Source of the DNA: Pseudomonadota bacterium
GTDB taxonomy: Bacteria; Desulfobacterota; Desulfarculia; Desulfarculales; Desulfarculaceae
DNA: 64,000 nucleotides
Reading direction: 5' to 3'
NCBI GenBank assembly: GCA_018819925.1
Contig: JAHJPG010000034.1
Span: forward strand, 62,001-126,000
Shown here: positions 1 through 64,000 of the stretch, one piece after another
Position numbering within the stretch: the first letter of the stretch is position 1
Layout of the letters: the number at the start of each line of letters is the position of its first letter
Position numbers and translations under genes: made by a program
The notes under the pieces: generated by a model
Database searches by the model: none
Told to the model about the DNA's origin: nothing
What the model saw: the letters and a program-made list of their open reading frames with translations, nothing else

Positions 1-765
1 GGGGGCTCCGCCGAACCGGGCGCCCAGGAAGACTGCCACGGCGGCCACTCCGGCCAGGCCCGCCGCGTTCATCTTGGCATAGGCGGCCAGGGCGCACAGG
101 GCTCCCAGCAAGGCGGCGGTGGCCAAGGTGGGCGGCCGGGCCTGCCGCAGGGTGCGGGCCAACACCCATAGGGCCAAGGCGGCCAGGGCGGTGGCGGCCA
201 CGTCGTTGCTCACCGAGGCGCAAGTCTCCAGCCAGCGAGGGTTCAGGGCCCACAGGCTGGTGGCGGCCAGGGTCAAGGGCCGGTTTCTCCGGCTGAGTTT
301 CCAGAACAGGGCTTGGCCCAAAAGCACCGCGAACAGCCCCCAGAGCAGGGAGGTCAAGCGCATGGCGTACATGGCGCGGGCGCCGGCCTCTTGCTGAGGG
401 CCTTGCAGCGGCAGGTAGCGCCGGTGAATAGTTTGGCCCGGCGGTGCGGGGGCGCAACGGAACGCGGGGTCGATGGGCGGGAAGCGCAGGGGGCCTTCAT
501 AGCCGGCGAGCCAAACCGCCGGAGCCAAGCTCAGGTAGTACAGCGGCGTCTGGAATTTTTCCTGATGGGCGGCGAGCCGGGCATGGTGGGCCAGGACGTG
601 GTCGCGTTTAAGCTTGGCCGCCCAATACACCGCATTGCTGAAGTGGCGCAACTCGTCGGGGTTTTCATATGGAGGCGCCAAGAGGACCATGGCCCCGGCG
701 GCCAGCAGAAACAGCGGCGGCACCAGGGCCCACCAGGCGCGGGCGGGGAGGCTCAATCCCTCCAC
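1..765 (-). CDS. GT-C type membrane glycosyltransferase-like protein, C-terminus cut by window edge
   Basis: About 255 residues are visible; the C-terminal part lies outside the window. The protein opens with a hydrophobic segment (WWALVPPLFLLAAGAMVLL), followed by a PPYENPDELRH motif. An acidic DE pair at the mouth of the first loop is usual in GT-C membrane glycosyltransferases and DUF2142 proteins, where it helps bind the lipid-linked sugar or metal. Further hydrophobic, Ala/Leu-rich segments follow. I chose the GTG at 765, which overlaps the end of the upstream glycosyltransferase gene by 13 bases. It is the last gene visible of a four-gene minus-strand glycosyltransferase cluster, so a role in surface polysaccharide assembly at the inner membrane is inferred. 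The exact family is uncertain. Confidence 0.6.
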   Translation of the reverse strand, partial: MEGLSLPARAWWALVPPLFLLAAGAMVLLAPPYENPDELRHFSNAVYWAAKLKRDHVLAHHARLAAHQEKFQTPLYYLSLAPAVWLAGYEGPLRFPPIDPAFRCAPAPPGQTIHRRYLPLQGPQQEAGARAMYAMRLTSLLWGLFAVLLGQALFWKLSRRNRPLTLAATSLWALNPRWLETCASVSNDVAATALAALALWVLARTLRQARPPTLATAALLGALCALAAYAKMNAAGLAGVAAVAVFLGARFGGAP

Positions 766-1634
766 TCCCTGAGGGGGCCCTCCAATAAATGGGCCAGCCG
801 CCGTTTCTGGGCGTAGGGGTGGTAGCTAAAGGCGGTGGCCCGGGCCCGCAGGCGCATAAGCTCGCGCTGCCCGGCCTGACTGGGATGCATCAGGCGGCCC
901 AGCCGCTCCAGGAGATTTTCCGGTTCATCCACCAGGCAGTTGTACCCGTCGCGCAAATATTCCATGCCCCCCTTCACCGGCACCGAGGCCACCAGGCAGC
1001 CGGCGGCCATGGCCTCCAGGGAGGGCAGGCCGAAGTCCTCGCCCAGCGATGTGGCCAGGTAAACCCCGGTTTTTTGCAAAAAGCGGCATATTTGGGGCTC
1101 GTCCAGGCCGTCCAGGGGACGCCAATTTAGCATGGGCAGGGAGCGGGCCGTCTTGGTGGCTATGCCCAGCCCCCGGCGGGGCATGTAGGCGGCTTCATTG
1201 TCCAACTTGAGTTCGCCTTGGGCGAAGAACGCTGCGGAGATGCTGATGCCCACCCGCACGGTTTGCCGCCCATACTCTTCCCGGGCCAGGCGGTCCGCGC
1301 TTTCCCAGCAGGTCAGCAGGCTGATCCGGGGGTGGGCGAACACCTTTTCCATGTTGGTGACGCCCTGCACATGGCCGGCCAGCCGGGCCCCGGTGTCCGC
1401 CAAGAATTCCAGGTCCGGCGGCCAGGTAATGACCGCCCAATCCTGGGGTGTGATTTCCCTCAAGGCCCGCTCCTGGTCCATCACCGGCACCGAGCAGGCA
1501 AACCACTGGGGCGCCCGGCCCCCCGGGATGGCCACCACTCCCCGCACCCCCAAGCTGATGAGCATCTCCATGAACTGGAAGCCCACCTTGACCCCCCCGG
1601 CGATGCCCTCGGTGGGCAGGAAATAATAGATCAC
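753..1634 (-). CDS. glycosyltransferase family 1/4
   Basis: The C-terminal half carries the GT-B nucleotide-sugar binding signature: SLGEDFGLPSLEAMAAG followed by a conserved turn and NCLVDEPENLLERL. This is typical of retaining GT4 enzymes that move a sugar from a nucleotide donor to a lipid-linked glycan. The N-terminus VIYYFLPTEGIAGGVKVGF, with its Gly-rich loop, fits the acceptor domain. I chose the GTG at 1634: its GTGA overlaps the upstream TGA by four bases and GGGAG lies at the right distance. An ATG at 1655 would add seven residues. At about 293 residues it is short for GT4 (usually 350-400). The donor and acceptor sugars cannot be told from sequence. Confidence 0.8.
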   Translation of the reverse strand: MIYYFLPTEGIAGGVKVGFQFMEMLISLGVRGVVAIPGGRAPQWFACSVPVMDQERALREITPQDWAVITWPPDLEFLADTGARLAGHVQGVTNMEKVFAHPRISLLTCWESADRLAREEYGRQTVRVGISISAAFFAQGELKLDNEAAYMPRRGLGIATKTARSLPMLNWRPLDGLDEPQICRFLQKTGVYLATSLGEDFGLPSLEAMAAGCLVASVPVKGGMEYLRDGYNCLVDEPENLLERLGRLMHPSQAGQRELMRLRARATAFSYHPYAQKRRLAHLLEGPLREWRD

Positions 1635-2425
1635 TTGAGCACTCCCTTGGCCCACACGCCGGGCAGGGTGAGGAGCCCCAGGCCCACCGCGAAAAAGTAG
1701 CCGTGATGCTTGGCCGCGTATTTAAGGCGGCCCCGGGCCAACAGCCAACGGCGGCGGGCGGTGCTCACCTTGGCTCCCTGGGCGGTGAGATGGGGCAGGG
1801 TGTAGGGCAACTCCACCACTTGGCCCTCGGCCTGGTGCAGGCGCAGACCCAGTTCCACGTCTTCCATGTACATGAAGTATTCGTTGGGCAGGCCGCCCAG
1901 GCTCAGGAACAACTCGCGCCTGATGAACAGGCAGGCCCCGTGGGCCCAGTGCCAGGAGCGGTCGTGATACCCGGGCCGCCGGCTGAGGCCGGCCAGCCAC
2001 TGGGGCCATGGCCAGCCCAGCGCCATCAGGTCGTGGGTCAGCTTCAGGCGGCTGTAGCCGGGCTGGCGGCCGGGAATGACCTGGCCGTGGTCCTCCAGGG
2101 CCGGGGCGGCCATCACCTTGTCACCGGCGCGCAAGGCGGCCAGGCCCAGGGAAAAAAGCTCCGGCGTGGCCATACAGTCTGGGTTGAGCAGGCACAAATA
2201 CTCGCCCTGGGCTGCCCTCGCCCCCTGGTTAACCGCCCGGGCAAAGCCCACATTGACGGGCATGGCCAGGAGCTTCACGCCGCGGCTGCGCACCAGGTCG
2301 GCGGTTTGGTCGCTGGAGGCGTTGTCCACCACCAGGGCCCTTTGGGCCCATGGCCCCAGGCTGTCCAGGCAGGCCCCAATGACCCCCGCCGAGTTGTAGG
2401 TCACTATGATGATGGACAGCTCCAC
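1631..2425 (-). CDS. glycosyltransferase family 2 (rhamnosyltransferase-like)
   Basis: The protein starts VELSIIIVTYNSAG, the standard GT2 beginning. It then shows VDNASSDQTADLV, which binds the nucleotide, and LNPDCM, the position of the metal-binding D-x-D. NVGFARAVNQGARAAQGEYL between them is characteristic of the WcaA/rhamnosyltransferase branch. The GTG at 2425 lies two bases past the stop of the upstream gene and about 264 residues result. A longer frame starting at 2698 would run through the upstream gene and is not credible. It probably adds a sugar to a growing polysaccharide on the cytoplasmic face. Its place between two other glycosyltransferase genes supports this. Confidence 0.85.
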   Translation of the reverse strand: MELSIIIVTYNSAGVIGACLDSLGPWAQRALVVDNASSDQTADLVRSRGVKLLAMPVNVGFARAVNQGARAAQGEYLCLLNPDCMATPELFSLGLAALRAGDKVMAAPALEDHGQVIPGRQPGYSRLKLTHDLMALGWPWPQWLAGLSRRPGYHDRSWHWAHGACLFIRRELFLSLGGLPNEYFMYMEDVELGLRLHQAEGQVVELPYTLPHLTAQGAKVSTARRRWLLARGRLKYAAKHHGYFFAVGLGLLTLPGVWAKGVLK

Positions 2426-2427
2426 CC

Positions 2428-3237
2428 CTAGCCCACTCCCTGGCGCCAGGCGGCGCGTATGCGCAAAAGTTGCCGCCAGCCGGGCCGGAGGCAGAAATTG
2501 CTGAAGTGGGCCACGTAGGCCCCGGGCCGGGGGAAGCCCTGGTCCCAGTGCTCGCAGTGGTTCCAATACCAGGGCAGTTCCTGGCAGGATCCAGGGCATA
2601 GGTTGTTGGTGTAGTACTGGAAGTAATCCTGGTCGGCGATGATGTGCTCTCCCACCCGGTGGTCGCCTGGCCGGTTTGCCAGCATTTCTCGGGCCCAAGC
2701 CAGGAAGCGCTTCATTTCCTCGCGCGTGGCCAGGACCACCCCGGAGTTGTAAAAGCGAAAATCCTCCAGTGATGGCGGATAGGCGTCCGGAGCCAGCCAG
2801 GCCAGGGAATACTCCTTGTAGTGCTTTAGAAAATCGGTCCGATTCATGGTGGAATTTATGATGGTTGTCTGCTCCACCAAGCCCATGCCCCGGCCGTCCA
2901 AGGCCCGGCGGACGTCTTCGGCGTTAAGGTCACGCACCAACACCGCGTCGGCGTCCATGAGCATGACCCACTCGGATTCCGTGTGCTCCAGGAAGGCCTC
3001 CAGGGCGGTGAATTTGGCTAAAAAACGCCGCGCTCTGACTTGATGCTCCACCGAGCCCAAGGGATGGGTCATCAGGCGGCGGCTCCGGCGCAGTCCGGTT
3101 TTGAGCAGGTTGTCCGTGACCACGAAAACCCCGAATCCGCTACGCCGCAACACTGACAACACCGCCTGGCGGCCTGATAGATAATAGGTCGGGTGGCCGT
3201 GGATCACCACACACACCCAAATCTCCGTAGCATTCAT
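2428..3237 (-). CDS. GT-A fold glycosyltransferase-like protein
   Basis: A 269-residue protein starting MNATEIWVCVVIHGH. Residues around 95-115 read EWVMLMDADAVLV, with a DAD motif like the metal-binding D-x-D of GT-A transferases such as GT8. Later segments RFYNSGVVLA and IADQDYFQYY resemble the acceptor and product-binding loops of that fold. I chose the ATG at 3237 because GGGGG precedes it by five bases; the 40-residue extension to 3357 lacks such a site and looks noncoding. It is the first gene of the minus-strand glycosyltransferase cluster. Family assignment beyond the fold is uncertain. Confidence 0.7.
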   Translation of the reverse strand: MNATEIWVCVVIHGHPTYYLSGRQAVLSVLRRSGFGVFVVTDNLLKTGLRRSRRLMTHPLGSVEHQVRARRFLAKFTALEAFLEHTESEWVMLMDADAVLVRDLNAEDVRRALDGRGMGLVEQTTIINSTMNRTDFLKHYKEYSLAWLAPDAYPPSLEDFRFYNSGVVLATREEMKRFLAWAREMLANRPGDHRVGEHIIADQDYFQYYTNNLCPGSCQELPWYWNHCEHWDQGFPRPGAYVAHFSNFCLRPGWRQLLRIRAAWRQGVG

Positions 3238-3895
3238 GGTTTCCCCCTGCCACCCAAGTGCGGACCGCGCTCCCAGGGACGCGGGCTCAAAGGCGAACCG
3301 TACCGCACGCCAGGCATCTTTTGCGTCGCGCGCTACTGGTTGATATCGCATTATCATTGGCCCATGCGGTGTTTGTAAAGCCCGGGGCCGCAGCCAACAA
3401 ACCGGAGTGGCCGGCCGTCATAAGGATTAAGGATGCCCTTCGGCTGCAATCCAGGGAGTTGGGACAATAAAACCGCGCCGATGAACGCGGCTTTGGTCAA
3501 GCGCTGCCAGGCCCCTCAACCCTCGGCCTCCGGCGCCCCTGCCGGGCCCTCCCCACGGCCGGGTCAAAGCGTTTAAATTTGCAACATTATGCCTGAGCGT
3601 GAGCGTATAGTTTAATAGTATAAATACCAGGTTGTTAAGACGCAAAAGCCTGATGGTGGTGTTGCAGATAGCAACCATACCTTATTAGGTGACTACGGGG
3701 GCCAAGCAGGCAAACAAGTATTAATCACCAGTAGTTATTAGGGACTGCCGCAGGCTTGGCATGGAACTTACATGTGTCGGGGGTATGACCTCCGGTGCCC
3801 AAAACTATACGGCCGCCTTGTTTCCCACCCTTTTCGCGGCGTTTGGCGCGGTGGATGGGTCCAAGAGCCGGGATGTGGCCGCCAATGGAGGCGTG
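3238..3895. other. divergent intergenic region, 658 bases
   Basis: This stretch separates the leftward glycosyltransferase genes from the rightward kinase operon. I see no convincing gene; the frames at 3258-3470 (plus) and 3427-3678 (minus) have no family features. From about 3570 the sequence turns markedly AT-rich, as expected for a promoter region, and ends in a sigma-54-like site at 3756-3772. An AT-rich section around 3590-3690 contains inverted segments but no riboswitch consensus I can defend. Confidence 0.5.
3756..3772 (+). promoter_or_regulatory. candidate sigma-54 promoter (-24/-12)
   Basis: TTGGCATGGAACTTACA matches the sigma-54 consensus YTGGCACGRNNNTTGCW at all but two defined positions. 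The -24 GG is intact and spacing is right, but the -12 GC reads AC, which weakens the call. It lies 124 bases before the kinase start and would place the transcript start near 3784. The second gene of the operon is a sigma-54 activator, so autoregulation is plausible. It also argues against using the ATG at 3761 as the kinase start. Confidence 0.4.
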
Positions 3896-5341
3896 ATGGG
3901 TCTTTTACATGGAATGAGCAAAATTCGGGTGAGACTGGTGGTGGTGTTCACCGCCGCTTTTTTGGGCATGGCCTTGTTCGGAGCCCTGAGTTACCAGTAT
4001 TTCGGACGCATGGAGCAGAAGCTGGTTTTTCTCAGCCAGGCCGACAATATGCTCAATACCGCCCTGGAGGCGCGGCGCTACGAAAAAAACTACTTCCTCT
4101 ACCACCACGAAAAAGATTTCGAGCAAGCCCGGGCCTATTTGGCCCAGTACCAGGCACTGTTGGCCAGCGAGCGGGAGCATATCACCAGTAACTTCGGGGC
4201 GGAGGTGGGGCAAAACCTGGAGAGCATGGCCCAGGACTATGGCCGCCAATTCTCCCGGGTGCATCAACTGCTGGGCAAGGAGCGGCAAATCCCCCATGGC
4301 CCGGCCCTGGAGCAAGCCGTCGCCCGCCTGCGTGACACCGGCAAGCAACTCCTCGAGATTTCCGAGCGCATCGCCCAGCAGGAGCGCCAGGACGTAAGCA
4401 GCCTGCTCAGGGAATACGGTCCCCTGCTGGCGGGATTCCTGGTGGGGTTGGGGGCCTTGGGGGCCCTGGCGGTCTATATCCTCATCACCCGCCTGGTCAA
4501 GCCCCTGCAAACTATCGAGGAGGCCACCGACGTCGTAGGCCAGGGGCAATACCAGACCATCCCCTGGGAGGGCGGCAAGGACGACGAGATCGCCAGCCTG
4601 GTGCAGGGCTTCAACCGCATGGTGGGCCAGCTCAGGCACAACAACGAGCAGATGGTGCAGACCGAAAAGCTCACTGCCCTGGGCACCCTGACCAGCGGCG
4701 TGGCTCACGAACTCAACAACCCCCTGAACAACATCTCCACCTCTTGCCAGATACTGTTGGAGGAACTGGACCAGGAGGTGAGCCCCTACCACCGCGAGCT
4801 TTTAGCGGCCGTGGACCAGCAGGTGAGCAAGGCCCGGGACATCGTGGGCAGCCTGCTGGAGTTTGCACGCCAGCGGGAGTTCGAGCTGAAGCGGGAAGAC
4901 CTGCGCACGGTGGTGGAAGAGGCTCTCAAACTGATCCGGGGGGAGATACCCGCCTCGGTTCAGGTGCGGGTGGAGGTGCCCAAGGGATTGGTGTTGGAAA
5001 TCGACCGGGCCCACATGATCCAGGCCCTGCTCAATCTGATCATGAACAGCATCCAGGCCATGCCCGATGGAGGGCTCATCACCCTGCGCGGCCATGGGGA
5101 GGAGGGCGGCCAGGTGGTTCTGGAGGTGCAGGACAACGGCCAGGGAATTCCCCCCGAGGTGTTGCCGCGCATATTCGACCCCTTCTTCACCACCAAGGAC
5201 GTGGGCCGGGGCACCGGCCTGGGCTTGTCCATCACCTACGGCATCGTGGAGCGCCACCAAGGCCATATCCAGGCCGAAAGCCTTCCCGAAGGCGGCGCCC
5301 TGTTCCGCCTAAGCCTGCCCCCGCGGGTGAGGAGGGGCTAG
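3896..5341 (+). CDS. membrane sensor histidine kinase
   Basis: An N-terminal membrane segment (IRVRLVVVFTAAFLGMALFGAL) is followed by a roughly 150-residue helical extracytoplasmic region rich in Glu, Gln and Arg. A second membrane segment (LLAGFLVGLGALGALAVYIL) and a HAMP linker come next. Then HisKA with the H-box HELNNPLNNI and HATPase_c with N-box LNLIMNSIQAM, DNGQGIP and GTGLGLSITYGIV are seen. All phosphotransfer and ATP-binding motifs are intact. The helical sensor resembles four-helix-bundle domains, but its ligand is unknown. I chose the ATG at 3896 (GGAGG just upstream); 3914 is possible and 3761 unlikely. It is followed after three bases by its presumed partner regulator. Confidence 0.88.
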   Translation: MGLLHGMSKIRVRLVVVFTAAFLGMALFGALSYQYFGRMEQKLVFLSQADNMLNTALEARRYEKNYFLYHHEKDFEQARAYLAQYQALLASEREHITSNFGAEVGQNLESMAQDYGRQFSRVHQLLGKERQIPHGPALEQAVARLRDTGKQLLEISERIAQQERQDVSSLLREYGPLLAGFLVGLGALGALAVYILITRLVKPLQTIEEATDVVGQGQYQTIPWEGGKDDEIASLVQGFNRMVGQLRHNNEQMVQTEKLTALGTLTSGVAHELNNPLNNISTSCQILLEELDQEVSPYHRELLAAVDQQVSKARDIVGSLLEFARQREFELKREDLRTVVEEALKLIRGEIPASVQVRVEVPKGLVLEIDRAHMIQALLNLIMNSIQAMPDGGLITLRGHGEEGGQVVLEVQDNGQGIPPEVLPRIFDPFFTTKDVGRGTGLGLSITYGIVERHQGHIQAESLPEGGALFRLSLPPRVRRG

Positions 5342-5344
5342 GCC

Positions 5345-6703
5345 ATGGTCAAGAAGGCGCGCATCCTCATCGTGGAAGACGACCCCTTGGCCCGCAAGAA
5401 CCTGCACCACATCCTGGAGCGGGGCGGCGATTATTACGTGGTGGCCGCCGCCGGGGGGCAGGAGGCCCTGGACCTCTTGGCCCGGCAGAACTTCGACCTG
5501 GTGCTCACCGACCTGCGCATGGAAAAAGTGGACGGCATGCAGGTGCTGGCCCAGGTGCGCAAGAATCACCCCCACATCGAGGTGATCATGCTCACCGCCT
5601 TCGCTTCGGTGGATTCGGCCATCGAGGCCATGAAGCGCGGCGCCTTTCACTACATCGCCAAGCCCTACAAGATCGACGAGGTGCGGGCCCAGGTGGCCCA
5701 CGCCTTGGAAAAGACCCGGCTCAAGCAGCAGGTGGCCCAGCTCAAGGAGGAAGCCCGCTTGCGCGAGGGGGTTGACTGCATCCTGGGCAAGCACTCCCGC
5801 ATCCAGGAGCTTATCCGCACCGTGGCCCGCATCGCCCCCACCGACTGCAACGTGCTCTTGCAGGGGGAGACCGGCACCGGCAAGGAGCTTTTCGCCCGGG
5901 CCCTGCACCAGGCCAGCCCCCGGGCCGAGCGGCGCTTCGTGGCCTTCAACTGCGCCGCCTTTGCCCAGGAACTATTGGCCAGCGAACTGTTCGGCCACGA
6001 AAAGGGCTCCTTCACCGGGGCCACGGTAACCAAGCCGGGGCTTTTCGAGGTGGCCGATGGCGGCACGGTGTTCTTGGATGAGATAGGCGACACCCCGCCG
6101 GCCATGCAGGTGAAGCTGCTGAGGGTGATACAGGAAAAGACGGTGACCCGCGTGGGCGGCACCGATCCCATAGAGGTGGACGTGCGCATCATCGCCGCCA
6201 CCAACCAGGAACTGAAGCAGATGGTGGATGACGGCGACTTCCGTTCAGACCTCTACTACCGGCTGAACGTGGTCTGCTTGGAGATGCCCCCCCTCAGGGA
6301 GCATCCCGATGACATCCCCTTGCTTGCCGACCATTTCCTAAAGAAACACGTTGAGAAGCAGAACAAGTCCTTGAGTGGCATCTCGCAGGAGATGATGCGG
6401 GCCCTGAACAACTACTCCTTTCCGGGCAACGTTCGCGAGTTGGAGAATCTCATCGAGCGGGCGGTGACCCTGGGCACGGGGCAACAACTGGAGCTGGACG
6501 ATTTGCCTCAGGAGGTGCGGGAGATTGCGTTGGGAGCCGCAGAGGAGCGGGAACGCCAACCGACGCTGGAGGAGAGGGAGTGCGAATACATCGAGCAGGT
6601 GCTGGAACAGACCGGGGGGAACAAAACCCGGGCGGCGCAAATTTTGGGCATCGACCGGGTGTCCCTGTGGCGCAAGATAAAGAAGTTCGGGCTGGAGCCT
6701 TGA
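5345..6703 (+). CDS. sigma-54-dependent NtrC-family response regulator
   Basis: Three domains are visible. A receiver occupies residues 1-120, with acidic pocket EDD and phospho-acceptor Asp in LVLTDLRM. An AAA+ ATPase spans about 145-385 with Walker A GETGTGKE, the sigma-54 contact loop GSFTGA (a Ser for Ala variant of GAFTGA), Walker B GGTVFLDEIGD and the R-finger region. A Fis-type helix-turn-helix (NKTRAAQILGIDRVSLWRKI) ends the protein. It is a transcription activator of sigma-54 promoters and is most likely phosphorylated by the adjacent kinase. The gene starts three bases after the kinase stop with GGAGGGG as ribosome site. A sigma-54-like site ahead of the operon suggests autoregulation. 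Confidence 0.93.
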   Translation: MVKKARILIVEDDPLARKNLHHILERGGDYYVVAAAGGQEALDLLARQNFDLVLTDLRMEKVDGMQVLAQVRKNHPHIEVIMLTAFASVDSAIEAMKRGAFHYIAKPYKIDEVRAQVAHALEKTRLKQQVAQLKEEARLREGVDCILGKHSRIQELIRTVARIAPTDCNVLLQGETGTGKELFARALHQASPRAERRFVAFNCAAFAQELLASELFGHEKGSFTGATVTKPGLFEVADGGTVFLDEIGDTPPAMQVKLLRVIQEKTVTRVGGTDPIEVDVRIIAATNQELKQMVDDGDFRSDLYYRLNVVCLEMPPLREHPDDIPLLADHFLKKHVEKQNKSLSGISQEMMRALNNYSFPGNVRELENLIERAVTLGTGQQLELDDLPQEVREIALGAAEERERQPTLEERECEYIEQVLEQTGGNKTRAAQILGIDRVSLWRKIKKFGLEP

Positions 6704-6734
6704 TGAGCGGCCCGCCGGAAAGAGGGGGAAGGCC

Positions 6735-8891
6735 ATGTTGACCAGCCTGTTGCCGTTTTTGGCCTGGTTCAAGGGCTACAGCCTGCCCAAGTTCCGGGTG
6801 GACTTGATCGCCGGCGTAACCGTGGCCCTGGTCTTGATCCCCCAATCCATGGCCTACGCCCAGCTGGCCGGCCTGCCGGCCTACTACGGGCTCTACGCCG
6901 CCTTCTTGCCCCCCATGTTGGCGGCCATGTTCGGCTCTTCCATGCAATTGGCCACCGGTCCGGTGGCGGTGGTCTCGCTGATGACCGCCGCCTCCCTGGA
7001 ACCCCTGGCCACCGCCGGCAGCGAAGCCTTCATCGCCTACGCGGTGCTCCTGGCCCTCATCGTGGGCATGTTCCAGTTTCTGCTGGGGGTGCTGCGCCTG
7101 GGCGTGGTGGTCAACTTCCTTTCCCACCCGGTGGTCAACGGCTTCACCAACGCTGCGGCCATCATCATCGCCTCCAGCCAGCTTTCCAAGATGTTCGGGG
7201 TGTACGTGGACAAGGCCACCCACCACTACGAGACCATTTGGCGGGTGCTGTTGGGCGCGGTGCACTACACCCACTGGCCTTCCCTGGCCATGGGGGTGGG
7301 GGCTTTTGTCATCATGTGGGGCCTAAGGCGGCTCAACCCCAAGATTCCCTACGTGTTGGTGGCCGTGGCCGTCACCACCCTGATTTCCTGGGCCACCGGC
7401 TTCCAGCACGACGCCCAGGCGCCCCTGAGCGCCCTGGCCAGCCACCAGGTGCGCCAGGAGGTGCGGGACTTCAACGCGTCGGTTATACGCATCAACCAAC
7501 TGGGCGATGTCCGGGCCGCCCTTAACCAAAAGGCCCGTAAGACCATGCAGGCCCGAGGCGAAGCATCCTTGAGGGCCCTCAAGTTCCAGCAGGAGGCAAG
7601 CCTGGACTCCGCCCTCATCGAGCGTGAAAAGCAGCAAGCCCATGTGCTTCGCGAACGGCTGCGAAACTACCTCTTCGCCGGGGTGTATGGTCCCGGCGGG
7701 CAGCTTATCTTCTATCATCAGGACAAGGTTCCCCCCCAGGCCAACACCGACGGCCGCTCCTGGCGACTGCTGGTGGGCAACCGGGCCGTGGACGAGAACA
7801 AGCTGCGCCTGGCCGGCGGCGGAGCGGTGGTGGGCAATATCCCCCCCGGCCTGCCCACCTTCAGCCTGCCCGCCCTGGACTGGGAGGTGGGGCTGCAACT
7901 GTTCCCCTACGCGGCCATCATTTCCCTGTTGGGCTTCATGGAGGCCATCAGCATCGCCAAGGCCATGGCCGCCAAGACCGGACAGCGTCTGGACCCCAAC
8001 CGGGAGCTTATCGGCCAGGGGCTGGCCAACATGATCGGCTGCCTGGGCAAGAGCTATCCGGTGTCAGGCTCCTTTTCCCGCTCGGCGGTGAACCTGCAAG
8101 CAGGGGCCCAGACCGGGCTGTCCAGCGTGGTCACCAGCGCGATGGTGGTCATCGTGCTGCTGTTTTTCACGCCCCTGCTGTACCACCTGCCCCAGGCGGT
8201 GCTGGCCGCGGTTATCATGATGGCGGTGGTGGGGCTGATAAACGTCAGCGGCTTCGTGCATGCCTGGAAGGCCCAGTGGTACGACGGGGCCATCAGCATC
8301 ATCACCTTCGTGGGTACTTTGGCCTTTGCACCCCACCTGGACAAGGGCATCATGATCGGGGTGATACTCTCGCTGATGGTGTTCCTCTACAAGAGCATGC
8401 GTCCCCGGGTGGCCAAACTTTCCATGCACCCGGACTGCTCCCTGCGCGATGCGGAGCATTACAAGCTGCGCGAATGCGAACACGTGGCCGTGGTGCGTTT
8501 CGACGGCCCCCTGTTCTTCGCCAACGCCAGTTTCTTGGAGGACCAGATAGACGAGCGCATCCGCCACATGCCCAATCTTAGGCATATTCTGGTGGTGGCC
8601 AATGGCATCAACGACATTGACGCCTCTGGCGAGGACACTCTGTCGCTGGTCGTGGACCGGGTGCGTAGCGCGGGCTACGACATCAGCTTCAGCCACATCA
8701 AGGAGAACGTGCTGGAGGCCATGCGGCGCACCCACCTGCTGGCCAAGATCGGCGAGGACCACATCTACCCCTTGGCCTCGCTGGCCATTGGAGCCATCCA
8801 CGAGGCGGCACACCGCGAATCAGAAGAAAAGGCATGCCCTCTGGTCACGGTATGCCCCCTGGAAGCGGTGCACGAGTCGGGAGGAGAATAG
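6735..8891 (+). CDS. SulP-family anion transporter with inserted domain and STAS
   Basis: Residues 1-225 and about 368-560 form the SulP membrane core: PQSMAYAQLAGLPAYYGLYAAFLPP, SSMQLATGPVAVVSLM and, later, YPVSGSFSRSAVNLQAGAQT. The C-terminal 130 residues form a STAS domain (VAVVRFDGPLFFANASFLEDQI). Family members carry sulfate, bicarbonate or other anions. Unusually, about 140 residues (226-367) are inserted in the core: a charged coiled-coil stretch, then a small alpha/beta-looking piece around YGPGGQLIFYHQDKVPP. The protein is therefore 718 residues against 550-600 typical. It starts 31 bases after the NtrC gene in the same operon as a carbonic anhydrase, which makes bicarbonate an attractive substrate; that is inference. 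Confidence 0.9.
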   Translation: MLTSLLPFLAWFKGYSLPKFRVDLIAGVTVALVLIPQSMAYAQLAGLPAYYGLYAAFLPPMLAAMFGSSMQLATGPVAVVSLMTAASLEPLATAGSEAFIAYAVLLALIVGMFQFLLGVLRLGVVVNFLSHPVVNGFTNAAAIIIASSQLSKMFGVYVDKATHHYETIWRVLLGAVHYTHWPSLAMGVGAFVIMWGLRRLNPKIPYVLVAVAVTTLISWATGFQHDAQAPLSALASHQVRQEVRDFNASVIRINQLGDVRAALNQKARKTMQARGEASLRALKFQQEASLDSALIEREKQQAHVLRERLRNYLFAGVYGPGGQLIFYHQDKVPPQANTDGRSWRLLVGNRAVDENKLRLAGGGAVVGNIPPGLPTFSLPALDWEVGLQLFPYAAIISLLGFMEAISIAKAMAAKTGQRLDPNRELIGQGLANMIGCLGKSYPVSGSFSRSAVNLQAGAQTGLSSVVTSAMVVIVLLFFTPLLYHLPQAVLAAVIMMAVVGLINVSGFVHAWKAQWYDGAISIITFVGTLAFAPHLDKGIMIGVILSLMVFLYKSMRPRVAKLSMHPDCSLRDAEHYKLRECEHVAVVRFDGPLFFANASFLEDQIDERIRHMPNLRHILVVANGINDIDASGEDTLSLVVDRVRSAGYDISFSHIKENVLEAMRRTHLLAKIGEDHIYPLASLAIGAIHEAAHRESEEKACPLVTVCPLEAVHESGGE

Positions 8892-8893
8892 TC

Positions 8894-10117
8894 ATGAGCG
8901 TGGTGAATATTTTCAGCGGCTCTTTCTGTAGCGGCGAGGAAGTGGCTACCGGAGTTGCCGACCGGCTGGGCTGCCAGCTGGTGCGCGACGAGGACGTCAT
9001 CGCCCGCCTGGCCCGGGACGAGGGCCTCAAGGCCGGGGCCCTGCGCAGGGCCCTTTACGGCAAGCCTTCGGTGTTCAACCAATTTTCCCACGAACGGGAG
9101 CGGGCCCTGAGCCAGTTGAAGGAGGGGGTGGCCCTGTTGTTGGCCCAGGAGAACCTGGTGTTGCTGGGTTTTTTGTCCCACTTGGTGCCCCGCACTATCT
9201 CCCACGTGCTGGACGTTTGCCTGGTGGCCGAGGTCAAATGGCGGGCGATGCGGGCGGCCCGGGAGCTAGGCCTGAACGAAAAGGAGGCCCTGGCCCGGGT
9301 GCGCCGCGACGATGAGGCCGCTTTCCGCTGGGCGGAATATCTAAACAACCGGGAGCCCTGGGCCCCGGAGTTGTTCGACATGCGCCTGAGCATGGACCAC
9401 ACCCTCGTGGCCGAGGCGGTGGAGCTTATCTGCGACAACGCCGCCAGCCAGGTGCTGGCCGTAAGCCCCGCCTCGCGGCGGGCGGTGGCGGATTTCGCCC
9501 TGGCCTCCCGGGTGGAGGTGGCGTTGTCCGAGAACGGCCACAACCCCCAGGACGCCCAAGTAACCGCCAAGGACGGGGCGATCAGCATCCTCATCAACAA
9601 GAAGGTGATGTTCCTGGGCCGGTTCAGCGAAGAGCTGGAGAAGCTGGCCTCGGTGGTGGAAGGGGTGAAAGAGGTGAAGGTGGAGCCCGGCCCGAACTAC
9701 TACCAGGCGGACGTATACCGCCGGGCTGACTTCCAGCTTCCTTCCAAGGTGCTGTTGGTGGACGACGAGCAGGAGTTTGTGCAAACCCTTTCCGAGCGCC
9801 TGATGCTCCGGGAGATCGGATCGGCGGTGGTGCATGACGGCGAGGAGGCCCTCAGGGTGGCCGCCGAGGACGAACCCGACGTCATCGTGCTGGACTTGAA
9901 GATGCCCGGCATAGACGGCGTGGAGGTGCTCAAACGGCTCAAGAGAGACCATCCCGGGGTGGAGGTCATCATCCTAACCGGGCACGGCTCGGAGGCTGAC
10001 CGGGATCTTTGCATGTCCTTAGGGGCCTTTGCCTACTTGGAGAAGCCGGTGGACATAGAGCGGCTCTCCGAGGCCATGCAAGGAGCCTACGACCTGATTA
10101 AAAAGCGCAAGGAGTAA
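8894..10117 (+). CDS. cytidylate-kinase-like / BON-like / receiver fusion protein
   Basis: The first 190 residues resemble the Cytidylate_kin2 family: SGSFCSGEEVATGVADRLGC stands where a P-loop is expected, then EDVIARLARDEGL and a lid-like RAARELGLNEKEALARVRRDDEA. The loop is not a canonical GxxGxGK[ST], so kinase activity is doubtful. Residues about 200-280 look like a BON domain (NKKVMFLGRFSEELEKLASVVEGV). The last 120 residues form an intact receiver (VDDEQEF, phospho-acceptor in VIVLDLKMPG, Lys in YLEKPVD). I chose the ATG at 8894, preceded by GGGAGGAG. It lies two bases after the SulP gene and two bases before the next kinase gene. Confidence 0.8.
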   Translation: MSVVNIFSGSFCSGEEVATGVADRLGCQLVRDEDVIARLARDEGLKAGALRRALYGKPSVFNQFSHERERALSQLKEGVALLLAQENLVLLGFLSHLVPRTISHVLDVCLVAEVKWRAMRAARELGLNEKEALARVRRDDEAAFRWAEYLNNREPWAPELFDMRLSMDHTLVAEAVELICDNAASQVLAVSPASRRAVADFALASRVEVALSENGHNPQDAQVTAKDGAISILINKKVMFLGRFSEELEKLASVVEGVKEVKVEPGPNYYQADVYRRADFQLPSKVLLVDDEQEFVQTLSERLMLREIGSAVVHDGEEALRVAAEDEPDVIVLDLKMPGIDGVEVLKRLKRDHPGVEVIILTGHGSEADRDLCMSLGAFAYLEKPVDIERLSEAMQGAYDLIKKRKE

Positions 10118-10118
10118 C

Positions 10119-11861
10119 GTGGGCTTTTGGGAAAAATTAAAGCCCGATTTTTGGGATCGGCGCGATTCTGAGCTGGAGCTTTTAAACTACCGCCGGCTGT
10201 GGCGAACCACCTTTTGGTTGGCGGTGGTGGTCACCCTGGCTCCCTTGGTGTTCCTGGCGGGCATCAATTTCTATCAGTTCGCCCGGCAGTACGAGCTGCA
10301 GCGTAACGAGATAGACAATAACATTCAGCGCCTGATGGGCACCAGCCGGGTTCAGATTTCCTATTTCCTGGATGAGCGCCGGGCGGCCTTGACCTATGTG
10401 AGTCTGGCCGACACCTTTGAACAGCTGTCCGATCTCAGGCAACTCAGCGCCGTGTTCAGCCGCCTGCGCCGCTCCTTCGGCGGCTTCGTGGACCTGGGAC
10501 TCATCGACGGGGCGGGCATCCAGCGGGCCTACGTGGGCCCTTACAATTTGGCCGGCCGGGACTACAAAGAGCAGGATTGGTACAAGGAGGTGCAGATCAG
10601 GGGCATCTACGTCAGCGATGTTTTCCTGGGGCACCGCAATTTCCCCCACTTCGTCATCGCGGTGCGCCACGAGCGTGAGGGCGAGCCCCCCTATGTGATC
10701 CGGGCCACCATCGACACCGGCCGCCTCAACGAGCTGCTAAGGGCCACGGACCTGCAACCCAGCGGCGACCTGTTCTTGCTCAACCAACAGGGCGTGCTCC
10801 AGACTCCCTCCCGGTTATACGGCGGTGTGTTGGCCCGGTTTCCCTTGTTGACCTCTCCACCAGGCGAATGGAGCGGCATCAAGCAGATGGAGGACGCCCA
10901 GGGGGCCCCGGTGTTGGTGGGCATGGCCCGCATTCAGGGCACTCCTCTCACCCTGGTGGTGGTCAACCAGCCCAAGGCCTTGCTGCAAAAGTGGGACCTG
11001 TTGCGCATCAACGTCATTATCATGGTGAGCCTGAGCATAGTGGCCATTCTCGTGGTCATCTGGTGGGTGTCTTCAACTTTGGTCAGCCGCATCTACGAGG
11101 CGGACCTCAAGCGGGCGGCCACCCTGCACGAGGCCGAGTACACCAACAAGCTGGCCTCCATCGGCCGCCTGGCCTCGGGGGTGGCCCACGAGATCAACAA
11201 CCCGGTGGCCATCATCAACGAAAAAGTGGGCCTGATGCAGGACATCATGGGCATGAGCCCGGACTTTCCTCACAAGGAAAAGTTCCTGCGCCAGGCCAAG
11301 GTGATCCAGGATTCGGTGCGGAGGGTGAGCGAAATCACCCACCGCCTGCTGGGCTTCGCCCGCCACCTGCCCTTGAAGAGCGAGGAGATTCATCTGGAGG
11401 CCTTGATTAAGGAGGTGTTGGGCTTCTTGGGCAAGGAGGCGGAGTACCGCAACATCGACATAAACGTGCGCATCCCGCCGGGTATTCCCACCATCCAAGC
11501 GGACAAGGGGCAGATTCAGCAGGTGCTGCTGAACATCATCAACAATTCCCTGGCGGCCTTGGAGCATGGGGGCGAGATCAACATAGCGGTGGCCCCCCAG
11601 GGCGAGGAGCAGGTGGCCATAAGCATCTCCGACAATGGGGTGGGTATAGCCAAGGAGCACCTCAACAGCATTTTCGAGCCGTTCTTTTCCACCAAGGGGA
11701 AGCAGGGAACCGGGCTGGGCCTGTCCATCACCTATGGCATCGTGCGCAAAATGGGCGGGCATATAGAAGTGGAGAGCGAGCAGGGTCTAGGCACCACCTT
11801 CACCGTCATCCTGCCGCGCAAGCAAAGTTCGGCGGCCAAGCCGGAAGCGGCGGCGGAATGA
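10119..11861 (+). CDS. membrane sensor histidine kinase with Cache-like domain
   Basis: An N-terminal membrane helix (TTFWLAVVVTLAPLVFLAGINFYQF) is followed by about 240 extracytoplasmic residues. These include AYVGPYNLAGRDYKEQDWYKEV and YVSDVFLGHRNFPHFVIAV, phrases typical of double-Cache sensor domains that bind small organic ligands. A second helix (IIMVSLSIVAILVVIWWVS) leads to HisKA (H-box HEINNPVAII) and HATPase_c (LNIINNSLAAL, DNGVGIA, GTGLGLSITYGIV). All catalytic motifs are intact; no HAMP is obvious. The GTG start has AAGGAG overlapping the end of the preceding gene. The next gene encodes a lone receiver, its likely partner. Confidence 0.88.
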   Translation: MGFWEKLKPDFWDRRDSELELLNYRRLWRTTFWLAVVVTLAPLVFLAGINFYQFARQYELQRNEIDNNIQRLMGTSRVQISYFLDERRAALTYVSLADTFEQLSDLRQLSAVFSRLRRSFGGFVDLGLIDGAGIQRAYVGPYNLAGRDYKEQDWYKEVQIRGIYVSDVFLGHRNFPHFVIAVRHEREGEPPYVIRATIDTGRLNELLRATDLQPSGDLFLLNQQGVLQTPSRLYGGVLARFPLLTSPPGEWSGIKQMEDAQGAPVLVGMARIQGTPLTLVVVNQPKALLQKWDLLRINVIIMVSLSIVAILVVIWWVSSTLVSRIYEADLKRAATLHEAEYTNKLASIGRLASGVAHEINNPVAIINEKVGLMQDIMGMSPDFPHKEKFLRQAKVIQDSVRRVSEITHRLLGFARHLPLKSEEIHLEALIKEVLGFLGKEAEYRNIDINVRIPPGIPTIQADKGQIQQVLLNIINNSLAALEHGGEINIAVAPQGEEQVAISISDNGVGIAKEHLNSIFEPFFSTKGKQGTGLGLSITYGIVRKMGGHIEVESEQGLGTTFTVILPRKQSSAAKPEAAAE

Positions 11862-11883
11862 AGGAGATAGGCGGAAGGAAAAC

Positions 11884-12249
11884 ATGAGGGTTTTACTGAT
11901 AGACGATGAGAAAGAGTTGGTATCCACCCTTTCCGAGAGACTGGATCTCAGGGGCATCGACAACGATTGGGCCACCAGCGGCGAGGCCGGACTGGAGTTG
12001 ATCAAGCGCGAAACCTACGACTGGGTGGTGGTGGATCTCAAGATGCCCGGACTGGGCGGTTTTGAGACCATCCGGGCCATCAAGCGCGAACAGCCCCGGG
12101 CCAACATTATCCTGCTCACCGGCCACAGCGGACCAGACAACCTGGAACAGGCTCTGGATATGGGGGCGGACCAGTACCTGGTCAAGCCGGTGGAGATAGA
12201 AACCTTGCTGTCGCTGATGCAACAAGACACGACAGAGGTGAAACCATGA
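11884..12249 (+). CDS. stand-alone response regulator receiver
   Basis: A 121-residue protein made only of a receiver domain. IDDEKELV forms the acidic pocket, the phospho-acceptor Asp is in VVVDLKMPG, Thr in ILLTGH and Lys in QYLVKPVE. No output domain is present, so it presumably passes phosphate or acts by protein contact. Its closest resemblance within the window is to the receiver ending the cytidylate-kinase-like fusion; both share the phrase DEKELV/DEQEFVxTLSERL. It lies 22 bases after a kinase gene and overlaps the next gene by four bases (ATGA). Confidence 0.92.
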   Translation: MRVLLIDDEKELVSTLSERLDLRGIDNDWATSGEAGLELIKRETYDWVVVDLKMPGLGGFETIRAIKREQPRANIILLTGHSGPDNLEQALDMGADQYLVKPVEIETLLSLMQQDTTEVKP

Positions 12250-12908
12250 ATCTGGGCCGTGATTGCTCCGCCACGGGACGGGAGTTGGACTTCGTGGGGC
12301 GGGTCACCGCCAGCGCCACTCATGAGATCAAGAACGAGCTGGCGGTGATCAACGAGCAGAGCCGGCTGGTGCTGGAATTTTTGGAGATGGCCGCCAGCGG
12401 CAAAGAGATAAGTCTGGAGCGCCTTCACGGGCTGATCAGCCGGGTGGTGGCCCGGGTGGGACAGGCCGATGCGGTGGTCAAGCGGCTGAACGTCTTTGCC
12501 CACAGCACCGAGTTGGAGCGCACCGCTTGCGAGGCGGTTAGCCTGCTCGAGCTGATGGTGCAGATGTTCGGGCGCATGGCCGGCCTGAAAAGGGTGAGCC
12601 TGGAGTTGTCCCAGGAGCATCCGGCTGCGGTGGAACTGACGGCGACGCCGCTGCAATATGAGCAAGTTTTGTGGAGTTGTATGAGCGCGGCCCTGGCCGC
12701 GGCCCAACCCAGCAGCATCCTGCGTCTGCACCTGGAGCGGGACGATGAAATCCTTCGCCTAAGCCTCAAGGGTGAAATGACCGGCCCGCCCCAGGCGCCG
12801 CCCGCCGAGTTGCTGGATCTCCTGGGGGCCAGCGTCTTGGCCGGACCAGGTTCCCTGAACTTGGAAATCCCCCTAAATCCACCCCCCGAGGCTAAGGAGG
12901 GAGCTTAA
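12246..12908 (+). CDS. histidine-kinase-like protein with degenerate ATPase domain
   Basis: The first 90 residues read like a dimerisation/phosphoacceptor domain, with an H-box-like SATHEIKNELAVINE. The expected HATPase_c motifs are lost: the N-box position reads YEQVLWSCMSAALAAA without the Asn pair, and no DxGxG or GxGLGL follows. The protein ends at 220 residues. It may be a phosphotransfer hub or a pseudokinase relaying phosphate between the four receivers encoded in this operon. That role is inference. The start overlaps the preceding receiver gene by four bases, and its stop overlaps the carbonic anhydrase start by one, so translation is probably coupled. Confidence 0.75.
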   Translation: MNLGRDCSATGRELDFVGRVTASATHEIKNELAVINEQSRLVLEFLEMAASGKEISLERLHGLISRVVARVGQADAVVKRLNVFAHSTELERTACEAVSLLELMVQMFGRMAGLKRVSLELSQEHPAAVELTATPLQYEQVLWSCMSAALAAAQPSSILRLHLERDDEILRLSLKGEMTGPPQAPPAELLDLLGASVLAGPGSLNLEIPLNPPPEAKEGA

Positions 12909-13594
12909 TGAGCGATACGGCCAAGCGGCACGCCGCCCTGGATAAGAAACCCGGACCGGAGCAAGTGCTGGAGGCCTTGACCGAGGGCAACCGCCGTTTT
13001 TATCAAGACTGCCCCCGGCATCCTCGCACCGGCATGCTGCGCCGGCAACAGGCCCATGTGTCGGATCAGTCTGAGCACGCCCAGGCCACTATTTTGGCCT
13101 GCTCTGATTCGCGGGTTCCTGTGGAGCGCATATTCGATGCGGGTATAATGGACCTATTCGTGGTGAGGGTGGCCGGCAACGTGGTGGGTAGGGCCACAGC
13201 CGCCTCTTTGGAGTACGGGGCCTTGCATGTGCATACCCCGGTGATGGTGGTGCTGGGGCACAGCGGCTGCGGCGCGGTGACCGCCGCCTGGCACCACCGC
13301 CAGGAGGGGGTGCCCAGCGAAAGCGAGCGCATCGCCCATCTCCTGGAGCACATTGATCCGGCCCTGGACCGGGTGATGGCCAGTGGCTTGCAAGGCGAGC
13401 AGGCCATGCAGGCGGCGGTGGAGGAGAACGTCTGGCAGGCCATAGCCGATCTGGGCCAGTTGAGTCTGCCGGTGCGTCAGGCCAGCCAAGAAGGGCATTT
13501 ACTGGTCATTGGAGCCATCTACGATCTTTCCAATGGGCAGGTGCGCTGGCTGGACCAGCAAAAGGCCGGCTCCGTGTTGCAGGGAAAAGGCTAG
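12908..13594 (+). CDS. beta-class carbonic anhydrase
   Basis: The enzyme interconverts CO2 and bicarbonate. Beta-class zinc ligands are visible: Cys with the Asp-Arg pair in LACSDSRVP, and His and Cys in VLGHSGCGAV. The RVAGNVV phrase between them is also typical. Length (228 residues) suits the family, and the first 40 residues (ALDKKPGPEQVLEALTEGNRRF) are the usual N-terminal helix. No signal peptide is seen, so it should be cytoplasmic. Its position in the SulP operon suggests that it supplies or consumes transported bicarbonate. SulP transporters fused to carbonic anhydrases are known from other bacteria, which supports a functional pairing. Confidence 0.93.
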   Translation: MSDTAKRHAALDKKPGPEQVLEALTEGNRRFYQDCPRHPRTGMLRRQQAHVSDQSEHAQATILACSDSRVPVERIFDAGIMDLFVVRVAGNVVGRATAASLEYGALHVHTPVMVVLGHSGCGAVTAAWHHRQEGVPSESERIAHLLEHIDPALDRVMASGLQGEQAMQAAVEENVWQAIADLGQLSLPVRQASQEGHLLVIGAIYDLSNGQVRWLDQQKAGSVLQGKG

Positions 13595-13624
13595 GCAAAG
13601 TCCATGGAGGACAAGGAGAAAGTA

Positions 13625-14056
13625 ATGGCCGAGGCATTTGTACTCATTGTGGACGACGAGAAGGAGTTTCTGGAGAGCATCTCCGCGCGTCTGGAGAACC
13701 GGGGCTTCGCGGTGGACACCGCCAACAGCGGCGACCAAGCCCTGGAGAAGATCCACGGGGCCCTGTACGACGCAATCGTGCTGGACCTGATGATGCCGGG
13801 CCTGGACGGCATGGCCACCCTGAAGCTGGCGCTACAAAGGAAGCCGGACCTGCAGATCATCCTGCTCACCGGCCATGCCAGCGTGCAGCACGGGGTGGAG
13901 GCCATCCGGCAGGGGGCCCTGGACTTCATGGAGAAGCCGGCCGACCTGGATGCCCTGGTGACCAAGATCCGCGAGGGCAAGGACCGCCGCATGGAATTGG
14001 ACGCCCAGAGCCGCGAAGAAGCGGTGCGCGCCGCCCTGAAGAAGTACGGCTGGTAA
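13625..14056 (+). CDS. stand-alone response regulator receiver
   Basis: A 143-residue receiver domain with VDDEKEF as acidic pocket, phospho-acceptor in IVLDLMMPG, Thr in ILLTGHAS and Lys in FMEKPAD. A short charged tail (RRMELDAQSREEAVRAALKKYGW) follows, too small to be a DNA-binding domain. I chose the ATG at 13625 because GGAG lies seven bases upstream; 13604 is a possible start. It is the last gene of the nine-gene kinase, SulP and carbonic anhydrase run and is 30 bases after the carbonic anhydrase gene. Confidence 0.9.
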   Translation: MAEAFVLIVDDEKEFLESISARLENRGFAVDTANSGDQALEKIHGALYDAIVLDLMMPGLDGMATLKLALQRKPDLQIILLTGHASVQHGVEAIRQGALDFMEKPADLDALVTKIREGKDRRMELDAQSREEAVRAALKKYGW

Positions 14057-14149
14057 GCTCTGCTCCGCCGGGGAACTTCCTGGCCATGCCGGAGCGCGGG
14101 TAAACCAAAGGCCCCGGACGCGAACGCGCAAAGGCGGCTGCGCCCGGGC

Positions 14150-15913
14150 TCAACCGCCGGGTATACAGGCCCGCTCCAGTATGTACTGCAAGATGGCCAG
14201 GGAGCAGGTATAGGTGGACTCCAGACCGGTTATGCCCAGGGGCTTGCTCAACAGGCTGGCCCGCAGGTTGTAAGGGGTGTCGGAGGTGTAGTGCAGGATA
14301 CCCAGGCTAAACCCCTGGGGCAGGGCCAGGCGCACTAGGCCTCCCTGGCAGGCGATTTGGGGCATGAACTGGTCGGCCAGGGCGGCCAGACACGGGCCGG
14401 CCTCCATCTCGATGCCGGTGAAGTCGGCTTGGTGAAGCCGGCGCACCGTGTCCCAGGAGTGCAAAAAGGTGCCATGCACCGTGAGGCTGCGCTGATCGTC
14501 GAAAACCGCCGCGTCATGCACGTAGCGCACCAGCCGGCGGGCGTTCATGCAGTTGGGCAGCTCGAACAACCGCGCCGAATGCACGTCACGCACCTGGGTG
14601 GGAATCATCACGTCGCCCAGGCGTCCGATCATGGCCGCGCTCTTGCCCAGCACGAACAGGCCCCGCCAGTCGGGCAGATAGGCGCCGGCACTGCGTAGCA
14701 GGTGATAGGCCCCGAAGCCCAGGGGATAGTCGGTATTGAAAACCACCGCCCGGCTGCGGGCCAGGGCCGCTGGGTCCGAGACGCGCAGTCTGGGGTCCAG
14801 GCGCCCGGGTAAAATTTTGTTCAGCTCTATCAACTGGGTCTCGGCCAATAGGGGCGGCACCTGCCCGGTGCGGCGCACTCCCGCCTCATTTTCCATCTCC
14901 GCCTTGACGGCGGCCAGGCCGGGCTCCGATGCCAACAGGCCGTCCTGGGCCAGGTAAAGCAGGTTGCGCAGCGCCGGAGTCTTCTCGGCGGACAGCCTCC
15001 GGTAGGCTTCGGCCCACTCCGGCTCCAGGCGCTCATGGCCGTGAGACGCCAGGGCCGCCTGGTGACGGCCGGCGAAACCTGACATCAGATTGGTTAGGGA
15101 ATGGTTGTTGCTGGTCACCAGGTATACCGGCCGGCCGTCCAGGTCCATTCCTTGGAAAAGCTTCAGCAGCTTTTGCCACCAGCGCTGGGCCGCCGCATCG
15201 AAATCCTCGGGAGTCAGCGGCAGCATCAACAGCTCCATGTCCTTGGGGCCGGTGGCAACCGCCGCCAATTTATCATCCCAACCGTTTCCCCAAAGCTGGG
15301 CCAGGGCCTCGTAGTCCGGCCGGCCCAGGCCCAGGGCCCGGCGCAACTCCTGGCCCACGGCCGAGGCCCGCTCCCGGCCGCCGGCGAGGGCCGGGCCCAA
15401 GGGGCTCCGGGCCAGGCGCTGGTGCAGCTTGTTCCATTCGATCTGATAGGCGCACAAGCTGGGGATGAGGTCGTCGATGTCCGACAGGCTGCTCACCAGC
15501 ATGGCCAGGCGCTCGCGGCCGTCAAAGAAGGCCCGCCGCCGCCGCTTGTCCGCCGACACCTGCTGCCAGCCCGCGATCGAACCCCACGGATGGTTGGCGA
15601 AGGCGGCTTGCTGCGCGGCCAGGGCCACGGTTTTCACCTGGGGCATGCAAAGCGGCAAGCGGGATGCGGCATACAAGAGGGCCGAGGTGCATAGTTGCTC
15701 CGGGTCTGCCAGATGGTGCAGGGATGAGTCCATCTGGTAATGGGCCGTCTCCAACTCGGCCAGGCGCATGGCGCATCCATCCCGCCCCATTTTTCTGTAG
15801 CTGGCCAAATACTGGTGAACCGAATCCCCGCCGTACATGTCCAGACGGCGCTCTTCGGGCATTAGTAGATTGGCCAGCCGCTTCAACACGGCCCCGGCTC
15901 CAAGGGCGGCCAT
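14150..15913 (-). CDS. uncharacterised protein with nucleoside-phosphorylase-like C-terminal domain
   Basis: This 587-residue protein has an unrecognised, Leu/Ala-rich helical N-terminal region of about 360 residues. The remainder resembles the phosphorylase superfamily of nucleosidases. RAVVFNTDYPLGFGAYHLL is followed by LGKSAAMIGRLGDVMIPTQ (cf. GKxGxL...GDVVIP), by PNCMNA, by LTVHGTFLHSWDTV and by TGIEMEAGPCLAALAD, the place of the catalytic EMEA motif of purine nucleoside phosphorylases. I infer a base- or nucleoside-processing role, strengthened by the purine-type permease gene 13 bases upstream on the same strand. The start ATG at 15913 has GAAGG upstream. The large N-terminal extension is unusual. 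Confidence 0.6.
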   Translation of the reverse strand: MAALGAGAVLKRLANLLMPEERRLDMYGGDSVHQYLASYRKMGRDGCAMRLAELETAHYQMDSSLHHLADPEQLCTSALLYAASRLPLCMPQVKTVALAAQQAAFANHPWGSIAGWQQVSADKRRRRAFFDGRERLAMLVSSLSDIDDLIPSLCAYQIEWNKLHQRLARSPLGPALAGGRERASAVGQELRRALGLGRPDYEALAQLWGNGWDDKLAAVATGPKDMELLMLPLTPEDFDAAAQRWWQKLLKLFQGMDLDGRPVYLVTSNNHSLTNLMSGFAGRHQAALASHGHERLEPEWAEAYRRLSAEKTPALRNLLYLAQDGLLASEPGLAAVKAEMENEAGVRRTGQVPPLLAETQLIELNKILPGRLDPRLRVSDPAALARSRAVVFNTDYPLGFGAYHLLRSAGAYLPDWRGLFVLGKSAAMIGRLGDVMIPTQVRDVHSARLFELPNCMNARRLVRYVHDAAVFDDQRSLTVHGTFLHSWDTVRRLHQADFTGIEMEAGPCLAALADQFMPQIACQGGLVRLALPQGFSLGILHYTSDTPYNLRASLLSKPLGITGLESTYTCSLAILQYILERACIPGG

Positions 15914-15926
15914 GGCTCCGACCTTC

Positions 15927-17246
15927 TCAATGCCCCAAACGCTCCAGGTTGAAAAGCAGCAACAGGGCCAGGGCGTCCAACAGCAGTAAAGAGAGGGGAA
16001 TCTGGCGGTACTTGCCGCAGGCGGCCTTGAGCACGGTCCAGGTCAGACAGCCCCAGATGATGCCCTGGGTGATGGAGTGGGTCAACGGCATAAGCACCAT
16101 GGCCATGAAGAAGGGGATGGCGTCGTCGAACCGCTCCCAGCGCACGTAAATTAGGGGCTTGAGCATGAAAACCCCGGCCAGCACCAGCACCGGCGCGGTG
16201 GCCAGGGCCGGCACCAGGGACAAAAGCGGAGATATGAACAAAAAGGGCAGGAACAACAATCCGGCCACCACCGCGGTTAGGCCGGTGCGGCCGCCGGCGC
16301 GAACTCCGGTGGAAGACTCGATGAAAGCCGTCGTCGGGCTGGCACCCAAAAGGCCGGCGGCGGTCAGCGCTCCGCCGCAGGCCAAAAGGCCCTTGCCCAG
16401 CCCCACGGGATTGCCATGGTGGTCCACCAAATCGCCGGCCTCGGCCACGCCCACTATGGTGGCCATGGAGTCGAACATGCAGCTGAACAGGAGCACGAAG
16501 ATCAGGGGCCAGTGGGCCAGGGAGGCCGCCCCAACCAGGTCCAGGGCGAACAGCAAGGAGAAGTCCGGGGCCTGGAAACATCCGCTGTATGCCACCTCCG
16601 GCGGCAGCCCTTGGGCCCAGAGCCGGCCAATGGGCCAGGCCAGGGCGGTGGTCAGGCCCACTCCCCAGAGGAAGCTGGCCGGTATCTTGCGCACCACCAG
16701 CACCGAGGTCACCAGCAGGCCGGCCAGGAAGGTCAGCGAGCGCGGGTTGAAGGCGCCCAGGGCAAGCCCCAGTTCTTCATGGGTGACGATCAGGCCGCCG
16801 GAGCGCAGGCCCAAAAGCGCTATGAACAGGCCGATGCCGCCGGCGATGCCCAGACGCAGCATGCGCGGCACCCCTTCGATGATGCGCCGCTTGCGGTCGA
16901 AGACCAACAGCAAGAGGAACAGCACTCCGGCCCAGAACACGCAGCCCAGGGCGGTGGCGTAGTCCACCCCCGCGCCCTGGGCAACGGCCAAGGCGAACAG
17001 CGCGTTGAGGCTCATGCCCGGAGCCACCAGCAGGGGGTTGTTGGTATACAGGCCCATCAGGATGCTGGAGAAGGCCGAAACCAGCACCGTGGCGGTGAGT
17101 GAAGCCGAAAAAGGCATGCCAGCGGCCGTCAGGATGGCCGGGTTGACCACGATGATGTACATGGCCGAAACAAAGGTGGTGGCTCCGGCCAACACTTCGC
17201 GGCGCACGTCGGTTCCGTGGTTGCGTAGGTCGAAAAAGTCGGCCAA
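15927..17246 (-). CDS. NCS2-family purine/guanine-type permease (AzgA-like)
   Basis: The protein opens LADFFDLRNHGTDVRREVLAGATTFVSAMYIIVVNP, the pattern of AzgA-type hypoxanthine/guanine permeases (split here: FFDLRNHGTDVRRE and MYIIVVNPAILTAAG). Many hydrophobic helices follow, with TTAFIESSTGVRAGGRTGLTA near TM10, a conserved AzgA segment. I chose a TTG start at 17246 because GGGAGAG sits just before it and homologues begin here. The longer frame to 17366 adds 40 unrelated residues. It likely imports a purine base by proton symport. The downstream phosphorylase-like gene probably shares its transcript. Confidence 0.85.
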   Translation of the reverse strand: MADFFDLRNHGTDVRREVLAGATTFVSAMYIIVVNPAILTAAGMPFSASLTATVLVSAFSSILMGLYTNNPLLVAPGMSLNALFALAVAQGAGVDYATALGCVFWAGVLFLLLLVFDRKRRIIEGVPRMLRLGIAGGIGLFIALLGLRSGGLIVTHEELGLALGAFNPRSLTFLAGLLVTSVLVVRKIPASFLWGVGLTTALAWPIGRLWAQGLPPEVAYSGCFQAPDFSLLFALDLVGAASLAHWPLIFVLLFSCMFDSMATIVGVAEAGDLVDHHGNPVGLGKGLLACGGALTAAGLLGASPTTAFIESSTGVRAGGRTGLTAVVAGLLFLPFLFISPLLSLVPALATAPVLVLAGVFMLKPLIYVRWERFDDAIPFFMAMVLMPLTHSITQGIIWGCLTWTVLKAACGKYRQIPLSLLLLDALALLLLFNLERLGH

Positions 17247-17547
17247 TCGTTCTCTCCCGACCGGTAAAACAAAGGTGGTCCCGTGAATCTTGCATTGAAT
17301 GGCCCTGTTTGTCCAGGACTTGACGGGAACAGGGCCGGATCCTTGCAGATTATTCCTCTGGCCCATGCGGGGATCTGGGGTGGGGTGATAGGGTCGGGGG
17401 CTTTGGGGTCGTGGTTAGGGCTAGCGGCCGGTAGAACCCCGACCCCATCGGCCGATTCCGGCCGTTGGCCGGTCTGGAGTTTGAGGCCAGGGTTTTATTT
17501 GGGTTTTGGCATGTGCCGGCTGGCGATTAATTGGAAATATCGTCCGG
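17247..17547. other. intergenic region upstream of the purine-type permease
   Basis: About 300 bases between the GntR gene and the permease gene, both on the minus strand. It holds G-rich runs on the plus strand around 17370-17430 but no gene, clear promoter or riboswitch core that I can identify. The long 5' leader expected for the permease is notable because purine permeases are often riboswitch-controlled, but I do not see the conserved purine aptamer loops. Confidence 0.4.
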
Positions 17548-18222
17548 TCAGGACATGTTGGCCTGTTTTGCCTTTATACGTTGCAGGTAGAGGTCCTTGG
17601 AGTGGCCGAAATGGCGCTCGGGCAGGTCCTCCAACAGATCCGGGTCCTTGTCGCGAAGGGCTTGGATGTATTGACGGTGCTCTTCAAACAGGCGATCCAC
17701 TATCTCCGGCGAGGACCAGGCAGTGGTATTGAAGATGTGGCAGCGCTTTTTCAACTCCAGGATCATTTTTATTAAGGTCTGATTGCGCGAAAGGCCGGCC
17801 ACGTGGTTGTGGAATTTCGCGTTGGCCGCGATGACCTTGCTCAACTCCCCCTGGTGGTAGCCGGCTTGCAACTGGGCGTCGATCTCGTTCAACTGGGCGA
17901 TGTCCTCCTGGGTCACATGGGCCACGGCCATGCGGTTGGCCATTTTTTCCAGGCCCACCCGCACGGCGAATATCTCGTCGATCTCTTTGGGCGCCAGGTC
18001 GCTGACCATGGCCCCGCGGTGGGGCTCCATCCTTACCAGCCCCTTGGCCTCCATGGCCTGCAAGGCGGTGCGAATGGAGTAGGCGCTGACCCCGAGGCGG
18101 CCGGTCAAGGCGCTTACCACCAAGCGCTCCCGGGGCTGCAACTCGCCGGTGAAAATCATGTTCTCCAGGGCCTGCAACACCCCTTCGGCCCTGTTGCCCT
18201 TTTCATTAATTGCTGGCGTCAT
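17548..18222 (-). CDS. GntR-family (FadR/FCD) transcription regulator
   Basis: The N-terminal 70 residues form a winged helix (VLQALENMIFTGELQPRERL, then LGVSAYSIRTALQAMEAKGLV). Residues about 85-215 form an all-helical FCD ligand domain whose metal-binding histidines are visible in KFHNHVAG, EEHRQYIQAL and RHFGHSKD. Such regulators usually bind a carboxylate or amino-acid-derived ligand through a metal and repress a neighbouring uptake/catabolic operon. It is divergent from the TAXI/TRAP operon and an inverted repeat in the shared region is a likely operator. A perfect -10 hexamer TATAAT for this gene lies at 18278-18283 on the minus strand, though without a good -35. Confidence 0.88.
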   Translation of the reverse strand: MTPAINEKGNRAEGVLQALENMIFTGELQPRERLVVSALTGRLGVSAYSIRTALQAMEAKGLVRMEPHRGAMVSDLAPKEIDEIFAVRVGLEKMANRMAVAHVTQEDIAQLNEIDAQLQAGYHQGELSKVIAANAKFHNHVAGLSRNQTLIKMILELKKRCHIFNTTAWSSPEIVDRLFEEHRQYIQALRDKDPDLLEDLPERHFGHSKDLYLQRIKAKQANMS

Positions 18223-18353
18223 GTTTTTTTATCCATCCCGCTTTGCGGTTCCGCCAGAGTGGGCCTGCTGCCATATCATTATAGCTCCGTCCAGCCTATA
18301 CACCGGCGCCACATTTTGATAAAATAACACAACGTGCTGAAATGTCAATCATA

Positions 18354-18393
18354 ATATTTGCGCTAATATTTGAAAACAAATTTGCGCAAATAT
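18354..18393. promoter_or_regulatory. candidate GntR operator, nested inverted repeats
   Basis: ATATTTGCGC at 18354-18363 is mirrored exactly by GCGCAAATAT at 18384-18393. Inside lie a second repeat, ATTTG (18368-18372) with CAAAT (18377-18381), and the perfect palindrome TTTGCGCAAA (18381-18390). The element ends one base before the -35 box of the TAXI/TRAP operon promoter, so a bound regulator would block RNA polymerase. The adjacent divergent GntR protein is the natural candidate. Confidence 0.6.
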
Positions 18394-18394
18394 G

Positions 18395-18423
18395 TTGACA
18401 AAAAACCGTATCCTTTTTAGGAT
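18395..18423 (+). promoter_or_regulatory. sigma-70 type promoter of the TAXI/TRAP operon
   Basis: A perfect -35 TTGACA (18395-18400) and a -10 TAGGAT (18418-18423, four of six matches) are separated by 17 bases. The first gene starts 34 bases downstream of the -10. The site abuts the inverted-repeat operator, which supports regulated expression. Confidence 0.65.
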
Positions 18424-18457
18424 GTACCATGGTTGAACCTATTTGATGGAGAATCCC

Positions 18458-19435
18458 ATGTTTTTGCGCAAGGCATTTTCAGTCGTGGCCCTGGCGGCCT
18501 GCTGTGCCCTGGCCGGGCTCTCTCCCGTCCAGGCCCAGGTCAAATCCTTCACCATAACCGCCGGCCCCATGGGTGGCGACTGGTACTCGATAGGCGGGGC
18601 CATGGGCGAGATGGCCAAGCAGGCCTTCCCCGGAGCCATCGTTACCGTCACCACCGGCGGCGCCCTGGCCAACATAGCCAAGGTCAACGCGGGCAAGGCC
18701 GAGGTGGGCTTGTCCATGGCCAAGCTCTATGCCGAGGCTTTGGCCGGCAAGGGCAAGTATAAGGGCAAAAAAATGGAAAACCTCAGGGCGGTGGCCTTCC
18801 TGGCCTACATCCCCATGAGCTTTTTCCTGGTCAAGGCCGACAATTCCCTGGCCTCCATTGAGGAAATCAAGGCCAAGAAGATGCCCATCCGCATCCTGAC
18901 CTCCAAGAAGGGCTCTTCGCCTTCCCTGGCCGCCGAATTGATGCTGGCCCAGTACGGCATCACCTTTGACGACATCAAAAAGTGGGGCGGTTCGGTCTCC
19001 TTCGTGTCCTACGCCGAGGCTTCCAACCTCATCAAGGACGGCCACGCTGACGCCTGGGTGGGCCCCATGGTTTCGGCCATCGTGGAATTGACCACCACCA
19101 CCAAGATGAAGCAACTGCCGGTCAATCCGGCTTACCTGGCAACCCTGCAAAAGGATTTCAACTACGCCACGGTGGTGCTGCCCAAGGGTAAATACTACTT
19201 CGTCACCCAGGACACCCCCCAGATGGCCGAGGCGGTCATCGTCATCACCCAGAAAAAGCTGGGCACCGACGAAGTCTACAAGTTCACCTCCGAGCTGATG
19301 AAAAATGCCGCGCGCATCCAGGGCATCCACAAGACCTACAGCGGATTCAATCCGGCCACCGCGTGGCAAAACGTGGGTGGCCCCCTGCATCCCGGCGCCC
19401 ATCAGTATTACAAGGAAAAAGGCTACCTGAAGTAA
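18458..19435 (+). CDS. TAXI-family TRAP transporter substrate-binding protein
   Basis: A signal peptide (FLRKAFSVVALAACCALAGL, cleavage near VQAQ) leads to a periplasmic binding protein. SFTITAGPMGGDWYSIGGAM and VTTGGALANIAKVNAGKAEVG are hallmark TAXI phrases. It captures an organic acid or amino-acid-type substrate and hands it to the fused permease encoded 15 bases downstream. I chose the ATG at 18458, with GGAG upstream, rather than the ATG at 18443. It heads an operon whose enzymes (DapA-like lyase, cysteine desulfidase) hint at a substrate that is cleaved to a small keto acid or amino acid, but the ligand is unknown. Confidence 0.92.
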   Translation: MFLRKAFSVVALAACCALAGLSPVQAQVKSFTITAGPMGGDWYSIGGAMGEMAKQAFPGAIVTVTTGGALANIAKVNAGKAEVGLSMAKLYAEALAGKGKYKGKKMENLRAVAFLAYIPMSFFLVKADNSLASIEEIKAKKMPIRILTSKKGSSPSLAAELMLAQYGITFDDIKKWGGSVSFVSYAEASNLIKDGHADAWVGPMVSAIVELTTTTKMKQLPVNPAYLATLQKDFNYATVVLPKGKYYFVTQDTPQMAEAVIVITQKKLGTDEVYKFTSELMKNAARIQGIHKTYSGFNPATAWQNVGGPLHPGAHQYYKEKGYLK

Positions 19436-19450
19436 GGACGAGAACCGCCC

Positions 19451-21340
19451 ATGGCCCAAACAGCTTCTTCATCTTTGTATCGGTGGATCACCGGGGCCGG
19501 CTTCGTGGCCTTCGCCTGCTATCACCTGTGGACCACGGCTTTCGGCATGCCGGTGGCCTACCTGCACCGCCCGGTTTTCCTCACCTTTGCCATGCCGCTG
19601 GGGTTTTTGATCTACTCCATCAGCGGGAAGAAGCATCTGGACCAAGCCAAATGGACGGATATCGGATTGGCGGCGGTGGCCCTGATTTGCTTCGGGACCA
19701 TCGCCGTCGCCTTTGAAAGCAACTCCGAACGCATGTCCCTGGTGGACCCCCTCACCACCTGGCAGCTGGTGGCCGGGGGCATATGCATCTTGCTGGTGCT
19801 GGAGATAACCCGGCGCACCGTGGGCCTGGTGTTGGCGCTGGTGGCCCTGGCCGCCCTGGCCTACGCCTTTTTCGGCACCTACATGCCCGCCATGCTGGCC
19901 CACAAGGACTTCAGCCTGGTGGAGGTGATCGACTACCTCAACTACGGCCTGGACGGCATCTACTCGGTGCCGGTGGGGGTGGCCTCCACCTACATCGTGG
20001 TGTTCATAATCTTCGGCACCTTTTTAGAAAAATCAGGCGCCGGCGAGGTGATGATGGACCTGGGCCGGGCCCTGGCCGGTCACCATCGTGGCGGCCCGGC
20101 CAAGATCGGGGTGCTCACCAGCGCATTCTTCGGCAGCATCTCCGGCTCGGCCGCGGCCAACGTCTACGCCACCGGCACCTTCACCATCCCCATGATGAAG
20201 CGAATCGGCTATTCCCCGGCCTTTGCCGGGGCGGTGGAAGCCTCCTCCAGCACCGGAGGGCAGTTGGTGCCCCCGGTGATGGGGGCGGCCGCCTTCCTCA
20301 TGGCCGATATCCTGGGCGTGCCCTACCTGACCATATGCGCCGCCGCAGTGATTCCTTCGGTGCTCTACTTCCTGTCCCTGCTTTTGATGATCGACTTCGA
20401 AGCCGCCCGCAAGGGCCTTAAGGGCATGAGCCGCGAAGACCAGCCGCGACTCCGCGACACCCTGAAGCGCAGCTATCTTCTGCTGCCCATACTGGTGTTG
20501 CTGGTGGTCATGCTGGTGGGCTACACGCCCTTCCGGGCCGCCTTTGTGGCCACTCTGTGCACGGTGCTGGTCTCGCTTTTTTCCCGGGACACCCGCATGG
20601 GCCCCAGGAAGATCGTAAACGCCCTGGAGATCAGCGCCCAGCGCACCATCCTCATCGCCTCGGCCTGCGCCGCCGCCGGCATCATCATCGGGGTGGTGAC
20701 CCTCACCGGCATCGGCCTGAACATAAGCTCGGTTATCATCACCTCCTCGGGCGGCTACACCCTGGTGGCCCTGATACTGGTCATGGTGGCCTCCATCGTC
20801 ATGGGCATGGGCACGCCTACCACCGTGGCCTACATCATCGTGGCCACCCTGGGGGTGCCTTCGCTCATCACCTTGGGCTTCTCCGAGCTGTCCTCGCACT
20901 TTTTCGTGTTCTACTTCGGGGTGCTGTCCATGGTCACCCCGCCCGTGGCCGTGGCGGCCTACGCCGCCGCCGAGATCGCCAAGGCCAACATGATGAAGAT
21001 CGGCGTCATCGCGGTGAAACTGTGCTTCGTGGCTTTTTTGATCCCCTATGTTTTCATCTACGAGAACGGCCTGCTGATGCAGGGCCCCTGGAGCAAGATC
21101 ATCAGCGAATTCTGCACTGCGGTGGTGGGGGTGGTGGCCCTGGCCGCCGCCTTCCAGGGGTGGTTCCTGATCAACCTGGGTTGGCTCTTGCGGGCCGCCC
21201 TGTTCGTGACGGCGATTTTGCTGATCCTGCCGGGACTAACCAGCAACCTGGCCGGTCTGGCCCTGTTTGCCGGCCTGGCGGGTTATGCCTTTATGCAAAA
21301 GAAACAACGCGCCGCCCTGGCGGCGAAGCAGCCTGTCTGA
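19451..21340 (+). CDS. TRAP transporter fused small/large permease (DctQM-type)
   Basis: A 629-residue membrane protein. The first 150 residues hold about four helices equivalent to the small DctQ subunit. The rest is the DctM domain, with GTFLEKSGAGEVMMDLGRAL, SSSTGGQLVPPVMGAAAFLMA and MGMGTPTTVAYIIVA. Fusion of the two subunits is the usual form for TAXI-type systems. It would carry substrate across the inner membrane using the sodium gradient. It follows the binding protein gene after 15 bases and precedes the DapA-like gene after 26. Confidence 0.92.
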   Translation: MAQTASSSLYRWITGAGFVAFACYHLWTTAFGMPVAYLHRPVFLTFAMPLGFLIYSISGKKHLDQAKWTDIGLAAVALICFGTIAVAFESNSERMSLVDPLTTWQLVAGGICILLVLEITRRTVGLVLALVALAALAYAFFGTYMPAMLAHKDFSLVEVIDYLNYGLDGIYSVPVGVASTYIVVFIIFGTFLEKSGAGEVMMDLGRALAGHHRGGPAKIGVLTSAFFGSISGSAAANVYATGTFTIPMMKRIGYSPAFAGAVEASSSTGGQLVPPVMGAAAFLMADILGVPYLTICAAAVIPSVLYFLSLLLMIDFEAARKGLKGMSREDQPRLRDTLKRSYLLLPILVLLVVMLVGYTPFRAAFVATLCTVLVSLFSRDTRMGPRKIVNALEISAQRTILIASACAAAGIIIGVVTLTGIGLNISSVIITSSGGYTLVALILVMVASIVMGMGTPTTVAYIIVATLGVPSLITLGFSELSSHFFVFYFGVLSMVTPPVAVAAYAAAEIAKANMMKIGVIAVKLCFVAFLIPYVFIYENGLLMQGPWSKIISEFCTAVVGVVALAAAFQGWFLINLGWLLRAALFVTAILLILPGLTSNLAGLALFAGLAGYAFMQKKQRAALAAKQPV

Positions 21341-21366
21341 TCCGGCTGTAGGAGGAAAGAAACACC

Positions 21367-22293
21367 ATGAGCAAAGAACTGTATCGCCCGGAAGGCTCCT
21401 GGGTGGCTCTGATCACCCCCTTCACCCCGGATGGGCAAGTGGACATGGACGGCTACAAGGGCCTGGTGGACTTCCAGGCGGCCAACCACACCTCGGCCCT
21501 ATTGGTTATGGGCTCCACCGGCGAGCCCACCACCCTCACCCTGGAAGAGCGCAAGGGCATCATCAAGGAACTGGGGTCCTATTGCCAGGGCAAGCTTCCG
21601 GTGTTCTTCGGAGTCAATCTGGGCTCCACCGCGGCCACCATCGACCTGGCCCGCTACGCCCAGGACAATGGGGCCGACGGCATAGTTCTGGTGGCCCCGC
21701 CCTACATCGCCCCTCCCCAGGAGGCGGTGTTCAACCACCTCAAGGCGGTGTGCGACTCGGTGGACATCGCGGTGGGCTTGTACAACAACCCCGCCAGGGT
21801 GGTGGTAAACCTCAATCCCGCCACCATCATCCGCCTGGCCCAGGAGTGCCCCAATCTGGTGGCCGACAAGGAGGCGGTGCCCGACGTGGGCCAGTTGGCC
21901 AGCGTAATGGACGGCACCGGAGGCCGCATCAAGCTGCTCACCTGCGATTCGCCGGCCTACGCCATGATCCTGCCCACCCTGGCCATGGGCGGCCACGGCA
22001 CGGCCAACGTCACCGGCAACGTGGCTCCCCGCGAGGTGGCCGAGATGTCCCGGCCCTGGAAGAGCTACGACCACGTGCTGCGCAGCCGCGAGCTTTATTT
22101 CGAGATGCTGCCCTTGATGGAGGCGGTCTACTCCGCTCCCAACCCCATCGCCACCAAGGCCATGGTGCGCCTCATGGGCCTGCCGGCCGGCTATTGCCGC
22201 CTGCCCCTGCCCGACGTTTCGCCCCAGAGCCTGCGGGCCATGGAAGCGGTCATCGAGCGTTTCGACCTCAAAGCCAAGTACGGCCTGAAGTAA
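21367..22293 (+). CDS. dihydrodipicolinate synthase (DapA)-family lyase/aldolase
   Basis: A 308-residue TIM-barrel protein. ALITPFTPDGQVDMDG opens the barrel and GSTGEPTTLTLEERK matches the GTTGE loop that binds the keto acid. YNNPARV carries the catalytic Tyr. LVADKEAVPDVGQL carries the Schiff-base Lys (about residue 165). The family condenses or cleaves pyruvate and other 2-keto acids. Operon context with a TRAP uptake system and cysteine desulfidase suggests a catabolic aldolase rather than lysine synthesis. The ribosome site GGAGGAAAG is strong. Confidence 0.88.
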   Translation: MSKELYRPEGSWVALITPFTPDGQVDMDGYKGLVDFQAANHTSALLVMGSTGEPTTLTLEERKGIIKELGSYCQGKLPVFFGVNLGSTAATIDLARYAQDNGADGIVLVAPPYIAPPQEAVFNHLKAVCDSVDIAVGLYNNPARVVVNLNPATIIRLAQECPNLVADKEAVPDVGQLASVMDGTGGRIKLLTCDSPAYAMILPTLAMGGHGTANVTGNVAPREVAEMSRPWKSYDHVLRSRELYFEMLPLMEAVYSAPNPIATKAMVRLMGLPAGYCRLPLPDVSPQSLRAMEAVIERFDLKAKYGLK

Positions 22294-22304
22294 GGGAAGC
22301 CGCC

Positions 22305-22688
22305 ATGCAGATCAAAAACCTCAGCGGCCTTCGCTGGTATCACCTGACCCTGGACCCCGGGGCCATGCTGCACCAATCGCTGCGCGATTTTTTGAGCCGC
22401 GAGGACCTCAGGCACGCCTTTGTGCTTTCCTGCATCGGCTCCTGCACCAAGGTGGTGGCGGTGTATCCCAAGACCAAGGAGATTCCGCCGGAGCTGGGCC
22501 GGGTGGAATACGAGGGCTTGTTCGAGATGAACGGCATCGCCGGCGATGTCCAGTTGCTGGAAGACGGCATACGGGTGCATCTGCACGGCTCCCTGACCAA
22601 GGAGGGCCGCGAGGTCTTCGGGGGAGCTATTCAGGAAGGCACCCAAATTTTCAAAACCGCCGAGCTGGTGATCGCCGGCCTGGCCTGA
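22305..22688 (+). CDS. PPC/DUF296-domain protein
   Basis: A 127-residue single-domain protein. SLRDFLSREDLRHAFVLSCIGSCTKVV and RVHLHGSLTKEGREVFGGAI fit the PPC (DUF296) fold, a trimeric domain with a His-x-His metal-site-like motif; here it reads HLHG. In plants the domain accompanies AT-hooks; bacterial single-domain members have no settled function. The start ATG is 11 bases after the DapA-like gene. Its place between an aldolase and a zinc-ribbon gene suggests a small enzyme or metabolite-binding protein in the same pathway. Confidence 0.75.
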   Translation: MQIKNLSGLRWYHLTLDPGAMLHQSLRDFLSREDLRHAFVLSCIGSCTKVVAVYPKTKEIPPELGRVEYEGLFEMNGIAGDVQLLEDGIRVHLHGSLTKEGREVFGGAIQEGTQIFKTAELVIAGLA

Positions 22689-22706
22689 GCGGGCGAAAGG
22701 TGCGCC

Positions 22707-22895
22707 ATGCCTTTGTTTAGTTTTTTCTGCAACCGCTGCGGCCAGGAGGTGGAGCTTTTCCTCAGCCTGGGCGAGTTGAACCGGGGCGTGGCGGCGTGCC
22801 CCATTTGCAAGGGCAAGGACCTGCAAGGGCCCATGCCCGAAAAGGCCGCCGATGCCCCGGCGGGGAGTTCTTGCTCCCTGTCCAAAAAGAGTTGA
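22707..22895 (+). CDS. small zinc-ribbon protein (FmdB-like)
   Basis: A 62-residue protein starting MPLFSFFCNRCGQEVELFL. CNRC and CPIC pairs form a zinc ribbon of the FmdB type, whose members are small regulatory or chaperone-like proteins in catabolic operons. The C-terminus is Ala/Ser/Lys-rich and probably disordered. AAGGTG stands upstream of the ATG. It is the fifth gene of the TAXI/TRAP operon. Confidence 0.78.
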   Translation: MPLFSFFCNRCGQEVELFLSLGELNRGVAACPICKGKDLQGPMPEKAADAPAGSSCSLSKKS

Positions 22896-22991
22896 GTGAA
22901 ATCCTGATTCGGCGGTTCGCCGGATAAAGTGTAAGAGCCTTCAGGGGGCGCCGCCCGATTACCGGTTAGTGCTGAAGAAAGACGAGTGAGA

Positions 22992-24308
22992 ATGCCGGAT
23001 TACACCATAAAGGACCTCCTGCGGCTGGAAGTGGCTCCCGCCCTGGGCTGCACCGAGCCGGTGGCCGTGGCCCTTGGCGCGGCGGCGGCGGCCTCTCTGC
23101 TGGGAGGCCGCGCGCCCGAATCGGTGCGAGTGTGGGTGGACCCCAACATCTTCAAAAACGGCATGTCGGTGCTGATTCCGGGCACCGGAGGATTGTTCGG
23201 CCTCGATCTGGCCGCGGCCTTGGGCGCCCTGGGCGGCGACCCCACCCGCCGCCTGGAGGTGCTTGATTCGGTGGACGAGCAGTTGGTGGCCCGGGCCCGC
23301 AAGCTACTCAACGAAAAAAAGGTTTCGGTGGACCTTCTGGAAGAAATCGGCCTGAAGATCAAGGTGGAGGTCAAGGCGGGCGACCAGACGGGCGAGGCGG
23401 TCATCACCCGCTCCCACGACAACATTTCTTCCTTGAAGCTCAACGGCCGCCGGGTGAAGAGCGGCTTCACCTCCACCGGTGGCTTCGGCCCCCAAAAAGT
23501 GAACCTGGCCGAGTTGGAGGAGTGGCTGGCCACCCGCAGCTTGGATGAGATGATTGAGATGCTGGACGGCCTGGACCAGGACGACCTGGATTTTATCGAA
23601 CACGGGGTCAACTTCAACCTTCGTCTGGCCGAGTACGGCCTCAAGTTCGGGCCGGGCCTGGGCTTGGGTAAGTGTCTGGACCGCCTGGTGCGCCAAAAAC
23701 TTATGTGCAGGGATATGGCCGCCGCCGCCCGCATCCTCACATCGGCGGCTGCCGACGCCCGCATGGCCGGGATAAAACTGCCGGCCATGTCCAGCGCCGG
23801 CAGCGGCAATCACGGCCTCACCGCCACCCTGCCCATTTGGGCGGCGCGGGACTTCATCCAGTGCTCCTCCGTAGAGGTGCTAAGGGCCATAGCCCTGAGT
23901 CACGTGCTCACCGCCTACGTCAAAATTCAAACAGGCCGGCTCTCGGCGATATGCGGCTGCTCGGTGGCGGCCGGGGCCGGGGCAACCGGAGGCATCGCCT
24001 ATTTGTTGGGCGGTGACTCGCGCCAGGTCGCGGGGGCCGTGAACAACCTCATCCAGGATTTGGCCGGGGTCATCTGCGACGGAGCCAAGACCGGCTGCGC
24101 CTTTAAGCTGGCCACTGCGGCGGGCAGCGCGGTGCAATCGGCCCTTCTGGCCCTGCAGGGAGTTCAAGTGCTCCAGACCGAGGGCATCGTGGGCGACAGC
24201 ATGGAGAACACCGCCCGCAACCTGGGCATGTTGAGCGTGGAGGGTATGCGCTACGCCGACCACACGATTTTGCGGATTCTAACCACCAAGTTGGCCCCAC
24301 CAGAATAA
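22992..24308 (+). CDS. cyuA: L-cysteine desulfidase / UPF0597 family Fe-S enzyme
   Basis: The protein belongs to the CyuA/YhaM family, which eliminates sulfide and ammonia from L-cysteine, giving pyruvate, with a [4Fe-4S] cluster; relatives act on serine. The catalytic-base Cys sits in ALGCTEP (about residue 20). Cluster ligands are expected at CGCS (about 320) and in ICDGAKTGC (about 361 and 368); all are present. LPAMSSAGSGNHGL is another family hallmark. I chose the ATG at 22992; a GTG two codons upstream is possible. A 96-base gap from the zinc-ribbon gene holds a short GC-rich stem, so it may have its own start of transcription. Substrate could be a cysteine or serine analogue taken up by the TRAP system. 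Confidence 0.85.
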   Translation: MPDYTIKDLLRLEVAPALGCTEPVAVALGAAAAASLLGGRAPESVRVWVDPNIFKNGMSVLIPGTGGLFGLDLAAALGALGGDPTRRLEVLDSVDEQLVARARKLLNEKKVSVDLLEEIGLKIKVEVKAGDQTGEAVITRSHDNISSLKLNGRRVKSGFTSTGGFGPQKVNLAELEEWLATRSLDEMIEMLDGLDQDDLDFIEHGVNFNLRLAEYGLKFGPGLGLGKCLDRLVRQKLMCRDMAAAARILTSAAADARMAGIKLPAMSSAGSGNHGLTATLPIWAARDFIQCSSVEVLRAIALSHVLTAYVKIQTGRLSAICGCSVAAGAGATGGIAYLLGGDSRQVAGAVNNLIQDLAGVICDGAKTGCAFKLATAAGSAVQSALLALQGVQVLQTEGIVGDSMENTARNLGMLSVEGMRYADHTILRILTTKLAPPE

Positions 24309-24382
24309 GGCAGGCGCGCCTCTGGCCGACGGCGTCCTCTCTGGGACCGCGTCGCTCCCACCTGCACCAACACACCGGGGCT

Positions 24383-24440
24383 TTCATGCACCTCGATCAA
24401 GGACGGGCGGCCTGTTTTCCAGGCCGCCCTGTTGCATGAA
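24383..24440. terminator. hairpin between convergent operons
   Basis: GGGCGGCCTG (24405-24414) pairs with CAGGCCGCCC (24420-24429) around a five-base loop. An outer stem TTCATGCA/TGCATGAA (24383-24390 and 24433-24440) extends it. It lies between the converging ends of the desulfidase and amidohydrolase genes and probably ends both transcripts, although no long T run follows. Confidence 0.55.
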
Positions 24441-24461
24441 GAGGCACGCTTTTAAAGGGTA

Positions 24462-25622
24462 TCAGCCCAAATAGCGGTTAACGGCTTGGTAGAAAATGCC
24501 CACGCCGGTGAACAGCGCCTCGTCTGCCACGTCGAAGTGGGGCGAGTGAAGCGCGGGCTCGCCGCGGCGGTCGCCGCAGCCCAGGCGGATTATGGCTCCG
24601 GGCACGGCCTGACTGAAAAAGGCGAAGTCCTCCGATCCGGTGACCGGCGGCGAGTGATGCACCTTGGCCGCCCCCACCACCTCGGATGCCGCCCGCTCCA
24701 TGAACTCCACCACCTGGGGATCGTTGAGGCAGGGGGGAAACACCTCTTGCAACTCCAGGCCGCACTCCACGTCGAAGGTTTCGGATATGCCCCGCACCAT
24801 CCGGTGGAGATGATCGTGGAGCTGCTTTTGCACCGCCACGGTCATGGCCCGCATGGTGCCGGCCAATTGGGCGGTTTCGGGGATCACGTTGGTAGCCGAG
24901 CCCGCCTGGAACTGGCACACGCTTATCACCGCCGCCTGTAGGGGGTCCACCCGCCGCGACACCACCGATTGCAAGGCGTTGACCAATTGGGCGCCGGCAA
25001 CGATGGGGTCGTTGCCCTGATGGGGCCGGGCCCCATGGGTGCCCTTTCCCTTGATGCTCAGGCGGAAGATGTCGTTGGAGGCGTGGCTCTGGCCGAAGTT
25101 TACGCCCACGTGCCCCACCGGCAGGTCGCCGGTGACGTGGCCGGCGATGATCCGGTCAACCGCCGGGTTTTCCAGCACCCCCCGCTCGACCATCATGCGC
25201 GCACCCACCCCTGTCTCCTCGGCGGGCTGGAAAATCAGCTTGAGGTTTCCTCGCATCCGGGCGGCCAGGCCGGTGTCCATGACCATGCGCGCCACCCCCA
25301 GCAGGATGGCGGTATGGGCGTCATGGCCGCAGGCGTGCATGAATCCGGGGTTGGTGGACTTGTGGGGGAACTGGTTCATCTCCTGGATGGGCAGGGCGTC
25401 GATATCCGCCCGGATGGCCAGGGTGGGGCCTTCCTGCCCCCCCCGGATAAGGCCCACGGCGCCGGTCATCTTGGACAGACCCTGGGCCTTGATTCCCATT
25501 TGTTTCAGATATACGAGAATCTGGCGGGTGGTGCGTTCTTCCTTGAGGGCCACCTCCGGGTGCCGGTGCAGGTCATGGCGCAGCGACACCAGCCAGTTTT
25601 TAAATTCGCGGTTCAGATTCAT
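24462..25622 (-). CDS. M20-family amidohydrolase (hippurate hydrolase-like)
   Basis: A 386-residue metal-dependent amidohydrolase. DLHRHPEVALKEERT opens it, IRADIDALP and HACGHDAHTA carry metal ligands and EETGVG the catalytic/metal Glu pair; GSEDFAFFSQ carries a late ligand region. This is the M20D (N-acyl amino acid/hippurate hydrolase) arrangement, which releases an amino acid or carboxylate from an amide. I chose the ATG at 25622, with GGAG nine bases upstream. It is the last of ten minus-strand genes that appear to form a catabolic operon, so its substrate may be an amide or ester conjugate of the acid degraded there; this is inference. Confidence 0.88.
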   Translation of the reverse strand: MNLNREFKNWLVSLRHDLHRHPEVALKEERTTRQILVYLKQMGIKAQGLSKMTGAVGLIRGGQEGPTLAIRADIDALPIQEMNQFPHKSTNPGFMHACGHDAHTAILLGVARMVMDTGLAARMRGNLKLIFQPAEETGVGARMMVERGVLENPAVDRIIAGHVTGDLPVGHVGVNFGQSHASNDIFRLSIKGKGTHGARPHQGNDPIVAGAQLVNALQSVVSRRVDPLQAAVISVCQFQAGSATNVIPETAQLAGTMRAMTVAVQKQLHDHLHRMVRGISETFDVECGLELQEVFPPCLNDPQVVEFMERAASEVVGAAKVHHSPPVTGSEDFAFFSQAVPGAIIRLGCGDRRGEPALHSPHFDVADEALFTGVGIFYQAVNRYLG

Positions 25623-25681
25623 GGCTCTCATCTCCGCCGCCGGAACCGGCCTGTCCACCAGGGCGGCAAGGGAGCTTCCGG

Positions 25682-26203
25682 CTACTTGCGGTCAAAGAAA
25701 AGATTCTTGGCCCCCGTGGCCAGGGGTACGCCCATGGCGATGTCCCAGTCCACCAGGCCCATGCGCCGCGCGGCCACGCCGGCGCTATACATTACGCGGT
25801 TGTCTATGTTGTGCATGCTGGCGGTCTTCACCGCCGAACCCAGGGCGATGCCCATGTCCAGGAGCCTGAATACGCAAATGGGGCCCTGGAAGTTCCCGTC
25901 CACCTTGCCGTGCTTGGCCATGGCTTTGCAGTCCGCGAAACCGCAGGCCCCGCAGTCGAGCCCATTGGGCGGCGAAGATTTCAGGCCCACCAGCAGCAGG
26001 GCGCCGCTGGAGCGGATTTCCTGGGCGTTGCGTTCGAAATAGGCGGTGCGGGTGGTGCGGGGAAAGGTTTCCACCGCCTCGGCCAGATCTTCCAACTCCT
26101 GGCCGCTGACGATCTTGGTTTCCACGTAGTCCAGGCCCCGGGTCTTGGGAGCGGTGGCGGCCGAAGCGGCCATCAACTCGGCGACGATCTCTATGGCGTT
26201 CAT
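25682..26203 (-). CDS. DUF2148 ferredoxin-domain protein
   Basis: A 173-residue protein with a compact Cys cluster, GLDCGACGFADCKAM, and a further Cys in QGPICVFR, enough for an Fe-S cluster of the four-Cys Fes type (CxxCxxxxC...C). This is the DUF2148 arrangement found in anaerobes; its reaction is unknown. The sequence after the cluster (LLDMGIALGSAVKTASM, VDWDIAMGVPL) is typical of the family. It lies between the M20 and hydroxyacid dehydrogenase genes, suggesting a redox part in the same pathway. Confidence 0.8.
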   Translation of the reverse strand: MNAIEIVAELMAASAATAPKTRGLDYVETKIVSGQELEDLAEAVETFPRTTRTAYFERNAQEIRSSGALLLVGLKSSPPNGLDCGACGFADCKAMAKHGKVDGNFQGPICVFRLLDMGIALGSAVKTASMHNIDNRVMYSAGVAARRMGLVDWDIAMGVPLATGAKNLFFDRK

Positions 26204-26255
26204 GGGGGTCCTCGCGGCGGCGGGCTCCCTTGGACCGTGGCCCGCCGTTAATGAT

Positions 26256-27206
26256 TCAGGTGTTTACAGGGTGGGGCGGCTGGCCGCCACTGAGCACGGC
26301 GGCGATGTTGCGGGCGCAGGTCCAGCCCACCGTGCTCAGGCTCTCCACCGTGTAGCCGCCTATATGGGGGGTGACGATCACCTGGGGCAACTCAAGCAGG
26401 GGGTTGCCCTGGGGAGGCTCCTGGGCCAGGACATCCAGGGCGGCTCCGGCCAGGCGGTTCTGGACCAGGGCCTGGTAAAGTGCCTCCTCATCCACAACCC
26501 CGCCCCTGCCCAGGTTGAGCAAGAAGGCGCCGGGCTTGGCCAACGCCAACTCCCGGGCCCCGATGAGGCCCCGCGTCTGGGGGGTCAGGGGCAGGTGCAG
26601 GCAGATGAAATCCGCCCTGGCCAGAAGATCCTCCAGGGGCAGGCAACTCAGGCCCAGTTCGGCGGCCAAGGTGGGCCGGGGCGTGCGGTTGTAGACCACC
26701 ACTTCCATGCCCAGGGCGCGCGCCAGGCGGGCCACCTCCTGGCCGATCTTGCCCAGGCCCACGATGCCCAGGGTCTTGCCGCCCAACTCACATCCGATCA
26801 CCGGGGACCACCCGCCCTCCAGGACTTGTTGCCTGGCTTGGGGAATGCTCCGGGCCAGGGAGAAGACAAGGCCCAGGGTCAGCTCGGCCACGGCCCTTTG
26901 GTTGCCGCCGGGAACGTTGCAAATCACCACGCCCCGCTCCTTGGCGGCGGCCAAGTCGATGTGATGCACCCCGGTTCCGTGCATGGTGATGACCTTGAGG
27001 CGCGGCGCGGCCAGGAGCATGGCTCGGTCCAAGGGAGTCATCCCGGTGACCAGGGCGTCGCAATCGGCTATCAACTCCAGAGCCTTTTCCCGGTCCAGGC
27101 GCAGGCCTGGGGGGAAAAGCTCCACTTGCCATCCCTGATCGCGTAGCCATTGGGCCGGCTCGGTGGCCACCAGGCCAAAAGTGGGGGAAAATGAACGAAT
27201 CAGCAT
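26256..27206 (-). CDS. D-2-hydroxyacid dehydrogenase
   Basis: The NAD-binding Rossmann motif is GIVGLGKIGQEV. Catalytic Arg is in LNLGRGGVVDEEAL, Glu in the following helix region, and His in VTPHIGGYT. Length (316 residues) and order match the 2-hydroxyacid dehydrogenase family (phosphoglycerate, glycerate, hydroxypyruvate and similar). It reversibly reduces a 2-keto acid to the D-hydroxyacid. The substrate cannot be fixed; in this operon it may act on a keto-acid made by the TPP enzyme. It starts 19 bases after the thiolase stop. Confidence 0.88.
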   Translation of the reverse strand: MLIRSFSPTFGLVATEPAQWLRDQGWQVELFPPGLRLDREKALELIADCDALVTGMTPLDRAMLLAAPRLKVITMHGTGVHHIDLAAAKERGVVICNVPGGNQRAVAELTLGLVFSLARSIPQARQQVLEGGWSPVIGCELGGKTLGIVGLGKIGQEVARLARALGMEVVVYNRTPRPTLAAELGLSCLPLEDLLARADFICLHLPLTPQTRGLIGARELALAKPGAFLLNLGRGGVVDEEALYQALVQNRLAGAALDVLAQEPPQGNPLLELPQVIVTPHIGGYTVESLSTVGWTCARNIAAVLSGGQPPHPVNT

Positions 27207-27225
27207 GACAACCTCGCTCCGGACC

Positions 27226-28485
27226 TTAGCGGCTAACCACTGCGGCGATGCCTTGGCCTCCGCCCCCGCAGATGGTCTCCAGCCCGTAGGCCGAGCCGCT
27301 GCGCTGCATCTCGTGCAGCAAGGTGACCATGCGCATGGTTCCGGTGGCGGCGATGGGGTGGCCCAGGGATATGCCCGAGCCGTTGACGTTGACCCGGGCG
27401 TCCATCTCTTCGAAGGATAGGCCCATGAGTTTGGCGTCGGCCAAAACCTGCGCCGCGAAGGCCTCCTGAATCTCGATGCGTTCCATCTGCTCCAGGCTCA
27501 GGCCCGCCTTGGCCAGGGCCTTGTTCACCGAGGCCGGGACGGCGGGGTAGGTGAGGCCGGGGTCGGCGGCGGCAACCGCGAAGGAGACCAGGCTGCCCAG
27601 GGGCTTGACCCCCAGCTTGTCGGCGGTCTCTTGGCTCATCAACACCACGGCGGCAGCGCCGTCGTTTTCCGTCGAGGAGTTGCCGGCGGTGCAAATGCCG
27701 TCCTTGTAGACGGTGGGCAGCTTGGCCAGGCGCTCCAGGGAGGAATCGCGGCGCGGCGGCTCATCGGCGGAGACAACCACGGTCTGGCCTTTTTTGCCGG
27801 GCACCTCCACCGGTACGATCTCCTGGTTGAATTTGCCCTGGTCAATGGCCGCCACGGCCTTCTGGTGGCTGCGCAGGGACCAACGATCAGCCTCTTCCCG
27901 GGTGACCCCCTCGGCCTTGGCCGCGGCTTCGGCCCAGGTCATCATGGAGTTCAACTCGCCGTAACGCTCAATGGGCTGGGACATCACCCTGGCCCGCTGG
28001 ATGCGGTCGAACAGAGGGAAGCCCCACATGGACAGCGACCCATGCCCCTTGGGCATGAAGCCCCATTTGGGGTCATTGTGTCCGCCCACGCCCCATTTCA
28101 TGAACTCGCCGGGGATGTAGAATTCGGCCCGGCTCATGCTCTCCACCCCGCCGGCCACCACGATGTCGGCGTTGCCGCTCATGATCTTCATGGCCCCCAG
28201 GCAAATGGAGTCCAGGCCCGAGAGGCAGCGGCGGTCGATGCTCAGGCCTGGTACGTCGTCGGGCCAGCCGGCGGCCAACAGCGACATGCGGGCGATGTTC
28301 ACTGACTCGCCGTTCTGGTACGACTGGCCCATGATCACGTCGTCCACCATCTCCGGGCCGATGCCGGCCCGCTTGATGGCCTGGTTCAACACCAGGGCGC
28401 CCAATTTATAGGCGGGCACCTCGCGCAAGGATCCGATGTAGTTGCCGATGGGGGTGCGAACCGCGCCGCCGATCACTATTTTCAT
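27226..28485 (-). CDS. thiolase (acetyl-CoA acetyltransferase family)
   Basis: The enzyme splits a 3-ketoacyl-CoA, or condenses two acetyl-CoA. The nucleophilic Cys is in DRRCLSGLDSI, the second active-site loop is GHPIAATG and the last Cys is in CGGGGQG. The protein starts MKIVIGGAVRTPIGNYIG, a usual thiolase start, at ATG 28485 with AAGGAG before it; the longer frame to 28545 is not needed. It probably turns acetoacetyl-CoA or another ketoacyl-CoA formed downstream of the BKACE reaction into acetyl-CoA. Confidence 0.9.
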   Translation of the reverse strand: MKIVIGGAVRTPIGNYIGSLREVPAYKLGALVLNQAIKRAGIGPEMVDDVIMGQSYQNGESVNIARMSLLAAGWPDDVPGLSIDRRCLSGLDSICLGAMKIMSGNADIVVAGGVESMSRAEFYIPGEFMKWGVGGHNDPKWGFMPKGHGSLSMWGFPLFDRIQRARVMSQPIERYGELNSMMTWAEAAAKAEGVTREEADRWSLRSHQKAVAAIDQGKFNQEIVPVEVPGKKGQTVVVSADEPPRRDSSLERLAKLPTVYKDGICTAGNSSTENDGAAAVVLMSQETADKLGVKPLGSLVSFAVAAADPGLTYPAVPASVNKALAKAGLSLEQMERIEIQEAFAAQVLADAKLMGLSFEEMDARVNVNGSGISLGHPIAATGTMRMVTLLHEMQRSGSAYGLETICGGGGQGIAAVVSR

Positions 28486-28589
28486 GACGATTGTCTCCTT
28501 ATAAGGCATGGGCGGCGGGCCAGCCCGGCTTGCCGCTTCGGCCATGGGGGCTGCGCCGCCTCGCGGCCGTTGTCAGGGGCGGCCCCGGC

Positions 28590-29573
28590 TCAACAAACCC
28601 GCAGTATTATTTTGCCAACGTTCAGGTTGGCCTCGATGCGTTCATGGGCGGCCCGGACCTCGTTCCAGGGCAGCACGCTGTCGATCACTGGCCTTAGCTC
28701 GCCGCTGGCGAATTTGGGCAAGCAGTTGGCCGCAAACTCCTGGCTCAATCTTACCCGGTAATCCAAGGTGCGGCTGCGCAGGGTGGTGCCCATCACCGTG
28801 ATGCGTTTGGTCAACATGGGGCGCAAGTCCACCGTTTCGGCCTGCTGCCCGCCGATAAAGGCCAGCATGACCATGCGCCCGTCCAGGGCCAGGGATGCCA
28901 GGTTGCGCTGGTAATAGGCCGCCGCGATGAAATCGATGAGCACGTCGGCCCCGTGGCCGTCGGTGGCCTCCATGACCCGGGTGGGGAAATCCTCTTGCTT
29001 GTAGTTGATGCCCACCTCGGCCCCAAGGGCGCGGCAGGCGTCCAGCTTCTCTTGGGAACTGGCGGTGACCAACACCTTGGCCCCGGCCATCTTGGCCAAC
29101 TGGGTGGCCGCGGTGCCCACTCCGCTGGCTCCGGCGTGAACCAAGACGTTCTCTCCGGGTTGCAGCCTGCCCAGCCAGAACAGGGCCTGGTAAGCGGTTA
29201 GAAAAACCTCGGCCATGCCCGCAGCCTGTTCGAAGGTTATGCCTTCGGGCATGGGCATGGCCAGGCCTTCGTCCATTGCAACGTATTGGGCGTAGCCTCC
29301 GCCGGAGAGGATGCCGAAAACCCTGTCGCCGGGTTTAAGCCGTTGGCAACCGGGCCCGGCCTCCACCACTTCGCCGGCCATCTCCAGGCCCAGGATTTCG
29401 CTTTCCCCGAGGGGGGGAGGGTAGAGGCCCTTGCGCTGCAGCGTGTCGGCCCGGTTGATCCCGGCCGCCTTAATCTTTACCAGCACCTCGCGGCTCTCGG
29501 GCCTGGGGTCTGGGGCCTGACCCATGCAGAGTTGTTCCGGGCCTCCGAAGGATTTAACCAGTATCGCTTCCAC
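28590..29573 (-). CDS. zinc-independent NAD(P)H quinone oxidoreductase-like MDR protein
   Basis: A 327-residue member of the medium-chain dehydrogenase/reductase superfamily, PIG3/QOR branch. AGINRADTLQRKGLYPPP and GLEMAGEVVEAG lie in the catalytic domain; no zinc-ligand cysteines are present. VHAGASGVGTAATQLAK is the NAD(P) binding loop. I chose the GTG at 29573 with GGAG five bases upstream, because homologues begin VxAIxV and the frame to 29702 crosses a terminator hairpin. Substrate is uncertain: quinones or enoyl compounds are both handled by this branch. Confidence 0.87.
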   Translation of the reverse strand: MEAILVKSFGGPEQLCMGQAPDPRPESREVLVKIKAAGINRADTLQRKGLYPPPLGESEILGLEMAGEVVEAGPGCQRLKPGDRVFGILSGGGYAQYVAMDEGLAMPMPEGITFEQAAGMAEVFLTAYQALFWLGRLQPGENVLVHAGASGVGTAATQLAKMAGAKVLVTASSQEKLDACRALGAEVGINYKQEDFPTRVMEATDGHGADVLIDFIAAAYYQRNLASLALDGRMVMLAFIGGQQAETVDLRPMLTKRITVMGTTLRSRTLDYRVRLSQEFAANCLPKFASGELRPVIDSVLPWNEVRAAHERIEANLNVGKIILRVC

Positions 29574-29612
29574 GGCGTCTCCAGTTTGCGGCTCAAGCCA
29601 TACCAGTAAATA

Positions 29613-29651
29613 TACCCGAGGCCTCCCGGCGGGTCCGGGAGGCCTCGGGTA
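29613..29651 (-). terminator. 17-bp hairpin after the tctA-tctB fusion
   Basis: A perfect 17-base inverted repeat (29613-29629 with 29635-29651, loop of five) lies eight bases beyond the transporter stop and 40 bases before the next gene. On the minus strand it is followed by TATTTA, a poor T tract, so it may be a partial terminator or an RNA-stabilising stem that lowers expression of the five downstream genes. Confidence 0.6.
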
Positions 29652-29658
29652 CTGCTTG

Positions 29659-31704
29659 TTACTCCACCCAGGGCATGGGCGGCAGCTGCACGCCCAGGCC
29701 ATATTCGAACAATAACTTGACCACCAAGGGCGCCAACAGGGCCAAGGGCCCCACCACCCGCAGGTTGCGCTCGCCCAACAGCAGGCAGAGCCCCAGGATG
29801 GCCAGGACGGAGCTTATCATGAACCCCAGGTATTCCAGACCCGCCATGTACAGGCCCATGCCCAGCACATAGGAGGACACCCGCAGCGCCGCGCTGTATT
29901 TCACCATGCTGTAGCCGAAGCTTTTGCGCTTGCGAAGTTGGTCAATGACCAGAAGCGCCGAGAGAATGATGCCCAGGACCAGCAGCGAGTTGGGGTAGAG
30001 ATGGGCGGAAACGCCGAAGCCGCCGGGGGTTTCGATCTGCGCCGGGAACAGGATGAAATAGCAGACCAGGAAAAAGCCCAGCCCCACCAGGGTGCCACAC
30101 AACTGCAGTGCAAAGTTGGAGATGCGTATCGCACCGCCAGACTGGGCCTCGGCCGCTGCCGTCGCTTCCTGGGCCGGCTCATCTTGCTGGGAATGGGGCG
30201 GGGCCAGGGCTTCCACCCTTTGCCGTTGCCGCCACTTGCTGTAGAGGATGGTGCTCACCGAAAGGAAGGTGAATATCCACAGGCCGATGGACAAGGGGCT
30301 GTTGAACAGGATGGCGAAGTCGCCCTGGCTGATCACCATGGCCCGCCGGAAGTTGTCCTCCAGCAGGGGGCCCAGGATGAAACCGATGAGGAAGGTGGCC
30401 CGGGGGAAGTTGAGCTTGTTAAGGGCATAGCCCAGCAGGCCGAAGCTGAAAGTCACGCCCACGTCGAACAGGCTTTGGTTGAAGGCGTAGGAGCCTACCC
30501 CGCACAGCACCAGCATCACCGGGAAGATAATGGTGACCCTCAGCGAGGCCGCCTTGGTGAAGGTGGGCAACAGGCCGCGTGCGATGAGGTATAAAAGGAT
30601 GTTGGCGGTTAATAGGCCCGCATACAGGCCGTAGATGACCTCCGGGGCCTCTTGGAAGATCAAGGGCCCGGGGGTCAGGTCGTGAATCAAAAAGGCCCCC
30701 ACCAGGATGGCCGCCTCCACGTCGCCGGGAACCCCCAAGCCCAACAGAGGCACCAGGTTGGCTCCGCTCACCGCGTTGTTGCCCGATTCCGCTCCGGCGA
30801 TGCCTTCCACCGAGCCCCGGCCGAACTCCTCGCGGTGTTTGGATTGCCGCCAGGCCGCGTCGTAGCCCATGAAGGCCCCCAGGGTGGGGCCCAGGCCGGG
30901 TACGATGCCGATAAGGGTGCCCAGGATGGAGCCGGTGGCCATGGGCCGCACCATGAGGCGCCAGTCCTTGCGGGTGATGCGGGTGTCGTCCTTGCATGAG
31001 GGCGGAGGGATGTGGGCCTTTATGGTCCTCACCCTTTCCTCGTACTGGGCCATGATCTCGGGGATGGTCAGCAGGCCGATGAGCATGGGCACCAGGGAGA
31101 TGCCGTCCACCAACTCGTTGAGGTCAAAGGTCAGGCGGGGCAGGGATGTGCCCGGGTCCAGGCCGATCAAGGCCACCAACAGGCCGCCCAACGCGGTGAT
31201 CAGCCCCTTGAGCAGCGACTTGCCCGAGGCCGGACCCACGATGGTCAAAGCCATGATGGCCACGGCGGTGAATTCGCCGGGGCCGAACTGGAGGGCCACC
31301 CTGGCCAGGTTGATGGCCAGGAAAATTAACACGATGTCGCTGAAGGTGTCGCCTATCACCGAGGCGGTGAGGGAAATTTTCAGCGCTTTTATGGCCTTGC
31401 CCATTTTGGCCAGGGCGTGGCCGTCGGCTACAGTGGCCGCAGCCGCCGATGTTCCAGGCGCGCACAACAGGATGGCCGAAATGGACCCTCCGAATATGCC
31501 GCCTTTGTAAGCCCCCATGAGCATCATCAGGCTGGGTATGGGGGGAAGGACCAGGGTAAGGGGAATGACCATGGCGATTCCCATGGTAGCGGTCAACCCC
31601 GGGATGGAACCCAGGATGATTCCCGCCGTCACTCCGCCCAGCAGATAAATCAAGTTGCCTGGGGCCAGAACTTCGGCGAAACCGTTAAACAACAACTCCA
31701 GCAT
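29659..31704 (-). CDS. tripartite tricarboxylate transporter permease, TctA-TctB fusion
   Basis: Residues 1-500 are TctA: ILGSIPGLTATMGIAMVIPLT, YKGGIFGGSISAILLCAPGTSAAAATVADG, GTLIGIVPGLGPTLGAFMGYDAAW and GVPGDVEAAILVGAF. After a charged linker (ALAPPHSQQDEPAQEATAAAEA) four more helices form a TctB-like domain (residues about 530-681). TctA and TctB are normally separate proteins, so the 681-residue fusion is unusual. It works with the periplasmic TctC encoded upstream to import a carboxylate by ion gradient. It starts with GAGGT upstream of ATG 31704. Confidence 0.88.
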   Translation of the reverse strand: MLELLFNGFAEVLAPGNLIYLLGGVTAGIILGSIPGLTATMGIAMVIPLTLVLPPIPSLMMLMGAYKGGIFGGSISAILLCAPGTSAAAATVADGHALAKMGKAIKALKISLTASVIGDTFSDIVLIFLAINLARVALQFGPGEFTAVAIMALTIVGPASGKSLLKGLITALGGLLVALIGLDPGTSLPRLTFDLNELVDGISLVPMLIGLLTIPEIMAQYEERVRTIKAHIPPPSCKDDTRITRKDWRLMVRPMATGSILGTLIGIVPGLGPTLGAFMGYDAAWRQSKHREEFGRGSVEGIAGAESGNNAVSGANLVPLLGLGVPGDVEAAILVGAFLIHDLTPGPLIFQEAPEVIYGLYAGLLTANILLYLIARGLLPTFTKAASLRVTIIFPVMLVLCGVGSYAFNQSLFDVGVTFSFGLLGYALNKLNFPRATFLIGFILGPLLEDNFRRAMVISQGDFAILFNSPLSIGLWIFTFLSVSTILYSKWRQRQRVEALAPPHSQQDEPAQEATAAAEAQSGGAIRISNFALQLCGTLVGLGFFLVCYFILFPAQIETPGGFGVSAHLYPNSLLVLGIILSALLVIDQLRKRKSFGYSMVKYSAALRVSSYVLGMGLYMAGLEYLGFMISSVLAILGLCLLLGERNLRVVGPLALLAPLVVKLLFEYGLGVQLPPMPWVE

Positions 31705-31906
31705 GTCTACCTCTCAAAGTGCGGCATCGCGTCATTTGGGCCCTTTGATGTTGGCGATAACAAAAATGGGTGGCCCCCGCCTGGTGTAGAGGGAGAGGTC
31801 GGTTCCGGCTTCTTGCGCAAGTCCAGCACAGCATTTCCCCTGTCATAGGGTGCAGGCTTCGCCAAAACAGCGGCCAGGAGCCACCCATCGCACCAGTTGG
31901 TGGTTT

Positions 31907-32881
31907 CTACTTTTTCTTGACCAAGCCGATGGCCCTAAGGTCGGCGCCCATCTCTTTGTAGCCCTTCTCGCAGAACTGGCCATACTCGGCGCCGGTCATG
32001 AACATGGGGGCCATGCCCAACTCAATCATCTTCTTCTGAATGTTCTTGTCCTCCACCGCGACCTTGAAGGCGGCCTGCAGCTTGGCCCGGCGATCTTCCT
32101 TTATGCCCGCGGGAGCGGCAAAGCCCAACCAGGAGTCGATGTCCACCTTGTAGCCCAGCTCGTGGAGGGTGGGCACGTCGGGAAGCAGGGGCCAGCGCAC
32201 CGGGCTGCAAGAGGCCAGCATGCGCAGATCACCGGTCTTGACCTGGGGAGCGATGTCCATGGGGTTGCCCACGATCAGGTCCACGTGGCCGCCCAGTAGG
32301 GCCACGGTGGTCTCTTTGCCCGACTTGTAGCGGACCCAGACCACGTTGCTCATGTTCTTGCCGGTGAACTTGGCCAGGCGGGGGAAGAGGATGGCCTGCA
32401 CCGGGCTGGGGGTGGCCATGGTCAGGCGCTTGCCGCTTTCGATGGCCTTCATCAGGTCGCCCCAGGTCTTGTAGGGCGAGTTGGCCGCCACGGCCACGCC
32501 GTAGAGGTAACGGCAGACGCCGGCGATGAAGCTGAAGTCTTTCAGGGTGTAGCTGACCTTCATCATGTGAGGCGCCACGCCCATGGGCGAGAAGCTGGTC
32601 ACGCCGATGGTGTAGCCATCGGGTTTACGGGTTGCCAAATAGGTGGGGCCCACCGTGCCGCCGCCGCCAGGCTTGTTCACCACGGTGATGGTGGCGCCCA
32701 GGGGCTTTTCGGCGGTGGAGGCCAGCAAGCGGCTGGTCAAGTCGGTGGTGCCGCCCGCGCCGTAGTTGACGATCAAGGTGACGGGTTTGTCCGGATACTT
32801 GGCCATTGCCGTGCCGCCCAGCAGCATCAGCGACAGGGCGAAAACGCCTGCCAAAATGGTTGCCAGTTTAAGACGCTTCAT
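31907..32881 (-). CDS. TctC/Bug-type tripartite tricarboxylate transporter binding protein
   Basis: A signal peptide (LKLATILAGVFALSLMLLGG, cleavage after AMA) precedes a mature protein beginning KYPDKPVTLIVNYGAGGTTD, the family hallmark. VVNKPGGGGTVGPTYLA forms the second ligand loop. It binds a carboxylate in the periplasm for the TctAB permease encoded 200 bases downstream on the same strand. AAGGAG stands upstream of the ATG. Ligand identity cannot be read from the sequence, but the operon suggests a branched, keto- or hydroxy-acid. Confidence 0.92.
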   Translation of the reverse strand: MKRLKLATILAGVFALSLMLLGGTAMAKYPDKPVTLIVNYGAGGTTDLTSRLLASTAEKPLGATITVVNKPGGGGTVGPTYLATRKPDGYTIGVTSFSPMGVAPHMMKVSYTLKDFSFIAGVCRYLYGVAVAANSPYKTWGDLMKAIESGKRLTMATPSPVQAILFPRLAKFTGKNMSNVVWVRYKSGKETTVALLGGHVDLIVGNPMDIAPQVKTGDLRMLASCSPVRWPLLPDVPTLHELGYKVDIDSWLGFAAPAGIKEDRRAKLQAAFKVAVEDKNIQKKMIELGMAPMFMTGAEYGQFCEKGYKEMGADLRAIGLVKKK

Positions 32882-32973
32882 GCAACTCTCCTTGTCCCTA
32901 GGTTGTAGCCTGCTACCTATACTCAGGTAGAACTTCTCTTGGTCTACGGGACCTTATCGCCGGCCGCCGCCGC

Positions 32974-34653
32974 TCAGGCCTTGCCCGAGGCGTTGCGGAG
33001 CACCGGCGTTTCCCACTGATCCGTGTTCATATCGATTATCGCCGGCCCCTGTGGCTGGCGCTCTTTTCCCAAGGCATCCCGGAGTTCATCCAGGCTGTTG
33101 ACCTTGTAGCCCCGGGCGCCGAAGCCTTGGGCCACGGTGGCGAAGTCGATGTGATTAAAGTCGGTTGAGATGTGGTTGTCGCCGTAGCGGGCCTTTTGAA
33201 CGTGCTTGATCCAGCCCAGGATGTTGTTGTTGAACAAGCAGGTCACCACAGGCAGGTTCAGGCGCACCATAACCTCCAACTCCTGCATGGAAAAGGCGTA
33301 GCCGCCGTCGCCGGCGAACAAAAACACCCGCTTGGCCTGGGGACGGGCCAGCGCCGCGCCGATGGCCGCCGGGGCGCCCCATCCCAGACCGGCCAAGCCC
33401 CGGGGGGCCAGGTAGCTGCGTCCGGCCTCTTTGAGGCGCAGGTATACGGCGGCCCAGCCCGAGGGGAGGCTGGCGTCGCACACCGCCAGATCGCCCGGCT
33501 CCATGGCCTCGTCGATAAGCCGGGTCACCGCCTGGGCCTTGAGGGGCTCGCCGGGAACCTGGGGGCGCAGAGTGATCTGGTCGTACCACTGCCGGCAGTC
33601 CTGGCGCAGGGCGTCCAGGTTCCATTCATAGGCGAAACGGTCGCTTCCCAGGGCCGCCAGCAGGTCGGCCAGGCCCAGGCGGGCATCGCACACCAAGGCT
33701 ATGCTATCAGGGAAGTTGCGCCCTATCTCCTCGGGGTCGATGTCCAGGTGGATGGTGGCCACTCCCGGAGCGGGGCGGTCGTAGCCGAAGGTGGCCAGCT
33801 GACCGGCCTTGCAGGCGATGAAAAACACCAGGTCCGCCTGGGCCACCACCTCGTTGGCCTTGGGGCTGCCCATGGAGCCGGTGACCCCGAAAACCTGGGG
33901 ATCGGTTTCGGCCATGACGCCCTTGCCGGTGATGGTGGTCACCACCGGAGCGCCCATGAGACGGGCCAACTGGGCCACTTCCTGGCCCGCCCCGGAGGTA
34001 TGGACACCGCCGCCGACCAACAACACCGGCTTTTGGGCCTGTGCCAGGGCCTGGCGGGCCGCCTGGACCTGGGCGGGGTCGGGCGCGCTGCGGTGGCGGG
34101 GGAATACGGCGCTGGGGCGCACCCGGCGCTGCCACTGAATATCCATGTCGCCCACGTCGTCGGGCACCGCTAGGACCACCGGCCCGGGCCGGCCGCTCAC
34201 CGCCACGCGAAGCGCCTGGTCCAGCACGTTCTCCAGGGAGGCGGGCTCACTGAGCGTTACCTGCCACTTGCTCACCGGCTTGAACATCTCCAGTTGCTCC
34301 ATGGCCTGGGAGGCGTTGCCCCGTAGGCGGCGGTGCTCCCAGGAGCGGGGGATGTCGGAGATGATGGCCAGCATGGGTATGGACGAGCAGTGGGCCTCGG
34401 CCAGGGGGGAGAGCAGGTTGGTGGCCCCGGGCCCCACCGTGGCGTCGCAAACCCCCACTTTGCCGGTGAGGCGGGCGTAGGCATCGGCCGCGAAACCGGC
34501 GCTGCGTTCGTCGCGCATGAGCACGTGAGAGATGGCCCCGCCGCTCTTGCGGATGCCTTCATAAAGGGGCAGGGTCTGCCCGCCGGGCACCCCGAAGACC
34601 CGGTCCACCCCGCTCTCGGCCAGCATTTGGGCCAATCTGTCGCCAACGGTCAT
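32974..34653 (-). CDS. thiamine pyrophosphate enzyme, acetolactate synthase-like
   Basis: A 559-residue TPP enzyme with the three usual domains. The catalytic Glu is in MRDERSAGFAADAYARLTG. The cofactor motif GDGGYAFSMQEL ends at FNNN, giving GDG-x(n)-NN. VDRVFGVPGGQTL opens the pyrimidine domain. Relatives include acetolactate synthase, glyoxylate carboligase, oxalyl-CoA decarboxylase and sulfoacetaldehyde acetyltransferase. No regulatory subunit gene is near, which argues against branched-chain amino acid synthesis. It probably decarboxylates or ligates a 2-keto acid in the LacI-controlled pathway. ATG at 34653 chosen over TTG at 34662 because GGAAGG fits it better. Confidence 0.86.
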   Translation of the reverse strand: MTVGDRLAQMLAESGVDRVFGVPGGQTLPLYEGIRKSGGAISHVLMRDERSAGFAADAYARLTGKVGVCDATVGPGATNLLSPLAEAHCSSIPMLAIISDIPRSWEHRRLRGNASQAMEQLEMFKPVSKWQVTLSEPASLENVLDQALRVAVSGRPGPVVLAVPDDVGDMDIQWQRRVRPSAVFPRHRSAPDPAQVQAARQALAQAQKPVLLVGGGVHTSGAGQEVAQLARLMGAPVVTTITGKGVMAETDPQVFGVTGSMGSPKANEVVAQADLVFFIACKAGQLATFGYDRPAPGVATIHLDIDPEEIGRNFPDSIALVCDARLGLADLLAALGSDRFAYEWNLDALRQDCRQWYDQITLRPQVPGEPLKAQAVTRLIDEAMEPGDLAVCDASLPSGWAAVYLRLKEAGRSYLAPRGLAGLGWGAPAAIGAALARPQAKRVFLFAGDGGYAFSMQELEVMVRLNLPVVTCLFNNNILGWIKHVQKARYGDNHISTDFNHIDFATVAQGFGARGYKVNSLDELRDALGKERQPQGPAIIDMNTDQWETPVLRNASGKA

Positions 34654-34700
34654 GATTCGCAATCCTTCCTGATGATCTGGGTGGGTCCGCCCATTGACGG

Positions 34701-35666
34701 CTAGACCAGCCGCTCCTTGCGTATGAAAAAGTCGAGACTTTTGATTATTTGCATGAGATGGCGGTCGCGGTCGCGCAGGATGTCGCTCAACTCCCGGTCG
34801 CTATAGTCGAAGAACCCTTTGCCGGTCTTGACGCCCAGGTGCCCCTGCTCCACCAGGGAGAAAAGAGACTCGGGGTGGTTGTCCAACGGCGGGTCGAAAA
34901 ATTCCTTGTCTTCCAGGTTGCGGGCGCTCAGGTCCAGGCCAGTAAAGTCGTAGCGCTGCACCAGGCCCAAGAGCATCATGCGCGGGGCTATGCTGGCCTT
35001 CACCGCCAGGTCCATGTCCTCGGGGCTTATGTAGCCGCCCTCCAGCAAGAAGAACATCTCCCGGCCCAGGATGCGCTGGATGCGGTTGATGATGAACCCG
35101 GGCACGAATTTCTCGATGACGATGGGTTTTTTGCCCAGCTTGTCCAGGATGGCCAGGGTGACTTCCACCGTGTTGGGGGCGACCCGGGGGTCCTTGACTA
35201 CCTCCACCAGGGGAATGATGTGGGGCGGGGCGAACCAGTGGGCGATGATGGACCGGGGGATGCGCCCGGGCGGAAGCAAATCATAGATGTTCATAGTGGA
35301 GGTGTTGCTCCACAGCAGGCTGTCTTCCGGGGCGTGCTGGTCTATCTGGGCGTAGACGCTACGCTTGATGTCGCGCTTTTCGCTGACCGTCTCCACGATC
35401 AGGTCGGCATTTTCAACCGCCTGGGCCAGGGTGTCGGCCCAGCCGAACCTGGTGGTGGCCGCCTCGGCCTCGGCCGGGTCCAGGCCCCCGAACTCCCTGA
35501 GGCTGTCCAGGTTGGCCTGGAAAATTTTTTGGGCCTGGCTCCATATCGCGGCGTTGGCATCAAAGCCGGTGACTTGGTAGCCGGCCACGGCGAAGGCCTG
35601 GGCCAGTCCCGGCCCCATGGTGCCCAAACCGATGATGGTGACGTTTTTTATCTGTTCCTGGTTCAT
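34701..35666 (-). CDS. 3-hydroxyacyl-CoA dehydrogenase family enzyme
   Basis: NAD-binding motif GLGTMGPGLAQAFAVAGY opens the protein and SEKRDIKRSVYAQID and NTSTMNIYDLLP follow, as in 3-hydroxybutyryl-CoA and L-carnitine dehydrogenases. HWFAPPHIIPLVEVV carries the catalytic His region. The C-terminal domain contains VPGFIINRIQRILGREM and GHLGVKTGKGFFDYS. It oxidises a 3-hydroxy acid or its CoA ester to the 3-keto form. The next gene upstream encodes a BKACE enzyme that consumes 3-keto acids, a pairing seen in carnitine catabolism and other BKACE pathways. Confidence 0.88.
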   Translation of the reverse strand: MNQEQIKNVTIIGLGTMGPGLAQAFAVAGYQVTGFDANAAIWSQAQKIFQANLDSLREFGGLDPAEAEAATTRFGWADTLAQAVENADLIVETVSEKRDIKRSVYAQIDQHAPEDSLLWSNTSTMNIYDLLPPGRIPRSIIAHWFAPPHIIPLVEVVKDPRVAPNTVEVTLAILDKLGKKPIVIEKFVPGFIINRIQRILGREMFFLLEGGYISPEDMDLAVKASIAPRMMLLGLVQRYDFTGLDLSARNLEDKEFFDPPLDNHPESLFSLVEQGHLGVKTGKGFFDYSDRELSDILRDRDRHLMQIIKSLDFFIRKERLV

Positions 35667-35693
35667 TCGCTTGTGATCCTCACCCGTATGGGC

Positions 35694-36557
35694 TTATGCC
35701 GTACGTTGAGACAGGCCAAGGTACTGGCGCGCCTCGGCCGGGGTGGCCGGCTCCTTACCCAATTCCCGGGCGATGCGCACCACCCTGGCCACCAACTGGG
35801 CGTTGCTCTGGGCCAGTTCGCCCTTGCGGTAGTAGACGTTGTCCTCCAGGCCCACCCGCACGCAGCCGCCCAGGATCATGGCCATGGTGGCCAGGGGGGT
35901 CTGGGCCGAGCCCACCCCGGTGCAGTTGAAGATGCTGTCCGGGGGCAGGTTCTGAACCATGGAGATGAGGGTGGCCGGCTCGGCCGGCTCGGCCCCCTGG
36001 TAGCGCATGCCCAACACGATGTTGATGTAATAGGGCTTTTGCACCCGTCCCTCTTTAATGAGGCGGCGCACCTCCTGGAGCATGGCGTGGCTGTAGACTT
36101 CCATCTCCGGCTTGATGCCCCGCTGGGTCATCTGCTCCACATACCAGTCGATCTCTTCGGGCATGTTGGACCAGGGCACACCCTTGTAGGGGCCGGAAAC
36201 CCGCATCATGCTGCCCATGTTCAGCGAAGCCATGTCCGGGTTGGCATCGAGGCAGTTGATGCGCTGTTCCTGAGTCAGGTTGGGGCCGCCGCCGGTGCTG
36301 TCTTGGATGATGATGTCGCATTTGGCGCGGATGCGGCTGTGGATATCCTCGAAGATGGCAAGCTCGGAGGTGTTTTCGCCCTGGGGGTCTCGGGCGTGGA
36401 TATGGCAGACGGCCGCCCCCTCATTGAGGCAGGCATGGGCCGAGTCGGCTATCTCCGCCGGCTGTTCGGGCACGTTGGGGTTTATTGACTTATTGGTGAT
36501 GGCACCGGTCTGGGCCACGGTAATGACCACGCGGTCGGCGGGGATGGCATAGCCCAT
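35694..36557 (-). CDS. BKACE-family beta-keto acid cleavage enzyme
   Basis: A 287-residue TIM-barrel, zinc-dependent enzyme. VVITVAQTGAITNKS opens it; CHIHARDPQG gives the HxH zinc ligands; CTGVGSAQTPLATMAMILGGCVRVGLEDN is the conserved C-terminal block (shown here as CTGVGSAQTPLA and GGCVRVGLEDN). The family transfers the acyl moiety of a beta-keto acid to CoA using acetyl-CoA, releasing acetoacetate; substrates include 3-keto-5-aminohexanoate and dehydrocarnitine. It is the first gene of the ten-gene minus-strand run and has a LacI-type operator 66 bases upstream. Confidence 0.92.
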   Translation of the reverse strand: MGYAIPADRVVITVAQTGAITNKSINPNVPEQPAEIADSAHACLNEGAAVCHIHARDPQGENTSELAIFEDIHSRIRAKCDIIIQDSTGGGPNLTQEQRINCLDANPDMASLNMGSMMRVSGPYKGVPWSNMPEEIDWYVEQMTQRGIKPEMEVYSHAMLQEVRRLIKEGRVQKPYYINIVLGMRYQGAEPAEPATLISMVQNLPPDSIFNCTGVGSAQTPLATMAMILGGCVRVGLEDNVYYRKGELAQSNAQLVARVVRIARELGKEPATPAEARQYLGLSQRTA

Positions 36558-36622
36558 CGCTGAACACCCTCTCTCTGGCCCCCACTAGGTTTAAAATCTA
36601 ATTTTAATTTTCAGCCAAAATC

Positions 36623-36634
36623 GCAAACGTTTGC
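36623..36634. promoter_or_regulatory. LacI-type operator before the BKACE operon
   Basis: GCAAACGTTTGC is a perfect 12-bp palindrome with the central CG step and flanks typical of LacI/GalR operators. The 15-base word CGCAAACGTTTGCAG (36622-36636) recurs exactly in the lacI promoter (37760-37774). It sits 66 bases before the BKACE start codon, within an AT-rich promoter region where I could not fix the -35 and -10 boxes. Confidence 0.75.
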
Positions 36635-36702
36635 AGCCAACAACAAAATTTTTTTGACTCTTAAAACGGCTCCCATGCCCTGCGCCGGCCGCGCCGATCG
36701 GT

Positions 36703-37716
36703 TTAACGGCTTGGCCACACTCCTGTGGATTCCCTGACCACCAGGGCGGACGGGATCACGATATGCCGCTCGCGGCACTCGCCATTTTCAATCAATTCAA
36801 TGAGAACCCTCGCAGCCGCCCTGCCGACCTCAACCACGGGGACTTTGATGGTGGTCAGGGGCGGGTCCGTTAAATCAACCAAATCCGAGCAGCCAATGGC
36901 CACCACGGAGATGTCTTCGGGAATTCGCAGCCCGCGGCTGTTGATTTGGTGCAACACGCCGGGGGTTGTGGCGTCGTTGATGCTGATAACCGCGCTGGGC
37001 GGGTCGGGCATGTTGAGCAATTCACCCATCAAACGGAAGGCGTCCGTCTTGGAGAAGTCACTCTCTTTGATGTATTTATCTTTATATTCCAGCCTATTGT
37101 CCTTGAAAGCCGCTTTGTAGGCCGCCAGGCGCACCAGGGAATAATTGGAGTTCATGCCACCGAGGATGAAGGCGATGTCCCGGTGCCCCAGGTTGATGAG
37201 GTAGGTGATGGCCCTATAGACGTCCTTATAGTTTTCCGAGCTTACGCTGGGGATGTCGAATTCCCAGACCTCGGGGTATCCCGGCACCACCACGGAGGGA
37301 ACCTTGTCCCTCACCAACTCGGGCACGTAGGGATCGTCTATGCGGTTGGCCACCACTATGATCCCGTCCACCAAATGGCTGTGAAAAAGCGAGGCGTAGC
37401 TCTGCTGCTGGTTAATCACCAACATCAGGTGGTAGCCCATGTCGTTGGCCACGGAACTTAGACCAAGCAACATATGAGAATAATAAGGATTTTGAAAGGC
37501 AAACTCGCTGGTGCGGGGGATGACCACCCCCAAGACTCCGATGCGGTTTTGCACCAGGGCTTTGGCTGAGGAGTGGGGGTGATAGTTGAGCTGCTTGGCC
37601 AGGGCCATGACCTTTTCGCGAACTTCCGGCCGCACGCCTTTTTGGTTGTTAAGCGCCCGCGAGACGGAGGAGTAGGAAACGCCGGCTTTTTTGGCTATTT
37701 CCTTGATGGTGGCCAT
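36703..37716 (-). CDS. LacI-family transcription regulator
   Basis: Helix-turn-helix at residues 2-45 (TIKEIAKKAGVSYSSVSRAL, then a hinge helix region LAKQLNYHPHSSA). The remainder is a periplasmic-binding-protein-like sensor: GVLGVVIPR, VDGIIVVANRIDD, YLINLGHRDIAFILGG and PPSAVISINDATTPGVLHQI. It most likely represses the BKACE operon just downstream and itself, since the same palindrome lies before both. The inducer should be the imported acid or a derivative. The ribosome site (AGAGGAG) is rather far, 13 bases, from the ATG. Confidence 0.92.
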   Translation of the reverse strand: MATIKEIAKKAGVSYSSVSRALNNQKGVRPEVREKVMALAKQLNYHPHSSAKALVQNRIGVLGVVIPRTSEFAFQNPYYSHMLLGLSSVANDMGYHLMLVINQQQSYASLFHSHLVDGIIVVANRIDDPYVPELVRDKVPSVVVPGYPEVWEFDIPSVSSENYKDVYRAITYLINLGHRDIAFILGGMNSNYSLVRLAAYKAAFKDNRLEYKDKYIKESDFSKTDAFRLMGELLNMPDPPSAVISINDATTPGVLHQINSRGLRIPEDISVVAIGCSDLVDLTDPPLTTIKVPVVEVGRAAARVLIELIENGECRERHIVIPSALVVRESTGVWPSR

Positions 37717-37752
37717 GGATCTAAAATCGCTCCTCTGCTAGTAGGATGGTTT

Positions 37753-37782
37753 TTGATACCGCAAACGTTTGCAGTATGTCAA
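37753..37782 (-). promoter_or_regulatory. lacI promoter with operator inside the spacer
   Basis: On the minus strand, -35 TTGACA (37777-37782) and -10 TATCAA (37753-37758) are 18 bases apart. The palindrome GCAAACGTTTGC (37761-37772) fills the spacer, so the repressor and RNA polymerase would exclude each other. This predicts autorepression. Confidence 0.65.
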
Positions 37783-38055
37783 TCCCAAATTTTTCAGGGC
37801 CGAAATTAATGGGGCAGGTTCATTGGCCGCTGCGGGGCGATGAGGCTAACCCCGCACCGCCAGGGGTTGGTATCTACGAGCTGTTGACAGTTGAAGGAGA
37901 GGCTGAACTAAAAAGACGGCGCATTTTAATTGCTAAGTTTAGTAGAATATTAATTAAAGCCCTGACAGAGCGGCCACCCGCCTGCCTGCCGGGTAACTCC
38001 CACGGCCGGGGTGGGACAACTGGGGCCGGCAGGCAAAGCCTTGCAGGGGGTTTAT
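37783..38055. other. remaining intergenic region before the GGDEF gene
   Basis: No gene is visible. A TTGACA at 37884-37889 could be a -35 for the rightward gene, but the -10 position (ACTAAA near 37907) is poor. An AT-rich stretch at 37920-37960 is followed by a GC-rich, stem-forming leader (37975-38045) with CCGCCTGCC pairing possibilities. I could not match it to a c-di-GMP riboswitch core. Confidence 0.35.
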
Positions 38056-39174
38056 ATGCTTTTGCCCTCCTTGCACGATCCCAAGCAGGTACTGCGCCTT
38101 AAGCGCACCCTTTTGGCTATCGCCGGCGGGGGGTTGCATACCGTCTTGTGTTGGATATTTTTGGAGTGGAACTTTTTCCGCGCCACCGTCCAGCAGTTCA
38201 TTTATTTGTTCGGACTATTCTGGCTGGTGCATCTAATTTTTCCCTTGCTCATTCTCCTCGGGGTAAACAAGCGCTTCAAGGACCCGAGCCTTACCTTTCC
38301 CCAGATGGCCTGGGCCACTATCTGCGCCATGATCACGATTTACTACATCTACGATCTGCGCATGGTGATCTTGATGTATTACCCCCTGGTGATGGTTTTC
38401 GGGGCCTTTCGTTTGCACCTGAATCAATTCCTGATCATCAGCACCATGGCCATCATTGGTTACGGCTTGGCCATCGTATTCATGGAGCACAACCAGGTGG
38501 AGATACTCAACCTGCGGGCGGAGTTCATCCGATGGCTGTGTTTCTCGGTGGTGGTGACCGCCTTTGCCTTCATGGGGGCGAACCTCAGCGCCCTGCGGCG
38601 CCAGCACCGCAAGCAAAGCAGGCTTCTTTCCGAGGCCATGGAGCAGATCAAGCACCTGGTGGTAACCGACGAGTTGACCGGATTGTGGAACCGCCGTTAC
38701 ATCATGAAGGTTTTGAAGACGCAAAAGGCGCTGGCCGAGCGCGGGGGGTATAGCTTTTCGGTTTGCTTCATAGACTTGGATCACTTCAAAAAGGTTAACG
38801 ACCTTTATGGGCACCAAGGCGGCGACTTGGTGCTGCAAAAAGCTTCACAGGAGATGTCGGGCCGCTTGCGAGAGATCGATTTCTTGGCCCGTTTTGGGGG
38901 GGAGGAGTTTCTGGCGGTGTTGGCCCAGGCCAGCGAGGCCGCAGCCCTGGCCGCGGGCCAGCGTTTGTTGGAGCAGGTGCGCCGCATTGAATTTGGTGGG
39001 GAGTTGGCCGGCCTGCGCATTACGGTGAGCTTGGGAGTGGCGGTGTTCATCCCCGGCGAGTCGGTTGACGGCTTTATAAACAGGGCCGACCAGGCCATGT
39101 ACCAAGCCAAGAAGCTGGGGCGCGATCAACTGGTCCTGGCCGGCCGCGAACAACCCACGTCCGGGCCCATTTAA
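38056..39174 (+). CDS. membrane diguanylate cyclase (GGDEF)
   Basis: The N-terminal 180 residues hold about six membrane helices (TLLAIAGGGLHTVLCWIF, FIYLFGLFWLVHLIFPLLIL and others), with no recognised ligand domain. A GGDEF domain fills residues about 210-360: VTDELTGLWNRRY, FIDLDHFKKVNDLYGHQGGD and the active loop RFGGEEF. An RxxD inhibitory site (REID) stands five residues before the loop, so product feedback is expected. It makes cyclic di-GMP from two GTP. I chose the ATG at 38056 with GGGGG six bases upstream; the frame is open to 38011. Confidence 0.92.
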   Translation: MLLPSLHDPKQVLRLKRTLLAIAGGGLHTVLCWIFLEWNFFRATVQQFIYLFGLFWLVHLIFPLLILLGVNKRFKDPSLTFPQMAWATICAMITIYYIYDLRMVILMYYPLVMVFGAFRLHLNQFLIISTMAIIGYGLAIVFMEHNQVEILNLRAEFIRWLCFSVVVTAFAFMGANLSALRRQHRKQSRLLSEAMEQIKHLVVTDELTGLWNRRYIMKVLKTQKALAERGGYSFSVCFIDLDHFKKVNDLYGHQGGDLVLQKASQEMSGRLREIDFLARFGGEEFLAVLAQASEAAALAAGQRLLEQVRRIEFGGELAGLRITVSLGVAVFIPGESVDGFINRADQAMYQAKKLGRDQLVLAGREQPTSGPI

Positions 39175-39435
39175 AACTGCGCTTGGCTCACGCTTGCATG
39201 CCTCTGGACGCCGGGACCGGCCCGGGCCGCCTTCGGGGATGTGTGGTCCCTCGGCCGGGGGAAAAGCCGGAGCCGCCGGGAGGCCGGTAAATCGCGGCCA
39301 AGGGGAGCATTGCCTCAATTTGGCAGCCGCCAAGCCGCATGCTTCATCTCCCCCTTACCCCCAAGGACCAGTAGGCCCCGAAGCCGGGCCTATGGTAAAA
39401 CCTAATGCAGAGTCGGTACGCGCAAGGGAGGAGCC

Positions 39436-39840
39436 ATGCCCGCCCCCACTGATAGTTTGTCGGTAAGCACTGGCGACGGCCGCCTGGACCTGAGCGCTCA
39501 GGCCCATTGGGTGGGGCCGGACTTGGTGGTGATGGTGACCGGCGGTGAGCTTGCTCACGTGGGGGCGGTGGCCATGGCCGCGCCGCGTCCCTCCCTGGCC
39601 GACCCCGCGGTTACCAGCGCCACGGCCTCGGTGTTCACCTATCCCGGCCACAAGGAAGACCGCTTGGCACAGGCCGCCGCCGAGTTGCTCTGTGCCCGCC
39701 TGAAGACCAGGGTGGTGGTAACCGCCGGCTGCCACTGGGACAACCTGGACCAAGATGGCATCAGGCAGGTGAGCGCCAACGGCGGCCGCCTGGCTCAAAA
39801 GCTTTTGGATGCCTTGTTGGCCCAAAGAGGCAAGCCATGA
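39436..39840 (+). CDS. LpdD-like prenylated-flavin chaperone domain protein
   Basis: A 134-residue protein. WVGPDLVVMVTGGELAHVGAV, AAPRPSLADP, FTYPGHKEDRLAQ and VVVTAGCHWDNLDQDGI match the small LpdD/gallate decarboxylase subunit D family, which helps load prenylated FMN into UbiD-type decarboxylases. No UbiD or UbiX gene is in the window, so it appears as an orphan and its client is unknown. GGGAGGAG precedes the ATG. The gene stands alone between the cyclase and a GT-C membrane protein. Confidence 0.72.
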   Translation: MPAPTDSLSVSTGDGRLDLSAQAHWVGPDLVVMVTGGELAHVGAVAMAAPRPSLADPAVTSATASVFTYPGHKEDRLAQAAAELLCARLKTRVVVTAGCHWDNLDQDGIRQVSANGGRLAQKLLDALLAQRGKP

Positions 39841-39905
39841 GGCGGCCGGTAATGGTGAGTATTGGCCTGGTCCACCATGGTTTCCGCCGCCGGCAGGGAG
39901 TTTAA

Positions 39906-41474
39906 ATGCCTTTGACTTCCCCCCCAAGCCCGCAGCCACGGGCCGCATCCCAAGAGCTGAACCCGCCGGCCTCCCACGCCTGGCTCATGGCCTTGGCCGT
40001 GCTCCTGTGGGGGCTGCTCAACTTTCTCACCCTGGACCACGGCCATCCGGCGGGCGGCGATTTCGCCCAGTACATCATCCATGCCCAAAACCTGTGGCAG
40101 GGCCTGCCTTATCGTCACGGGGTCTTTGTACCCCAGGTGCCTTTCCACAACTACCCGCCGGGCTTTCCGTCCATGCTGGCCCCCCTGCTGGCCCTGGGTG
40201 GGGTGAACCTGATGCTGCTCAAGAGCCTGAACTTGGTGTTCTGGCCCTTGACCTGCTGGGTGCTTTTGGCCATTTTCCGCCGCCGCCTGGGCCAGGGCAT
40301 TGCCTTCTACGCCTTCTTGTTCATGCTCTTCTGCCCTTGGTTTTTCCTGTTCAAGCAAAGCGTGCTCTCCGACGCGCCTTTCACCTTTCTGGTCACCGCC
40401 GCCCTGTGGGCCCTGATGAACTGGCGCGAGGCCGGGCCCCGGCAAAACGCCTGGCTGGCCCTGTTCTTGGCCTGCGCCCTTGCCTCGGTGCTGGTGCGCT
40501 CGGCCGGGGTGGCCCTGGTGGGAGCGGCGTTGCTGGTCATGGTGTTCCAGCGCCGGGCCTGGGGTGCGGCGGTGCTCACCGTGGCCGTGTTCCTGGTTGC
40601 CTTGGTGGCGCAAAAGGCCCTGGGCGCTTCCACCGGAGGTTACTTCCACCTGCTGCACGGCCTCATGGACTGGCTGGGCAAGGTGGCCCTGGGCTTGCCC
40701 AGCAAGCTGGCCAAGGTGGTGGGCTTTTACGTCCCGGTGTACCGGGGGGGATACCCCCTGGTGGCTGCCTTGGAGGCCTTGGCCGCCTTGCCGCTGTTGA
40801 CCCTTGCGGCCTGGGGTTGGTGGCGGCGGAGACGGCGCCTGGGCGGCTGGGACGGGTTGGACGCCTTTCTGGTGCTTTATCTGCTGATGATTCTGGCCTG
40901 GCCTTTTGTGGAGGGGCCCCGCCTCTACGCTCCGGTGGCGGGCCTGTTGCTCTTGTATTTTATCGAAGGTCTACAGGAATTTTTTGCCGGCCGCAGGTTG
41001 CCCGCCTGGCTCGGCGCCCTGGGCTCGGCTAAATTGGTGCTCATGGCCGGCCTGGCCCTGAACCTGCTGAACATCGGCCTTTTGCTGGACTACAACGGCG
41101 ACGTGGCGAATCGCCCCGCCGACCGCGAGCTTTACGCCTGGGTGCGCGAACACGCGGCCCCGGGCCGCACCTATGTTATCGATAACCCCCGGGTGGTGGC
41201 CCTGTTCAGCGGCCAAGTGGGTGACAAATATTATCCCGACGAAGACTGGGCGGCCATGAAGGTGCGCATGCGGGCGCGGGGAGCGACTTGGCTGATCCTG
41301 CGCCGTCCCGAGGCCAGCCAGGGCATCACCTCGGCGCGGCGCCAGTACGCCTGGCTCTTTCCCTCGGACAGGGCCGGCGCCGGCGCCCTGGCCAAGGCCC
41401 AGGCCGACCCAGGGCTGAAGCCGGTTTGGTCCAATGGCCTGTACCAAGTGTATGGTTTGGTCCCGGGCGGGTAG
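39906..41474 (+). CDS. GT39/ArnT-like membrane glycosyltransferase
   Basis: A 522-residue polytopic membrane protein. After the first helix (WLMALAVLLWGLLNFLTL) the loop DHGHPAGGDFAQYIIHAQNLW carries an acidic residue in the position of the GT-C catalytic Asp, and VPFHNYPPGFPSMLAPL fits the second loop of the family. About ten further helices follow and a small periplasmic C-terminal domain ends the protein (REHAAPGRTYVIDNPRVVAL). It would transfer a lipid-linked sugar to a protein or lipid acceptor on the periplasmic side. No partner genes are adjacent. Confidence 0.75.
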   Translation: MPLTSPPSPQPRAASQELNPPASHAWLMALAVLLWGLLNFLTLDHGHPAGGDFAQYIIHAQNLWQGLPYRHGVFVPQVPFHNYPPGFPSMLAPLLALGGVNLMLLKSLNLVFWPLTCWVLLAIFRRRLGQGIAFYAFLFMLFCPWFFLFKQSVLSDAPFTFLVTAALWALMNWREAGPRQNAWLALFLACALASVLVRSAGVALVGAALLVMVFQRRAWGAAVLTVAVFLVALVAQKALGASTGGYFHLLHGLMDWLGKVALGLPSKLAKVVGFYVPVYRGGYPLVAALEALAALPLLTLAAWGWWRRRRRLGGWDGLDAFLVLYLLMILAWPFVEGPRLYAPVAGLLLLYFIEGLQEFFAGRRLPAWLGALGSAKLVLMAGLALNLLNIGLLLDYNGDVANRPADRELYAWVREHAAPGRTYVIDNPRVVALFSGQVGDKYYPDEDWAAMKVRMRARGATWLILRRPEASQGITSARRQYAWLFPSDRAGAGALAKAQADPGLKPVWSNGLYQVYGLVPGG

Positions 41475-41549
41475 CCATGGCCTTGAGTGTCCAAAGCGCA
41501 TCGGCGGGTAGACTTTTAACCATAGCGGCTCTATCGAAAGAGGTTGAAG

Positions 41550-42576
41550 TTGGAATCTAGTGGTCTGGAACGCCTGCATTTGATCATGGGGGTGCATTGC
41601 AACGTTCGCTGCGTGATGTACTACCAGGCCAGTTTTTCCCGCTAAGACAGCATGCCCGCGGTGATCTACCAGGAGCACCTCAAGCCGCTGTATCCCCACA
41701 TCAAGACCGTGAAGCTGCAAGGCGGCGAACTCACGGTGATGCGCAACTGCAAGGAGTTCTGCGTCCTTGCCCGCGACTACCCCGAAATGAAGATCGCGGT
41801 CACCACCAACGGTATCTTCATGAACCAGTTTTGGCTGGGCGTGTTCGTAAACCAGGGGCTCTACGTGAACGTGTCCCTGAACGCCGGCAGCAAGTAGTCC
41901 TACGGCCAAATAGTGATCCACGGCGACTTTGACAAGGCGGTGGGCAACATTGCCAAGCTGGTGGGACGCGACCAGGGCGGCTCCCTCAAGGTGGCCATGT
42001 CCATGGCCATCATCCGGGCCAACCTCCGCGATATACACCGCTTTCTCAAGCTGGGCCATTCCCTGGGGGACAGAGAAATCAATTTCAGGGTGGGTCCCAT
42101 CCTCAGCTATCAGGGCTTGCCCGCCAAGGCGGAGTTGCACGATTTGCTGGCCGAGGCCTATGGGTTCATCGAGGAGCAGGGCGTTAAGTAGGAGGGCCTG
42201 GAGGCGTTCGCCCGCCGGGTGGGTTATCCCCTTGGCCGAGGCGGACCAGCCGGCGCACCGGCTTCCCTGCCCCCTGCCCCTCAGGAACCTGGTGGTGGAT
42301 TAAAAAGGCGATGTGCTGGTTTGCTGCGCCACCTGGCAGGTCATAGGCAACACCTACCGTCAGGGCATCGAGGAAATACTAGCCAGCGCCAAGCGGATGA
42401 AGTCCCAACAGAAGATGACCCGGGACGATTACACCTGGTGCGACCCCAAGTGCCCGGACAACCGCAATCCCAGCCGCTTGGCCATGTACAACAAGTACAT
42501 TTACGAGGCGCGGCGCGATCCCGCCCGGTTCGCCAGCAAGGTAAAGAACAAGCTGGCCAATTACCGCAAGCTTTAG
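41550..42576 (+). pseudogene. broken radical SAM/SPASM protein gene
   Basis: Reading from TTG 41550 gives a radical SAM start, CNVRCVMYYQ, where the third cluster Cys of CxxxCxxC is Tyr (TAC at 41619-41621). LQGGELTV and VTTNGIFMNQF follow. In-frame stops occur at 41643 (TAA), 41895 (TAG) and 42189 (TAG). The sequence then continues in the +1 frame, with a further TAA at 42301 inside NLVVD*KGDVLVCCATW, a SPASM-like cluster region, and ends NKLANYRKL. Five or more lesions mean no full protein. Codon use is otherwise normal, so decay seems recent. Both TAA and TAG occur, which rules out simple recoding. Confidence 0.85.
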
Positions 42577-43718
42577 CCCGGGTTCTGGCCCAGGGCCTGG
42601 CGCAGGGCCGCCAGCAGGCGCTCCTGCTCCTGGCTGGTGGTCACCGCCACCCTCAGGTGATGCCCGTTGCACCCCACAAAGGAAGAGGCGTCGCGCACCA
42701 GCACCCCTTGCTGGGCGGTGGCCGCGGCTACCTGGGTGGCCGTGGGCCCCGCAGCCGGCAGGCGGCACAGCAGGTAGTTGGCCGCGCTGGGTAGGGGGTT
42801 GAGCCCCAGTTCGCCCAGGGCGGCGGCCTGCTCTTCACGCCAGCGGTCCATGGCCTGGCGGGTTTGGGCGGCGTACTCATGCTGGCCCAGGCAGAAGACC
42901 CCGGCGGCCTGGGCCAGGGTGTTCACCGACCAAGGTTGGCCCATGGGCGCGAAGTCGCCCAGGGTGTCGGCGTCGGCCAAGGCGTAGCCCAGGCGCAGGC
43001 CGGCGATGCAATAAAACTTGGTCAACGAGCGCAGCACTAGCAGGCGCTTGTGCTGTTTGATGGCCTGGATGGCCCAGGCGCGCGCGTCTTCATCCGCGAA
43101 GTCGATGAATGCCTCGTCCACCACCACCCAGGTCCGGCGGCGCGCCGCCTGATGCACTATGTTGTCGAGTGTTTCCAGGGGAACCATGGTGCCGGCCGGG
43201 GTGGTGGGGTTGCTCAAGAGCACAGCCGAGGGCTCCATGGCCCACAGTTTTTCCAGGTCGCCGGAGGTGGGGGTGAACCCGTTTTTTTCAGAGGTGATCA
43301 AATAGTGGAAATGACGGCCGGCAATGGCCATGGAACGGGCCACCTCGCCAAAGGTAGGGGCGATGAGCACGATGTTCTTGAGATCCAGGACCCGGGATAT
43401 CATGCGGATCAAGGCGGTGGAGCCGTTGCCCGGCAAGATGCAAGAGGGGCTGACCCCCAATTCCTCGGCCATGGCGCCTCGAAAGGCGTAGGACAGGCGG
43501 TCGGGGTAATGACAGACCCCCTTCATGGCTTCGGCCACCGCCTGGTCCAGGCCCGGAGGCGGCCCCAGGGGGTTCAGCGAGGCCGACAGGTCAAGGATAT
43601 CCTCCACCGGGCGGCCCAAACGGCGAGCCCAACCCCAGATATCGCCTCCATGCACCGCGTCGCCGCCAAACACGGCCAAGGCCTGTTCTTGTTTTTTATC
43701 CAGGTCGTTATCGATCAA
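42573..43718 (-). CDS. cobD: CobD-like threonine-phosphate decarboxylase / HisC-fold PLP enzyme
   Basis: A 381-residue fold-type I PLP protein. VHGGDIWGWARRLGRPVEDILDLSASLNPLGPP is the usual CobD beginning (HGGDI and LSASLNPLGPP). GNGSTALI binds the phosphate, SNPTTPAGTMVP and VDEAFIDFAD contact the ring, and SLTKFYCIAGLRLGY carries the PLP Lys. CobD makes (R)-1-aminopropan-2-yl phosphate for the cobalamin lower-loop linker. The start is TTG 43718; no ATG fits. Histidinol-phosphate aminotransferase is the alternative, but the N-terminus favours CobD. Chelatase ChlI/ChlD genes a few kb away could serve the same cofactor pathway. Confidence 0.78.
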   Translation of the reverse strand: MIDNDLDKKQEQALAVFGGDAVHGGDIWGWARRLGRPVEDILDLSASLNPLGPPPGLDQAVAEAMKGVCHYPDRLSYAFRGAMAEELGVSPSCILPGNGSTALIRMISRVLDLKNIVLIAPTFGEVARSMAIAGRHFHYLITSEKNGFTPTSGDLEKLWAMEPSAVLLSNPTTPAGTMVPLETLDNIVHQAARRRTWVVVDEAFIDFADEDARAWAIQAIKQHKRLLVLRSLTKFYCIAGLRLGYALADADTLGDFAPMGQPWSVNTLAQAAGVFCLGQHEYAAQTRQAMDRWREEQAAALGELGLNPLPSAANYLLCRLPAAGPTATQVAAATAQQGVLVRDASSFVGCNGHHLRVAVTTSQEQERLLAALRQALGQNPG

Positions 43719-43737
43719 AACCTTGTCCCTCGCTTAT

Positions 43738-43772
43738 AAAAAAACCGGCCAGGCCCTGGGGGCTCCGGCCGG
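43738..43772 (-). terminator. intrinsic terminator after the glycine-zipper gene
   Basis: On the minus strand, CCGGCC (43767-43772) and GGCCGG (43745-43750) form a stem directly followed by seven T (43738-43744). It lies 33 bases beyond the glycine-zipper stop codon. Confidence 0.75.
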
Positions 43773-43804
43773 AGGGCTGTTGCGATTTCCCCTGGAGACG
43801 GGCG

Positions 43805-44209
43805 TTAGTCGCAGACCTCGCGCTCCACCTCTTTGTACATCTCGCCGTTCTTGTAATAGCGTTCCTTGACGATCTTGCAGTTGGCGCTGGTTTTTTTCAC
43901 CGGGGTGGCGGTCACCTTCTCGCTGCCGTCGTTCTTGTGGTAGACCACGGTCTGGTTTGACTGGGCGGCCTGCCTGGAGGCGTGTCCGGCGATGTAGGTG
44001 ATGGCTCCGCCGGCCAGGGCGCCCAAGGCTCCGCCAATCACTCCGCCGCGCCAGCCATTGGAGTCTAGCAGGGCCCCAGCCACCGCGCCGGTTGCCGCGC
44101 CTACCCCCGCGCCCTCGTAAGTGGACTTGTCCATCGAGGCGCAGCCCATACCCAAAACGCTGATTCCCAAAAGGAGGCAAAGACTCAGTGATATGGTTTT
44201 TTTGAACAT
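43805..44209 (-). CDS. glycine-zipper 2TM-domain envelope protein
   Basis: A 134-residue protein. An N-terminal signal (FKKTISLSLCLLLGISVLGM) ends in GCAS, a near-lipobox with Gly at -3 and Met at -2, so lipidation is possible but not certain. A Gly-zipper follows: GAGVGAATGAVAGALL and GGVIGGALGALAGGAITYIAG. The C-terminal domain (CKIVKERYYKNGEMYKEVEREVC) has two Cys that could bond. Proteins of this type sit in the outer membrane or periplasm; function is unknown. The ATG at 44209 is preferred over the upstream start at 44251, which lacks a signal sequence. Confidence 0.8.
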   Translation of the reverse strand: MFKKTISLSLCLLLGISVLGMGCASMDKSTYEGAGVGAATGAVAGALLDSNGWRGGVIGGALGALAGGAITYIAGHASRQAAQSNQTVVYHKNDGSEKVTATPVKKTSANCKIVKERYYKNGEMYKEVEREVCD

Positions 44210-44298
44210 TTTAGCTTGTCCTTCCGGCCCCTCGCCGCCACGCATCCTCATTACTTGATTTGATATTATTACATGCCCTAGGCGTGATTGCTAATTTT

Positions 44299-45762
44299 TT
44301 ACCTTTTGCCGCCGCCGGAGCCGCCGCTGCCGCGCCGGAAGTCCTCCTTGCGCAAACCGTGGCGCAACATCTTGAGGTACAGGGTCTTGGCGTTGAGCCC
44401 CGCCACCTGGGCGGTGTGGCTTACCCGGCCCTTGTTTCTTCTTAGTTGGGCGTCCAGGTAGTCCCGCTCGCACAGGGCCAAGTGATCGGCCAGGGGCCGG
44501 TCCAGATCGAGGACCGGGGCGGGTATGGGGGCCAGGACCGGGGGGCGGGGAGCCGCGCGGGGCGATGATTCGGTGGCCAAGTCAAGGCGCTCGATGATAT
44601 CGCCGGGGCACAGGATCACCGCCCGTTCCACCGCGTGCTCCATTTCACGCACGTTGCCCGGCCAGGCGTGGTTGAGCATTTGGCCGGTGGCCGCCGGCGA
44701 AAAGCCCAGCGCCGGCTTGTCGTATTTGGCGCTGAACATCTCCCGAAAATGCTCGGCCAAAGGCATGACGTCATCGCGGCGGTCGCGCAGGGCGGGCACC
44801 TTCAGCTCAATGACGTGCAAGCGGTAGAAAAGATCTTCGCGGAACAGCCCCTGGCGCACCGCCTGCCCCAGGTCGCGGTTGCTGGCGGCTATGATGCGCA
44901 CGTCGGCGCTGAGTTTTTCGTTGCCCCCCACCCGCTCGAAGCTGAACTCCTGCAAAAAGCGCAGCATCTTGGCCTGCATGTCCAGGGGCATCTCTCCCAC
45001 TTCGTCCAGGAGCAGGGTGCCCTTGGCCGCGGCCTCCACCCGGCCGATTTTGCGGACCACCGCTCCGGTGAAGGCTCCCCGTTCGTGACCGAAAAGCTCG
45101 CTCTCGATGAGGGTGGCGGGGATGGCCGCGCAGTTGATCTCCACGAAGGGGCCCTTGCGGCGCGAGGAGCTGTTGTGTACGGCCCGGGCCAGGAGCCCCT
45201 TGCCGGTGCCGGTTTCGCCGGAGAGCAGCACGGTGACATCGGTGCCGGCCACCGTCTCGGCCAGGCGGCAGGCCTCCTTCATCAGCTCGTCCTGAGCGAT
45301 GATGCCCGCCAGGGTGCGGGGCGGGCCCGAGCGCTGGCTCTCCAATTCCTTGAGCAGCCGGCGGCGCTCCAGGCAGCGGCCGAGGATATGGCGCAGTTCA
45401 CCGATGGTGAAGGGCTTGCGCAGGTAATCGGCGGCCCCCAGGCTGATAGCGTCCAGGGCGTGCTCCACCTCGCTCAGGCCGGCCATCAAAATGATGGGCA
45501 TGCCTGGAAAGCGGGCCTGCACCTCGCCGGTGAGCCTGGGCAGATCGGCGCCGGCAAGGCGCACCTCGGCCAGTAGCAAGTCAAAGGGTTGGCCGCGCAG
45601 GGCGTCTTGTACCTCTTCCATGCGCGGGATCATCGCCATATCGTAGGCGTCCTTTAAGCCGTGATGAATGCTGTCCAGGGTGGGTTGGTCTTGGGCCAAG
45701 ACCAAAACCGCCGGCCTTCTGGCCGGCCCGGTTGGCCTGGAAGTGCGGAAGCGGGCAGTCAT
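44299..45762 (-). CDS. sigma-54 activator with degenerate receiver domain
   Basis: The order is receiver (15-135), AAA+ (about 150-390), Fis-type helix-turn-helix. The AAA+ domain is intact: GETGTGKGLLA, GAFTGA sigma-54 contact, and LLLDEVGEMP. The receiver is not: the phospho-acceptor is Glu66 (FDLLLAEVRLAG), the acidic pocket is AQDQ and the conserved Thr is Ala (LMAGLSE). The Glu may mimic phosphorylation, or control may come from another signal. The HTH reads RVSHTAQVAGLNAKTLYLKM. Directly opposite, the divergent small gene has a consensus sigma-54 promoter, its likely target. The ATG has AAGGA upstream. Confidence 0.9.
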   Translation of the reverse strand: MTARFRTSRPTGPARRPAVLVLAQDQPTLDSIHHGLKDAYDMAMIPRMEEVQDALRGQPFDLLLAEVRLAGADLPRLTGEVQARFPGMPIILMAGLSEVEHALDAISLGAADYLRKPFTIGELRHILGRCLERRRLLKELESQRSGPPRTLAGIIAQDELMKEACRLAETVAGTDVTVLLSGETGTGKGLLARAVHNSSSRRKGPFVEINCAAIPATLIESELFGHERGAFTGAVVRKIGRVEAAAKGTLLLDEVGEMPLDMQAKMLRFLQEFSFERVGGNEKLSADVRIIAASNRDLGQAVRQGLFREDLFYRLHVIELKVPALRDRRDDVMPLAEHFREMFSAKYDKPALGFSPAATGQMLNHAWPGNVREMEHAVERAVILCPGDIIERLDLATESSPRAAPRPPVLAPIPAPVLDLDRPLADHLALCERDYLDAQLRRNKGRVSHTAQVAGLNAKTLYLKMLRHGLRKEDFRRGSGGSGGGKR

Positions 45763-45828
45763 GTATAAGCGTCCTTGAAAATTAGCCTGGGGCAGGGCTA
45801 TCCAATTATGCCGTCAAAGGCGGGGGTT

Positions 45829-45844
45829 TGGCCAGAGCTTTGCA
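45829..45844 (+). promoter_or_regulatory. sigma-54 promoter (-24/-12)
   Basis: TGGCCAGAGCTTTGCA has -24 TGGC, -12 TTGCA and exactly ten bases between the invariant GG and GC. It lies 64 bases before the zinc-ribbon gene start and in the divergent region shared with a sigma-54 activator gene. This would put the transcript start near 45856. Confidence 0.72.
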
Positions 45845-45907
45845 GCCCTTGTTTCGCGGCCCATACTGGGGTATGCAAAATAAATTGGTTCGACTTTGGA
45901 GGGACCC

Positions 45908-46267
45908 ATGCTCTGCGAGCAATGCAACAGCCCCATGGAGCCCGAAGAGGAGCGCGAGTTCGGCGGCCGCAAGCTATGCGAGGACTGCTATATCGATGCC
46001 CTGAGCCCGGCCAAGACCTGCGACCCCTGGGCCACCTACACCGCCAGCCGCCTGGACACCCAGGAGCTGAACCCGGCCCAGGAGGTGATTCTCAAGCTGA
46101 TAGCCCAGCAAGGCCACGCCACCCTGGCCGAGCTGATGAAAGCCACCGGTCTGGACGAGGCGGCCCTGATGCGCGAGATAGCCGCCTTGAGGCACATGGA
46201 ACTGATCCGAGGGGCCATGATGCCGGGCGGCGGCAGGGCTTTCAAGCTGTTCAAGGACCAGGGCTGA
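45908..46267 (+). CDS. small zinc-binding, winged-helix-like protein
   Basis: A 119-residue protein. Two Cys pairs, CEQC and CEDC, 18-20 residues apart at the N-terminus form a LIM-like or zinc-ribbon knuckle. After DPWATYTASRL, residues 55-115 look like a winged helix: ELNPAQEVILKLIAQQG, TLAELMKATGLDEAALMREI and a wing at MMPGGGRAFKL. It may be a DNA- or protein-binding regulator. It starts at ATG 45908 with GGAGGG upstream and is expressed from a sigma-54 promoter, presumably under the divergent activator. Confidence 0.75.
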   Translation: MLCEQCNSPMEPEEEREFGGRKLCEDCYIDALSPAKTCDPWATYTASRLDTQELNPAQEVILKLIAQQGHATLAELMKATGLDEAALMREIAALRHMELIRGAMMPGGGRAFKLFKDQG

Positions 46268-46295
46268 ACCGGCGCTTTTACAGGCTATGGGTTGA

Positions 46296-47330
46296 TTAAA
46301 TCCGCTTGATCTTCTCGGCGATGTCGAACTCCATCTCGGCCAGGGGACGCCGGCGCAAGCGGTGGGGCAGGGCCAGCAGGGCGGCCCGGTCCACGTCGCC
46401 GGTGGTGGCCTCGTTCCGGCCTTCCCAGGCGGCCAAGGTGAGCGCGCCCTTGAGCAGGGTTAGATCCCCCCGGTGACCGTCGGTGCCCAGGCCCAGGCTC
46501 ACCGCCACCACCCGCTCCAATACTCCGGGTGCGGCCTGCACCGAGGGCAATAGCTCCCGGGCCCGGGCGACGGCCGCGCTGATTCGCCGGCCCTCATCGG
46601 CCCAGGCGGCGCCGAAGGCGGCCGAGTCGGCCTCCCAGGCCAATTGGCGCACGATGACCTCTTGGCGCAGGGCGGGGTCGGCCAGGCCCCGCACCTGCAC
46701 GCACAGGCCGAAGCGGTCGGTGAGTTGGGGCCGCAGCTCGCCCTCCTCGGGGTTCATGGTGCCCACCAGGGTGAAGGACGCCGGGTGGCTAAGGCTCACC
46801 GACTCGCGCTCCACGCTGTTGACCCCCATGGCCGCCGCGTCCAAGAGCACGTCCACCAGGTGGTCGTCCAACAGGTTCACTTCGTCCACGTAGAGAATCT
46901 GGCGATTGGCCGCCGCCAAAATTCCCGGCGAGAAGCGGGCCTCTCCTTCGGTCAGGGCGGCCTCCAAATCCAGGGTGCCCAAGAGGCGGTCCTCGGTGGC
47001 TCCCACCGGCAGTTCCACCACCCGCACCCGCCGCTGCTCCACGGGCAGGGTCTCGCCGGCCTCCAGGCGTGCCTGGCAGGCGGGGCAGGGCCGGCCCGGG
47101 TCGCAGTTGTAGGGGCAGTCGGCCACCGTGGGCTGGGCGGGCAAGAGCTGGGCCAGGGCCCGCACCGCAGTGGACTTGGCCGTGCCCTTTTCGCCCCGGA
47201 TCAAGACCCCGCCCACCCGGGGATTGACCACGTTGACGATCAGGGCCAGCTTCATTTCGTTCTGGTCCACGATGGCCGCGAAGGGATAGGCTGTGGGGTT
47301 CACGGATTGAGCCGGTTTTTGCTTGTTCAA
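46296..47330 (-). CDS. chelatase AAA+ ATPase subunit ChlI/BchI-like
   Basis: An AAA+ ATPase: Walker A GEKGTAKSTAVRAL, Walker B ILYVDEVNLLDDHL, sensor region LVGTMNPEEGELRPQLTDRFGLCV. The extra Cys cluster (CPYNCDPGRPCPAC) replaces the usual acidic insert and could bind zinc or Fe-S, as in ChlI forms of anaerobes. It drives metal insertion into a tetrapyrrole together with ChlD and a large BchH/CobN subunit, which is not in the window. Magnesium or cobalt are both possible; cobalt is likelier in a non-photosynthetic anaerobe. Start is TTG 47330; a GTG at 47303 is the alternative. Confidence 0.85.
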   Translation of the reverse strand: MNKQKPAQSVNPTAYPFAAIVDQNEMKLALIVNVVNPRVGGVLIRGEKGTAKSTAVRALAQLLPAQPTVADCPYNCDPGRPCPACQARLEAGETLPVEQRRVRVVELPVGATEDRLLGTLDLEAALTEGEARFSPGILAAANRQILYVDEVNLLDDHLVDVLLDAAAMGVNSVERESVSLSHPASFTLVGTMNPEEGELRPQLTDRFGLCVQVRGLADPALRQEVIVRQLAWEADSAAFGAAWADEGRRISAAVARARELLPSVQAAPGVLERVVAVSLGLGTDGHRGDLTLLKGALTLAAWEGRNEATTGDVDRAALLALPHRLRRRPLAEMEFDIAEKIKRI

Positions 47331-47360
47331 GGCTGCTTCCCTGTGGCTGCGGGTTGGCGG

Positions 47361-47870
47361 TCAGTCGATCAGCACGAAGCCGTAACGGTTCTGCACCTCG
47401 TCCTTACTCTGCAACACCTGGCAAGGCAGGCCCTTCTCGCGGGCGGTGCGGTATACGTCGATGCCCATGGCCTGGTCGCAGGGGCGCACCTTGTCGGGCT
47501 GGGGGCAGGGCTGCCCCTGGTCCACCGCGCAGACCTTGCAAATTTTACAATAACGGATGCCAAAGGCGAAGTAATGGCCATCCAGGAAGGCGGATCGCTC
47601 CACGGCCAGCACCGCCTTGCTCAACAAATGGGCGTCATGGCCGTGGAGCAGAAGGATGTTTTGATAGCGCCGCACCATCTCAATGCACTCGTCTTGGCTC
47701 AGGCCCCGGGGGCCGCACTTGATGCTCCGGTTGAAGTAGTCCTCGCAGCCCCAGCGGCACTTGAGCACTGCGCGCGGGTCGAAGAAGACCTGCTCGGGAC
47801 CCAGGAGCGCCACGTTGCTCAGGCCCATCTGCTTGCCTTGGGAGATGTACCTATCCATGGTCTGTTCCAT
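47361..47870 (-). CDS. DUF2284 metal-binding protein
   Basis: A 169-residue Cys-rich protein: CRWGCEDY, SIKCGPRG, YCKICKVC and PCPQPDKVRPCDQAMGID fit the DUF2284 family, thought to bind metal or Fe-S clusters. Its role is unknown, but genes of this family are common near cobalamin and other metal-cofactor genes. It lies 30 bases ahead of ChlI on the same strand. A second in-frame ATG (47858) with GGAACAG upstream could be the true start. Confidence 0.82.
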   Translation of the reverse strand: MEQTMDRYISQGKQMGLSNVALLGPEQVFFDPRAVLKCRWGCEDYFNRSIKCGPRGLSQDECIEMVRRYQNILLLHGHDAHLLSKAVLAVERSAFLDGHYFAFGIRYCKICKVCAVDQGQPCPQPDKVRPCDQAMGIDVYRTAREKGLPCQVLQSKDEVQNRYGFVLID

Positions 47871-47876
47871 AGTGTT

Positions 47877-48781
47877 CTAGCTTATCCCGTAACCGGAGGG
47901 CGGTGGTGGTGCGTCTTTGCCGACATAACAATCAAAATCTTCTAAAGAGTTGTTAAGCGCCTTTTCGACATCCTGTTTGTTCGAAAATAGATTGTAGAGG
48001 GTTGCTGAGTCGTCACTGTCTTTCTTCACTTTAATTATTGCAGCAAAATCTTTACCTTTTCCGCAGCCAAAAGGATTATACCAATTTCTGTTTACCTTCC
48101 ATAATTGGTCCCACTTGTTTGCTAAAAACCAAGCAGCTCCGGATGTGCCTCTTTCGTCAATTCCGGCACAGGCTATCCAAACATGGTTATCATCATCTCT
48201 TGGTCTTACATTCTTAAGATGTAGCCAAAGCAATATTCTTTAGTATTCCTGGCTAACTGATACTTGCCGGATTTGTCAGTAATGGCATCAAAAGTATGAA
48301 GTGACAAAAAATAATTGCTGGGGCAAGCTTCAATTGATGCTGTTTTACCGTTTGATCCTGGCCCTCCAAAAGAAACACAACTTGCCAAGGTGGTTTCACT
48401 AAGCTCTTTATCTGAACAAAGGATTGGAGTAACAACTTTGTTTATACCGAAAAAGTTGGAAATATAATTGGCAGCCCTTACTTCACAGCCGCTTACGACT
48501 GAAGTGGCTGTCAAACAGGTTGTAACTTTGTCGCTTTCGACTTCTTCTGCTCTGGCATATGCATTTAGTTTGGATACTCCGCCATCATTTTTAAACGGAA
48601 AATTAACTAGTAAGGCGTATACCAAATAAAAATTATTTGGTTGTGTAAAATATTGGCCCATGATTTTTTTTATTTGCCAGCATTGTTTTTTTTGCCGAAA
48701 CCGAATCCATAACCAACTTAAGATGGCAACTATAATTCCACCCAAAATGTTAAAAAATATACTTTTTACATCCGAGTTCAT
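47877..48781 (-). pseudogene. AT-rich foreign gene with a frameshift
   Basis: Two overlapping frames read as one protein. The first (48781-48206) has a membrane helix IFFNILGGIIVAILSWLWI, then about 150 residues ending KEYCFGYILRM-stop. The second (to 47877) continues in another frame with DDDNHVWIACAGIDERGTSGAAWFLANKW and a tail rich in Lys and Asp (given here in parts: HVWIACAGIDERGTSG, AAWFLANKWDQL). A one-base change near 48205-48215 would join them. Base composition is far lower in GC than its neighbours, indicating recent transfer. It sits between chelatase genes. I do not recognise the family with confidence. Confidence 0.7.
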
Positions 48782-48793
48782 GGTCCCCCTACC

Positions 48794-50827
48794 TCACTCC
48801 CAGTGCTGGCGCACCAAATCCAGCACCCCCTCGGCGGTGAGGCGGCGCAGGGACACGCAATAAGCGCCCAGGTATTCGGCCAGGGCGCGGCAAAGGTTTA
48901 TTTCGTGATGATGCCCGGTGTCGGTGTCCACCACCACGAAGCGGGCCCGGAAGCTGGAGGACAGGCGGCGGGCCAGGTTGAGCACCTCCCGGTCGGCATA
49001 GCCGCCGTCGCCCCAGCCGTCGCCCCAGCCGCCGCCCTTGTTGCCGGCCTTGCCCGGATCGTAGCCCAGGCCCTGGCTGGCGGCCAGGGGCACGTTGGGC
49101 CGGCCGTCGGTCATGATTATGGCCAGGGGGGTGAGCTTGGGGTCGGCGGCCAGCTCCCGCTCCAGCACCGCGGCCAGGCTCACCAAACCGGCGGCCAGGG
49201 GGGTCTTGCCGCCGGTGGGCAGCTCGGCCAGCATGCGCCGGGCCACCTCCACGCTGGAGGTGGGGGGCAAAAGCTCCCGGGCCCCGCTGCCGCCAAAGGC
49301 AACCAGGCCCACCCGGTCGCGCTTCTGGTAGGCCTCGGTGAGCACCCCCAGAACGGCGGCCTTGGTCGTCTTCATGCGGGCGGCGGCGTTCATGGAGCCC
49401 GATGCGTCCACGCAGAACAAGAGCAGACGGCCCCGCCGGGCGGCGCGCACCTTTTCCCGGATGTCGGGCTCTTTGACCACCAGGGCCGGGCCGTCCAGGG
49501 TGCGGCGGCTTTTCTGATGGGGCGCGGCGGCCCGGAAGGTGGCGTCCAGGGCCAGGCCCCGGCCCAGGCGCTGGGACGAGGCCCGGATGTAGCGGCCCCG
49601 GGCGGTGGACACCTCCCGGCTGTCCCGGCGGCCTGCCTGCACCCGGCTGGTGGACTCCCTGGCGGGCAGGCGGGTGGCCACCGGGCGCACCTCGCCGGGG
49701 CTCAGGATGCGTAGGCCCCGCTCCTGGCCGGGCTGACCGCCGCTCTTTTGCATCTCCTGGCCCGGCTTTTCGCTACGGGAGGGGCGAATCTCCTCGGGTG
49801 GTGTTTCTTGCCGCAACACCCGGGGCAGGGGTGGAGGCTCTTGGGCCCGTCCCTCCCTGGCCCGGTGGGTCAGGGCCAAGGGCGCGGCCTCGTCCACCAT
49901 GTCCGGGGTCACGCTCCCCAGGTCCCGCCAGGCGGCCAGGGCCCGGGCCGCGCGGATGCAGGCCAGTTCGCCCCGCTGCCCCTGGCTGGCGGCCTGGGCG
50001 GCCAGCAGGGCGGCCCGGTTGCGGGCCTGGGGGCCCACCTCGACACGGGGCAAAAGTTCGCGGGCCCGGGCCAGGCGGGCGCGCAGGGCGTCTTCCCCGG
50101 TGGCCCACTCAGCGGCAAAGGCCTGGGGATCGCTCTCAAAGGCCAGGCGGCGCCGCAGCACCTCCATTCGCAGCCCAGGCTCCTGCTCCCCCCGCACCCG
50201 CACGCATAGGCCGAAGCGGTCCGCCAGTTGGGGGCCCAGGGGTCCTTCCTCGGGGTTGTAGGAGGCCACCAGGGCGAAACGGGCCGGGTGGGACAGGCTG
50301 AGGCCCTCGCGCTCCAGAAGGGCCATACCGCTGGCCGCCGCGTCCAACACCAGGTGGGAAAGGTGGGGGGGCAGCAGATTGACCTCGTCGATGTAGAGCA
50401 CCCCCCGGTGGGCCCGGGCCAGAAGCCCCAGGCGGGCGGCCAACTCGCCCCGGCGCACCGCCGCGCTTATGTCCAAGCTGCCGGCCAGGCAGTCCTCGCT
50501 GGCCCCCAGGGGCAATTCCACAAAGGGAGTGGGCGCTTGCCTCACGGGCAAGGGCCCACTCCGGGCAACACAGGAGGCGCACAGGGGCCCGGCCGGGTCG
50601 CAGCCCACCGGGCAGCCGGCCACCACCTCCAGAGGCGGCAGCAGCCGGGCCAAGGCCCGGGCGGCGGTGGACTTGGCGGTGCCTTTTTCTCCCTGGAGCA
50701 ACACTCCGCCCAGGCCCAGGTCCACCCCTAGGAGCAACAGGGCCGTCTTTAGCCGCTCTTGGCCCACGATGGCCGCGAAGGGGTAAACCGGCTGGACGGA
50801 TGCGGGGGTGGGGCGGGACGGTCTCAC
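48794..50827 (-). CDS. chelatase subunit ChlD/BchD-like (AAA+ plus VWA)
   Basis: A 677-residue protein. The N-terminal half is ChlI-like AAA+ (GEKGTAKSTAARAL, VLYIDEVNLLPPHL) with its own Cys cluster CPVGCDPAGPLCASC. A long basic linker follows. The C-terminal 190 residues form a VWA domain with MIDAS FCVDASGSM, a Thr in TGGKTPLAAGL and MTDGRPNVP. ChlD bridges ChlI to the tetrapyrrole-binding subunit in Mg or cobalt chelatases. Start is GTG 50827 with GGAG ten bases upstream. It is transcribed toward the AT-rich gene and ChlI. Confidence 0.87.
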   Translation of the reverse strand: MRPSRPTPASVQPVYPFAAIVGQERLKTALLLLGVDLGLGGVLLQGEKGTAKSTAARALARLLPPLEVVAGCPVGCDPAGPLCASCVARSGPLPVRQAPTPFVELPLGASEDCLAGSLDISAAVRRGELAARLGLLARAHRGVLYIDEVNLLPPHLSHLVLDAAASGMALLEREGLSLSHPARFALVASYNPEEGPLGPQLADRFGLCVRVRGEQEPGLRMEVLRRRLAFESDPQAFAAEWATGEDALRARLARARELLPRVEVGPQARNRAALLAAQAASQGQRGELACIRAARALAAWRDLGSVTPDMVDEAAPLALTHRAREGRAQEPPPLPRVLRQETPPEEIRPSRSEKPGQEMQKSGGQPGQERGLRILSPGEVRPVATRLPARESTSRVQAGRRDSREVSTARGRYIRASSQRLGRGLALDATFRAAAPHQKSRRTLDGPALVVKEPDIREKVRAARRGRLLLFCVDASGSMNAAARMKTTKAAVLGVLTEAYQKRDRVGLVAFGGSGARELLPPTSSVEVARRMLAELPTGGKTPLAAGLVSLAAVLERELAADPKLTPLAIIMTDGRPNVPLAASQGLGYDPGKAGNKGGGWGDGWGDGGYADREVLNLARRLSSSFRARFVVVDTDTGHHHEINLCRALAEYLGAYCVSLRRLTAEGVLDLVRQHWE

Positions 50828-51262
50828 CAGGCTTCGGCTCCGCTAAAGGGGTGCCCTTGGAGTATATGGGGGCCAAGAGGAGGTGTAAAGGCAGCCCTGG
50901 ACAACCGTAAAGGATCGAGTGCCTCCAGGGCATTAAAATATATTAACCAAATGGGTATACATAGTTATAACCGATTTGACCCTGAGCCTTTAAAAATTGC
51001 ATGATTACCCAGTAATTGCGGTGTGACGAGCACTTAAGCACAATGCCTCCTGCTTTTTTCGTCATGCACCATCGATCCTCTGTCAAGCACCAGCATCGCG
51101 CCGCAAACCAACCTCGAAAAACACCGTCTGCTGCGTTCGGATTTTCCGTGTCTGAGGTAGTCCGTTGCGCCGTGGCGGTGAAGTGCGAACCGACGCAAAA
51201 CGTTGGCGTTAATTTTGTTTCCCTGGACCGTTGGGGACGGGGGGGCAAGGAGGGAAAGGGAG
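50828..51262. other. divergent intergenic region before the hydrogenase operon
   Basis: 435 bases between the leftward chelatase gene and the rightward hydrogenase genes. I see no gene with family features; the minus frames at 50943-51480 are probably chance. An AT-rich section (50930-51000) holds an imperfect inverted repeat, GGGTATA...TTATAACC (50953-50972), which could be an operator. No sigma-54 site with correct spacing is present. The hydrogenase promoter should lie here but I could not place it. Confidence 0.4.
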
Positions 51263-52201
51263 ATGGAGATAAAGGCAGAGGTTTTAGAAAAAATCGAGTC
51301 CAAAGGGGTTAACCGCCGGGAGTTCATAAAATACGCCACGGTGGTGACCTCGGTCCTGGGCTTGGCGCCCAGCATGGTGCCCAAGGTGGCCGAGGCCATG
51401 GCCATCAAGAAGCGCCCCACGGTGATCTGGCTGCACTTCGCCGAGTGCACCGGGTGCAGCGAGGCCTTCATCCGCACCACCTACCCCTGGATCGACCAAA
51501 TCGTCTTGGACGTGCTCAACGTGGCCTACCATGAGACCATCATGGCGCCGTCCGGACACAACGCCGAAAAATCGCTTACCGATGCCATGAAGGAGTACGA
51601 CGGCAAGTACATCCTGGTATGCGAGGGGGGAATTCCCACCAAAAACAAAGGGATATACGGCAAGGTCGCCGGCCACACCATGCTGGACATGGCCAAGAAG
51701 GCCACCAAGCATGCCCTGGCCACCATCTGCGTGGGCAACTGCGCCAGTTTCGGCGGCGTGCAGGCGGCCGCGCCCAACCCCACCAAGGCCATGAGCGTAG
51801 GCAAGGCCACCGGCACCAAGACGGTGAACATCGCCGGCTGTCCGCCCAACCCGGTGAACATAGTGGCCACGGTGGTGCATTTCCTGCTTTTGGGCAAGTT
51901 GCCGGCCCTGGACAGCAACGGTCGTCCCCTGTTCGCCTATGGCTACACCATCCACGAAAAATGCCCCCGCCGGTCCCACTACGAGAACAACGAATTCGTA
52001 AAGAAATTCGGAGATGCGGGCGCCATGAAGGGCTACTGCCTGGCGGAGGTGGGGTGCAAGGGGCCCAACACTTACAACAACTGCCCCATCGTCAAGTTCA
52101 ACGACGGCACCAACTGGCCCATCGGGGCGGGCCACCCCTGCATCGGCTGTTCCGAGCCCAATTTCTGGGACACTCAGTCCCCCTTCTATGAGCCTATCTA
52201 A
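51263..52201 (+). CDS. periplasmic [NiFe] hydrogenase small subunit
   Basis: A Tat signal (NRREFIKYATVVTSVLGL) shows export with the folded large subunit. Cluster ligands of the mature protein are present: CTGC at the proximal [4Fe-4S] site, VGNCASFGG, AGCPPNP, then HEKCPRRSHYE and CKGPNTYNNCP, and HPCIGC at the end, with Pro in NWP where the medial [3Fe-4S] cluster lacks a fourth Cys. It carries electrons from the NiFe centre. The ATG at 51263 is chosen; the frame upstream to 51203 would put residues before the Tat motif. No cytochrome partner gene follows. Confidence 0.93.
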   Translation: MEIKAEVLEKIESKGVNRREFIKYATVVTSVLGLAPSMVPKVAEAMAIKKRPTVIWLHFAECTGCSEAFIRTTYPWIDQIVLDVLNVAYHETIMAPSGHNAEKSLTDAMKEYDGKYILVCEGGIPTKNKGIYGKVAGHTMLDMAKKATKHALATICVGNCASFGGVQAAAPNPTKAMSVGKATGTKTVNIAGCPPNPVNIVATVVHFLLLGKLPALDSNGRPLFAYGYTIHEKCPRRSHYENNEFVKKFGDAGAMKGYCLAEVGCKGPNTYNNCPIVKFNDGTNWPIGAGHPCIGCSEPNFWDTQSPFYEPI

Positions 52202-52261
52202 GCCGGGCCGATGGAAGGTTTAGGTAAAAAAAACCTCGCTCCATGAAGGAGGACGATTCAG

Positions 52262-53920
52262 ATGGCAAAATACACCATTGATCCGATTACTCGCATCGAG
52301 GGGCACTTGCGCATCGATGTGGAGATTGAAGGCGGTAAAGTTACCAACGCGTGGTCCTCGGCCCAGCTTTTCCGCGGCCTGGAGTTAATCCTACAAGGCC
52401 GCGATCCCCGCGACGCGCCCTGGATCACCCAACGCGCCTGCGGCGTTTGCACCGAAGTGCATGCCCTGGCCTCCATCCGCGCCTTGGACGACGCGGTGGG
52501 GGTGAAGATTCCCCCCCTGGCCCGCATCTGCCGCAACCTGGTGCATGGGGCCCAGTTCCTGCACGACCACCCGGTGCATTTCTATGTACTCAGCGCCCTG
52601 GACTGGGTGGACGTGGTAAGCGCGCTCAAGGCCGACCCCAAGAAGACCGCCGCCCTGGCCGGCCAACTTAGCGACTATCCCAACAGCGGCGCCTCCGACT
52701 TCAAGGCGGTGCAGGACAAGCTTAAGACCTTCGTGGCCAGCGGACAGTTGGGGCCATTCGCCAACGGCTATTGGGGCCACCCCGACTACCGCCTGCCCCC
52801 CGAGGCCAACCTGCTGGCGGTGTCCCACTACCTGATGCTGCTCAGGCTCCAGGTGAAGGCCGCGCGCATGATGGCGCTGTTCGGCGGCAAGAACCCCCAC
52901 ATCCAGAGCTACTGCACCGGCGGCGTGACCTGCGTCAAGGACCTACTCGACGTGGACCGCCTGGCCGAGTTCCTCTACTACCTGCAGGAGATGCAGGCGT
53001 TTATCGACAACGTCTACATCCCCGACGTGCTGGCCGTGGCCAGCTTCTACAAGGACTGGGGCGCGCGCAACATCGGCGGCTGCACCAACTTCCTGGCCTA
53101 CGGCAACTTCCCGCAGAACTCGGGCCGCTACCTGGAAGAGAAGATGTTCCTGCCAGGCGGCGTCATCATGGACCGCAACCTGGGCAAGATCGCCGACGTG
53201 AACCCGGACATGATCACCGAGGAGGTGACCCGGGCCTGGTACAAGAACGGCCCGGCCCTGCCGCCGGCCAAGGGCGTGACCCAGCCCCTGGAGGACGCCC
53301 GCTTCGACTACGACGGCAAATACTCCTGGTTCAAGGCTCCCCGCTACAACGGCAAGCCCATGGAAGTGGGCCCCCTGGCCCAGGTGCTGGCCGCCTTTGC
53401 CCGGGGGCACAAGCCCACCAAGGACTTGGTGGTGGCGGTGCTCAAGCACCTGAACGTGCCGGCCAGCGCCCTGTTCAGCACTTTGGGGCGCACTGCGGCC
53501 CGGGCCATAGAGACCAAGGTCATCGCCGACGAGATGGCCTCCTGGGTCACCGAGGCCATCGGGCTGATCAAGCAGGGCAAGCTCGAAACCGCCGCCGAGT
53601 GGAAGTGGCCCGGCGAGGCCATGGGCTACGGCCTCATTGACGTCCCGCGCGGCGCCCTGGGCCATTGGATCAGCCAGGACAAGGACAACAAGATCGCCAA
53701 CTACCAGTTGGTGGTGCCCTCCACCTGGAACCTGGGCCCCCGCGACGCCAAAGGCCAGGTGGGCCCGGTGGAAGAGGCCCTTATCGGCACGCCCATCGCC
53801 GATCCCAAGGCTCCCCTGGAGATCATCCGCACCATCCACTCCTTCGACCCTTGCATCGCCTGCGGCGTGCATGTGATCGATCCGGATAGCAACGAAGTGC
53901 GCAAGTTCAAGGTTTGTTAA
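52262..53920 (+). CDS. [NiFe] hydrogenase large subunit
   Basis: Nickel ligands are in RACGVCTEVHALAS near the N-terminus (L1) and DPCIACGVHVID near the C-terminus (L2). All four are Cys, so this is not a selenium form. The protein is made with a 15-residue tail after His (GVH/VIDP...) that a protease removes once nickel is in place. FNDGTNWP partner features lie in the small subunit, 60 bases upstream. GGAGG precedes the ATG. It oxidises or produces H2 in the periplasm. A hairpin after the stop may set its expression above that of the maturation genes. Confidence 0.94.
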   Translation: MAKYTIDPITRIEGHLRIDVEIEGGKVTNAWSSAQLFRGLELILQGRDPRDAPWITQRACGVCTEVHALASIRALDDAVGVKIPPLARICRNLVHGAQFLHDHPVHFYVLSALDWVDVVSALKADPKKTAALAGQLSDYPNSGASDFKAVQDKLKTFVASGQLGPFANGYWGHPDYRLPPEANLLAVSHYLMLLRLQVKAARMMALFGGKNPHIQSYCTGGVTCVKDLLDVDRLAEFLYYLQEMQAFIDNVYIPDVLAVASFYKDWGARNIGGCTNFLAYGNFPQNSGRYLEEKMFLPGGVIMDRNLGKIADVNPDMITEEVTRAWYKNGPALPPAKGVTQPLEDARFDYDGKYSWFKAPRYNGKPMEVGPLAQVLAAFARGHKPTKDLVVAVLKHLNVPASALFSTLGRTAARAIETKVIADEMASWVTEAIGLIKQGKLETAAEWKWPGEAMGYGLIDVPRGALGHWISQDKDNKIANYQLVVPSTWNLGPRDAKGQVGPVEEALIGTPIADPKAPLEIIRTIHSFDPCIACGVHVIDPDSNEVRKFKVC

Positions 53921-53934
53921 CTATCTAACCCAAT

Positions 53935-53967
53935 CAGCGGGGCGGCGGGATTCTCGCCGCCCCGCTG
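53935..53967 (+). terminator. strong hairpin after the hydrogenase large subunit
   Basis: A perfect 13-bp GC-rich stem (53935-53947 with 53955-53967) has a seven-base loop and is followed by CCTTTCTGCT. It lies 15 bases after the structural gene and 26 before the maturation protease. The T tract is weak, so partial termination or RNA protection is as likely as full termination. Confidence 0.6.
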
Positions 53968-53992
53968 CCTTTCTGCTATACTCGAGGCCAGC

Positions 53993-54538
53993 ATGAACCA
54001 GGCCAAGGCACAAGAAATCCTGATATTGGGCGTGGGTAACGTTCTGCTCACCGACGAGGGGGTGGGCGTGCGCGTGGCCCACGAGCTCATTGCCGGTTAT
54101 GATTTTCTCCCCAACGTCAAAGTGGTTGACGGCGGGGTGCTGGGGCTTTCCCTGGCTGGGATCATGATGGAGGCCCAGCGGGTCATAGTGGTGGACGCGG
54201 TGCGTGGCGGCGACGAGCCGGGCACCATCTACCGTTTTCCCTGGGACGCCCGGCCGGAGCACATCCAGTACAAGGACAGCCTGCACCAGATAGACCTCAT
54301 GGAGACCATGGCCCTGCTGCCCCTGCTGGGCGATCCGCCCGAAGTGGTGGTGATCGGGGTGGAGTTCGGCGACATCGACAACTATGGCCTGGAACTCACC
54401 CCCGAGGTCGAGCGGGCGGTAAAGCCCCTCTTGGAACAGGTGCTATTGGAACTGGAGCGGCTGGGCTATCCGGCCCAAGCAGCGGCACAACCCCGCGAGG
54501 TGACCAATGTGTTTGGCCATACCAGCCAAAATAACTGA
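53993..54538 (+). CDS. hydrogenase maturation protease (HyaD/HynC type)
   Basis: A 181-residue endopeptidase that trims the C-terminal tail of the large subunit. LGVGNVLLTDEGVGVRV carries the first nickel-sensing Glu. IVVDAVRGGDEPG carries the Asp, and DSLHQIDLM the His. VEFGDIDNYGLELTPEVE is the usual C-terminal block. It is cytoplasmic, as no signal is seen. The ATG follows CGAGGCC, and the 3' end overlaps HypC by 32 bases. Confidence 0.92.
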   Translation: MNQAKAQEILILGVGNVLLTDEGVGVRVAHELIAGYDFLPNVKVVDGGVLGLSLAGIMMEAQRVIVVDAVRGGDEPGTIYRFPWDARPEHIQYKDSLHQIDLMETMALLPLLGDPPEVVVIGVEFGDIDNYGLELTPEVERAVKPLLEQVLLELERLGYPAQAAAQPREVTNVFGHTSQNN

Positions 54539-54746
54539 GCTGGGCGGGGACATGGCCACCGTGGAGGTGGGCGGGGTGCATCGCCGCGTGTCCACCCTGA
54601 TGGTGCCGGAATTGAAGCTGGGCGACTACGTTATCACCCACGCCGGCTTCGCCCTGCACAAAGTGGAGGAGGCCGACGCCATGGCCTCCATCGAGTTGCT
54701 CAGGGACCTTATCAACACAGTTCCCCGGGAGGGAACGGGAGAATAG
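54507..54746 (+). CDS. hypC: hydrogenase assembly chaperone HypC
   Basis: A 79-residue protein starting MCLAIPAKI; the Cys after Met is essential for delivering the Fe(CN)2CO group in this family. VEVGGVHRRVSTLMVP and GDYVITHAGFALHKVEEADA are typical. It binds the large-subunit precursor with HypD. The gene overlaps the protease gene by 32 bases, which suggests translational coupling; GAGGTG lies upstream. HypD, E, F, A and B are not in the window. Confidence 0.93.
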   Translation: MCLAIPAKITELGGDMATVEVGGVHRRVSTLMVPELKLGDYVITHAGFALHKVEEADAMASIELLRDLINTVPREGTGE

Positions 54747-54748
54747 AC

Positions 54749-54967
54749 ATGTCCGATACGGCCCGCAAGGAAAAGGTCTGCCAGGAACAGGATTGCCAGG
54801 AGCAGTGGCAGGATTTGCCCATGGATGTGCGCGAGCAGTGCGGCTGCTTTCTTTACTGCCCCTTTTGCGCCAATGAGATGATCACCCGATGCAGCGCCTG
54901 CGGCGAATCCCTCCACGACACCGGGTTCAAGTTTTGCCCCTACTGCGGCAGTGAGTTCGGGGCCTAG
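54749..54967 (+). CDS. small double zinc-ribbon protein
   Basis: A 72-residue protein with Cys pairs CPFC, CSAC and CPYC plus CGC, enough for two zinc ribbons (residues 30-70). The N-terminal part has extra Cys (VCQEQDCQEQW). It starts two bases after the HypC stop and is likely part of the same transcript. Function is unknown; a metal-handling or assembly role for the hydrogenase is possible. Confidence 0.72.
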   Translation: MSDTARKEKVCQEQDCQEQWQDLPMDVREQCGCFLYCPFCANEMITRCSACGESLHDTGFKFCPYCGSEFGA

Positions 54968-55077
54968 GGCCCAGATCCCAATATCCACCTTTTGCGCGCC
55001 GCTGAAAATTTGATCGCCCAAGCGGGGCCCTTCGCCTAGGCGGATGGCCTCGTGGCCGTAGGGGGGGCTGCCGGGTC

Positions 55078-56304
55078 TTATTCGCGCAAGGCGTCCACCG
55101 GCGTTAGAGACGCCGCCCGGCGGGCCGGGGCCAGGCCAAAGACAACGGAAATGACCATGCCCAGGATGGCCGCGCCCAGGGCCGGGCCCCAGGGCAGGTC
55201 AAAGTTCAGGGAGCTGAAGAGCCTTACCGCCAAGGCCGCCGTCAGGCCCAACAGGGCTCCACCTCCGGCGCCGGTCAGCCCCAGGATCACCGCCTCGGCC
55301 AAGAACTGCCACAGGATGTCGCGGCGCCTGGCCCCCACCGCCCGGCGCAGGCCGATTTCGGTGGTGCGCTCTTTCACCGAAATCAAGAGCACCGCCATGA
55401 TGCCCACCCCGGCCACCAGCAGGCTCACCGCCGCCACCCCGGTTGTGGTGGCCGAGAATATGCGGCTGGACTCCTCCCTGGTCTGTATGGTTTCCAGTTG
55501 GGTGTGGATTTTAAAATCGTCCGGCTGGCCGGAACGCAGATTGTGCCGCTGGCGCAATAGGCGGGTGATCTCCAGGGCCAGTGTCTCCATGACCGATTCG
55601 CTTTCGGCCCGCGCCAAGAGCAGCCCCACATAGCGCTTTCCGCCCAGAAGGCGTGATTGCGCGGTCTTCAGGGGGAGGTAGAGCCTTTCGTCCAGATCGT
55701 TGCCGCTGGGGTCCACGCCCTTGGGCAGCAGCTCTCCCACCACCAGGAAGGGCTGCTTTTTGACCTCTATGGTGCGGCCCACCAGGGAGGCTTCGCCGGC
55801 CAGGTGGTTGCGCAGGGCCGGGCCCACCACCGCCACCCGGCGGCCGGCCCTTTCCTCGCGCTCGGTGAAGTAACGGCCTTCGGCCAAGCCATGGCCCTCC
55901 AGGGCGAAGATGTTGGGCTGGGCGGAAACCACCAGGGCGTCGGTGGTGCCCTCGGGGCCGGACAGACGCATCAGGCGCATTTCCAGGGCAGAGGCCCCCT
56001 CGGCTCCCTCCAGGCGGGATATGGCATCGGCATCGGCCGGCTCCAGGGAAGACACCTCGCCGGTGGTGCGGCTGCGCAGGCCGGTGAAAGAGCGCTTGGC
56101 CGCATGCACGGAGATGATGTTGGTGCCCAGGGCGGTGATGCGCTCCAGCACCTGGTTGCGGGTGCCCTGGCCCACCGCCACCATGACCACCACCGCGGCC
56201 ACCCCCACCAAAAGTCCGCCGGCGGCCAAGGCGGCGCGCAAACGATGCTCCCGCAGGCCCCCCCAGGCGGCGGCAAGCAGGCGCCGGGTGCGCTGGGTCA
56301 TCAT
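55078..56304 (-). CDS. MacB/FtsX-type ABC transporter permease 2
   Basis: A 408-residue permease: first helix LAAGGLLVGVAAVVVMVAVG, a large periplasmic domain (about 60-270), then three helices ending GLAPARRAASLTPVDALRE. The cytoplasmic coupling phrase VKERTTEIGLRRAVGARRRDIL is the FtsX signature. The true start is ATG 56304, whose ATGATGA overlaps the previous permease stop by four bases; the frame to 56397 is a shadow. It is the second of two such permeases in this operon and probably forms a heterodimer with the other. Confidence 0.88.
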   Translation of the reverse strand: MMTQRTRRLLAAAWGGLREHRLRAALAAGGLLVGVAAVVVMVAVGQGTRNQVLERITALGTNIISVHAAKRSFTGLRSRTTGEVSSLEPADADAISRLEGAEGASALEMRLMRLSGPEGTTDALVVSAQPNIFALEGHGLAEGRYFTEREERAGRRVAVVGPALRNHLAGEASLVGRTIEVKKQPFLVVGELLPKGVDPSGNDLDERLYLPLKTAQSRLLGGKRYVGLLLARAESESVMETLALEITRLLRQRHNLRSGQPDDFKIHTQLETIQTREESSRIFSATTTGVAAVSLLVAGVGIMAVLLISVKERTTEIGLRRAVGARRRDILWQFLAEAVILGLTGAGGGALLGLTAALAVRLFSSLNFDLPWGPALGAAILGMVISVVFGLAPARRAASLTPVDALRE

Positions 56305-57515
56305 CTGAGGGCCTCCACCGGGTGCAGGCCGGCCGCCTTCTTGGCCGGAGCCACCCCAAAGAACAGGCCCACCGCCGCGCTGAAGCCCAGGGCCCACAAA
56401 AAGCCCGAGGGGCTAAAGGCGGTGGGAATGCCCAGCAGCAGAGTGGCCAGGTAAGACAAAAGTATGCCCAGCAAAAGACCGCAGACTCCGCCGGCCGCGG
56501 CCACCATGAGAGACTCCATGAGTATCTGGTAGAGAATGTCCCGCCGCCGGGCCCCCACCGCCCGGCGCACCCCGATCTCGTAGGCGCGTTCGCTCACCGC
56601 CACCAGCATGATATTCATGATGACCACACCGGAGACGAACAGGCTTACCGCGCTGACAAAGGTGAGCATCACCACCAGGGAGCGGCTTTGCCTGGTGATG
56701 AGCTTCATCAACTCGTCGGGGGTGATGATGAGGAAATCGTCGGGCACCCCCGGCCCCAGGGAGTGGTTTTCGCGCAGGACGGCGGTGACCTCTCCCTTGA
56801 TCTCCTCCACCCGGGAGGCGTCGGTCATGGTGACGCGCATGCCGCTGATTTTGTCGTCGCGGCTCAGGCGCTTGGTGGCGGTGGACAGGGGCACCAATAT
56901 TATGTCGTCGCGGTCGCGCCAGCCGCTGGAGCCCTTGGATTCCAGCACACCTACCACGATGAAGGGGGTGCGCCCGATCCTGAGACGGCGGCCCACCGGA
57001 TTGGCGCCGCCATAAAGTTCGCGCACCACCGTGGTTCCCACCACCGCCACCCGGGCGCTCTGGCCGATATCGGCCCGGCTGATGAAGCGGCCGTGAAGCA
57101 TGGACCAGTTGCGGGCCGCGGCCCAGCCTGGCGGCGCTCCCCTCACCCGGGTGTTGGTGTGGTTGCTCCCGGCGGTCACCTGGGTTCGGGCCACATTTTT
57201 GTGCGGCACCACCTGGGCCACTCCGTCCAGGCGGGAGATGGAGGCGGCGTCTACCGGGGTCAGGGTCACCGCCCGCTTCATGCCGCGGCGCACCCCCAGG
57301 CGGCCCCCGCCAGAGGAGATATAAAAGGCGTCGGCCCCAAAGCCCATGGAGGCCATGCGGGCGGCCACCTGCTGTTGGGCCCCTTGGCCGATCTGGTGAA
57401 TCACTGTGAGCGAGGCGATGCCGATAATCAGGCCGATCATCATAAGGGCGGCATAGGAGCGGAAGGCCCACAGGGAGCTCAGGGCCGCCTTGAGAAGGCG
57501 CCAGGCCAGGCTCAC
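56301..57515 (-). CDS. MacB/FtsX-type ABC transporter permease 1
   Basis: A 404-residue permease starting VSLAWRLLKAALSSLW. A helix at SYAALMMIGLIIGIASLTVI, then a periplasmic domain (FVDRADIG-type region RFISRADIGQSARVAVVGTTV) and three helices. VSERAYEIGVRRAVGARRRDILYQI is the FtsX coupling helix. GTG 57515 overlaps the ATPase stop by four bases (GTGA) with GGAGG upstream. Together with permease 2 and the ATPase it would export a lipid, peptide or antibiotic, linked to the adaptor in the periplasm. Confidence 0.89.
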   Translation of the reverse strand: MSLAWRLLKAALSSLWAFRSYAALMMIGLIIGIASLTVIHQIGQGAQQQVAARMASMGFGADAFYISSGGGRLGVRRGMKRAVTLTPVDAASISRLDGVAQVVPHKNVARTQVTAGSNHTNTRVRGAPPGWAAARNWSMLHGRFISRADIGQSARVAVVGTTVVRELYGGANPVGRRLRIGRTPFIVVGVLESKGSSGWRDRDDIILVPLSTATKRLSRDDKISGMRVTMTDASRVEEIKGEVTAVLRENHSLGPGVPDDFLIITPDELMKLITRQSRSLVVMLTFVSAVSLFVSGVVIMNIMLVAVSERAYEIGVRRAVGARRRDILYQILMESLMVAAAGGVCGLLLGILLSYLATLLLGIPTAFSPSGFLWALGFSAAVGLFFGVAPAKKAAGLHPVEALR

Positions 57516-58240
57516 TTGGCGGCCTCCATGAGGGTTTGCAACTGCCGCATGGCCTGGGTGGGTTCGGCGATGATTTCGTCGCTGTCCACCCGGCCGTAGA
57601 TAAGGCGCACCAAGCGGCGGCACATGCAGCCCACAGCCGTATCGTGGGTGACCAGGACGATGGTGCGGCCCTCGGCGTTGAGCCCCTGCAAAATGGAAAT
57701 AACCTCCAGGGAGGATCGCTGGTCCAGGTTGCCGGTGGGTTCGTCGGCGAAGATAACCTCGGGGTCGTTGACCAGGGCCCGGGCGATGGCCACCCGCTGG
57801 CATTCACCGCCGCTCATCTCGCCGGGGCGGTGGTGCAGCCGGTGTTCCAGACCCACCCGCGCCAAGGCGTGGCGGGCCCGGTGGGCCGCATCCTGCGGGA
57901 AATGGCCGGCATAGGTGAAGGGCAGGAGCACGTTGTCCAAGGCGGTGGACTTGGGCAACAGGTGAAAGGCCTGGAACACGAAGCCCAGCTTGGCGTTGCG
58001 CAGGCGGGCCAACTCGTCGTCGTTCAGGGTGGAGGTTTCGCTGCCGTCCAAGAGGTACGAGCCGCCGCTGGGGCGGTCCAGCAACCCCAGGATGTGCAAC
58101 AAGGTAGATTTTCCCGAGCCCGATGGGCCCATGATGGCCAGGAATTCGCCGGGGCGCACGTGCAGATCGATGCCCAAAAGCACCGGGGTCTCCACCTTGC
58201 CCCGGTAGTAAGTCTTAGTGATGCCCTTTAGCTTTATCAA
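57512..58240 (-). CDS. MacB/LolD-type ABC transporter ATPase
   Basis: A 242-residue ATPase. Walker A GPSGSGKSTLLHILGLLD, signature MSGGECQRVAIARAL, Walker B VIFADEPTGNLD and switch LVTHDTAVGC are intact. It is separate from the permeases, unlike MacB where they are fused. The start is TTG 58240 with GAGG seven bases upstream. The gene lies eight bases after the adaptor and overlaps permease 1. Confidence 0.93.
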   Translation of the reverse strand: MIKLKGITKTYYRGKVETPVLLGIDLHVRPGEFLAIMGPSGSGKSTLLHILGLLDRPSGGSYLLDGSETSTLNDDELARLRNAKLGFVFQAFHLLPKSTALDNVLLPFTYAGHFPQDAAHRARHALARVGLEHRLHHRPGEMSGGECQRVAIARALVNDPEVIFADEPTGNLDQRSSLEVISILQGLNAEGRTIVLVTHDTAVGCMCRRLVRLIYGRVDSDEIIAEPTQAMRQLQTLMEAAK

Positions 58241-58248
58241 AATCAGCC

Positions 58249-59499
58249 TCAGCGGCCGCCGCCGGGCTTGGCGCCGGTCAAGGGTGCGCTCATGGGGATG
58301 ACCACGGTCTGGCCCTCCTCCAGGCCCTCGGTGATCTCCGCCCGCAGCTCTTCGGTCCAGCCCACCTGGACCGGTTGGAGTTTGGTCTGCCCGTCTTGGC
58401 GCAAATAGACCAGGCTCTTGCCCGCCTTGCGCCGTATGGCCGGAGCCGGGATTAACAGCACGCCCTTGCGCACACCAGCCACGATGCTCACCGTTGCGGT
58501 CATCTCAGGCTTGAGCAGGTTCTGGTAATCATCCAATATCTTGATGGTCACCGGGTAATAGACCACGTCGTCCACGATCTTGGCCGAGGGCTGGATGGCA
58601 TCCACCTCCCCCTGGAATTTTCTGCCGAGGTAGGCGTCCACGGTGAAAAAGGCCCGTTGGTTGAGCTTGACCAGGCCGATGTCGGTTTCGTCGACGAAGT
58701 CGTCCACCTGAAGGCGGGCCAGGTCCACGATGGTGATGAAGGTGGGCGAGCTGAGGCTGGCCGCCACGGTCTCGCCTTCCTGGGTGGATACGCTGGAGAC
58801 CACCCCGCCAATGGGGGCCCGGATGGTGGCGTAGTCAAGGTTTACCTGGGTGGTGGCCAGGCGGGCCTGGGCGGCGGCCAAGTCGGCCTGGGCCACTTTG
58901 AGGTCTTGAATGTAGCTCTGCTTGATCTGGTTGAGCTTGGCGGTGGCCGCGTTCAGGCGGGCCTGGGCCACCAGGTGTTTTTCCCGGGCCCGGTCCAGGG
59001 CGTCCTGGGCCACCAGGTCGCTGGTGCGCATTTTTTTCTGGCGGTTGAAGTCCAAGATGGTCAGGTCCAGGGTCGCCTTGGCCTCGTTGAGTTCGGCTTC
59101 GGCCCGGGTAATCTCCCGGGGGCCGGTGGCCTTCACTCTTTGCAGACGGGCCTCGTCGGCCCTGAGTTCGGCCTGGGCCTGCCTCAGTTTGGCCTCCAGG
59201 TCCTTGTGCTCGATTACCGCCACCACTTGGCCGGCCTTGACCGCCTGGCCTATGCTGACCAAAAGCTTTTCCACCCGGCCGCTTACCCGCGCCCCCACCT
59301 TGACCTCGGCCCCCACCTGGGGCTTGACCGTGCCGGTGGAAACCACCATGCGGCGGATGGTCCCTCGCCTGACCTGGAATTCCTTGCCTTGGATTTGCGG
59401 CTCTTGCCCGCCTCGTGGCCACCAGGCCCACAGCCCCCCAGCCAAGGCCAGCACCAACACCGCGACTACCGTCCATTTGAGCCATTTGGCTTTGCCCAA
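58249..59499 (-). CDS. periplasmic adaptor (MacA/HlyD family)
   Basis: An N-terminal membrane anchor (WTVVAVLVLALAGGLWAWW) is followed by the barrel-sandwich half VGARVSGRVEKLLVSIGQ, a long coiled-coil hairpin rich in Ala, Gln and Lys (about 95-200), then IRAPIGGVVSSVSTQEGETV and a beta-barrel domain. It links the inner-membrane ABC complex to an outer-membrane channel; no TolC gene is adjacent. I prefer the TTG at 59499, which GGGAG precedes, over the TTG at 59526. It is the first gene of the four-gene operon. Confidence 0.88.
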   Translation of the reverse strand: MGKAKWLKWTVVAVLVLALAGGLWAWWPRGGQEPQIQGKEFQVRRGTIRRMVVSTGTVKPQVGAEVKVGARVSGRVEKLLVSIGQAVKAGQVVAVIEHKDLEAKLRQAQAELRADEARLQRVKATGPREITRAEAELNEAKATLDLTILDFNRQKKMRTSDLVAQDALDRAREKHLVAQARLNAATAKLNQIKQSYIQDLKVAQADLAAAQARLATTQVNLDYATIRAPIGGVVSSVSTQEGETVAASLSSPTFITIVDLARLQVDDFVDETDIGLVKLNQRAFFTVDAYLGRKFQGEVDAIQPSAKIVDDVVYYPVTIKILDDYQNLLKPEMTATVSIVAGVRKGVLLIPAPAIRRKAGKSLVYLRQDGQTKLQPVQVGWTEELRAEITEGLEEGQTVVIPMSAPLTGAKPGGGR

Positions 59500-59562
59500 G
59501 GCCCGCTCCCTATGTGAGGATGGCAATAATATTTAAATCTTATAGCACGCCGAAATGGGGCG

Positions 59563-60162
59563 CTACTTAGGCGATGTGGCTGTCGGAGCGCTGGACCCGG
59601 CCGGGCCCTGGGAGGGCACGTCCACCGTCAAGTTGCCCAGCAGACTCATCAACAGCACCATGCCCACCACCGACAACAGCACGCAGGTGGCGGCCTGCAA
59701 GAAGCTGAAGCCCGCCGCCGCCCGCAGGCCGAAATACAGGATCACGAAAAAATACACATAGACCAGCACCATCAAGGCGTCCTGGTAGCCGGGCAGGAAG
59801 GGGAGGATCACCGCGATTAGCTTGACCCCCAGGCAGTAGCAGATCACCCGCAAAAAGCCGCCGGCGTTAAGGGGGTTGCGCATTATGTGGTGGCCGATGG
59901 TGTAGACCAGGCCGATGAAGATGAGGTCCACAACCAGGCGAGTGGCCAGACCCCAGGCCACGGCCCCTGGCTGGAACCCGCCGATGAGGGCGGCCAGCGA
60001 GGGCAGTAGATGGACCCCCATCAGGAATAAGAGAGGGGTGACCAGGTCGCCCCGGTTGTCCATCTGAGAGAAAAAAGATCTGGGTCTGAAAGCCGCGGCC
60101 ATGGCCACCGGCAAAAAAGTTCCCGGACGCCGCCAGTCGAAATCCTTGACCATCTGGGACAT
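59563..60162 (-). CDS. Yip1-domain-like integral membrane protein
   Basis: A 199-residue protein with an N-terminal amphipathic part (FRPRSFFSQM) and about five helices: LVTPLLFLMGVHLLPSLAAL, LVVDLIFIGLVYTIGHHI, FLRVICYCLGVKLIAVILPF and two more. GHHIMRNPLNAGGFLRVICY resembles the Yip1 family repeat. The C-terminus is short, polar and Pro/Ser-rich. Function is unknown. GGAGG lies six bases before the ATG. A weak sigma-70-like promoter lies just upstream. Confidence 0.75.
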   Translation of the reverse strand: MSQMVKDFDWRRPGTFLPVAMAAAFRPRSFFSQMDNRGDLVTPLLFLMGVHLLPSLAALIGGFQPGAVAWGLATRLVVDLIFIGLVYTIGHHIMRNPLNAGGFLRVICYCLGVKLIAVILPFLPGYQDALMVLVYVYFFVILYFGLRAAAGFSFLQAATCVLLSVVGMVLLMSLLGNLTVDVPSQGPAGSSAPTATSPK

Positions 60163-60194
60163 CTCGGCCTCCTCTGAGGTTGGCTTCTGGGGGC

Positions 60195-60223
60195 ACGCTA
60201 TGCCATGGGGCCCTTGGTGTCAA
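60195..60223 (-). promoter_or_regulatory. weak sigma-70-like promoter for the Yip1-like gene
   Basis: On the minus strand a perfect TTGACA (60218-60223) is 17 bases from TAGCGT (60195-60200, three of six matches). The start codon is 33 bases beyond. The poor -10 keeps confidence low. Confidence 0.35.
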
Positions 60224-60329
60224 GCCGGGGAGAGCCCGCTGGACCTCTTGGTATTAAGTTGCGCTGATGATATATTATTTCTTGGGGCAACCGCTGGGTC
60301 CGGGTTGCTTCCAAGGGAGTAGGCAATAC

Positions 60330-61022
60330 ATGTCCCGCTTGAGTTCGGCAGTCTTGGCGGTGGCCCTTTTGCTCGCCGTGGCCGCTCCTCCCGCCCCGGC
60401 ATTCGTGCATACCGCGCAACGCCTTTACACCGAAAATATCCATGAGGAGGCGGTGCGCCTGGATGATTTTTCCGACCCGCCGCCAGAAAAGGGGATAGGT
60501 TGGGAACTCTATCGCCAAACCGATGATATCCCCCTTTTTACCGATGAGATGATCCGCGACGAGCACTTGATGGTGTTGGTGGCTTTCGAGCGCGACACCT
60601 CCACCATTTTGCCCATACTTTCCGCCCGGATGTATCTGCTCTACAACCGGGTCCTGCATCGACACATGCGAGAGGCCGAGGCGTCGCAAAAGACCCGCGT
60701 ATACGGGAAGTTTCCCGATCCGGGCATCCCTCTGATGCTCAAGCTGTTGTTCCCGAGCCACGTTGAGCAGGAATCCGCCGTGGGCCTATTAAGGAGAGGG
60801 GACCAGCGAAATCCCTCCGGCCGGTCCGTCGGCCTCCTGGGCTGGTTGTTTGAGGAGGAGGGCGTGTTTTCCGGCAATGAGTGGAACTGGGAGAACTTTT
60901 TGCCCCGCATCCTCTCGGTAACCGCCTTGGTGGTGGTGGGCCTGCTGTTCATCGAGTTCTTGCGGTTCCTGGTTCTGTTGGGTATCCGCTCCCTCAGCCA
61001 AGCTGACCGCAAGCGTCTCTGA
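60330..61022 (+). CDS. exported membrane-anchored protein, unknown function
   Basis: A 230-residue protein. A signal peptide (LSSAVLAVALLLAVAAPPAPA, cleavage before FVHT) is followed by a mainly alpha region with DDFSDPPPEKGIGWELYRQTDD and LLYNRVLHRHMRE (short parts shown), and a C-terminal helix (ILSVTALVVVGLLFIEFLRF) that would anchor it. I do not recognise the family. ATG 60330 is preferred over 60267, since the signal peptide begins there. A bidirectional terminator follows. Confidence 0.65.
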   Translation: MSRLSSAVLAVALLLAVAAPPAPAFVHTAQRLYTENIHEEAVRLDDFSDPPPEKGIGWELYRQTDDIPLFTDEMIRDEHLMVLVAFERDTSTILPILSARMYLLYNRVLHRHMREAEASQKTRVYGKFPDPGIPLMLKLLFPSHVEQESAVGLLRRGDQRNPSGRSVGLLGWLFEEEGVFSGNEWNWENFLPRILSVTALVVVGLLFIEFLRFLVLLGIRSLSQADRKRL

Positions 61023-61042
61023 ATCAGGGGAAGAATAAAAAA

Positions 61043-61065
61043 GGGCGAGCCCCGACGGCCCGCCC
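61043..61065. terminator. bidirectional intrinsic terminator
   Basis: GGGCGAGCC (61043-61051) pairs with GGCCCGCCC (61057-61065), with one mismatch and a five-base loop. AAAAAA stands before and ATTTTT after, so it can end both the rightward exported-protein gene and the leftward zinc-ribbon gene. Confidence 0.8.
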
Positions 61066-61084
61066 CATTTTTGCAAGACGCCGC

Positions 61085-61261
61085 TTACTTCTCGTAATGG
61101 TCTTCCTTTAGATAAGGGTTGACCAGGCCACATTTGGGACAAAGGTAATAGTTTTTTTTGTGCAGGGCGTCTTCCAGCTTTTCAAAGGGGGTCTGGGCGT
61201 ACTCCGGCGCCAGGATCTCGTTGTCGCAGCTTTCGGTCTTACACTTTACGTAGATGGCCAT
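61085..61261 (-). CDS. 58-residue zinc-ribbon protein
   Basis: A short gene easily missed by length filters. It starts MAIYVKCKTESCDNEILAP, contains CKTESC and, later, YLCPKCGLVNPYL, giving a four-Cys zinc ribbon, and ends KEDHYEK. The ATG at 61261 has GGAG eight bases upstream, and the bidirectional terminator lies 20 bases past the stop. The good ribosome site, cluster and terminator argue that it is real. Its function is unknown. Confidence 0.75.
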   Translation of the reverse strand: MAIYVKCKTESCDNEILAPEYAQTPFEKLEDALHKKNYYLCPKCGLVNPYLKEDHYEK

Positions 61262-61407
61262 CGGCCCACTCCGGTTTGGGGGTTGGATTCGCGCCCGGCT
61301 GGGCGTTATTTAAAATGTTTGCCTATGGTTGTTTGTCCGGCCCTTTTCTGTCAAGGGAAAACCCTCAAGTCCTCTGGATTCAAGCAGTTGTAATGCTCCA
61401 GCCTTAC

Positions 61408-61436
61408 TTGACAATACGAAGGGCTCGGCATAATAT
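61408..61436 (+). promoter_or_regulatory. sigma-70 promoter of queA-tgt
   Basis: A perfect -35 TTGACA (61408-61413) and a -10 TAATAT (61431-61436, four of six) are 17 bases apart. The queA start is 108 bases further, leaving an AT-rich leader with no recognised riboswitch. No other gene lies downstream on this strand before queA. Confidence 0.7.
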
Positions 61437-61543
61437 GCTTAGTTCCATCGTCAAAATCCCCACATGGGAATATTGTTAATAACAAATTAATATAACGTAA
61501 ATTATTCGTTGTAAACCCTCGGCGGAGCCTTTACGCGGGACAC

Positions 61544-62635
61544 ATGGCGCAGACCAACCCCAAAAGCACCGGAACCCAGGAACTCCTGGCCGCCTACGAC
61601 TACGATCTGCCTCCGGGGCTTATAGCCCAGGCTCCGGCCCGGCGGCGGGTGCAGGCCCGGCTGTTGCTTTTGTCTCGGCGCCAAGGAGAGCCCCGCCACC
61701 ACAAGATCGCGGGGCTCACTCGTTTGCTTCGGCCCGGAGACCTGTTGGTGCTCAACGACACCCGGGTGGTGCCGGCCCGCCTGGCGGCGGCCAAGCCCAC
61801 CGGCGGGCGGGTTGAGATCATGCTCCTGTCCCCGGCCCAGCCCGTCGAGCGCCTGGACGGCGGCCGCGAACGGCACCAGTGCCTGCTGCGCTCCCACAAG
61901 CCCTTGGCCCCGGGCGCTCGCCTGCGCTTGGCTGGCGGGCCGGAGGTTTGGGTGAAGGTGCTTGAGCGCGGGGCGCGGGGCCAGGCCCTGGTGGAATTTC
62001 CCGGCTCGGCCCTGGAGTTGGCTGCGGCCCGGGGGGCCACGCCCCTGCCACCATACATCAAGCGGCCCCAGGGGCCGGACGCCGAAGACGCCTCCCGCTA
62101 CCAGACGGTATACGCCGCCCAGCCCGGTGCGGTGGCCGCGCCAACCGCCGGCCTGCACCTGAGCCGCGAGCTTTTGGCCGCCTTGGCCCGCCGGGGGGTG
62201 GCCAGCACCACCCTTACCCTGCATGTGGGCTATGGCACCTTCGCCGAGCCAGACCCGGCGGACTTGGCCGCCGGCCGCCTGCATTCCGAGTGGGTGAACA
62301 TCTCCCCCGAGGCCAGCCGTGCGGTGGCCAAGGCCAAACAGCAGGGAGGGCGGGTCATCGCGGTGGGCACCACCAGCCTGCGCTCCCTGGAGTGGCGGCC
62401 CGGCCCGGGGGGCGTGCCCCAGGCCGGCGCCGGCTGGTGCGACCTACTTATCGCCCCGGGACACCCGTTTCGGGTGGCCGATGGGTTGATTACCAACTTT
62501 CATTTGCCCCGCACCACCTTGCTAATGCTGGTGGCCGCCCTGGCTGGCCGCACCCGCGTTTTGGCCGCCTACCAACAGGCCATGGAGCGGGGATATCGTT
62601 TCTATAGCTACGGCGACGCCATGCTGATAATCTGA
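61544..62635 (+). CDS. queA: S-adenosylmethionine:tRNA ribosyltransferase-isomerase
   Basis: QueA moves the ribosyl group of SAM onto preQ1-modified tRNA, giving epoxyqueuosine. Signature blocks are AAYDYDLPPGLIAQAPARRR, LVLNDTRVVPARL, GRVEIMLL, TPLPPYIKRP, YAAQPGAVAAPTAGLHLS, VGYGTFAEP and FHLPRTTLLMLVAAL. Length (363) is a little above the usual 340-350. The start ATG has only a weak ribosome site. It overlaps tgt by one base, so the two tRNA-modification enzymes are translationally coupled. Confidence 0.95.
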   Translation: MAQTNPKSTGTQELLAAYDYDLPPGLIAQAPARRRVQARLLLLSRRQGEPRHHKIAGLTRLLRPGDLLVLNDTRVVPARLAAAKPTGGRVEIMLLSPAQPVERLDGGRERHQCLLRSHKPLAPGARLRLAGGPEVWVKVLERGARGQALVEFPGSALELAAARGATPLPPYIKRPQGPDAEDASRYQTVYAAQPGAVAAPTAGLHLSRELLAALARRGVASTTLTLHVGYGTFAEPDPADLAAGRLHSEWVNISPEASRAVAKAKQQGGRVIAVGTTSLRSLEWRPGPGGVPQAGAGWCDLLIAPGHPFRVADGLITNFHLPRTTLLMLVAALAGRTRVLAAYQQAMERGYRFYSYGDAMLII

Positions 62636-63768
62636 TGGCGCGCCTGGGCTTTGAAATAACCGCGCACAGCGGGCGGGCCCGCGCCGGCCGTTTGCGCACC
62701 CGCCGGGGGCTGGTGGACACTCCGGCCTTCATGCCGGTGGGCACCCAGGGAACGGTCAAGGGGCTCTTGCCCGAGGAGGTTTCCGGCCTGGGGGCCCAGA
62801 TGATCCTGGGCAACACCTACCACCTGCTGCTCAGGCCCGGGGTGGAGACCGTTGCCGCCCTGGGCGGCCTGCACCGCTTCATGGATTGGCCCGGGCCCAT
62901 CCTGACCGACAGCGGGGGGTTCCAGGTGTTCTCTCTTAGCGGTCTGCGCAACCTAGGCGAGGACGGGGTCAGCTTCCGCTCCCACTTGGACGGCCAACTG
63001 TTGCACATGACCCCCGAGTCGGTGGTGGCGGCCCAGGAGATGCTGGGCTCGGACCTGATGATGGTTTTGGACGAATGCCCCCCGCCGGGTTCGCCGCGGG
63101 AGTATCTGGCTCAATCCTTGGAGCGGGACGCCCGTTGGGCGGCCAGGGCCCTAGCCGCGCGCACCGATAAAGGGGGCGCCCTGCTGGGAATAGTTCAAGG
63201 TGGGGTGTATAGTGACCTGCGTGCCCGCAGCATGGAGTTGTTGGCCGCCCTGGAGTTGGATGGATACGCCCTGGGGGGGCTAAGTGTGGGCGAACCCAAG
63301 CCTCGGATGATGGAGGTTATCAGCAGCACCGTGCCTCAGTTGCCAGCCGACAAACCAGTCTACCTCATGGGGGTGGGCGAGCCGGCCGACTTGGTGCGCT
63401 GCGTGGGCTTGGGGGTGGACATGTTCGATTGCGTGCTGCCCACCCGCATGGCCCGCAACGGAACCTTGCTAACCTCCACGGGAAGGCTGAACCTGCGCAA
63501 CAGCCGGTTCAAGGATGACCCCGCTCCGGTGGAGGAGGGCTGTGAGTGCCCCACCTGCCGGCGATACAGCCGGGCCTACCTGCGCCATTTGCTCATGGCC
63601 AAGGAGTTGTTGTCTTATCGCTTGAACACCGTGCACAACTTGCACTACATTCTTCAGTTGATGGCCGGGTTGCGCCTGGCCATCGCAGAAGATCGATATG
63701 AGATTTACGCCCGCCAGGTGCTTGAGGGACTGGAGACCTCGGGGCCGCAACGGGCGGCGTTAACCTAG
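62635..63768 (+). CDS. tgt: tRNA-guanine transglycosylase
   Basis: Tgt exchanges guanine 34 of GUN-anticodon tRNAs for preQ1. Catalytic Asp is in LTDSGGFQVFSL and the nucleophile in MFDCVLPTRMARNGTLL. GCECPTCRRYSRAYLRHL holds the zinc ligands (CxCxxC...H). MPVGTQGTVKGL and GNTYHLLLRPG are typical N-terminal blocks. Length 377 matches the family. It starts within the queA stop (TGATG) and is followed by yajC after 12 bases. Confidence 0.96.
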   Translation: MARLGFEITAHSGRARAGRLRTRRGLVDTPAFMPVGTQGTVKGLLPEEVSGLGAQMILGNTYHLLLRPGVETVAALGGLHRFMDWPGPILTDSGGFQVFSLSGLRNLGEDGVSFRSHLDGQLLHMTPESVVAAQEMLGSDLMMVLDECPPPGSPREYLAQSLERDARWAARALAARTDKGGALLGIVQGGVYSDLRARSMELLAALELDGYALGGLSVGEPKPRMMEVISSTVPQLPADKPVYLMGVGEPADLVRCVGLGVDMFDCVLPTRMARNGTLLTSTGRLNLRNSRFKDDPAPVEEGCECPTCRRYSRAYLRHLLMAKELLSYRLNTVHNLHYILQLMAGLRLAIAEDRYEIYARQVLEGLETSGPQRAALT

Positions 63769-63780
63769 GGAGGATTTAAG

Positions 63781-64000
63781 ATGCTTGACTGGTTGACCAC
63801 GGGCACCGCCTGGGCCATGGGCATTGGGCAAAAAGGCGCCGAGGGCGGCGAGAGCGCGGGCGGCTTGGGCGGACTTCTCTCCGGCCCCATCCCCATGCTC
63901 GTGCTGATGTTCGTGATTTTCTACTTCCTGCTCATCAGGCCCCAGCAAAAGAAGGCCAAGGTTCACAAGGCCATGCTGGCCAACATCCGCAAGGGCGACA
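63781..64000 (+). CDS. yajC: preprotein translocase subunit YajC (5' part)
   Basis: The first 73 residues are in the window. One membrane helix (IPMLVLMFVIFYFLLIRPQQ) precedes the basic PQQKKAKVHKAM region that marks YajC, the small partner of SecDF. The extended Gly/Glu-rich N-terminus before the helix is common in this phylum. GGGAGG precedes the ATG. The gene continues beyond the window; secD is expected next. Confidence 0.92.
   Translation, partial: MLDWLTTGTAWAMGIGQKGAEGGESAGGLGGLLSGPIPMLVLMFVIFYFLLIRPQQKKAKVHKAMLANIRKGD

Follow-up and report, generated by a model that had tools for sequence, protein, structure and literature searches.

Organization and regulation of the operon

Within the window, by which we mean the whole 64,000-nucleotide stretch of DNA that was analysed, ten open reading frames occupy the minus strand from 24462 to 36557 (Table 1). 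They had been described in the initial annotation as ten same-strand genes of named families and are exactly that: all ORFs were recovered, with Pfam matches that exceed the gathering cut-off for each family. Since a lacI gene lies directly upstream on the same strand, the unit comprises eleven genes. The starts of the MDR (~29573), TPP enzyme (~34653) and thiolase genes each fall somewhat inside the listed ORF. The tripartite tricarboxylate transporter (TTT) is complete, as TctA, TctB and TctC are all encoded in the operon.

Table 1 Features of the eleven-gene unit and its predicted control sites
Feature	Position	Strand	Evidence
LacI-family operator GCAAACGTTTGC, upstream of lacI	37761..37772	.	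exact copy; same position in relatives
LacI-family repressor, first gene of unit	36703..37716	-	ORF and N-terminal HTH sequence
LacI-family operator GCAAACGTTTGC, upstream of BKACE gene	36623..36634	.	exact copy
BKACE (beta-keto acid cleavage enzyme), 287 aa	35694..36557	-	PF05853, 312.7 bits (cut-off 24.8)
NAD-dependent 3-hydroxyacid dehydrogenase, 3HCDH fold	34701..35666	-	PF02737/PF00725
ThDP (TPP) enzyme, acetolactate synthase/glyoxylate carboligase group	32974..34653	-	PF02775/PF02776/PF00205
TctC solute-binding receptor	31907..32881	-	PF03401
Hairpin, stable, conserved, tctC-tctAB intergenic region	31705..31906	-	-66 (window), -64 (L039), -63 (L040) kcal/mol
TctA-TctB fusion permease	29659..31704	-	PF01970 + PF07331 in one ORF
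Hairpin between tctAB and MDR gene	29613..29651	-	17-bp stem
MDR oxidoreductase, PIG3-type quinone oxidoreductase subfamily	28590..29573	-	TIGR02824, 409 vs 296.8 bits
Acetyl-CoA acyltransferase (thiolase)	27226..28545	-	TIGR01930, 400 vs 240.6 bits
D-2-hydroxyacid dehydrogenase	26256..27206	-	PF02826/PF00389
DUF2148 Fe-S protein, cysteines 84, 87, 92, 110	25682..26203	-	PF09918
M20 amidohydrolase	24462..25658	-	TIGR01891, 362.9 vs 153.75 bits; metal-site motifs present

The operon is present in four of eight congeneric genomes, and orthologs of TctC (81–87% identical within the genus) in six of the eight, the window's own genome counted. Gene order is kept in three congeners; purifying selection acts on every one of the eleven genes, with pN/pS ratios of 0.11–0.36 against three congeners. 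DUF2148 is dispensable, because its gene is missing from the otherwise complete operon of one congener (G005), and its orthologs outside the operon (in G001, beside an enolase-phosphatase-like protein) gave no functional lead.

The LacI-type operator noted earlier upstream of the BKACE gene is real, and a second copy, absent from the first list, precedes lacI itself. No further exact copy of GCAAACGTTTGC occurs in the 4.03-Mb genome, in which a control pattern gave no match. The operator pair recurs around lacI in relatives, matching variants included (L043, G006-L121), and the repressor is 88–90% identical in three congeners and 60–74% identical in other core-bearing relatives. Predicted palindromic sites are thus found at the promoters of both the regulator and its target, the arrangement of a local regulon, and the unit is predicted to be an autoregulated LacI-family catabolic operon.

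Within the unit there are two conserved hairpins. The one between tctC and tctAB carries a T-run in the window copy only, as compared with L039 and L040, while the one between tctAB and the MDR gene keeps its position and fold in these two loci with a changed sequence. Terminator-like sites numbered 20, against 12.4 ± 3.9 in shuffled sequences, opposite-strand matches included; a sigma-70 promoter scan returned fewer sites than the shuffles and was left unused.

A BKACE of a separate clade next to a predicted free-acid dehydrogenase

In the alignment, residues H46, H48, S82, E143, R226, E230 and D231 (Kce numbering), which we take to be the metal-binding and catalytic residues of the BKACE, are all intact. 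The AlphaFold model (pLDDT 93) finds its best fits among the solved BKACEs, which confirms the fold. The best-scoring solved relative (176.8 bits) is Kce of lysine fermentation (PDB 2y7d-2y7g), which shares the fold and catalytic residues at ~38% identity in the structural alignment. However, at position 14, where Kce has the substrate-sensing Glu that binds the 5-amino group and CsTAL has Trp, the operon enzyme carries Ile, and in the tree it belongs to a separate, strongly supported clade; all six BKACE references of solved structure that were compared fall outside it, and among those references it has no member of known substrate. Identity with Kce (3-keto-5-aminohexanoate, lysine) was rejected on this residue and on the score against NF052387 (286.6, cut-off 382), identity with the triacetate acetoacetate-lyase acting on 3,5-dioxohexanoate on NF053538 (212, cut-off 430) and the lack of Trp, and identity with the 3-oxoadipate enzyme on NF053568 (219, cut-off 350). 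Judged by such models, the protein fits none of the lysine, carnitine, 3-oxoadipate or phloroglucinol BKACEs. The enzyme is predicted to act on a 3-oxo acid together with acetyl-CoA, releasing acetoacetate.

The neighbouring dehydrogenase keeps the catalytic residues S117/H138/N188 and is devoid of the CoA-contacting K50/K54/K56 and N221; its nearest solved structure, 4om8, is a non-CoA dehydrogenase. Loss of the Lys56 and Asn221 contacts with retention of Ser, His and Asn marks free-acid enzymes of the CsTfD type, and the operon protein shows this pattern, in the same signature class as CsTfD, a proven free-acid dehydrogenase that acts directly before a BKACE (PMC10470551). It is accordingly predicted to oxidise a free acid and not a CoA ester. 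The genes, their order, the operators, the catalytic residues and the loss of CoA contacts are all established from the sequence. A BKACE, for its part, requires a dehydrogenase of the free-acid kind.

The TPP enzyme possesses the catalytic Glu within an RDERSAG motif; in glyoxylate carboligase (Gcl) this Glu is replaced by Val. None of the NCBIfam models searched scored above its cut-off, and orthologs at comparable identity are confined to the genus. Its scores place it nearer to acetolactate synthase (237 bits) than to oxalyl-CoA decarboxylase (177 bits) or HACL1 (166 bits), a ranking that is not decisive, because a known 2-HIBA-CoA lyase is likewise <30% identical to HACLs (PMC7176365).

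Minimal relatives and a swapped middle module

The minimal operons L041, L043 and L176 consist only of lacI, BKACE, dehydrogenase and a TRAP transporter; L042 adds TctCBA and thiolase to this core, and the thiolase has orthologs in the core operons L042 (72%), L045 and L052. Since these minimal relatives retain BKACE and dehydrogenase, the pair is the working core. The pairing is not obligate, because in G006 the BKACE lies apart from the dehydrogenase, which sits in a mutase-type operon.

New here is a swapped B12-mutase middle module in two congeners under the same regulator, operators and transporter. G006 and G001 share LacI, operators, TctC (81%), TctAB (78–79%), MDR and M20 with the window operon, and these enclose an acyl-CoA ligase, a B12-dependent acyl-CoA mutase, an epimerase and an SCPx-type thiolase/DUF35, which replace BKACE, TPP enzyme and thiolase. 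The best solved match of the mutase is 2-hydroxyisobutyryl-CoA mutase, and in the G006 protein Tyr and Ala replace the Ile and Asp of HCM, at what are presumably specificity positions. A separate mutase cluster is also kept by the TPP-type genomes. It is possible, though we hold it to be rather doubtful, that this one genus has two interchangeable engines for a single acid, both tied to one LacI regulon and one transporter: a CoA-independent engine (TPP enzyme, free-acid dehydrogenase and BKACE) and one built on CoA ligase, B12 mutase and thiolase. If so, the BKACE clade would represent a new substrate class. The exchange of modules under the same operators is a natural experiment on linearising and cleaving one acid.

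A single linear route for all ten proteins is not established, given the loss of DUF2148 in G005, the replacement of TPP enzyme and BKACE in two congeners and the smaller size of the minimal operons.

Proposed pathway and alternatives

The operon comes from a relative of sulfate reducers, and its probable function is to take up a small hydroxy acid that is oxidised and then cleaved with acetyl-CoA. We infer the reactions, their direction, the order of steps and the substrate class as follows, and assign a probability of roughly 0.58 to the explanation as a whole (autoregulated LacI operon, TTT import, free-acid oxidation, BKACE cleavage and thiolase recovery). TctC and TctAB would import a short carboxylic acid, either an (S)-3-hydroxy acid itself or a compound converted to one. 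The 3HCDH-fold dehydrogenase would oxidise this free acid to the 3-oxo acid, using NAD+. In the BKACE step the acetate end would pass to acetyl-CoA, with acetoacetate and an acyl-CoA as products; the acetoacetate would be activated by a CoA-transferase encoded elsewhere (there is none in the operon), after which the thiolase, whose catalytic motifs CLSG, GHP and CGGGGQG are present, would regenerate acetyl-CoA. The TPP enzyme, MDR, D-2-hydroxyacid dehydrogenase and M20 would most likely form the 3-hydroxy acid from the import or process its 2-oxo/2-hydroxy fragment, with DUF2148 as a putative accessory. The initial annotation had an imported, perhaps amide-bound, hydroxy acid hydrolysed, oxidised and cleaved; the BKACE with its hydroxyacyl-type dehydrogenase, the acid transporter, the thiolase and the dedicated LacI all agree with this scheme, of which the amide-bound substrate is not established.

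The congeners' mutase module, sharing LacI, operators, transporter, MDR and M20, also lends itself to a different reading that we consider unlikely, namely that a branched (tertiary) 2-hydroxy acid or related ketone-forming compound is degraded, with the TPP enzyme as a C-C lyase/ligase replacing the ligase/B12-mutase route and with dehydrogenase and BKACE finishing the linear product. A TPP lyase and a B12 acyl-CoA mutase are exchanged beside a CoA ligase in the 2-hydroxyisobutyrate clusters (2-HIBA lyase-HCL and hcm-hcl; PMC7176365), and sulfate reducers handle ketones with a TPP enzyme, a B12 mutase and a dehydrogenase (PMC7888143). In contrast to those clusters, the window operon has neither ligase nor mutase and uses a BKACE; its TPP enzyme is nearer to the acetolactate synthase/glyoxylate carboligase group than to 2-hydroxyacyl-CoA lyases, the TPP-type genomes hold a mutase cluster besides, and the G006 mutase departs from HCM at the two residues named above.

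Control by a LacI-family protein, and a TPP paralog (77%) in G007 whose neighbours are a tartronate-semialdehyde reductase (scoring above the TIGR01505 cut-off) and a dehydratase of the IlvD/Edd type, would suit a polyol or deoxy-sugar acid: a 3-hydroxy acid of the 2-deoxy-aldonate type would be oxidised and then cleaved, yielding acetoacetate and either glyceryl- or glycolyl-CoA, with the C2/C3 fragment passing to the TPP enzyme and the 2-hydroxyacid dehydrogenase much as it does in the metabolism of glyoxylate and tartronate semialdehyde. Deoxyribonate catabolism in Pseudomonas simiae indeed needs a dehydrogenase, then a BKACE, and an acetyl-CoA C-acetyltransferase (PMC6365646), but its SDR-type dehydrogenase, lactonase and glycerate kinase are all absent from the operon, and it relies on MFS transporters and has no TPP enzyme. 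M20 and MDR would moreover be left without a role and the TPP enzyme keeps its Glu, unlike glyoxylate carboligase, making such a substrate improbable.

In the phloroglucinol TfD-TAL system of Clostridium scatologenes (PMC10470551), a free-acid 3HCDH-fold dehydrogenase is likewise followed by a BKACE with formation of acetoacetate, as predicted here, and BKACE relatives in L044 and L048-L052 adjoin hydrolases of the cyclase family, SDRs and Mo enzymes resembling pyrogallol transhydroxylase. In the Moorella relative, however, the SDR has a gluconate 5-dehydrogenase as its best solved match and is not specifically near phloroglucinol reductase. A phloroglucinol/polyphenol module, with the BKACE as triacetate acetoacetate-lyase on 3,5-dioxohexanoate supplied by the dehydrogenase, is very improbable and was dropped as the leading explanation: the genes for ring reduction and ring opening (phloroglucinol reductase, PGR, and dihydrophloroglucinol cyclohydrolase, DPGC) are missing, and the host has a separate, better candidate cluster on C129, which scores 401 against 430 bits and has cyclase and Mo transhydroxylase-like genes close by. 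The host's cyclase-family genes are on other contigs than the operon, which also differs from the C. scatologenes system in the Ile of its BKACE and in adding the TTT transporter, TPP enzyme, MDR, 2-hydroxyacid dehydrogenase and M20. Carnitine (dehydrocarnitine) degradation, in which a BKACE would again follow a 3HCDH-family dehydrogenase, is scarcely credible, as L-carnitine dehydrogenase models score 105–121 against cut-offs of 414–592 (NF005471, 105.4 vs 414), uptake is by a TTT system and no other carnitine gene was seen. Riboflavin catabolism, with its TPP enzyme and acetoacetate product, was set aside, the accessible part of the source naming no BKACE step.

The enzyme types of the favoured LacI-controlled import, oxidation and cleavage route are known, and their combination is undescribed in the searchable literature, which, in keeping with the original claim, contained no described BKACE pathway with this gene set. 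This compact operon with its dedicated regulator represents a BKACE clade that is distributed among anaerobes of the Desulfobacterota, Firmicutes (Moorella included), Chloroflexi and Acidobacteria. The LacI and TctC proteins offer ready probes for its substrate, and the core is also borne by cultured relatives, Desulfocarbo indianensis, Dethiosulfatarculus sandiegensis and Moorella sulfitireducens.

An eleven-gene catabolic operon under predicted LacI control

The ten same-strand genes proposed in the initial annotation were borne out by the ORF list and translation, which place them on the minus strand, and Pfam placed every product in the family first named for it: M20 peptidase, DUF2148 (with an Fe-S motif), D-2-hydroxyacid dehydrogenase, thiolase, zinc-type MDR, TctC, TPP enzyme, 3HCDH and BKACE, with TctA and TctB fused in a single 681-residue protein. 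Since a LacI-family gene lies directly upstream on the same strand, the unit comprises eleven genes. The host draft genome (4.03 Mb) is of Desulfarculaceae type, its nearest named relatives being Desulfarculaceae MAGs, Desulfocarbo and Dethiosulfatarculus.

The LacI-type operator claimed ahead of the operon proved to be an exact palindrome, GCAAACGTTTGC, present in two copies in the whole genome (reversed control pattern, none). The same pair flanks lacI in the related loci L039, L040, L119, L041, L042 and L045. Both copies read GCAAACGTTTGA in L043 and TCAAACGTTTGC in congener G006 (L121), as would be expected for sites evolving with one repressor, and we infer that LacI binds these palindromes.

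The complete operon recurs in three congeners (G004, G007 and G005; 76-90% protein identity), save that the DUF2148 gene is missing from the G005 copy, and pN/pS against these copies is 0.11-0.36 for every gene. Two strong intergenic hairpins keep their position and fold among congeners while changing in sequence; as they mostly lack T-runs, they appear to resemble mRNA-processing or stabilising elements rather than terminators, and a single transcript for the whole unit is therefore plausible. The hairpins perhaps set transporter stoichiometry. The eleven genes represent a real, functional and dedicated operon of predicted catabolic role. Its predicted chemistry is a novel variation on the known BKACE type; as first suggested, the combination matches no BKACE pathway described in the open-access literature searched.

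Positions of the operon, its predicted control elements and related loci
Sequence	Feature	Position	Strand	Remark
Window	Ten genes	24462-36557	minus	
Window	LacI-family gene	36703-37716	minus	immediately upstream of the ten genes
Window	GCAAACGTTTGC palindrome, predicted operator	36623-36634		ahead of BKACE gene
Window	GCAAACGTTTGC palindrome, predicted operator	37761-37772		ahead of lacI
Window	tctC-tctAB hairpin	31705-31906		
Window	tctAB-MDR hairpin	29613-29651		
Window	Neighbouring cluster	17548-24308	plus	solute-binding protein, fused TRAP permease, DapA-like and serine-dehydratase-alpha/CyuA-like proteins; behind divergent GntR-type gene
Window	Genes reading as NiFe hydrogenase	51203-54538		small subunit, large subunit, maturation protease
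L126 (host, C114)	CyuA homolog, again beside M20 gene	8603-11665		
L150 (G007, C317)	Locus of TPP paralog	4150-10879		
L181	Mutase cluster in LacI/TctC/MDR/M20 operon	7379-17132		G006 and G001; also L196/L197
L209 (host, C37)	GntR-headed mutase cluster	8454-17194		
L211	GntR-headed mutase cluster	2384-17930		
L197	101-aa protein	1670-1975		
L211	101-aa protein	17964-18269		

Enzymes and conserved core

The BKACE carries the full catalytic residue set, and its structure model (pLDDT 93) superposes on Kce, the 3-keto-5-aminohexanoate cleavage enzyme of lysine fermentation, at 1.2 Å, and also on other BKACEs. It falls in a 13-row clade (support 100/99); Kce and the other five solved-structure references in the tree lie outside it. 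Kce Glu14 senses the 5-amino group; in this clade, in contrast, the position is uncharged (Ile, Leu, Met or other; a few rows have Gln or Val). Kce, 3-oxoadipate and 3,5-dioxohexanoate identities were rejected, every model scoring below cut-off.

Aligned with a clostridial 3-hydroxybutyryl-CoA dehydrogenase (sequence taken from a structure-search alignment), the dehydrogenase and its orthologs in LacI-type operons retain Ser117, His138 and Asn188 and have substitutions at Lys50, Lys54, Lys56 and Asn221. CsTfD, the free-acid dehydrogenase of the Clostridium scatologenes phloroglucinol pathway, likewise keeps the catalytic residues and lacks Lys56 and Asn221; it oxidises free (S)-3-hydroxy-5-oxohexanoate right before a BKACE step (PMC10470551). 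The closest solved structure, a pyridine-carboxylate dehydrogenase, is also non-CoA.

Wider relatives keep a nucleus of lacI, BKACE, dehydrogenase and a transporter, which is TRAP in L041, L043 and L176, TctCBA (with thiolase) in L042 and TctC-type in L045-L047. In L044 and L048-L052 (some Firmicutes and other loci), where the LacI operator is absent, SDR, cupin, cyclase-family and Mo-enzyme genes occur instead; the L044 and L052 dehydrogenases have Thr at the Ser position and Ser at the Asn position. Because the smallest operons hold only the dehydrogenase and BKACE, the substrate, imported or made, should be a 3-hydroxy acid.

The TPP enzyme retains the catalytic Glu, exceeds the cut-off of no NCBIfam model in the profile search, and scores similarly against structures of acetolactate synthase, glyoxylate carboligase and pyruvate oxidase. 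Among the genomes searched, only those of the genus have orthologs at operon-level identity. A 77% identical paralog in G007 neighbours SDR, tartronate-semialdehyde reductase, IlvD/Edd dehydratase and Liv ABC transporter genes, a predicted separate, sugar-acid-like pathway. The MDR belongs to the PIG3-type quinone oxidoreductases and the M20 protein to the TIGR01891 amidohydrolases; neither assignment determines the substrate.

A swapped B12-mutase module

The G006 TctC ortholog (81% identical) sits in a LacI-headed operon ordered lacI, dehydrogenase, tctC, tctAB, SDR, B12 mutase (large and small), epimerase, CoA ligase, SCPx thiolase, DUF35, MDR, 2-hydroxyacid dehydrogenase and M20. The operon of congener G001 is nearly identical, minus the dehydrogenases. 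Both have the GCAAACGTTTGC operator pair. The best solved match of the mutase is 2-hydroxyisobutyryl-CoA mutase. TPP-type genomes carry a GntR-headed version of this mutase cluster elsewhere, with a distant TPP paralog at its end.

A like exchange of B12 mutase and TPP lyase is known from 2-hydroxyisobutyrate clusters (PMC7176365), and in sulfate reducers the ketone clusters combine a TPP enzyme with a mutase and a dehydrogenase (PMC7888143). Given these precedents, the module swap under shared operators suggests that one acid may be served by two alternative engines.

The GntR-headed clusters (SDR, HCM-like B12 mutase, epimerase, acyl-CoA ligase, SCPx thiolase, DUF35, TPP enzyme) look like branched hydroxy-acid or ketone degradation in the same host. 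A 101-residue protein, reading as an ABM-type monooxygenase, moves between both cluster types (77% identical).

Other BKACE loci

The host encodes seven more BKACEs. One, on contig C129, approaches the 3,5-dioxohexanoate model and, paired with a 3HCDH (L127/L151), adjoins pyrogallol-transhydroxylase-like Mo enzymes, a cyclase-family gene and a Liv transporter, likely a phloroglucinol/polyphenol locus. In a sister BKACE clade of Spirochaetes and Actinobacteria (L060, L061, L063, L065 and L066), the neighbours read as a distant, IolD-like TPP enzyme, an RpiB-like protein and a large one resembling acyl-CoA synthetase, perhaps a cyclitol pathway ending in BKACE.
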